This document shows positions 1 through 25,411 of a stretch of DNA of 25,411 bases, piece by piece (position 1 is the stretch's first letter; each line of letters begins with the position of its first letter). The position numbers were made by a program, and so were the translations under genes. The notes beneath the pieces were generated by a model. The model was not told where the DNA came from. It was given only the letters and a program-made list of their open reading frames with translations, and ran no database searches. The DNA is from a virus: positions 1 through 25,411 of the IMG/VR virus record IMGVR_UViG_3300026521_000474; one strand, written 5' to 3'.

Positions 1-123
1 TGAAATAGATGATAAACTAGATAATAAATCAGATACAAGTCATACACATGATGATAGATACTATACTGAAACTGAAATAGATGATAAACTAGATAATAAA
101 TCAGATACAAGTCATACACATGA
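1..123 (+). repeat. 72-bp tandem repeat in tail fibre gene
   Basis: Bases 1-51 recur identically at 73-123, a period of 72 bp (24 codons). The first copy may continue left of the window. The unit encodes the HxH fibre shaft motif, so copy number would change fibre length in whole 24-residue steps. Confidence 0.9.
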
Positions 124-643
124 CTTAGAGAATATTAATAACCTAAATGCAACATATACACAAACATTTTCAGATAATGTAGATATTGATAATGGCGATG
201 CAAAAGTTATAAAACTATTTGATGAAGTAACTATAAAAAAATCAAGAAAGATAAGAATAGACTATTATATACCATACAAATTTAATACATCTATAAGATC
301 AGATGAATTTTGTGGGATCTATTTTAATCTAAATATCAAGATAAATGACAATTGGTACAACTTAGGAAATAATGGTATCAATGAAAGTTATATAAATGAT
401 GATGCAACAAACTCACAAACATACAATAATTTTATGATATTAGATTTTGTAAACGAATTAGATATTAGAGCAGATTATACTGTTCAAGTAGAAATAACAG
501 CTAGAACTACTGAAGGAAGTGCAAATATCAATAGTGATCACGATATAAATAGTACAGATAATAATTTAGATAGTAGAGGTGATCTATATAAATTTAGCAA
601 TCAACAATACGCACATATATCAATACAAGAATTAAATTTATAA
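1..643 (+). CDS. Tail fibre protein, C-terminal part (5' end outside window)
   Basis: The frame is open from base 2 to the TAA at 641-643, giving about 213 residues, so the gene starts left of the window. The first 41 residues hold two copies of a 24-residue repeat containing SHTH followed by DDRYYTETEID or similar. Histidine (HxH) repeats of the HTHDDRYYT type are typical of trimeric phage tail fibres, where such histidines can bind metal along the shaft. The remaining ~170 residues are rich in Asn, Asp and Ile with no recognisable enzyme motif, and would form the receptor-binding tip. A start at 434 (69 aa) is only an internal Met. The gene lies opposite to the head/tail operon, so fibre and probably baseplate wedge genes form a separate + strand unit. 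Fibre family call is confident; receptor unknown. Confidence 0.85.
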   Translation, partial: EIDDKLDNKSDTSHTHDDRYYTETEIDDKLDNKSDTSHTHDLENINNLNATYTQTFSDNVDIDNGDAKVIKLFDEVTIKKSRKIRIDYYIPYKFNTSIRSDEFCGIYFNLNIKINDNWYNLGNNGINESYINDDATNSQTYNNFMILDFVNELDIRADYTVQVEITARTTEGSANINSDHDINSTDNNLDSRGDLYKFSNQQYAHISIQELNL

Positions 644-715
644 TAGGAGGTGATTTACAATAATAAATATAGTTTTAAAATAAAAGACAAATAAAAATAT
701 AAAAAAAGGAATAAA

Positions 716-1135
716 ATGAATAAGTCAATTTTTGATGAAGAAGATAATATTGTTGTATTAGGTGAAGATGATATAACATCAAGTAGTAACTTACCAGCAG
801 AAACAGAAGTCTCTATATATAGAGATGCAATTAGTGCAAAGTATAATTTGCTAATAAGTGCTTTTTTAGCATTTTTGACAGTTATATCAATAAGTGCAGG
901 AAATGCAGATATGAATTTAACTGTATTTTTAGCTTTAGTATCGTTACTATTAGCTATTCAATCTATTACGATAAGTGGTAAAAATATTGGTAGATTTTTT
1001 AAATACGGATTTAGACACCATAAACCAGTACCGCTGATTTATTATAGTTTTGTATTTAGTATTAGTATGGCTTATATTAATGGATATGCTGCATTACAGG
1101 CTTTAGGATTTATCAATAATTCATGGTGGGCATAA
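716..1135 (+). CDS. Small multi-pass membrane protein, function unknown
   Basis: The protein has 139 aa. An acidic cytosolic-looking N-terminus (residues 1-40) is followed by hydrophobic segments at about 45-62, 67-88 and 104-130, so three membrane passes are likely. A basic loop (KYGFRHHK) lies between the second and third. The start at 716 follows an AAGGA Shine-Dalgarno at about 707-711. It is the first gene of a five-gene + strand cassette just after the tail fibre and is abutted directly by the next gene. Size, topology and position would suit a holin or a membrane exclusion protein, but no endolysin is visible and no family is recognised, so I assign no function. Confidence 0.75.
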   Translation: MNKSIFDEEDNIVVLGEDDITSSSNLPAETEVSIYRDAISAKYNLLISAFLAFLTVISISAGNADMNLTVFLALVSLLLAIQSITISGKNIGRFFKYGFRHHKPVPLIYYSFVFSISMAYINGYAALQALGFINNSWWA

Positions 1136-1579
1136 ATGAAGAAGAATATTATTATTCTTCTTTTTGTTATTTTTTCATTTAATGGATGTTCTTTATGGAA
1201 TAAACCGAGTTATTATATGAGTATAGATATTGATAATAAAAAACATTTTTCAACTACAAATCAAAGTATTGAATTGTATAGATGTGAAACAACTATAAAT
1301 GATATTTGTTTATTATTTGATAAAAATGGAGATTTTATTAAAGAGACAATATCTCCAAAAAGATGTTTTATAATAAAGAAAAATCGTTATTGTCCAATAC
1401 CATCATTATTTCACGAACAGATAATAAATGACACAATGAGCAAAGATATGAAAATCAAACAGACACTTTTACGTGAAAATGCAAAAATTGAAGAAGAAGA
1501 TGCAGAAGTAAATGAAAAAAAGCTCACTTTTGCACAAAGAATGAGAAAAAAATACTTACACAAAAAAGAGGAGGACTAA
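1136..1579 (+). CDS. Putative lipoprotein, function unknown
   Basis: This 147-aa protein has a short basic N-terminus, a hydrophobic stretch (IIILLFVIFSF) and a lipobox FNGC with the acylated Cys at residue 18, so it should be lipidated and anchored in an envelope membrane. The mature part has several Cys (about 50, 58, 77 and 86) that could form disulphides in the periplasm. The last ~45 residues are strongly charged and helical, a possible peptidoglycan- or partner-contacting coil. ATG follows the upstream TAA without any gap, implying translational coupling. A lipoprotein beside small membrane proteins recalls spanin pairs, but the length and Cys content do not match a known spanin family. 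Confidence 0.75.
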   Translation: MKKNIIILLFVIFSFNGCSLWNKPSYYMSIDIDNKKHFSTTNQSIELYRCETTINDICLLFDKNGDFIKETISPKRCFIIKKNRYCPIPSLFHEQIINDTMSKDMKIKQTLLRENAKIEEEDAEVNEKKLTFAQRMRKKYLHKKEED

Positions 1580-1867
1580 ATGTCATTACCAATATCTACA
1601 ATTATAAGTTTAGCAAGTAGTTTTATAGAAAATAAAACAGGAAACCCTATAAAAAGGGCAGCTGTAGGTACAATAAAAGCACCAGTTACAGCACCAACAG
1701 CAGTAGTAGAAACAATTCAAGAAAAACCAGCACAAAGTGTTACGATAGCAGGACTAGGAGCTATAGCATCAAGTTATATGCAAAGTGAGCAAGATATAAA
1801 TATCTATGAATATGTAACAGATTGGCTAGAGATATTAACAAATTTTGCTATAGATATGTGGGGATGA
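1580..1867 (+). CDS. Small hydrophobic/Ala-rich protein, function unknown
   Basis: The protein has 95 aa and starts right after the previous stop, with a strong GAGGAGG Shine-Dalgarno at 1567-1573. An amphipathic N-terminal helix (PISTIISLASSFI) leads to a basic Gly/Asn stretch, then a Pro/Ala/Thr/Val-rich linker, a short hydrophobic segment (VTIAGLGAIASSYM, about 54-67) and an amphipathic C-terminal helix ending in DMWG. Its stop overlaps the start of the next gene (ATGA at 1864-1867). It is probably membrane-associated. I do not recognise the family; a phage holin-like role is only a guess from context. Confidence 0.65.
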   Translation: MSLPISTIISLASSFIENKTGNPIKRAAVGTIKAPVTAPTAVVETIQEKPAQSVTIAGLGAIASSYMQSEQDINIYEYVTDWLEILTNFAIDMWG

Positions 1868-2043
1868 TAAAGCTAGCAGTACAGATAATATTAGTAATAT
1901 TTATACTAGCTTATATATCAGATCCAGGTATTTTAGATGATGTTTTAGACATAAAAGATGATATAGTAGATACTAGTATTGATGCTGTAGATAGTATTGA
2001 TATAAATAAAATCAAAGATAGAGCAAAAGAGATATTAGAATAA
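1864..2043 (+). CDS. Single-pass small membrane protein (59 aa)
   Basis: The start is placed at ATG 1864, which overlaps the TGA of the preceding gene in an ATGA junction. An upstream in-frame Met at 1822 would lie deep inside that gene and is not preferred. The protein begins MIKLAVQIILVIFILAYI, one clear transmembrane helix at about residues 3-20, then an acidic tail rich in Asp, Ile and Val with a D-I-K/D-D periodicity that suggests a helical or coiled-coil periplasmic domain. This is the layout of small phage inner-membrane proteins such as i-spanins or anti-holins. Assignment to lysis is inference from size, topology and neighbouring lipoproteins. Confidence 0.7.
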   Translation: MIKLAVQIILVIFILAYISDPGILDDVLDIKDDIVDTSIDAVDSIDINKIKDRAKEILE

Positions 2044-2060
2044 AGATTCTAATATCTTTT
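2030..2060 (+). terminator. Stem-loop with T-tract after the 59-aa gene
   Basis: A perfect 12-bp inverted repeat (AGATATTAGAAT at 2030-2041, ATTCTAATATCT at 2046-2057) has a 4-nt loop and is followed by TTT. It overlaps the stop codon of the upstream gene. The stem is AT-rich, so termination may be partial, which could set the ratio between the membrane genes and the downstream lipoprotein. Confidence 0.5.
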
Positions 2061-2087
2061 ATGCTACCATTTTTAAAAAGGAAAGAT

Positions 2088-2723
2088 ATGAAAAAAAGAT
2101 TAAGTATAGTATCTATAGCATTAGCTATGTTTTTAGGTGGATGTTCAGCAAATATAGCCACAACGGTAAAGATGAGTGAGCTACTAGATAACAAATCAAA
2201 ACAGTTGAATGGAGAGTTATATATAGAAGTATCTAGTTGTAATAATTTTGAAGATTCACGAAAGGAATCAGAGAATCTGATAAAAACTAGAAAAGCTATA
2301 TTAAATGGTTTTACTGATTCAAAATACAATCAATGTTTTAAAAAGAGCTTTACAAGCTATGCTATGTTTAATGTACCAGTTCAACTAGCTCATGATAAAA
2401 ATAGCATATCATCAAAGTATATAAATCTTATCACAGATAGAAATTATCTTTTATCTTTAAACATACCAAAAGATTTACAAAAAAATATTTACAGAATACA
2501 AAAAGATAATATAACTAAAAGTAAGATAAATGTAGGTATAAAAGTTATCAATGATATAAAAGATGTACCATTTACTGCATTGTCAGTTTTTATCGATGAT
2601 GTACCATTTATAGCAAAACAATTAACATCGCATAAAAACACAAGTTTTATCATGAAACTTTCAGATGTATCTGTACAAACGGCTTTGAAAGAAGATCTTG
2701 CAATCATATTATTAAGACAATAA
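2088..2723 (+). CDS. Putative lipoprotein (211 aa), function unknown
   Basis: ATG 2088 is chosen over the in-frame ATG 2061. It follows an AAAAGGAAAG Shine-Dalgarno at 2076-2085, and it gives a clean lipoprotein signal (MKKRLSIVSIALAMFLGGC, Cys19), whereas 2061 falls right after a terminator-like stem. The mature protein has a Cys pair (about 43 and 75) and mixed alpha/beta character, including KINVGIKVINDIKDVPFTAL, with no catalytic motif I recognise. It closes the five-gene + strand cassette, and a tandem AAAAAGCTATC repeat follows it. A surface lipoprotein on a phage genome may act in exclusion or conversion if the phage is temperate; that is inference. Confidence 0.75.
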   Translation: MKKRLSIVSIALAMFLGGCSANIATTVKMSELLDNKSKQLNGELYIEVSSCNNFEDSRKESENLIKTRKAILNGFTDSKYNQCFKKSFTSYAMFNVPVQLAHDKNSISSKYINLITDRNYLLSLNIPKDLQKNIYRIQKDNITKSKINVGIKVINDIKDVPFTALSVFIDDVPFIAKQLTSHKNTSFIMKLSDVSVQTALKEDLAIILLRQ

Positions 2724-2740
2724 CATATCATAAATATATA

Positions 2741-2766
2741 AAAAAGCTATCAAAAAGCTATCTTTT
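2741..2766 (+). repeat. Tandem 11-bp repeat AAAAAGCTATC, x2
   Basis: AAAAAGCTATC occurs at 2741-2751 and again at 2752-2762, followed by TTTT. The same 11-mer recurs at 4194-4204, also followed by TTTTA, and related AGCTAT elements lie at 14556-14605. Here it sits in the spacer between the lipoprotein gene and the next gene, where an operator or weak terminator would be expected. Confidence 0.6.
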
Positions 2767-2825
2767 AAGTATCTATCAAGTTTTAGTATGTCATAATTCT
2801 TTTATCAAGACAAAAGGGATGAGAG

Positions 2826-3305
2826 ATGAGCTTACAGCATGGATTTATTGGACAAATTGAAGTAGAAAAAGCAAGAGAAGAATTTAGTAGCACTTATATA
2901 TGTTCAGACGGTAGCTTTTGGAAAAAAAATATATTTTGCGAAAGACCACATACTGGAAATATTATAAAAGGGTGTGAATATGATGATATTGAAGAGTTGC
3001 TTGGATATTATACTGAATCATTTTTAGACACATTTAATACCAAAAAAGATATTGAATTATTTGAAGAAAAGACTTATGAATTAGATGCTGATATTAAAAA
3101 TGAAATATTGGCTATACTTGCTGAAAACAAAACAGCATATATGCTTGATGATAATGTATCAGATGATAAAAATATGTTAATTTCAGATAGAGTTACAGAT
3201 GGACAAGAAACTTTGTTTTTTACGACAGAAGAAGCATGGGAAGAATTAAACAAAGATTATGATAAAGTAAATGAAACATTGGTTATTTGGTTACTAAGAT
3301 TATGA
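2826..3305 (+). CDS. Hypothetical acidic protein upstream of parA
   Basis: This 159-aa soluble acidic protein has no signal peptide and no recognised domain. Aromatic and acidic residues are frequent (EEFSSTYICSDGSFW, DDIEELLGYY), and the C-terminus ends in a hydrophobic WLLRL. An AAAAGGG Shine-Dalgarno lies at about 2812-2818. Its TGA stop (3303-3305) overlaps the ATG of the ParA gene (3302), so the two are translationally coupled and this protein probably belongs to the same functional unit. It could be a third partition component or a regulator of the pair; neither can be shown from sequence alone. Confidence 0.7.
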   Translation: MSLQHGFIGQIEVEKAREEFSSTYICSDGSFWKKNIFCERPHTGNIIKGCEYDDIEELLGYYTESFLDTFNTKKDIELFEEKTYELDADIKNEILAILAENKTAYMLDDNVSDDKNMLISDRVTDGQETLFFTTEEAWEELNKDYDKVNETLVIWLLRL

Positions 3306-3940
3306 TAGTAACATTTGGACATGACAAAGGTGGTGTTGGCAAAAGCACCACAGCTATAAATCTAAGCGTATTAGCAAATAAAGACTATGATCTAACAGTT
3401 ATAGATCTTGATCCAAAAAGACAGTTTAGTTTTTTTAATAGCAAAAGAAAAGAAAAAAAACAGATAAAACAATATGATGCAAAAAATCCAAAAGATTTAG
3501 TAAAATTTGCAAAAAACTATGATGGACTTATCTTTATTGATCTTGGAGGATTTGATAGTAATATGTTTCGTACTGCTCTACTTATATCAGATATTGTAGT
3601 AGTTCCTCTAAGCGATAGTGATAATGATATTTTAGGATTAAAAGATTTTAATGATATGCTAATTGATATTCAAAATTCAAAAAAGAACAAAAAAATATCA
3701 TTTGAAATTGTATTATTATTAAATAGACTACATCATGCGAATAAATCAGCTCATAAAGGACTTAGTAAATTTGCAAAGAAATATGACTTTTCTATTTTTG
3801 ATACTATCATAAGAGAAAATGCAATATATAAAAATATGCTTTTTTGTGGTAAAAGTGCGACTGAACAAACAGATAAAAACCCATCAAAAAATGTAAAAGA
3901 GTTATATAAAGAATTAAAAAACAAAATGGAGAAAAGATAA
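3302..3940 (+). CDS. parA: ParA/MinD-family partition ATPase
   Basis: The protein has 212 aa from ATG 3302. A longer TTG-start reading upstream is rejected because ATG 3302 forms an ATGA overlap with the preceding stop. The deviant Walker A box KGGVGKST has the signature Lys at 9 and the P-loop Lys at 14. The A' motif is VIDLDP (Asp35, Asp37) and Walker B is LIFID (Asp80). ParA ATPases without an N-terminal HTH (type Ib, about 200-220 aa) segregate low-copy plasmids by dynamic binding to nucleoid DNA and usually pair with a small RHH centromere-binding protein. Exactly such a gene follows with a TAATG overlap. In a phage genome this suggests plasmid-like prophage maintenance. A less likely role is positioning of another cellular cargo. 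Confidence 0.9.
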   Translation: MIVTFGHDKGGVGKSTTAINLSVLANKDYDLTVIDLDPKRQFSFFNSKRKEKKQIKQYDAKNPKDLVKFAKNYDGLIFIDLGGFDSNMFRTALLISDIVVVPLSDSDNDILGLKDFNDMLIDIQNSKKNKKISFEIVLLLNRLHHANKSAHKGLSKFAKKYDFSIFDTIIRENAIYKNMLFCGKSATEQTDKNPSKNVKELYKELKNKMEKR

Positions 3941-4170
3941 TGGCAAAAGATAAATTTGATGATATATTAGAAGATGAAATTATAAAAAAAGCAAGTGCAA
4001 AAATGAGTGATAATGATGAAGATGATGAAGAGTCAGAAAAACAACATCAATTTATACTCAGATTCAAAAACAAAGCAGAGTATAAAAAAGTACAGAAATA
4101 TGCAAAAGCAAAAAAATTAACAGTTACATCACTTTTACTAAATATGCTAGTAAAAAAAGGCATAATATAG
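3940..4170 (+). CDS. Ribbon-helix-helix protein, likely ParB/ParG-like partner
   Basis: This 76-aa protein has an unstructured, strongly acidic N-terminal tail (residues 1-35). It is followed by a short beta strand (QHQFILRF, about 35-42), a helix from KAEYKKVQKYAKAKK and a second helix from TVTSLLLNMLVKKG. Strand-helix-helix at this size fits the MetJ/Arc (RHH) fold, which binds DNA as a dimer through the paired strands. In type Ib partition systems, the RHH protein binds the centromere, often also represses its operon, and stimulates ParA through its flexible N-terminal tail. The gene overlaps parA by one base (TAATG) with a GGAG Shine-Dalgarno. Fold assignment rests on pattern only. Confidence 0.75.
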   Translation: MAKDKFDDILEDEIIKKASAKMSDNDEDDEESEKQHQFILRFKNKAEYKKVQKYAKAKKLTVTSLLLNMLVKKGII

Positions 4171-4178
4171 CTTATTGA

Positions 4179-4213
4179 TATATAAAAGATATTAAAAAGC
4201 TATCTTTTATATA
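4179..4213 (+). terminator. Stem-loop downstream of the parA/RHH operon
   Basis: A perfect 13-bp inverted repeat (4179-4191 with 4201-4213) encloses a 9-nt loop, TTAAAAAGC. The right arm contains TTTT. It lies 8 bp after the RHH stop codon and could terminate the partition operon, or as an inverted repeat could be an operator/centromere for the RHH dimer. It includes one copy of the AAAAAGCTATC motif. Confidence 0.5.
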
Positions 4214-4264
4214 AATATATAGTTAAGTTTACTGATAGTTTTTATCTTATAAAGGAGGTGTAGT

Positions 4265-4402
4265 ATGGAAAATGGATTTATCTATAATGGATTTAAGTTT
4301 AAAAATTTGAAAGAGTTCAAAGCCGTTCAGAATTTAGCGATAAAAAACGGCTTTAAAAGTACAAAACAATTTAATATGTTTTTAGAACAAAATTATAACT
4401 AA
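4265..4402 (+). CDS. 45-aa hypothetical protein
   Basis: A strong AAAGGAGGTG Shine-Dalgarno at 4251-4260 precedes ATG 4265, which opens a 45-codon frame ending at TAA 4400-4402. The product is basic and aromatic, with FKNLKEFKAVQNLAIKNG followed by FKSTKQFNMFLEQ. It looks like two short helices and might be a small DNA-binding or antirepressor-type protein. A 9-bp GC-rich inverted repeat sits inside the frame. The near-perfect ribosome binding site is the best evidence that it is real. No family recognised. Confidence 0.65.
   Translation: MENGFIYNGFKFKNLKEFKAVQNLAIKNGFKSTKQFNMFLEQNYN
4319..4354 (+). repeat. Inverted repeat AAAGCCGTT / AACGGCTTT
   Basis: The arms at 4319-4327 and 4346-4354 are perfectly complementary over 9 bp with an 18-nt loop, and are more G+C-rich than the surroundings. 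The repeat lies inside the 45-aa gene and could be an attenuator-like stem or an operator for a dimeric regulator. Confidence 0.5.
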
Positions 4403-4419
4403 AAAAAGGTAAAAATACA

Positions 4420-5217
4420 ATGGCAATATGTCAAGTTTGTAAAAAGCAAATTAATAAAACATTTAGGCTAAAAAATGCTAGACATCTTACTGGTGAAAAG
4501 GTTTGTTTAAATTGCTATCAAAATTTAGAGAATCATATAAATCAATCATTACTTTTTAGTGATGATTGGGATAGTAGTAATATGATCTCATTTGACTTTG
4601 ATAAAGAATTAGATTATGAAGAGTTTAAAGAGTTTATGATAAATAAACTAAACTATGAAAATATGACTGTATTTTACAAAGAGATAGATATGAATCCTCG
4701 CACAGCCGTACAAACCTGGAAAAAGAAAAAAGAGATACCTTTTTTGGTTCAGGCATATATTCAAAATAAAATAGATAGTATCAATAATATTGATAGTAAG
4801 ATTGAAACTAAATTTGTAGAGATTACAAAGTTTGAAGAAAGAAAATTAATGGATAATAATACTTTAATCTTTATTATTACTTTATTGAAACAAGAGCTTT
4901 ATTATCTTTATAGCAGAAGACATAATGAAAACAATGGTGGAATTTGTAAACCAAATGCTTTAACTCTTGTAAAATATCTTAAAAGTTTACATGCAAAATA
5001 TGACATAAATAAAAATGTAGAACTTGAACATATTCATTCTACATTTTTATCAAAAGATGATCTTGAGATTTTTATAGGAAAGAAATATAAGTATGGTATT
5101 CTATTATCTTTTGATAATAGAATACCAAAACATATAGCTAGATTTAAATATCTATGGATACAATTTTCTTCATCAAGAACTCTTTTATCTTATATTAAGT
5201 TAAAATCTATAATTTAA
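4420..5217 (+). CDS. Zinc-knuckle protein with a possible HTH segment
   Basis: The protein has 265 aa. The N-terminus has two CxxC pairs (Cys4/Cys7 and Cys29/Cys32) that form a treble-clef or zinc-ribbon-like metal site. Residues about 82-115 (FYKEIDMNPRTAVQTWKKKK then EIPFLVQAYIQ) read like a helix-turn-helix of the phage-repressor type, with a conserved-looking Trp and IP turn. The rest is lysine-rich and helical. The gene ends the + strand block and overlaps the stop of the convergent beta-barrel gene by 18 bp. Next to partition genes, a regulator or replication-control protein is plausible. No specific family is recognised, so function remains open. Confidence 0.7.
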   Translation: MAICQVCKKQINKTFRLKNARHLTGEKVCLNCYQNLENHINQSLLFSDDWDSSNMISFDFDKELDYEEFKEFMINKLNYENMTVFYKEIDMNPRTAVQTWKKKKEIPFLVQAYIQNKIDSINNIDSKIETKFVEITKFEERKLMDNNTLIFIITLLKQELYYLYSRRHNENNGGICKPNALTLVKYLKSLHAKYDINKNVELEHIHSTFLSKDDLEIFIGKKYKYGILLSFDNRIPKHIARFKYLWIQFSSSRTLLSYIKLKSII

Positions 5218-5826
5218 TCCAACAGTTGATATAGAGATATTATCAATAAGTGTTATCTCTTTTTCATCTGTTACACTTATATGATCTACTTTTAGATAAT
5301 CATATTTTATTAGAATAGATATATTATTTGTAACTGGTACAGATACCATTGCATTTGCACCATAAGCAAAACTATCACTAGTATCATTAACTATAGTTAG
5401 ATCAGATTCTAGTAACTTTGCTTGAGAGTATCCAACTAAAATACCTGCTTTGAATTCTATCCAATCAAAATCATAAATTGTATTTAGATTTAAATATATA
5501 TTTTGTATGCTATAAAGCTCTTCATCATATTTATGATAATTTATACCTAAATCATATTTATCTTTTTTTGATATACCTGTGCTAAAAATAGTAGAAGTAC
5601 TATTCGCAGTAAGTGATATGTAATAGTTGCTATCATCAGCTACTATAGTAGTATTTAGTTCTATAGTTTCAATATCCTTATATGGTATAAAATAATCGCT
5701 ATCTTTAAAACCATCAGATACATCTTTTATCTGAATAACTTTTTTTTTGCCATCAGACATAACAGAATCACTATATGCAAAACAATTTATAGTAATTAAC
5801 AATAAACTTAATATAATTCTTTTCAT
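5200..5826 (-). CDS. Small outer-membrane beta-barrel protein
   Basis: This 208-aa protein has a Sec signal peptide (MKRIILSLLLITINCFAYSD, cleavage near residue 18-20). The mature part alternates polar and aromatic residues in strands such as IELNTTIVADDSNYYISLTA and ends in VGLNYRF. A C-terminal Phe is the usual BAM recognition signal for outer-membrane barrels. The length suits an eight-stranded barrel. It starts one base after the upstream lipoprotein gene with an AGGAG site and so is the last gene of the phage late operon. A barrel plus a lipoprotein would alter the host surface, for example to block superinfection; this role is inferred. The 3' end overlaps the convergent + strand gene. 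Confidence 0.75.
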   Translation of the reverse strand: MKRIILSLLLITINCFAYSDSVMSDGKKKVIQIKDVSDGFKDSDYFIPYKDIETIELNTTIVADDSNYYISLTANSTSTIFSTGISKKDKYDLGINYHKYDEELYSIQNIYLNLNTIYDFDWIEFKAGILVGYSQAKLLESDLTIVNDTSDSFAYGANAMVSVPVTNNISILIKYDYLKVDHISVTDEKEITLIDNISISTVGLNYRF

Positions 5827-5827
5827 C

Positions 5828-7042
5828 TTATTCTCCTACACATCTAATTGGAATGCCTACCGCATTACCTACATCTTGACTAAAACTACCATCAAAAAAG
5901 TAAAATGAATTTTGTTCAAAACTACTTGACCATAAAGCAATTTTATCATCTACTTTGTACTCTCTTTTATCATTTAAAATTACGCCATTATTTGGAAGCT
6001 TTAAAAAACTATCAAACCCATTCTCAATATCTTCATCTAAAATCTCTTGCTTTGATGCTACATGAAAACCTATCGGACATACTCCATTTATATTGTTAGT
6101 CCAAAAGTTCTGTCTACTTTGTACACTTGCACTACTCCAATCATCATCTATATCATCTGTTTCAGAAAATGACAACCCGTCACTTCCCCATTGGAAATAT
6201 ATACCATAACAATTTAAATCAATAGCATCTGTACATACTCTACTTGCACCTATGTTTCTATCTAACCATATTTTAGAAGTTGTAGGAGATACAACTGTAT
6301 CATAGCTCATACCTCTAAATACAACTTTATTATTATCATAAAGCCCAGCTGCAATATCTTGTCTTGTACTATTTAGATCTAGTTCAAAGTTAGAAGCTGA
6401 ACTATTAAGTGACTTAGTTTTTAGTATAATTGCTTTTTGTGAACTACTATTTGAAGCAATAATTGCTTCACTAAATATATCATCAATAGTACTATTTATA
6501 TCTATATTAGTGATAGTTTTAGTAAAAGTACTTGTACTATTTTTATCAGTTAATATAGCATAAAGCAGTATAGATAATTTTGCTAGATCAGTATCGTTAT
6601 TATCTATATAATCAGATTCAAATTCATCTGTTGTTTTACCAAAGATTGATATTAAGTTGTTTTTCAAAGTAGTATCATCTTTTATAAATGTGGTTATTGG
6701 TGATATGATAAGGCTATCATAGCTAGTCATATTTATATCAAATGATAGATTTGTATCTAGTAGCTCACCACCACTGGTTGTAATAGGATATGTGATATTA
6801 GTATAAAATCTATACACTCCAGTACCTATATAGATAGCTGTATTATTATCATCATCTTTTACAATTGCATTTTTTATATATCCATCAAGAACTGTTACAT
6901 CTATAGTTGTATTTTTATCTGTTGAGTTGTTTTCTGTTGTAGTATTGTTTTCAACAGTTGTATTATTCTCATTTGATGTTTGCTCAAAATTTTGGCAACC
7001 ACTAAATAAAAACAATAACAATATTATCGTAATATATCTCAT
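5828..7042 (-). CDS. Lipoprotein with FISUMP (Fibrobacter major paralogous) C-terminal domain
   Basis: The protein has 404 aa. Its signal peptide carries lipobox FSGC (Cys16), followed by a low-complexity Asn/Thr/Glu linker (about 20-46). Residues about 47-170 resemble a surface carbohydrate/peptidase-like repeat module (DGYIKNAIV, GVYRFY, SPITTFI). Residues 256-404 match the FISUMP pattern: KIWLDRNIGAS, YGIYFQWGSDG, VCPIGFHVASKQEI, ALWSSS and a final IPIRCVGE. FISUMP domains are found on secreted bacterial proteins and are thought to bind surface ligands; their role here is unknown. The start follows AAAGGA, only 2 bp after the spike gene, so it is translated with the tail genes. A cell-surface lipoprotein in a structural operon is unusual; receptor shielding or lysogenic conversion are candidate roles. 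Confidence 0.8.
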   Translation of the reverse strand: MRYITIILLLFLFSGCQNFEQTSNENNTTVENNTTTENNSTDKNTTIDVTVLDGYIKNAIVKDDDNNTAIYIGTGVYRFYTNITYPITTSGGELLDTNLSFDINMTSYDSLIISPITTFIKDDTTLKNNLISIFGKTTDEFESDYIDNNDTDLAKLSILLYAILTDKNSTSTFTKTITNIDINSTIDDIFSEAIIASNSSSQKAIILKTKSLNSSASNFELDLNSTRQDIAAGLYDNNKVVFRGMSYDTVVSPTTSKIWLDRNIGASRVCTDAIDLNCYGIYFQWGSDGLSFSETDDIDDDWSSASVQSRQNFWTNNINGVCPIGFHVASKQEILDEDIENGFDSFLKLPNNGVILNDKREYKVDDKIALWSSSFEQNSFYFFDGSFSQDVGNAVGIPIRCVGE

Positions 7043-7044
7043 AT

Positions 7045-7692
7045 TTATCCTTTTATTTTATCTATTTGAGATTTTAAGTTTGTAAATGCAGAGGCATTAT
7101 CTAAAGGAAATACTCCATCTGGAGTAGTAACTGTAGCACTTCCAAGTGCTGCTAAACTTTGTGATATTACTTCTAATACATTTACACCATTTAATTCAAT
7201 TTTTAAGCCTAAATCTGAAAGCTCAAAAAAACCTTTATCTGCAAAGTTCAATTTTATTGATGTAGTACTTTTTGCACTCCACCCTTTTATCTTTGTATTT
7301 AACTTTTCTTTTGATGGGAATCCAAAAGGAAGAGCTACAATATCAGCAATATTAAAACTTCTTTTAGTAGTAGCTACATCCATAACCAAAGTATCAAAAA
7401 AATCAGTATGATCTCTTTGAAGTGCTACACAAAGTAGATAATCCCCTATTTTAAATTCACTTGCACTAAATCCATCACTACTATAATTTTGTAAAAATTC
7501 TACATCTTCAATTATTGGAATAGTAAATATCTCATCATCTATCTGTCTTTTTAAAACAGGCTGAATAGATATAGTATCATTGCTATTTATAGCTTTTATT
7601 TGACCCATAAATGAAGTATTTAGCTTACTAATTTGGGATGCTATCGCTTCATCTAATATTGTATTGAAATCTGTACTCTGACTAGTATCCAT
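7045..7692 (-). CDS. Baseplate spike protein (Gp138/gpV-like)
   Basis: Starting at ATG 7692 gives 215 aa, with GGAG 7 bp upstream and an 11-bp overlap with the hub gene. ATG 7725, also with a GGAG, would add 11 residues and is possible. The N-terminal half has an OB-fold-like pattern (MGQIKAINSNDTISIQPVLK then IPIIEDVEFLQNY, FKIGDYLLCVAL) as in the Gp138 N-terminal domain of central spikes. The C-terminal part has short beta segments (IKLNFADKGFFELSDLGLKI), fitting the needle. The protein would form the trimeric membrane-piercing tip below the hub. Position right after the hub supports the call. It is short, so a separate tip may be absent. Confidence 0.8.
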   Translation of the reverse strand: MDTSQSTDFNTILDEAIASQISKLNTSFMGQIKAINSNDTISIQPVLKRQIDDEIFTIPIIEDVEFLQNYSSDGFSASEFKIGDYLLCVALQRDHTDFFDTLVMDVATTKRSFNIADIVALPFGFPSKEKLNTKIKGWSAKSTTSIKLNFADKGFFELSDLGLKIELNGVNVLEVISQSLAALGSATVTTPDGVFPLDNASAFTNLKSQIDKIKG

Positions 7693-8560
7693 CAATGCAC
7701 TCCAGTTTTGTAGTATATGGTCCATTGTAATTATCTCCAGTAAAAGTAGCAGTAGTGACTTTATAGTATCCATTTAAAGATTCTAGTGTCATATCTTGTT
7801 TTGCTATAGTGAGTGAGTTTTGTTTTACCTCATTTATATAGCTAGCATCAAGATATACTGTATCTCCTGGTATGATTGTAGGTATAAGCATAGAGCTTAT
7901 ATCTACTCCCATCTCTGTTTTTACTACCCCCTTATCTTTTAAAAGTCCGCTACTGCTTGAGATAACTATCGCTTTATTTATATCCAGTTTTTTAGTAAAA
8001 ATCTTGACTTTATTATCACTTATATGATATTTAAGATTATAGTTATTGCAAATACTATCAAGTGCATCTGCACTATTACCACATAAAATCTCTTTTGATT
8101 TTAGAGTGATTGACTTTTCTATATCCTCAAAATCAAGATTTAAATCAGATGATATTTTTTTTAGTACAGTTTGCATATCTTCCCCTTTTCTAAAAGAGAT
8201 ATTTGTTTTAGCTTTTTTTATATTCATAAAACCCTCTCCAGCTATAAATGTAGTGATCCAATTCACTCCACTAAGCGTATGCCAAATATTAGTACTCTCA
8301 CCACAAAATAGTATTTGATAGTTTTCTTCATATCCTGCACTTAAAACTATATTCATACTATTCTCACTCAATGCATCTCTTAACTCTTTATTTAGATTGT
8401 ATACCTCTATTTTAGCTTCATTTGGTGTTTTTACATTTGATTTTATTACATTAAAAGATATTTTTATATGCTCTTTTGGTTGTTTTGTAATCTCATTTAT
8501 TATATATTCTTTGCTATGTGTTGTGATTTTCAACTGTACAAATCTTTTGAACAATTTCAT
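7682..8560 (-). CDS. Baseplate hub protein (gp27/gpD-like)
   Basis: The protein has 292 aa. N-terminal beta-rich sequence (HIKISFNVIKSNV then PNEAKIEVYNL, LSAGYEENYQILFCGE) is typical for hub proteins of contractile tails, in which two tube-like domains form the trimeric ring joining tube and spike. The middle (LKKISSDLNLDF, NSADALDSICNNYNLKYHIS) matches the inserted alpha/beta domain, and the end returns to beta strands (MGVDISSMLIPTIIPGDTVY, GYYKVTTATFTGDN). The start ATG overlaps the TGA of the plug gene in an ATGA junction. It is flanked by plug and spike genes in the order common to cyanophage Pam3-type baseplates. Confidence 0.8.
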   Translation of the reverse strand: MKLFKRFVQLKITTHSKEYIINEITKQPKEHIKISFNVIKSNVKTPNEAKIEVYNLNKELRDALSENSMNIVLSAGYEENYQILFCGESTNIWHTLSGVNWITTFIAGEGFMNIKKAKTNISFRKGEDMQTVLKKISSDLNLDFEDIEKSITLKSKEILCGNSADALDSICNNYNLKYHISDNKVKIFTKKLDINKAIVISSSSGLLKDKGVVKTEMGVDISSMLIPTIIPGDTVYLDASYINEVKQNSLTIAKQDMTLESLNGYYKVTTATFTGDNYNGPYTTKLECIDGY

Positions 8561-8874
8561 AGTATCTCCTCTTTTGTTATATATATTAAAGAAAATCTTG
8601 CTTTAAAATCTTCAATAAAAGATGGTTCAGATTGAGTTGCATTTTGTGTATCTACTAGTATCAGATTACCTAATTCGCCAATTCCTACAGTTTTTAGAAA
8701 ATCAACATTTGGTACTAAAGCTATATTGTAAAATAGTACTTCATCATCTCTATACATAGAAAATAAAAAAGTATTAGCTGCAATACTCCACTTGAAATAA
8801 AAAGTTAGATCAATATTATCTAAATAGATATGATAATGAAATTTATAATTTTGATAAATTGGTAATATAATCAT
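8557..8874 (-). CDS. Baseplate plug protein (DUF6983/Pam3 gp18-like)
   Basis: This 105-aa protein has the plug-protein pattern FHYHIYLDNIDLTFYFKWS, then an aromatic-acidic stretch, NIALVPNVDFL, GIGELGNLILVDT. Small plug proteins of this type close the inner face between hub and Dit-like ring in myovirus baseplates. It lies 3 bp after the Dit-like gene and overlaps the hub gene. Family assignment is from remembered pattern and from gene order, not from a search. Confidence 0.65.
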   Translation of the reverse strand: MIILPIYQNYKFHYHIYLDNIDLTFYFKWSIAANTFLFSMYRDDEVLFYNIALVPNVDFLKTVGIGELGNLILVDTQNATQSEPSFIEDFKARFSLIYITKEEIL

Positions 8875-8877
8875 AAT

Positions 8878-9450
8878 CTAACCTAAAATACTACTAAGCC
8901 AACTAACATTTTGAGATGCTGCTGGTATGCCTTGCACGGTACCTTTATTTTGACTACTAGCAGTACTACTTTTAATGTCATCATGAACTAAATCTTGTTT
9001 AATATCTTTTGAGTTTATCTCTACTATTGTAAACTTTTTAAAGCCAATATCTACAAACAAAGCATTAGATTTATCTTTATCTCTAGTTACAATTATAGAT
9101 GTTATAGCCATACTATCAAATACATCTAGTCCAGTAGATACAGTTACTAAAATTCTGTTATCTCTCAAGCTTTTTAACTCATCATAAAATTTTTTTGCAT
9201 CATTTGTATCTTTGTAATATAATAGCGAGATAGGACTATTTGAAACTATTCCAGATACTTTTATATCATAAGGTTTATTTATGATATGGTCGTTTACTAT
9301 TGATCCATCTTGCAAGACAATATCTGTAGTTTCGCTAGTAAATGTATATGTTTCACTTGTGCTTACATCTAGTGAATTGTATTTATCTTCTTTTTCATCG
9401 ATCACTGTAAAAAGCAATTTATTTGATAATAATATTGAACTTAAACTCAT
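8878..9450 (-). CDS. Dit-like baseplate/distal tail protein
   Basis: The protein has 190 aa. Residues about 25-75 (FTSETTDIVLQDGSIVNDHI then KPYDIKVSGIVSN) match the N-terminal beta-barrel of Dit-like phage tail proteins, which form the ring connecting the tail tube end with the hub. The C-terminal third (about 155-190) is rich in Ser, Gln and Asn and probably flexible. ATG 9450 directly follows the tape measure stop. Position between tape measure and plug is as expected for this role. Confidence 0.75.
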   Translation of the reverse strand: MSLSSILLSNKLLFTVIDEKEDKYNSLDVSTSETYTFTSETTDIVLQDGSIVNDHIINKPYDIKVSGIVSNSPISLLYYKDTNDAKKFYDELKSLRDNRILVTVSTGLDVFDSMAITSIIVTRDKDKSNALFVDIGFKKFTIVEINSKDIKQDLVHDDIKSSTASSQNKGTVQGIPAASQNVSWLSSILG

Positions 9451-11340
9451 CTAAAACACCCTACTTGCGATATTGTTTCCAGCAGTTCGTAAAGCATCTA
9501 CTAAACTATTTGTAGTTTGTTGATCCATATTCCCATGAACAGTAACTGGTATAGATATATCTGTCTTTACATTTGATGAGCTAACTGTATTTGATGTAGT
9601 CTGATGATTTGCTACTTGTGAAATTGGTGATGGTTCAGTTGTTTTATCTGAACCACCAAACCCAAAGAAATCAAGTGTATTATCAAAACCATTACTTAGT
9701 GTGTTTTTGACATTTTCAAGAGGTGCAGTTACAGCATCTAGTCCTTTGTTTAGTGCTTCTTTTGCTTTATTAAAAGGACCCATAACCGTGTCCATAAAGT
9801 TCTTGAACATAGCTTTAAGACTGTCTATCTGTTTTTTTATAGTACCTTTTCCAAAAATATCACTAAAAATAGATTTGATACTTTCTATTATAGGAGATAT
9901 TAAAGCTAACTGTTTATTTAAAAAAGTATCAAAAGATATTTTACCAGTGATCAGATCCCAAGTTGCACCAAAAGACTTTTCAAGTCCACTAAAAATAGAT
10001 TTGATACTTTTTATTATAGGGGATATTAAAGCTAACTGTTTATTTAAAAAGGTATCAAAAGATATTTTACCAGTGATCAGATCCCAAATATTGCCAATAA
10101 AATAACTAAATCCACTAAAAATAGATTTTATTTTATTAAATACAGTACTGATAATAGCTGATATTATTGGAAACTTTTTAGAAAAGTTATCAAACATATC
10201 AGCTATCTTTTGGAAATAATCTCCAAACAAGCTTTTACCACCTTCAGTCCAGACTTTAAAATCTTGATAAAGTAAAATTAAACCAGCAATTAATGCACCT
10301 ATTGCAAGAGGTATAAGCATAGCTTTGACTTGAGCCATTAAAGCTTCATTCCCAAATAATTTAAATCCAGTAGCAGCTAACTTTAATACACTAAACAAAG
10401 CAGTTAAACTTTGACCTACTTTAAATAAAGCCAATCCACCTAAAGCAAATCCTACTATTTTTAATATTTTTTCCCAACCGCCGAAACTTTGAGCGATATT
10501 ATCTATCCAAGTTATCAGCTCTTTTACAACAGTAATGAAACCCATAATAAATTTTGTTAAAGATTCGATAAATACACCTAATCGTTGATGAATAACTTTT
10601 TTATTTACCATATACCAGTCGTTAAATTTTTTCATTAGATTACTAAAAACAGGTATAAATTTACTCGTAAGCATATTTGATAAACCCTCAAATACTTTTG
10701 TAGTATTATCCATATTATCACCAAAATCTGCACTATCTTTTATCATCTGTGGAGATTTTATAGCACCTAGTTCCACTGCTTGTTTTTTCATAGCTTCTAT
10801 ACTACTAGAACCATCTTGTAGCATAGTTATCATGCTACTATCAAGTCCAAGTTGACCTGCTAAATTTTTTTTTAGACCTGCATCATTAATCGAAGCAAAA
10901 GCATCACTAACCTCACTCATCACATCTGTTGTATCTTTCATCATACCATTTGAATCTGTAAGACTAATACCCATCATTTTAAAAGCTTGTATAGCACTTC
11001 CCGTTCCCATAGATGCTTCTTGCATCTTACTTTCAAGATTTGTAAAACTAGATATAAATGATTCTTGAGAGCCACCAGCTTGTTCACTAGCGTAGATATA
11101 TTGCTGTAACTCATCCGTATTTAAAGATATTTTACTAGCAGTTTTACCTATAACATCAGCAGCATCTGCACTACTTTTAGATAGTGCAAAAATACCTCCG
11201 GTAGCTATTGTAGCTACTCCTGTCAAAGCTTTAAGTCCACTTTTCACAGTATTTACACCCTCTTCAAATCTCTTTAAATCTTTTGTATCGGCATCTACAC
11301 CTAAAATAATTGATAAGCTTTCTAATATACTTTTACCCAC
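9451..11340 (-). CDS. Tail tape measure protein
   Basis: The protein has 629 aa and starts at GTG 11340, overlapping the end of the frameshifted chaperone by 8 bp. The N-terminal part is helical (SILESLSIILGVDADTKDL then LKRFEEGVNTVKSG) with small-residue segments. Hydrophobic stretches lie at about residues 295-325 and 340-360 (PLAIGALIAGLILLYQDF), as in tape measures that insert into the host membrane. Residues about 405-495 contain two near-identical 42-residue units with WDLITGKISFDTFLNKQL. The C-terminus has Pro/Ser/Thr-rich linkers. The protein fixes tail length and is ejected ahead of DNA. At 0.15 nm per residue the tail would be at most about 90 nm, rather short for a myovirus. Confidence 0.9.
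   Translation of the reverse strand: MGKSILESLSIILGVDADTKDLKRFEEGVNTVKSGLKALTGVATIATGGIFALSKSSADAADVIGKTASKISLNTDELQQYIYASEQAGGSQESFISSFTNLESKMQEASMGTGSAIQAFKMMGISLTDSNGMMKDTTDVMSEVSDAFASINDAGLKKNLAGQLGLDSSMITMLQDGSSSIEAMKKQAVELGAIKSPQMIKDSADFGDNMDNTTKVFEGLSNMLTSKFIPVFSNLMKKFNDWYMVNKKVIHQRLGVFIESLTKFIMGFITVVKELITWIDNIAQSFGGWEKILKIVGFALGGLALFKVGQSLTALFSVLKLAATGFKLFGNEALMAQVKAMLIPLAIGALIAGLILLYQDFKVWTEGGKSLFGDYFQKIADMFDNFSKKFPIISAIISTVFNKIKSIFSGFSYFIGNIWDLITGKISFDTFLNKQLALISPIIKSIKSIFSGLEKSFGATWDLITGKISFDTFLNKQLALISPIIESIKSIFSDIFGKGTIKKQIDSLKAMFKNFMDTVMGPFNKAKEALNKGLDAVTAPLENVKNTLSNGFDNTLDFFGFGGSDKTTEPSPISQVANHQTTSNTVSSSNVKTDISIPVTVHGNMDQQTTNSLVDALRTAGNNIASRVF
9862..10130 (-). repeat. 126-bp direct repeat in the tape measure gene
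   Basis: Units start at 9862, 9988 and (partial) 10114. The exact period is 126 bp (42 codons). The first two are nearly identical over about 100 bp, with only a few substitutions, indicating recent duplication or ongoing homogenisation. Confidence 0.9.
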
Positions 11341-11850
11341 GATTTAACTCACTTTGTTTTTTATTTTGTTCATTTATATGATTGATACTCTCTTTAAACA
11401 TAGGATAATCCATGGTTTGTATCTCAGTTGGTGAAGTATTAAAAAAGCTTGCCATTTGAATAATAGATTTTCTTAATTCTCTTTTTGCTTTAATGACATC
11501 TTCATCACACCAGTCTGAATGTTTGCTTTTATTTTGTTCATATCTATACCCAGTCGTTTTAGTATTTTGGACTTTCCCAGCGATTCTAAACCAAGTTGTA
11601 GATTTATAGCTTCACCTAAAAGATCTATATATTCATATACTTCAAATTCATCAGGATCAAAATCTTGAAGATCTACTTTTATATTTTTCAATATATTATT
11701 TCTTACAAATACACCTGGCTCTTTTATTTTATCAAAATCTTTTAATTTTACTATCAGACTAAAAACTTGCTCAGGATTTAATCTATCTATTTGTATCTCT
11801 TTCATTTCATCTTCACCTACACTGAAAGTGTAAAATAATCCTTTTGCCAT
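11333..11850 (-). CDS. Tail assembly chaperone, -1 frameshift product (172 aa)
   Basis: The chaperone frame starting at ATG 11850 shifts by -1 at GGGAAAG (11572-11578, - strand) and then reads to TAA 11333-11335. The first 93 residues are shared with the short form. The next 79 come from the overlapping frame and include WCDEDVIKAKRELRKSI, MASFFNTSPTEIQTMDYPMF and a polar end. This frame is open, has protein-like composition and fills the otherwise empty 130 bp before the tape measure gene. In lambda (gpG/gpGT) and P2 (gpE/E') the longer product binds the tube while the shared domain coats the tape measure; the ratio matters for assembly. The shift is inferred from sequence but follows the established arrangement exactly. 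Confidence 0.85.
11473..11850 (-). CDS. Tail assembly chaperone, short form (gpG-like)
   Basis: This 125-aa acidic helical protein is the zero-frame product, ending at TAA 11473. ATG 11850 has an AAAGGA Shine-Dalgarno. The N-terminal strand-rich part (GLFYTFSVGEDEMKEIQID) and the helical part with DLQDFDPDEFEVYEYIDLLG are typical of chaperones that keep the tape measure soluble before tube polymerisation. The gene lies between tail tube and tape measure, the invariant position for this function. Most ribosomes are expected to make this form. Confidence 0.85.
   Translation of the reverse strand: MAKGLFYTFSVGEDEMKEIQIDRLNPEQVFSLIVKLKDFDKIKEPGVFVRNNILKNIKVDLQDFDPDEFEVYEYIDLLGEAINLQLGLESLGKSKILKRLGIDMNKIKANIQTGVMKMSLKQKEN
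11572..11578 (-). promoter_or_regulatory. -1 ribosomal frameshift slippery site G GGA AAG
   Basis: The heptamer GGGAAAG is in register with the chaperone frame: the zero-frame codons are GGA (residue 92) and AAG (residue 93). It fits X XXY YYZ and is identical to the published lambda G/GT slippery sequence. I did not find a strong downstream stem by eye; lambda also lacks an obvious one. Confidence 0.85.
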
Positions 11851-11869
11851 TTTCTAATTCCTTTCTTTA

Positions 11870-12271
11870 TTATAATAAATTCATGATCGTAGGATCTACT
11901 AGCATGATCTGTACTTTTGTATCTTGATGAGCTTCTTTACCTCTTTTAGCACTAGGTCGATTTATAACATACGATTGACCAGAAACTACTACTTCATCTG
12001 CAGATGCTGGATCTTGAACGATAAAAGCAAAAACAGCGCCTTTTAGTGCAAATAACATTTTTGCACTATTGCTACCTTGCTGGAAAGTCAAAGTTGCTAT
12101 ATAGTTGTTGTTTGTTGATTCGCTTCTTATTACATTTCCATCTGCTCCAGTATGAGTAGCATAAAGATTTTCTTCTTCAGGAACTATCTCTATCATACTA
12201 TCATCTGCAAAACCACTTAGTGCTATACCATTTGCTAGATATACTAGCTCTTTCGCTCTATATGTATACAT
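11870..12271 (-). CDS. Tail tube protein (DUF3277-like)
   Basis: The protein has 133 aa. Beta-rich sequence without signal peptide (ELVYLANGIALSGFADDSMI, NNYIATLTFQQGSNSAKML) resembles the KPP10-type tail tube family (DUF3277), whose subunits stack in hexameric rings around the tape measure. NNNYIATLTF is typical of the tube family's central strand. It starts at ATG 12271, overlapping the sheath stop by one base, and is followed by the chaperone gene: sheath, tube, chaperone, tape measure is the canonical order. Confidence 0.85.
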   Translation of the reverse strand: MYTYRAKELVYLANGIALSGFADDSMIEIVPEEENLYATHTGADGNVIRSESTNNNYIATLTFQQGSNSAKMLFALKGAVFAFIVQDPASADEVVVSGQSYVINRPSAKRGKEAHQDTKVQIMLVDPTIMNLL

Positions 12272-13302
12272 TATATTGTCACCGTTCCTTTAATTTTTAA
12301 AGCATGAATACTATGTAAGTAGTCAAATATATAAAGATCTTCAAGTATAATATCTCTACCACCTGGCAAATCTGCAGCAAGTGGTATATTGATCTCTAAA
12401 GTTGATTTATCTACTATATTCCTTTTAGCACCTTCGTCCATCACCTCGACTACTGCACCTTTTATCTTCAATAAAGTGGTGTCATTTTTTGGCATATCTG
12501 CATCTAGCATAATATCAACTATTCTTAAGTCTATAGCATGATCTATATAGTCTATACCTCTTTTAATATCTGCAAACCAACCATTTCCAGCTAATATATT
12601 TTTTGTAACTGCATTATCTTGAATATCTACTACATACCCACATCTCTTATCTGTTAGAACTTGCTTATGGGTAGCTGTAAGATTGTCTACTGCTAAACCT
12701 TTTAAAGTTCTATTTTCCCAAGATTCACCTTCATCAATACTATAAATTCTTCCTAAAATAGATGTATCTGCAAACTCATCTGTTTTATTATGATAAATTA
12801 CATTTGTTTTTTGATGCTGTTTAGTTTTTATATAAGTTGCTATATCATCTGTAGCTCCATCATCTAAAATGTTTGCTGCATTTGAAGATATTACGAATCT
12901 TAATCTTTGAGGATTTACTTCAACTTTATCTGCTATCTCTTTTAATTTATCTTCACCAGTAAGTGTAGTAGCTAAAAAATAAGCTCCACCACCTTTTTGT
13001 ATAAAATCCTCTATAGCTGTATCAATATCTTCATCATCTGCCATTCCTAGCAAAAATAGTTCCGCAGGTGATTCTTTTTGATTGAAAAAACTATATGCTT
13101 TTTTATATTCAATAGTTGAATCATTAAAATCTTTAGATAGATCTGATAGATTCAGATACTTCTTATATCTTTGATCTTTGTCAATAATTGCATCTTCTTC
13201 AGGTATATCTATCACTAAAGCTACTTGATTAAATCCAGCAAAAACAACACCACTCTCACTTACACTTGTGGTGGTTTTTATTATTGCACTCATATCACTC
13301 AT
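12271..13302 (-). CDS. Tail sheath protein (DUF3383-like)
   Basis: This 343-aa protein has the sheath layout of strand-rich N-terminus, alpha/beta middle (ELFLLGMADDEDIDTAIEDF then FLATTLTGEDKLKEIADKV) and a C-terminal domain with NGWFADIKRGIDYIDHAI and a final IHALKIKGTVTI. It fits the DUF3383 sheath family of KPP10-type myoviruses and the gene precedes the tail tube. The sheath contracts around the tube to drive it through the envelope. ATG 13302 is well placed, with AGGAG 8 bases upstream. It is the main evidence that this phage has a contractile tail. Confidence 0.85.
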   Translation of the reverse strand: MSDMSAIIKTTTSVSESGVVFAGFNQVALVIDIPEEDAIIDKDQRYKKYLNLSDLSKDFNDSTIEYKKAYSFFNQKESPAELFLLGMADDEDIDTAIEDFIQKGGGAYFLATTLTGEDKLKEIADKVEVNPQRLRFVISSNAANILDDGATDDIATYIKTKQHQKTNVIYHNKTDEFADTSILGRIYSIDEGESWENRTLKGLAVDNLTATHKQVLTDKRCGYVVDIQDNAVTKNILAGNGWFADIKRGIDYIDHAIDLRIVDIMLDADMPKNDTTLLKIKGAVVEVMDEGAKRNIVDKSTLEINIPLAADLPGGRDIILEDLYIFDYLHSIHALKIKGTVTI

Positions 13303-13303
13303 A

Positions 13304-13789
13304 TTATATCTCCTTTATTTTCCCATTAAAATTTATACTGTCTATTATCTCAAGCTCTATTGAAGACTCTAAACTAAAGTACATAAAACAACTCAATAAA
13401 TATCTCTCTTCAAAACCATCATCATATGCTATACTAGTATTTATCATAGTTTCATCTTGTATTGATAAGATCTGAAGTGAGTTAATAGTTGAACTCTTTG
13501 ATATGCTTTGCATTAACTTCAATGCTAAAAAATCTGTATCCTTCCCATAAAACTCTATCTCCACTTTTTGTTTATATTTATGTAGTGTTTTCTGGACTAA
13601 AGTATCATTTATTGTTTTTGTAAAATTAGTATCATTTACAATTCCTAACTCTTTAATATCTACAAAATCAACTGTTATAAATCTATCATCTTCTATTTTT
13701 GTATTTCTATGTTTTAGATATACTTCTAGTCCTGAACTGTCTTTTATCCAATCATAAATATTATTTTTAATTACTCTATATTCTTCCAG
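13304..13789 (-). CDS. Tail terminator/neck protein (LIC_12616-like), probable CTG start
   Basis: A standard start would give only 86 residues from GTG 13564, but the same frame stays open upstream to an in-frame stop just before CTG 13789. CTG is preceded by AGGAG with a 6-base spacer. The only ATG, GTG or TTG in frame after it is GTG 13564. The extended 161-aa product begins LEEYRVIKNNIYDWIKDSSG and continues into VYLKHRNTKIEDDRFITVDF and then VDIKEL, which fits the alpha/beta tail-terminator fold (LIC_12616 family, about 150-170 aa). It overlaps the preceding connector gene by 14 bp and abuts the sheath. The protein would cap the tail tube and sheath at the head end. CTG as start is inferred; ATT at nearby codons is an alternative. 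Confidence 0.7.
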   Translation of the reverse strand: MEEYRVIKNNIYDWIKDSSGLEVYLKHRNTKIEDDRFITVDFVDIKELGIVNDTNFTKTINDTLVQKTLHKYKQKVEIEFYGKDTDFLALKLMQSISKSSTINSLQILSIQDETMINTSIAYDDGFEERYLLSCFMYFSLESSIELEIIDSINFNGKIKEI

Positions 13790-14108
13790 TTTTTACTCCT
13801 AAATATATATTAAAATCATCTCTTAGCAACTCTACTGCTTCGATGATCTTATATTTTATATTGTTATATAAAATAAAATTATTTACTTCTATTTTCTCAT
13901 TTGTTAAAAATCTCATATCATGTACAGTTTGAATAGTATCTACAAACTTATTTTTAGTATTTGCACTTTCGGCTACTACATCAATATTATTGATACTAAT
14001 CTCTTCACTTATATCAAATTTATCTTTTACCTGTACTATAGTATGAAGTTCTGCTACATCTCCACTAAAGCGGTGCATCATCCTAAAACTTTTTATAACT
14101 CTTGCCAT
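13776..14108 (-). CDS. Neck/head-tail connector protein, unassigned
   Basis: The protein has 110 aa and its start overlaps the upstream gene by 16 bp. Beta-rich sequence (MMHRFSGDVAELHTIVQV, EVNNFILYNNIKYKIIEAVE, LRDDFNIYLGVKTGRI) resembles the small beta-barrel head-tail stoppers (gp16/gpFII-like), in which IKYKIIEA is a typical central strand. It lies between the HK97-gp10-like gene and the tail terminator, the expected place for a stopper. The family is inferred from size, strands and context only. Confidence 0.55.
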   Translation of the reverse strand: MARVIKSFRMMHRFSGDVAELHTIVQVKDKFDISEEISINNIDVVAESANTKNKFVDTIQTVHDMRFLTNEKIEVNNFILYNNIKYKIIEAVELLRDDFNIYLGVKTGRI

Positions 14109-14554
14109 GAGATGCTCTTCATCAATAATCCACTATCCCTAAGCGGTGTATTGTTTCCTTTTTTTCTTTTTATAGTTTGTTTTTTATTTGCTGCAAATGG
14201 TACACCACCAGCTCTTATGGTTTTTTTAATCTCATTGGCAAACCATACTCCTGTTTGACCTCTTAGCTTACTACCATCTGCACCATCTACAACTACTTTT
14301 TTTGTTATCTCTTTTAACTTATTTTTAATAATATCTTTGTTTTTATCTGCTGTACTTCTGATAAAACTTCTTTTTGGTATACCTCTTTTAGCACTTCCAA
14401 ATTCATGTATCATCGCTACATCTAAAACACTTACACCACTATTAGGATACTTCAATGTATCAAATACACCTACTGCTATACTTCCTTTTAACTTCATAAT
14501 TCTTTTGGTAAGCCCTTCTATACCACCATTCATTTTTTTATGAATTAAACTCAT
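14093..14554 (-). CDS. HK97 gp10-like neck/tail completion protein
   Basis: This 153-aa protein shows features of the gp10/gpG virion morphogenesis group: VAMIHEFGSAKRGIPKRSFI (the E-x-G...P-x-R-x-F/Y-x motif) and a basic tail with KKQTIKRKKGNNTPLRDSG, ending in LLMKSISW (S-G-x-L-x-x-S-I/V pattern). Such proteins act as neck or tail-completion proteins that join the tail to the connector. The start ATG 14554 has no clear Shine-Dalgarno; it lies directly downstream of a 22-bp tandem repeat and may depend on a different initiation route. Confidence 0.8.
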   Translation of the reverse strand: MSLIHKKMNGGIEGLTKRIMKLKGSIAVGVFDTLKYPNSGVSVLDVAMIHEFGSAKRGIPKRSFIRSTADKNKDIIKNKLKEITKKVVVDGADGSKLRGQTGVWFANEIKKTIRAGGVPFAANKKQTIKRKKGNNTPLRDSGLLMKSISWQEL

Positions 14555-14555
14555 A

Positions 14556-14605
14556 AGCTATCTTTTTTATATCTTTTAGCTATCATTTAAATATCTTTTA
14601 GCTAT
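14556..14605. repeat. 22-bp phased repeats, AGCTAT(C)...ATATCTTTT
   Basis: AGCT occurs at 14556, 14578 and 14600, exactly 22 bp apart, and each gap ends in ATATCTTTT. Two full units and a partial third fill the 47-bp spacer between the DUF4054-like gene and the gp10-like gene. Two-turn spacing puts the motif on one face of the helix. The AGCTATC(TTTT) core is shared with 2741-2766 and 4194-4208. Confidence 0.7.
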
Positions 14606-14964
14606 ATTACAATAGGCATCATAGTAATGCTTTTTTCTTTTAAATCTAAAAACTTTATACCATAAGGTGTTGATTTTAGAATATTATCTCTATCATCTAT
14701 ACTCTCTTTGAAACTAAAGCTTTGACCACCTGCACTATATGAAGTGATCTCTTTTCCTATAAACTCATCACCTTCTGCGATAAGTTTATTTAATTTTAGT
14801 TCATGAGCTGCAAGAGCTAAAACCGCTTCATCATAAAGTAAGCCATATTTATCACTCCATACTTTTTGCTGTGCAAAAAGTATTTGAGCATCTATAGTTT
14901 CATCACTCTCATCTTTAAATTCAGGATACAAACCTCGCAAAAGACTAGCTGTCAAAAGACTCAT
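14602..14964 (-). CDS. Head-tail connector/adaptor protein (DUF4054-like)
   Basis: This 120-aa protein is mainly helical. LRGLYPEFKDESDETIDAQI, then LFAQQKVWSDKYGLLYDEAV and LALAAHELKL match the helix bundle of head-to-tail adaptors. A Gly/Ser segment (SYSAGGQSFSF) fits the flexible loop seen in DUF4054 proteins. The adaptor ring sits beneath the portal. ATG 14964 overlaps the upstream coiled-coil gene by 20 bp and has AAAGG 7 bases upstream. The 22-bp repeat begins at its stop codon. Confidence 0.75.
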   Translation of the reverse strand: MSLLTASLLRGLYPEFKDESDETIDAQILFAQQKVWSDKYGLLYDEAVLALAAHELKLNKLIAEGDEFIGKEITSYSAGGQSFSFKESIDDRDNILKSTPYGIKFLDLKEKSITMMPIVI

Positions 14965-15535
14965 TTATAACCTTTAATATACTATTTTTAGCAGTCTTAT
15001 TTCCTGTGTCAATATTGTGTAGTGTTGCATAAACTTTTAGATCATCTGCTGTTACCTCTTCATCTTCTAATTCATGTAAAATCAACCTCGCTAAAGATTC
15101 ATTTTCTACTACTAAAGCATCTATATTATTAGTTAGATCAGTAACTTTATCTTCTAGCTCTATTGTTACTTTTGCATAATCTTCATTTTTTGCATTTAAT
15201 CTTTCAACCTCTTTTTTATGCTCTTCCAAATCTTTTTTTAATAGTTCATCTATTTTACTAGATCTATTTTCTAATGAATCTAAGATATTTTCTTTATCTT
15301 TTAACAAATTATTTTCTTTTAATTCATTTAAAAATTCATCAAAAGTTAGTTGAAAATTCTCATCTATTACAAATGATAAGAATTTATTTTCAGCATAAAC
15401 TTTTATATTTCCTAAATGCTTTTTTAATTCTATTAGATCAATATCATTTATGTTGATGTCACCTTGAGCTTCAAAATATATATTTCCAAAACTCAAAGGT
15501 CTATTTTGATTGTTTCTAATTTTTGTTACTCTCAT
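14945..15535 (-). CDS. Coiled-coil head-region protein, function unknown
   Basis: The protein has 196 aa. A short beta-like N-terminus (RPLSFGNIYFEAQGDININD) leads to a long coiled coil (about 75-145, rich in Glu, Lys and Leu). The C-terminal domain has DEEVTADDLKVYATLHNIDT and AKNSILKVIN, resembling a small HeH/LEM-type helical fold found in phage head proteins. It lies between the major capsid gene and the adaptor gene. The N-terminus may resemble the FluMu N-terminal domain of Mu-like phages; I am unsure. A head completion or capsid-accessory role is inferred from place. Confidence 0.6.
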   Translation of the reverse strand: MRVTKIRNNQNRPLSFGNIYFEAQGDININDIDLIELKKHLGNIKVYAENKFLSFVIDENFQLTFDEFLNELKENNLLKDKENILDSLENRSSKIDELLKKDLEEHKKEVERLNAKNEDYAKVTIELEDKVTDLTNNIDALVVENESLARLILHELEDEEVTADDLKVYATLHNIDTGNKTAKNSILKVINESFDS

Positions 15536-15544
15536 AATTTATCC

Positions 15545-16468
15545 TTAGCTTTGTGCTATATCGCCATAGATTAAAGAGTAAAGCTGATCTATAAAAAGTC
15601 CACCAGATCTATTTTCCCATTTCTTATAATAAACATCTTTATCAAAATCTTCTGCGTAGACTACCATCTGCATAGTTTCTTCAAAGTGATAATTTCTAGC
15701 ATTATCATCATCTGCAAGTGCAATAAGTCTATCTTTGCCACCAATTCCTGCACCATTTAGTTCATGTAACTGTATGATTCTATCTTTTTCAGGTTTTGCA
15801 CTATCTCTTAGATAAGGCGATTTTTTAAGAAGATGATCTAATACTGTATCACCATTTGCACCTATAGTATTTGATACCAATTTTGTATAAAAGTTACTAC
15901 TTACTACTAGTTGTTGTGGCTCAAAAGTACCATGAGATTTATCGACCATATCTTGTAAAAACATATTTACACCTGTAAATATATCTGTACCATCGCTCTC
16001 TTCAGTTATGTCAAAATTATGTATATATAGATCTGGATCATTGATAAGTCCAGTATATTTCTCTTTTCCACTTATACAAAAATCATTTACAAAGATTTGA
16101 TACTCTTTCATACCTTGTTCAATATGTGCTTTCATATAATTTATAAGCTCTTGTTTATTGTTTTCATACTCTTTATAAACTATCAAAGGGATATTTAGCT
16201 CAATAGGAAATCTTGGGATCTCATCTGTCATAGTTTGAAGTTGTAGATTGATATTGTTTGAAGTTGTATCTGTCTTAGCTTTAAACTCTATCTCAGTATT
16301 TCCTTTGCTAGCCCAATATTTTACAAAACTTGCCCATGGCATACCTTTAGCGACATGAGGAACTATCAATCTACTCTTTAATAATTTTGTTTGAGATTTA
16401 ATAATCTCATTAAAAGCTGTTGTACTACTTTCTAATATTATAGATCTTGCTTGTGCTGACCATACCAT
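15545..16468 (-). CDS. Major capsid protein
   Basis: The protein has 307 aa, about the usual length. Sequence features fit an HK97-fold capsid of the DUF2184-like group: an N-terminal helix (AQARSIILESSTTAFNEIIK), an E-loop region with polar strands (EIEFKAKTDTTSNNINLQLQ), a spine helix (KQELINYMKAHIEQGMKEYQ), a P-domain with QQLVVSSNFYTKLVSNTIG, and the A-domain near the end (MQMVVYAEDFDKDVYYKKW). The gene follows the protease/scaffold and cement genes, as is standard. There is no sign of an N-terminal propeptide beyond the scaffold being separate. Family assignment is by pattern. Confidence 0.8.
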   Translation of the reverse strand: MVWSAQARSIILESSTTAFNEIIKSQTKLLKSRLIVPHVAKGMPWASFVKYWASKGNTEIEFKAKTDTTSNNINLQLQTMTDEIPRFPIELNIPLIVYKEYENNKQELINYMKAHIEQGMKEYQIFVNDFCISGKEKYTGLINDPDLYIHNFDITEESDGTDIFTGVNMFLQDMVDKSHGTFEPQQLVVSSNFYTKLVSNTIGANGDTVLDHLLKKSPYLRDSAKPEKDRIIQLHELNGAGIGGKDRLIALADDDNARNYHFEETMQMVVYAEDFDKDVYYKKWENRSGGLFIDQLYSLIYGDIAQS

Positions 16469-16479
16469 ATTTTATCCTT

Positions 16480-16989
16480 TTAGATTTGCATTGTTTTTTG
16501 TACTATGTAAGCTGATTTACCATCAGCACTCATTGCTCTTACTACAAAATTTACATTTTGCACAGCTGTTTTATTACCATCTGAATCATTATCTTCATCA
16601 TTTCTAACTGCTCCAATTTGAACATTATTAACATTTGGTTTAAATCTGATATATGGAGTAGTACCAATACCAATAGAATTTTCAGCTATTATCCATGATC
16701 CCCCAAATACATTTACTCCTATTTGTTGACCAGTATTATCAACAGTTTGGTTTGTAGCATAGTCACCAGCTCTACCGTCCTCAAAAGTATTACCAACACA
16801 CTTACCTACGTACGCTTCTTGTGAAGGTGGAAACACTTCACCAGCTTGATTTATACATACTATTATCCCAATAGGTGTATGTACAAGTGCTTTAAAACTT
16901 AGATTTTCAGTTAAATTGCTATTTCCTAATTGACCAGCTATTGCACTGTTTGCTGTTTGGATATAATTATTTCTTGCTCCTTGTGCCAT
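16480..16989 (-). CDS. Head decoration/cement protein
   Basis: This 169-aa protein is rich in Asn, Gly, Val and aromatic residues, with short strands (LVHTPIGIIVCINQAGEVFP, IGVNVFGGSWIIAENSIGIG, VQNVNFVVRAMSADGKSAYI). This resembles structural cement proteins that trimerise on the outer capsid. It lies between the protease/scaffold and the major capsid gene, with a one-base TAATG overlap with the former. A head decoration role is strongly suggested by position; the exact family is not certain. Confidence 0.7.
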   Translation of the reverse strand: MAQGARNNYIQTANSAIAGQLGNSNLTENLSFKALVHTPIGIIVCINQAGEVFPPSQEAYVGKCVGNTFEDGRAGDYATNQTVDNTGQQIGVNVFGGSWIIAENSIGIGTTPYIRFKPNVNNVQIGAVRNDEDNDSDGNKTAVQNVNFVVRAMSADGKSAYIVQKTMQI

Positions 16990-17531
16990 TAATTAGCCCC
17001 TCCATTAAAATATGCTCTTGTTTGAGCTTCTATATCTGCTACATCATCTGCATCATTTATAGCACCTGTATTGTATCTATCAAGTGTATTACTACTATTT
17101 TGTTTTTTTAGAAGTTGGTACATTGGCTTTAGTGATTTTAAATCTAACTCTTTTGTATCAATTCCATCATTTGCAATAATATCTTTTAATATTTCTACTA
17201 CATCTTCACTATCATTCGATATTTTGATTTGATGAGTTGTCGCAAACTCTTTTATATCTTTTAATAAACTATCATTTTCTACTTTTTGTGCTATTTTTGT
17301 AGTTTTTTTCTTTTCTTCTTCTAATTGAGCTTGTAACTCTTTGATCTTATTTTCTAGTTCTGATACTTTATCATCACTATCTGTAACTAGTTTTGATTTA
17401 TTATTTAAAGCGTCTTCAAGATCTATAATCGACTGATTTTGCTTTACAATAAGTGGTATGATCTCATCTATACTGTCCGTTGTAATCGTTTCAGTACTTC
17501 CATTTTGTAGCTGGAAAAATAATTTCTTCAT
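16989..17531 (-). CDS. Nested scaffold protein from internal start
   Basis: ATG 17531 (Met207 of the long product) is in the same frame and is preceded by AAAAGGAAAG, one of the better ribosome sites in the window. The product is 180 aa, begins MKKLFFQLQNGSTETITT, and contains only the coiled-coil scaffold part. This matches the lambda Nu3 logic, in which a separately translated scaffold is made in excess of the protease fusion. Internal initiation is inferred from the Shine-Dalgarno and the domain boundary. Confidence 0.7.
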   Translation of the reverse strand: MKKLFFQLQNGSTETITTDSIDEIIPLIVKQNQSIIDLEDALNNKSKLVTDSDDKVSELENKIKELQAQLEEEKKKTTKIAQKVENDSLLKDIKEFATTHQIKISNDSEDVVEILKDIIANDGIDTKELDLKSLKPMYQLLKKQNSSNTLDRYNTGAINDADDVADIEAQTRAYFNGGAN

Positions 17532-18149
17532 AACTTTCCTTTTTGTATTATTATCATATTTATCTGTAAAAATTGTCTCTTTATTCCGCGGAGATGTAGT
17601 AAGTGCTATATGATTTATTTGTTTCATATCTTTTACATAATCATAAGTTATCTCTATATCACCATCTTTATAAACACCCATTTGCTTGATATACCCTACT
17701 TCGTATCCTGGACTAAAACCTAAAGTTCGACCATTTAGAATATTTTGTATAGCATTTGCACTTGTAATTTTTATGTCATTTACAAGATATTTACCTATTG
17801 GTTTTGCTCTCTCTAAAGTAAAACCAAATTGTATAAAATCTCCCTTATCAAATATCTCAACTACTTGATCTATGGGATGCTCTTCTGTTACTACTACACC
17901 ATTTGCTCCTTTTAAATTTATTTCATTGAAAAGATTTTCTTCACTTTGAAAAACTTTAAACATCTTATTTGCATCTTCACCTGTAAGTCCCAATCTGTGA
18001 CCTGCATATTCTAAAACCCCAGCAGATGCTAATACTGCATTCTTAATAATGATAAAGCCTGTATGCTGTTCTATATCAAAAGATGTTTGCACATTTCCAT
18101 TTTCATCAACACTTTGTAAAGTATTTTGATATAAGTCAAACTGTGGCAT
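16989..18149 (-). CDS. Prohead protease (DUF2213-like) with C-terminal scaffold
   Basis: The 386-aa protein has an N-terminal protease domain (about 1-195). Its likely catalytic residues sit in the DUF2213 pattern: EEHP (His91), LGFSPGYE (Ser146) and QINH (His180). A linker with an internal Met207 leads to a scaffold region with a coiled coil (about 235-290) and a charged helical tail ending in ADVADIEAQTRAYF. Such serine proteases cleave the scaffold and often themselves during head maturation. Fusion of protease and scaffold with an internal start is known in lambda (C/Nu3). Upstream is a zinc-knuckle gene, downstream the cement and capsid genes. Confidence 0.85.
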   Translation of the reverse strand: MPQFDLYQNTLQSVDENGNVQTSFDIEQHTGFIIIKNAVLASAGVLEYAGHRLGLTGEDANKMFKVFQSEENLFNEINLKGANGVVVTEEHPIDQVVEIFDKGDFIQFGFTLERAKPIGKYLVNDIKITSANAIQNILNGRTLGFSPGYEVGYIKQMGVYKDGDIEITYDYVKDMKQINHIALTTSPRNKETIFTDKYDNNTKRKVMKKLFFQLQNGSTETITTDSIDEIIPLIVKQNQSIIDLEDALNNKSKLVTDSDDKVSELENKIKELQAQLEEEKKKTTKIAQKVENDSLLKDIKEFATTHQIKISNDSEDVVEILKDIIANDGIDTKELDLKSLKPMYQLLKKQNSSNTLDRYNTGAINDADDVADIEAQTRAYFNGGAN

Positions 18150-18151
18150 TA

Positions 18152-18358
18152 TTATCCTTTAAATTTTCGCATATCTGTTATATCTTGAAGTAATTTATTT
18201 TCAATCTCTTCCAATTCATTTAAGATATTTTTATATCTTTCTTCAAAACAAAAGTTGCATAAATGAACATGTGAACCTATCTGTTCTTCTTGTAAAATTA
18301 TTGGATGTGTATTGTGTCTCACACCTTTAGTACTGTGACAAATATTACATTTCAGCAT
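18152..18358 (-). CDS. Small zinc-knuckle protein
   Basis: The protein has 68 aa with a GAGGAGG ribosome site upstream of ATG 18358. It has two CxxC pairs (CNIC at 4-7 and CNFC at 34-37) plus nearby His (15, 18, 30, 32), a clear metal-binding layout, followed by a helix rich in Glu and Lys (about 40-66). This resembles small zinc-finger proteins of phage head operons and HNH-like knuckles without the catalytic part. It probably binds DNA or a partner protein. The function is unknown. Confidence 0.75.
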   Translation of the reverse strand: MLKCNICHSTKGVRHNTHPIILQEEQIGSHVHLCNFCFEERYKNILNELEEIENKLLQDITDMRKFKG

Positions 18359-18360
18359 TT

Positions 18361-18480
18361 TTATTCCTCCTCTACAATCTGAGGAGGTGCTAAAGTGTTT
18401 AACTCTTCTATTTTTGTCTTTAATTTTAAATAATCACCATCTTTAAGCATCTTACTTACTGATATATATTTACCTTCCAT
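18361..18480 (-). CDS. 39-aa hypothetical protein
   Basis: ATG 18480, with GAGGAG 6 bases upstream, opens a 39-codon frame that ends at TAA 18361-18363. It begins MEGKYISVSKMLKDGDYL and ends VEEE. It fills the gap between the MuF-like and zinc-knuckle genes with 2-4 bp spacers, and its last codons supply the GAGGAGG of the next gene. Acidic, helical; no family recognised. Good ribosome site and perfect fit in the operon support it. Confidence 0.7.
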   Translation of the reverse strand: MEGKYISVSKMLKDGDYLKLKTKIEELNTLAPPQIVEEE

Positions 18481-18483
18481 TTT

Positions 18484-19317
18484 TTACTCCTCATCAAATA
18501 TTGGTAAAGCAGTGCATTGACAATTTACATCTTCACCTGGTAAAATACCTCGACTCCCAGCCCCATCTTTATATGTATAAATTTTTCCGTCAAAACTATT
18601 ATGTTCATCTCTACTAGATCCACCTTGAGAAATAAGTTTTTTACCTGTAGTTTGCCACTCAAATTTTGTAGCACCAAGGCTGATACTTCTTTGTTTGTTC
18701 ATATTTTCAAGTATCTTATTTGTTTGATCCATTGCTATAGATCTAGCTTTCTTTTCACTTGAAGTACCTATTTTTAGAAGTGTATCTGATAACTTATCTT
18801 TACTATTTCCACTTGCTATATTTTGATAAACTGCTTTACTTATACTTGAAAATGTATCTTTATCCATAGTCTTAATAAGCTCTACATTTGCATCAATAGC
18901 AACATCTAAATATTCTTTTAAATTTTCATTATCTATTAAATCATCTAATTTTAAACCTTGAGACACTTCTAATTTTTGGAAATATTTTTTAACATCTTTA
19001 TTGCTATTAATAAATTTTTTATAATCAGTTTGACTTTTCTTTTTAAATTTAACACCAATTAGTTTACTTACACTATTTTTGAGTTTTTTATTATCAAAGA
19101 TAGTGTAAAATAATTTTACTTGATCATCTATCTTTGTTTTTAAAGTGTCTACCAAACTATCATTTCCTATTGTCTTAATATCATTGTCGTTTTCTGGAAC
19201 ATCTTTTAAAATTCTATTTGCAAGTGATTTATATCCTGCAACTCTTCTTACTAAAATATCATTGAGATATGCTTTTTGCATAGAATTTATTCTTATTTTA
19301 TTTTCTTTTTTACTCAT
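18484..19317 (-). CDS. MuF-like minor head protein
   Basis: The 277-aa protein is mostly helical, with the Mu gpF-type motif at its C-terminus. ATKFEWQTTGKKLISQGGSS, RDEH and a following VNCQCTALPIF match the W...R..H...C.C pattern of Phage_Mu_F proteins. They are packaged in the head near the portal, and in some phages ejected into the host. The gene starts inside the 3' end of the portal gene (8-bp overlap). At 277 aa it has no extra toxin domain. Confidence 0.85.
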   Translation of the reverse strand: MSKKENKIRINSMQKAYLNDILVRRVAGYKSLANRILKDVPENDNDIKTIGNDSLVDTLKTKIDDQVKLFYTIFDNKKLKNSVSKLIGVKFKKKSQTDYKKFINSNKDVKKYFQKLEVSQGLKLDDLIDNENLKEYLDVAIDANVELIKTMDKDTFSSISKAVYQNIASGNSKDKLSDTLLKIGTSSEKKARSIAMDQTNKILENMNKQRSISLGATKFEWQTTGKKLISQGGSSRDEHNSFDGKIYTYKDGAGSRGILPGEDVNCQCTALPIFDEE

Positions 19318-20569
19318 TATAGTCCTCTAAAATACCTGCTTCTTTTAAAGCTAATTGTTCTAGTTCTTCATCAAATACACCTTTCTTTTTTAAATATTTA
19401 GTGACTATAGTATCACTATACATCATAGATAATACATTTGCATTATTAATATGTATTTGTTCTGTTTCTGCAAGTGATTTATTTGATTTGTGATATAATG
19501 CTATCCATTCATATTCAATTTTTTCAGTACTATTAAAAAAAGCTTTTGCTATAACTGTATCAAGTTTATTGATAGGTGTTTCAAATTCATCAATTTGCAT
19601 AGCTTCAACTTTGTCGTAAAACAAAGTTAAACCACTCTCACCATTTGCACTTAAGCCTGTTGGATTGTTCCCAAGTAGAACTAGCTCAGGGATTCGTAAA
19701 ACTTTACTAGCTTTTTTAGATATAGATTCATCAAGTGAAGTTATACTTGCACTATCTAATGTAACTGTACCAATTTCTTCATGATCTTTATCAATAACTA
19801 GCATCTTATGTAAAGACAATCCAACAGCTAATACATTCAGTCTATTATAAACTGCTTCTTGCTGTTCTGCAGTCTCAAGTCTTCCTAATTTTGTTCTTAA
19901 TACGGGCTGATTTAGTCTTATTGGTAAATTGGCAAATATATCATTGATAGAACTATCAGCTATAAGTACATCATATAGCTTATAAATCACACTGTTACCT
20001 AAAAAATCTGTTTGCATAGAGCTATAGCTAGATAGTGTATCATCTCCCACAAATTCCAAACATCTAGATCTATGAATTTTAAGAGGATTATCTGTATTTA
20101 TCTTATAATGAGTATAGTCATTTGAAAAAGTTGTACTAAATCCTTTTTCATTATATACACTTAAAAGTGGTTTTTCATAAAGTTTTATATCTTTTAAGCC
20201 ATCTTTTCTAATCTTATCTATATCAAGTGGTAGTTCTGGATCTAATCCATCGTCAATAGTCATAACTGCAATTGCACCACCAAATGTTTTAGCTAATTTA
20301 CTACCGCTATAAAAAAGTTTTTTGATATTAAATTCATTTACTTTATTTTCATAACCTTCTGGGGCTTTTTTGATTTGTCTAAATTTTCGTACCATATGGA
20401 ATGGCTCAAGCGTAACTGCACTTTGAAATATCCAATGAGTTTGAAGCAAAGCAGACATCTCGAAATACGTTTTAAAGTTTTTATAGTATGCAGAAGTGTT
20501 TTGTAAGCCTCGCTCAGAAGCTATACGATTATGTATATCAGTTAAACTATCAGTTGCTACTAGTGACAT
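19310..20569 (-). CDS. Portal protein (DUF1073-like)
   Basis: Starting at ATG 20569, behind AAAGGAAAAAG, gives 419 aa beginning MSLVATDSLTDIHNRIASER. A start 33 bp upstream would begin with an uncharacteristic MCCGRAIKGK segment that comes from the 69-bp repeat and is rejected. Sequence features suit the DUF1073 portal group: GLQNTSAYYKNFKTYFEMSA, YSGSKLAKTFGGAIAVMTID, then SSMQTDFLGNSVIYKLYDVL and VLRIPELVLLGNNPTGL with SANGESGLTLFYDKV near the end. The dodecameric portal is the DNA channel and docks terminase. Databases sometimes label DUF1073 proteins by the anti-CBASS name Acb1; the context here says portal. Confidence 0.85.
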   Translation of the reverse strand: MSLVATDSLTDIHNRIASERGLQNTSAYYKNFKTYFEMSALLQTHWIFQSAVTLEPFHMVRKFRQIKKAPEGYENKVNEFNIKKLFYSGSKLAKTFGGAIAVMTIDDGLDPELPLDIDKIRKDGLKDIKLYEKPLLSVYNEKGFSTTFSNDYTHYKINTDNPLKIHRSRCLEFVGDDTLSSYSSMQTDFLGNSVIYKLYDVLIADSSINDIFANLPIRLNQPVLRTKLGRLETAEQQEAVYNRLNVLAVGLSLHKMLVIDKDHEEIGTVTLDSASITSLDESISKKASKVLRIPELVLLGNNPTGLSANGESGLTLFYDKVEAMQIDEFETPINKLDTVIAKAFFNSTEKIEYEWIALYHKSNKSLAETEQIHINNANVLSMMYSDTIVTKYLKKKGVFDEELEQLALKEAGILEDYNE

Positions 20570-21009
20570 ACTTTTTCCTTTGATCGCTCGACCGCAGCAC
20601 AAACACCTTTATCGACTCTTGAATCTATTATCTGCGAAGCAGACGAAAATTTTTTTAGCTCAATCCACTCACTCCAAATATCTTTATTGTTTATCATATT
20701 TCCTATTATTTCGCTATCTTTTGCATAGCTAAAAAGCAACTTACCGCTTGTATTTTTATCGTCATTTACAATTAAAAAACAACCATTTTTAAAAACTACT
20801 CTATATATAAGATCATCTATTTTTAATATATCACCTTGACAAATCTCTTGATCTTTACTATCGTAAAGTTTACTGTAAAGCAAAACTATATTCTCATCTC
20901 CAAATGTAAACTTAGTAGTAGCATCATAAATAGCAAAAATATCCTCACTATACAAAGTATGATTGAGTATTTTATGAGTATTTTTATCTAATATTTTTAC
21001 ATTTACCAC
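20560..21009 (-). CDS. YopX-like phage protein
   Basis: GTG 21009, behind AAGGAAAAAAG, gives 149 aa. The YopX pattern is clear at residues about 48-105: LYDSKDQEICQGDILKID, LIYRVVFKNGCFLIVND and EIIGNMINN. YopX proteins are small beta-rich proteins common in phages; their function is unknown. Residues about 119-141 are encoded by the 69-bp direct repeat whose other copy is non-coding upstream of this gene, so the C-terminal tail is not of normal YopX origin. The stop overlaps the portal start by 10 bp. A late-operon position between terminase and portal is odd, as YopX genes usually lie in early regions. Confidence 0.8.
   Translation of the reverse strand: MVNVKILDKNTHKILNHTLYSEDIFAIYDATTKFTFGDENIVLLYSKLYDSKDQEICQGDILKIDDLIYRVVFKNGCFLIVNDDKNTSGKLLFSYAKDSEIIGNMINNKDIWSEWIELKKFSSASQIIDSRVDKGVCAAVERSKEKVCH
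20588..20656. repeat. 69-bp direct repeat, copy 1 (3' end of YopX-like gene)
   Basis: This copy is identical to 21033-21101 except for one base (A at 20596, G in the other). On the - strand it encodes YopX residues about 119-141 and lies immediately before the Shine-Dalgarno of the portal gene. It includes a short hairpin (TCTGC-TTC-GCAGA) and is more G+C-rich than its surroundings. Confidence 0.95.
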
Positions 21010-21032
21010 TACTTTTTTCCTTTTTTATTTGT

Positions 21033-21101
21033 TCGACCGCGGCACAAACACCTTTATCGACTCTTGAATCTATTATCTGCGAAGCAGACGAAAATTTTTT
21101 T
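21033..21101. repeat. 69-bp direct repeat, copy 2 (upstream of YopX-like gene)
   Basis: This is the second copy, 445 bp from the first, lying just upstream of the YopX-like GTG start. In the frame used by copy 1 it could also be read as FSSASQIIDSRVDKGVCAAV, followed by a different tail, but it has no start codon and so looks like a gene remnant. The single difference between copies is synonymous in that frame. Confidence 0.95.
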
Positions 21102-21455
21102 TTAACCTGGAGCTGTTAGAATAAAACTCTCTTTTATTCTTTGAGAATAATAATTTATTTTTATATCTATATCTACTTTTATATCTAAATCTCTAAATAA
21201 ACACTCATTTAACTCTTTTACTTTTATAACCCATTCTTCAAACAACATCCAGCGAAACCCACCAGCACTAAATCGAATACTTCTCATAGCCCTTTTAAGA
21301 GAAGATCTATCTATATTATTTGCATCACTTGCATATCGTATTGAGTGATACTTTTCTATGAACTTATTTGTTTTTTTGCATATCTGAACTACTCTTTTAT
21401 TGTACTTTTGCAGACTTCTATTCCGTCTATCTTTAGCTGACATTGGTTTTTTCAT
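21102..21455 (-). CDS. NUMOD1-type DNA-binding protein (stand-alone)
   Basis: The protein has 117 aa. Residues about 22-70 match the NUMOD1/IENR1-like pattern: VVQICKKTNKFIEKYHSIRY, then ASDANNIDRSSLKRAMRSI and AGGFRW. NUMOD1 is a sequence-specific DNA-binding module of HNH and GIY-YIG homing endonucleases. The C-terminal ~45 residues have no H-N-H or GIY-YIG motif, so it is either a nuclease remnant or a free DNA-binding protein. It sits between TerL (adjacent) and the duplicated segment. A basic N-terminus (KDRRNRSLQKYNKR) fits DNA contact. Confidence 0.75.
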   Translation of the reverse strand: MKKPMSAKDRRNRSLQKYNKRVVQICKKTNKFIEKYHSIRYASDANNIDRSSLKRAMRSIRFSAGGFRWMLFEEWVIKVKELNECLFRDLDIKVDIDIKINYYSQRIKESFILTAPG

Positions 21456-23066
21456 CTAAAACATCCCTAAGCTAAATGTTTCTTTTTTAGAAAAGCAAAG
21501 TAAAACTGCATCTGCTTTATTTGGTGAGCTAATACCTCTTTTTCGCATTGCATCTTTTGATTCTATAGCTATTTTCCCACTAGATTTAAAATCTATTCGC
21601 GGAGATGTAAGCTCTTCAATTAATTTAGTATCATCTGGAATACTTATAAGTTCATCTTCATCATAAGAATTTATACCTTTTACTTGCTCGTATGTTTTTC
21701 TAAATCTTTGTCTAGCACCCCACCAAAGCTCTGCTCTTTTATTTAAAAGCATATCTTGATTATCATAATCTGTATTATCGAACTGTCCTTTGCTAGGTGC
21801 TTCACTTACTTTTACACCAACTATTGTTGGCTTATAAACTTTTTCATTTGCTAATAAAGAATTAAACTCACCTCTTGCACCAGCTCCTACACCTATCGCA
21901 TCAAAATTTATATACTCAATATTATTGAGCTTACAGTAGTTAAATACTTTTCTTGTATTGACTGTAGTATCACCTTGAGTTTCGTCATAATCCCATTCTT
22001 TAATATCTACAATACTTATACCTTGAAGTAAAGCTATAGCATTTGCATCAGCACCATCATCTGCTACATCGTAGCCAAGCGTTTTAACACCTCTTGCATT
22101 TGGTTTAAAGTTGATAGCTGCACTTACCCACTCAAATGGTATACATACATTTTTATCACTTGCTTTATAATTGATGTCAATCTCTTGAGCTACTATTACT
22201 GGGTCTAATTTTTCGCATTGTTCCTTATACCATTCATCATCTTTTCTAGGATCATCAGTCCACCTAAATGTCATAACCCTAGCACCCTTTTTACTTCTTT
22301 TTTTATAAAAATAATTCTGCCCTTTCGATGAACTTATCTCTATTCTTATATTTGTGTTTTGTGATAGTGCTGCATCTGTAGACTCTGGATTTTCTAATGA
22401 AGCTGCTTCATCTACAAAATACATAAGCTTTCTACCACCCCGACCTATCTCTTCACCAGCTTCACCAGTGATACTAGCTCCATCTTTACCATTTAAACAC
22501 TTCATTCTATTTATATCTTTTATTGGTGAAAATTGTCTTGTTAAACCTTTTTCATCAGTAAAAATTGGATAAAAGAAGCTAGGTAATGCTTTTATAAAAT
22601 ATCTTATTTTTTCGAATATACTATCCATATCACCAAGAGTATCAACCAAACTAGCTTTACGACTTCCCCAGCCAATAGAACTACCACTTACAAACAAAAA
22701 AGCCCATGAACTAAATGCTACACTTACCCATGTAATACCTGCATCTCGTGTTTTTTCTACCATTCCGTCTTTATTTAATATCAAACTTTCATATAACCAA
22801 TTTACATATTCTTTTTGCTTATCAAAAAGTACAAAAGGCATATGCGGAGTTTTTGTTTTATCAAAAGCATTTCGTGGATCATAAGTCATACCCCAATCTT
22901 GAATAAAATCAATAGGATTAGTAGAATAATGTTTTAGATATTGTTGCAATAAATTTTTATTTGATTGTAATTTTTTGAGTATAAAGATTCTATGATTTAT
23001 AATTAGTTTATAGTTAGGTGAAAGGAAACTAAAATTTTCAAGATGATGTTGCTGGTAATTTGTCAT
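21456..23066 (-). CDS. Terminase large subunit
   Basis: The protein has 536 aa. Walker A-like VEKTRDAGITWVS (103-115), Walker B LMYFVDEAASL (214-224) and coupling-type residues (SSSKGQN, 245-251) form the packaging ATPase. The C-terminal RNase H-like nuclease shows GYDVADDGADANAIAL (Asp333), YINFDAIGVG (Asp389) and SPNKADAVLLC (Asp519) as metal ligands. It translocates DNA through the portal and cuts the concatemer. ATG 23066 has GAGGAG 8 bases upstream. It lies downstream of TerS but separated from it by a recombinase and micro-ORFs, which is unusual. Confidence 0.95.
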   Translation of the reverse strand: MTNYQQHHLENFSFLSPNYKLIINHRIFILKKLQSNKNLLQQYLKHYSTNPIDFIQDWGMTYDPRNAFDKTKTPHMPFVLFDKQKEYVNWLYESLILNKDGMVEKTRDAGITWVSVAFSSWAFLFVSGSSIGWGSRKASLVDTLGDMDSIFEKIRYFIKALPSFFYPIFTDEKGLTRQFSPIKDINRMKCLNGKDGASITGEAGEEIGRGGRKLMYFVDEAASLENPESTDAALSQNTNIRIEISSSKGQNYFYKKRSKKGARVMTFRWTDDPRKDDEWYKEQCEKLDPVIVAQEIDINYKASDKNVCIPFEWVSAAINFKPNARGVKTLGYDVADDGADANAIALLQGISIVDIKEWDYDETQGDTTVNTRKVFNYCKLNNIEYINFDAIGVGAGARGEFNSLLANEKVYKPTIVGVKVSEAPSKGQFDNTDYDNQDMLLNKRAELWWGARQRFRKTYEQVKGINSYDEDELISIPDDTKLIEELTSPRIDFKSSGKIAIESKDAMRKRGISSPNKADAVLLCFSKKETFSLGMF

Positions 23067-23137
23067 AGATGTACTCCTCTCAAAAAATTATGAAAGAAGT
23101 ATATCTTTATGCAATGTACTTAGTGTAGTGTAATAAT

Positions 23138-23713
23138 TTATGTTTTATTATATTCTTTTATATATTTGTATATAGTAGCTTTAGATATATTATATTTACT
23201 CATGATCTCTTTTATTGACACTCCATCTGATCTCAGTTTTACTATATCTTTTATATCTTCATTAGATACTTTTTGCTTCACTCCAAATTTCACACCTTTC
23301 TTCAAAGCATTAGCTATACCTTCAAGTTGTCTCTCTTTTCGTATATCTGTTTCAAACTCTGCAAATGAACCTAAAATATTTAACATTAGCTTACTCATAC
23401 TATCATCACTACCATCTGCTGAAATATTTATATTTTGTTCTAATGCTCTAAATCCAACCCCTTTATTTTGAAGAGATTTAATAGTATCATTCATATCTTG
23501 TATAGATCTAGCAAATCTATCAAGTCTATTGACTATAAAAATATCTCCATCTCTTACAAACTCCAAAGCATTGTTAAGCTCATCTCTATTTTTTAAAGTA
23601 GTTCCAGATCTCTTTTCAGTAAATATCTTAGTACATCCAGCTTCTTTTAAAGCTGTTATTTGTGAATCTAAATTTTGGTGAGTAGTTGATACTCTTGCAT
23701 AACCTACTAACAT
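23138..23713 (-). CDS. Small serine recombinase (resolvase/invertase family)
   Basis: The 191-aa protein is full length for the family. The catalytic domain has YARVSTTHQN with nucleophile Ser9, and LDRFARS with Arg66 and Arg69. The dimer helix region (ISADGSDDSMSKLMLNILGS) leads to FAEFETDIRKERQ, and the C-terminal HTH spans about 149-187 (VSIKEIMSKYNISKATIYKY). It cleaves and rejoins DNA with a 5' phosphoserine intermediate. Roles could be plasmid multimer resolution, fitting the parA genes, or inversion of a fibre segment (Gin-like). I saw no clear pair of inverted crossover sites in the window. It overlaps the 35-aa gene. Confidence 0.9.
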   Translation of the reverse strand: MLVGYARVSTTHQNLDSQITALKEAGCTKIFTEKRSGTTLKNRDELNNALEFVRDGDIFIVNRLDRFARSIQDMNDTIKSLQNKGVGFRALEQNINISADGSDDSMSKLMLNILGSFAEFETDIRKERQLEGIANALKKGVKFGVKQKVSNEDIKDIVKLRSDGVSIKEIMSKYNISKATIYKYIKEYNKT

Positions 23714-23814
23714 TTTAAATCTTCTATATCTTTTGTTAATTTTCTAATTTTAAGGTCATGTAAAACACCTTGCGCTATAACTAATCCAACCAGTAACATT
23801 TCTAATAAGTCCAT
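23707..23814 (-). CDS. 35-aa hydrophobic peptide overlapping the recombinase
   Basis: ATG 23814 follows AAAGG (7-base spacer) and opens a 35-codon frame ending at TAG 23707-23709, inside the recombinase start. MDLLEMLLVGLVIAQGVL forms one membrane helix and the rest (DLKIRKLTKDIEDLK) is a charged amphipathic helix. Translational coupling with the recombinase is likely. It might be a small membrane regulator; no family recognised. Confidence 0.6.
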   Translation of the reverse strand: MDLLEMLLVGLVIAQGVLHDLKIRKLTKDIEDLKC

Positions 23815-23854
23815 TTTAAGCCTTTATATTATAAAATTTTATTAAAGGTTGGCT

Positions 23855-23924
23855 GGTGGATTACTCCACCAAACCTAAGGTTTCCAAAAGAGTTACAATA
23901 AGAACGGCTATTCTTAGTAACTCT
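23855..23924 (-). other. Three consecutive stem-loops in the micro-ORF region
   Basis: GGTGGA-TTAC-TCCACC (23855-23870), AAACCT-A-AGGTTT (23871-23883) and a long hairpin with AGAGTTAC plus TAAGAA paired to TTCTTA plus GTAACTCT (23889-23924, 14 bp, 2-nt bulge, 6-nt loop). The first spans the stop codon of the 28-aa frame, the last its core. This could be a structured mRNA, a terminator or a recombination (res-like) site upstream of the recombinase. Confidence 0.7.
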
Positions 23925-23947
23925 CTTATCAAACTTATCCACTTCAT
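23861..23947 (-). CDS. 28-aa hydrophobic peptide (toxin- or holin-like)
   Basis: ATG 23947 has GAGGAG 6 bases upstream. The 28-codon frame encodes a basic N-terminus, a hydrophobic core (LLRIAVLIVTLLETLGLV) and a final Glu, so a single membrane helix. An in-frame ATG at 23974 would add nine residues but has a weaker site. Nearly all of the frame lies within a strong stem-loop structure. Very short hydrophobic peptides with structured mRNAs recall type I toxins such as TisB; that is analogy, not homology. Confidence 0.55.
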   Translation of the reverse strand: MKWISLIRELLRIAVLIVTLLETLGLVE

Positions 23948-24067
23948 AGTGAACTCCTCTAATAAATTTGCCATCTGTTTCCAAACGAACAAAAGAATTA
24001 TAGATTAATCTTACTTTAATTTGTCTTAAATTATCTAAGACTATTAAAGAATATACACAAATTACAT

Positions 24068-24148
24068 TTTAAGACACTCTTTAAGACACTATAAAACCTA
24101 CATCCTCAAAAATATACATAATATTATAGTATTTAAGACACTCTTTAA
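24068..24148. repeat. Iteron-like TTTAAGACACTCTTTAA repeats at the terS 3' end
   Basis: TTTAAGACACTCTTTAA occurs at 24068-24084 and 24132-24148 (64 bp apart), with a further TTAAGACACT at 24081-24090 that overlaps the first. The second copy includes the terS stop codon. Related TTGTCTTAAA and CTAAGAC lie at about 24021-24042. The rest of the 200-bp gap to the 28-aa gene holds nothing I can recognise. Confidence 0.75.
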
Positions 24149-24714
24149 CTGCTCATCTCTCGCATATAAGCTCTTGTAGCTTCTACATCATCCAGACTAT
24201 CATAATCAATAGTAAGCTGATTATCTTTAGCCTGTTCTTTTAAAACACCCTCACGCATAATATCTTTAGCACTATTGCTAATTTTTATAGCCTCATTGTT
24301 TATAGCTACCATTTGAGCTATCTCTTCAGCGGACACAGTACCATTTTTAATATTTGTCATAACCTCATTGCTAAATATATTAGCACCTATGAAATTAGCT
24401 TCAACTAATGGCTTTAGTCCATTTGCAGAAATACGATCTATCTCATCATATTTCATAGTTAGATCTACAGACTTACTCATTATCTCTTTAAACTTTTCAG
24501 GATCATATTTATTTTTAATCTCATCAATATGTTGACCTGCATTAGTTAAAACTTCAACAGTAGTTTCTATATCTTTTTTTTCTTGATCTAGTTTTCTTTT
24601 AATTCGTAAAACTGTATCAGCACTACACTTTACATTTTTTGCAATACCTCTAAGACTCAATCCATTATTGAGTTGTCTAATAATCTCTTTTCTTTTATCA
24701 ATATTCAAAGCCAT
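24145..24714 (-). CDS. Terminase small subunit (HTH protein)
   Basis: The 189-aa protein starts at ATG 24714 behind GAGG; a GTG four codons upstream is less likely. The N-terminal HTH (KRKEIIRQLNNGLSLRGIAK, CSADTVLRIKRKL) is typical of the DNA-recognition domain of small terminases. A helical oligomerisation region follows, and a C-terminal tail (about 160-189) that would contact TerL. The protein forms a ring, recognises pac/cos DNA and recruits TerL. It lies upstream of TerL in transcription order. Repeats at its 3' end are candidate binding sites. I cannot exclude another HTH regulator. Confidence 0.7.
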   Translation of the reverse strand: MALNIDKRKEIIRQLNNGLSLRGIAKNVKCSADTVLRIKRKLDQEKKDIETTVEVLTNAGQHIDEIKNKYDPEKFKEIMSKSVDLTMKYDEIDRISANGLKPLVEANFIGANIFSNEVMTNIKNGTVSAEEIAQMVAINNEAIKISNSAKDIMREGVLKEQAKDNQLTIDYDSLDDVEATRAYMREMSS

Positions 24715-24733
24715 TTTATACCTCACTATCTAT

Positions 24734-24766
24734 GTACGATTATTGCTAGTACGATTTTCTTTTCAA
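24734..24766 (-). promoter_or_regulatory. Candidate sigma-70 promoter with direct repeats upstream of terS
   Basis: On the - strand TTGAAA (24766-24761) is separated by 16 bp from AATAAT (24744-24739), 5 of 6 matches for each box. AATCGTAC occurs twice (24756-24749 and 24741-24734), with a 15-bp period that covers the spacer and the end of the -10 box. This arrangement suggests a regulated promoter for the packaging and late genes. Confidence 0.4.
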
Positions 24767-24774
24767 AGATGCAC

Positions 24775-24873
24775 TTAAAAATACCTTTTTTTTATTCTAG
24801 CTATTAAATCATACAATAACTTTAATATTAGACATATAGAAAATATAACAACCGTTAGACCATAAACATACAT
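24775..24873 (-). CDS. 32-aa single-pass membrane peptide
   Basis: The frame from ATG 24873 to TAA 24775-24777 encodes 32 residues: a hydrophobic core (YGLTVVIFSICLILKLLYDL) and a basic C-terminus (ARIKKRYF). It follows the upstream gene by 17 bp. There is no good Shine-Dalgarno, so it may be translated by read-on or not at all. Topology fits a small membrane peptide with its positive end inside. Confidence is modest. Confidence 0.45.
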   Translation of the reverse strand: MYVYGLTVVIFSICLILKLLYDLIARIKKRYF

Positions 24874-24890
24874 TTTTAAACAAAAAAATA

Positions 24891-25411
24891 TTACTTTCTC
24901 TTATCCAAAAATCTTTTCGCTACAGCTCTACTAAGTCCTCTTACATACAATATCTTACTATACTTAAGCATATTTACTTGAGTAGTTTTTAGCTTATTTT
25001 TTTTTAGATATTTATAAACTTTATTTGCTTTATCATTTGCAACTTTATTTCTCTTTTTATCTATTTGTTTACGAAAATCCATATTTGTCTTGATTGCTGA
25101 TTCAGATTGTCTCTTTCTAACTGCTCTCGCATATTCTTCATCATTTAAATACCTTCCATATTCTTCAAAAATTGAGATCTTATCACGAGGGGTATATTTA
25201 GTTTCAGATTTTCCAATGTATTGATAAATTTTCCCACTTTGCCAATATTGAAATACACCTTTTGCCAATTTTCGTATCTTCATGACATCAAGTTTATTGA
25301 CATCTGTTTTCATTTTATCTTGATAATTACATATATCTTCAGTCAAACTATCTACACTATTTATAACCTTATTTTTTGCTATTTCTAACCCTCTTATAAA
25401 TAAAAAGTCAT
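24891..25411 (-). CDS. Hypothetical basic protein, 5' end outside window
   Basis: The frame is open from the right edge (25409) to TAA 24891, at least 172 residues. A TTG at 25346 is a possible start but the frame and the sequence before it (DFLFIRGLEIAKNKVINSVD) look coding, so the gene probably starts beyond the window. The product is Lys-rich and helical, with YWQSGKIYQYIGKSETKY and a basic C-terminal region (FRKQIDKKRNKVANDKANK, SRAVAKRFLDKRK). DNA binding is plausible. No family recognised. Confidence 0.65.
   Translation of the reverse strand, partial: DFLFIRGLEIAKNKVINSVDSLTEDICNYQDKMKTDVNKLDVMKIRKLAKGVFQYWQSGKIYQYIGKSETKYTPRDKISIFEEYGRYLNDEEYARAVRKRQSESAIKTNMDFRKQIDKKRNKVANDKANKVYKYLKKNKLKTTQVNMLKYSKILYVRGLSRAVAKRFLDKRK

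Follow-up and report, generated by a model that had tools for sequence, protein, structure and literature searches.

A divergent DUF7424 phage lipoprotein, a candidate exclusion factor, encoded beside four orphan genes behind a phage tail-fibre gene

Five short genes directly behind the tail-fibre gene of a contractile-tailed phage raise the question of whether they form one envelope machine or are simply neighbours. The initial annotation had taken them for a single cassette of membrane proteins and lipoproteins, perhaps an unusual holin/spanin system or a complex excluding other phages, and for the best candidate for a new system. The window analysed here, a stretch of DNA of 25,411 bases, is an IMG/VR virus record whose gene content is that of a contractile-tailed phage. 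Its relevant features are as follows.

1–643, + strand: 3' end of the tail-fibre gene, with imperfect repeats containing DKLDNKSDTSHTHDDRYYTE; the reading frame extends past the left edge of the window
716–1135, + strand: P1, 139-residue membrane protein
1136–1579, + strand: P2, 147-residue lipoprotein
1580–1867, + strand: P3, 95-residue Ala/Pro-containing protein without a strong transmembrane segment
1864–2043, + strand: P4, 59-residue single-pass protein, its start overlapping the P3 stop (ATGA)
2027–2060, + strand: terminator-like hairpin with a 15 bp stem, the P4 stop codon lying inside it
2088–2723, + strand: P5, 211-residue lipoprotein of DUF7424 (PF24199)/phrog_3832, ribosome-binding site AAAAGGAAAGATATG
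3287–4170, + strand: ParA and a small partner of 76 residues
5200–5826, − strand: Omp-like β-barrel with a signal peptide; weak Pfam Opacity match, barely above the cut-off
5828–7042, − strand: 404-residue Asn/Thr-rich lipoprotein
− strand: TerL, portal, head-morphogenesis, head-maturation, capsid, connector, sheath, tape-measure, Dit-like and baseplate-hub proteins

The closest relatives of ParA are on Campylobacterota plasmids, the GC content of the window is 24–32% and a DNA invertase gene is present; on these grounds the host is probably campylobacterotan, and the element, as ParA and its partner suggest, is possibly a phage-plasmid. The late genes are split within the window, the tail fibre (1–643) being on the + strand and the other structural genes (5828–24726) all on the − strand. 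The baseplate wedge genes W, J and I are absent from it; they probably lie to the left of position 1, or else the phage is rearranged. Two genes on the − strand (5200–7042) follow the baseplate genes where the wedge genes would be expected; these, the Omp-like barrel and the 404-residue lipoprotein, are possible further surface-conversion genes. A near-perfect 17 bp hairpin (5092–5129) falls within the coding frame of a 265-residue ORF (4420–5217), with more inverted repeats close by (5009–5050).

All five are genuine genes: reading frames, ribosome-binding sites, codon signal and spacing are consistent throughout. With codon usage learned from the window's structural genes as the reference, the annotated frame of each gene scored higher than the other five frames and above shuffled sequences (z = 6.1, 2.7, 7.7, 5.6 and 7.1 for P1 to P5, respectively). 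The ORFs, their positions and their tight spacing (0 bp between P1 and P2 and between P2 and P3, the ATGA overlap of P3 and P4, and 44 bp between P4 and P5) were confirmed as annotated, as was their placement after the tail fibre, the repeats of which end near position 643, upstream of P1. P2 and P5 were also correctly called lipoproteins, with signal peptides ending in the lipoboxes FNGC and LGGC, respectively, each followed by a serine at position +2; P2 has four further cysteines and a charged C-terminus. A serine at this position marks a lipoprotein for the outer membrane by the Lol rule, a rule derived from Escherichia coli that is applied here to a probable campylobacterotan host. The description of P1 as a three-pass protein stands in part: after an acidic N-terminal tail there are two clear transmembrane segments (residues 44–62 and 68–86), whereas the third (about residues 107–128) falls below the hydropathy threshold of 1.3 and is assumed from the sequence. 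A basic loop (five Lys/Arg and two His) separates the second segment from this weak third one, and the charge pattern suggests an N-in/C-out topology. P4 has about 40 residues C-terminal to its transmembrane segment.

The coupling of P5 to the other four genes is less secure. The hairpin at 2027–2060 has a near-perfect stem, a four-nucleotide loop and a folding energy of −21 kcal/mol, compared with a shuffled mean of −5.75 kcal/mol (z = −7.0). Four near-perfect hairpins of this kind occur in the window, compared with between none and two per shuffle in ten shuffles, and another of the four (4179–4213) lies downstream of the stop codon that ends the gene for the small ParA partner and has a similar AAAAGATA...TATCTTTT arrangement. 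Because the hairpin at 2027–2060 encloses the stop codon of P4 and separates P5 from P1–P4, the view of the five genes as one unit was not confirmed, and they are probably not a single transcription unit. The hairpin is AT-rich and was not detected by a GC-based terminator scan, so partial read-through from P4 into P5 is possible. Promoter-like sites showed no excess (31 found, with 31.5 expected).

Profile searches of the individual proteins, as the initial annotation had proposed, gave a family for P5 and none for P1–P4, so its statement that no gene resembles a known component holds for the latter and fails for the former. P5 matches the Pfam family DUF7424 with an E-value of 1.1e-29 (104.1 bits, with a cut-off of 27), residues 22–204 aligning to positions 2–186 of the 196-position profile, and matches phrog_3832 with an E-value of 5e-19. 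Judged by these matches, P5 is a divergent and previously unrecorded member of a known, functionally uncharacterized family of phage lipoproteins; the literature searched contains no tested function for any DUF7424 protein. Invariant in the family alignment are the lipid-bearing cysteine, a cysteine pair (Cys51 and Cys83 of the precursor) and a C-terminal SDV motif.

An AlphaFold model of P5 built with an alignment of relatives (pLDDT 84.6, pTM 0.80; a run with too few relatives gave a pLDDT of 40) consists mostly of strands with four helices. Comparison of this model with BFVD gave matches with E < 0.001 that are DUF7424 proteins wherever they are named, the best named ones having an E-value of 1e-13 and TM-scores of 0.75/0.70. 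Sequence and structure comparison with the PDB gave no convincing solved-structure match, and the sequence and structure matches listed for P5 from the PDB include no entry for Llp, Cor or Ltp. Similarities found by Foldseek and VIA to the N-terminal domains of aminopeptidases, to FMO and to LppM (Z of about 5) were set aside as common β arrangements rather than signs of kinship. Single-protein scans of IMG/VR and GTDB contigs with P5 found nothing.

P1–P4 are orphans within the collections searched. None has relatives in Pfam, PHROGs, NCBIfam or PADLOC; P1, P2 and P3 gave no accepted relatives in phage and plasmid records (tblastn) or PDB sequences, a search that lay outside the genomes of the likely hosts, the Campylobacterota; a single-protein scan of IMG/VR with P1 found nothing; and local BLAST of the loci read here found none for P4. 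The phage-defence library returned only a weak match to P1. The matches of P1 to DUF5506, RTasSLATT (E = 0.0013) and F0F1 subunit A (E = 0.0017) and that of P3 to DUF5537 (E = 0.013) were rejected as membrane or composition noise. A marginal local similarity between P3 and a 66-residue protein of the lysis cluster of Sulfurimonas phage SNW-1 (reached in two of 500 shuffles, with 92 pairs tested) was not significant once the comparisons were counted and was rejected, as was a resemblance of P3 to 'EFVEEKTG' in phage G001.

Relatives of P5 are scattered patchily over unrelated kinds of phage. Those in Acinetobacter prophages share about 27–32% identity with it and one in a temperate phage of 61% GC (L129) shares 38%, while proteins of Kuttervirus and of Vibrio Ackermannviridae match the same Pfam model; in a sample of 398 Pseudomonadota genomes, three carry the domain. 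The gene stands immediately before the tape-measure gene in three Acinetobacter prophages (L132, L133 and L134) and after it in a further one (L009); in another Acinetobacter prophage (L010) it is preceded by a DUF6694 lipoprotein gene and a short ORF resembling a tape-measure C-terminus. The tape measures of L009, L132 and the window belong to the same PHROG, phrog_8125. In Kuttervirus the genes flanking it, one of them for a tail tube, are on the opposite strand, and in L129 it lies downstream of a helix–turn–helix gene and a membrane-flanked-domain gene, the latter filed as 'moron' in PHROGs. It also occurs in bacterial chromosomes beside small lipoprotein and membrane-protein genes (L128). 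DUF7424 is apparently a phage lipoprotein that moves horizontally and is retained by lytic Ackermannviridae and by temperate phages.

Two observations on these loci may be added. The DUF6694 gene (L010, 9601–9882) directly precedes that for DUF7424, and a different small lipoprotein gene does so in L128, raising the possibility of a recurring lipoprotein pair. A 4.08 Mb 'Proteus mirabilis plasmid' (NZ_OL790811.1; L005) carries the same DUF7424 gene as two IMG/VR prophage contigs (L008 and L011), and its label or assembly is doubtful.

Our preferred reading, held tentatively and at somewhat less than even confidence, is that P5 is a moron-type lipoprotein of the superinfection-exclusion or lysogenic-conversion type. 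Exclusion is favoured by analogy, because the placements of DUF7424 genes resemble those of the Llp and Ltp genes and because both lytic and temperate phages keep them. P5 would be made in infected or lysogenic cells and, given its Ser at +2, sorted to the outer membrane, where its β-rich domain might act as T5 Llp acts on FhuA, binding a phage receptor from within the periplasm; alternatively, it might target the incoming tail or tape measure, as does Ltp of phage TP-J34. Either kind of binding would leave related phages unable to inject. P1–P4 would then be a separate short operon of orphan envelope proteins with its own terminal hairpin, inserted in a variable slot behind the tail fibre, and could be either more conversion genes or a lysis module that has diverged. 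The exclusion role earlier proposed for the set is compatible with P5 as a moron-like lipoprotein encoded near a tape-measure or repressor-type gene, exclusion itself being argued by analogy. DUF7424 genes that adjoin a tape-measure gene may be expressed late instead of in lysogens.

The neighbourhoods of the relatives bear directly on whether the five genes work together. P1–P4 are tightly coupled, all five genes are coding, and two lipoproteins together with two membrane proteins would suit one envelope-spanning exclusion or secretion complex. However, relatives of P5 occur without P1–P4 in the loci searched, where local BLAST found no P1–P4 homologues; P4 and P5 are separated by a hairpin; and P1–P4 are found in no other record searched, Campylobacterota genomes being outside the search. 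The earlier proposal of a new five-gene system is not supported, and we regard a single complex as very improbable. Its specific form, a new exclusion complex of a Campylobacterota phage-plasmid with P1 and P4 in the inner membrane, P2 and P3 in the periplasm or outer membrane and P5 sensing or blocking tails, is marginally less probable still. The five genes are neighbours rather than a demonstrated machine. A benefit to the host unrelated to phage exclusion, with P1–P5 as lysogenic-conversion genes for envelope proteins that alter the surface or help against stress or predation, would agree with the chromosomal DUF7424 gene of L128 and its lipoprotein and membrane-protein neighbours, and with the barrel and long lipoprotein genes on the other strand of the same phage. 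A benefit confined to lysogens nevertheless leaves unexplained why lytic Ackermannviridae (Kuttervirus) retain DUF7424, and the adjacency of DUF7424 relatives to tape-measure genes also speaks against it; we consider it rather unlikely.

A part in lysis has to be judged separately for P5 and for P1–P4. For P5, the holin/spanin reading is contradicted by the prophage L134, in which a full holin/endolysin/Rz set lies about 2.6 kb from the DUF7424 gene: with a complete lysis module already present, a lysis role for P5 is improbable, and it behaves like a moron. In the other loci read, no lysis genes directly adjoin DUF7424, as the i-spanin or endolysin neighbour of an o-spanin would. For P1–P4 without P5, a diverged lysis module, in which P1 or P3/P4 would be the holin, P2 a spanin-like lipoprotein of the outer membrane and the endolysin would lie outside the 25 kb fragment, is a rather unlikely alternative. 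In several phages with a related TerL, lysis genes occupy the slot directly behind the tail fibre: an M15 peptidase with small transmembrane proteins and a lipoprotein in G001, genes that read as lysis-like by sequence in G002 and G003, a lysozyme in Bordetella IFTN9, and holin, endolysin and spanins in Magia. In Magia, however, two conversion genes come directly after the fibre, ahead of the lysis genes, and in 611R5, 13VT501A and NF the lysis genes are elsewhere, so position does not decide the role of P1–P4. The rejected similarity of P3 to the SNW-1 protein would point towards lysis; P1–P4 nevertheless match no lysis family, and none of the genes of the window that were searched against Pfam and/or PHROGs was recognized as an endolysin, although in a fragment one may lie outside. 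Class I holins have three transmembrane segments with the N-terminus out and the C-terminus in, the opposite of what the basic second loop of P1 suggests, and P4 and P2 are unlike the i- and o-spanins of SNW-1. The interest of these orphan genes depends on their proving to be the lysis module of a little-studied group of phages; should DUF7424 prove to be an exclusion factor, as our preferred reading of P5 has it, it would add a family to the lipoproteins that act in exclusion in Gram-negative hosts.

Several known systems resemble parts of the locus. The lysis modules of G001, IFTN9, Magia and SNW-1 occupy comparable positions, behind the tail fibre or closing the tail operon, and combine small membrane proteins with a lipoprotein, whereas P1–P5 include no recognizable endolysin, holin or spanin. 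T5 Llp is a small lipoprotein that jams the receptor FhuA from the periplasm; its gene is next to, and downstream of, that for the receptor-binding protein (PMC9586334). Llp and Cor share with P5 the character of cysteine-containing phage lipoproteins, and the position of the Llp gene directly downstream of the receptor-binding protein gene is also similar, but P5 is about three times longer and no sequence or fold match between them was seen. Ltp of TP-J34 is a lipoprotein of the lysogeny module, described as a likely moron (PMC3952083); its target is the tape measure according to a paper cited there. Just as Ltp is moron-like and tape-measure-linked, DUF7424 genes abut the tape measure or lie near a repressor-type gene, although Ltp is a Gram-positive cytoplasmic-membrane lipoprotein for which neither sequence nor fold was seen to match P5. 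The DUF7424/phrog_3832 proteins of Kuttervirus, Vibrio Ackermannviridae and Acinetobacter prophages differ from P5 in setting, since P5 lies behind a tail-fibre gene and beside four orphan genes in a phage whose ParA is closest to those of Campylobacterota plasmids, but share with it the lipobox, the invariant cysteine pair, the C-terminal SDV motif and the predicted fold.
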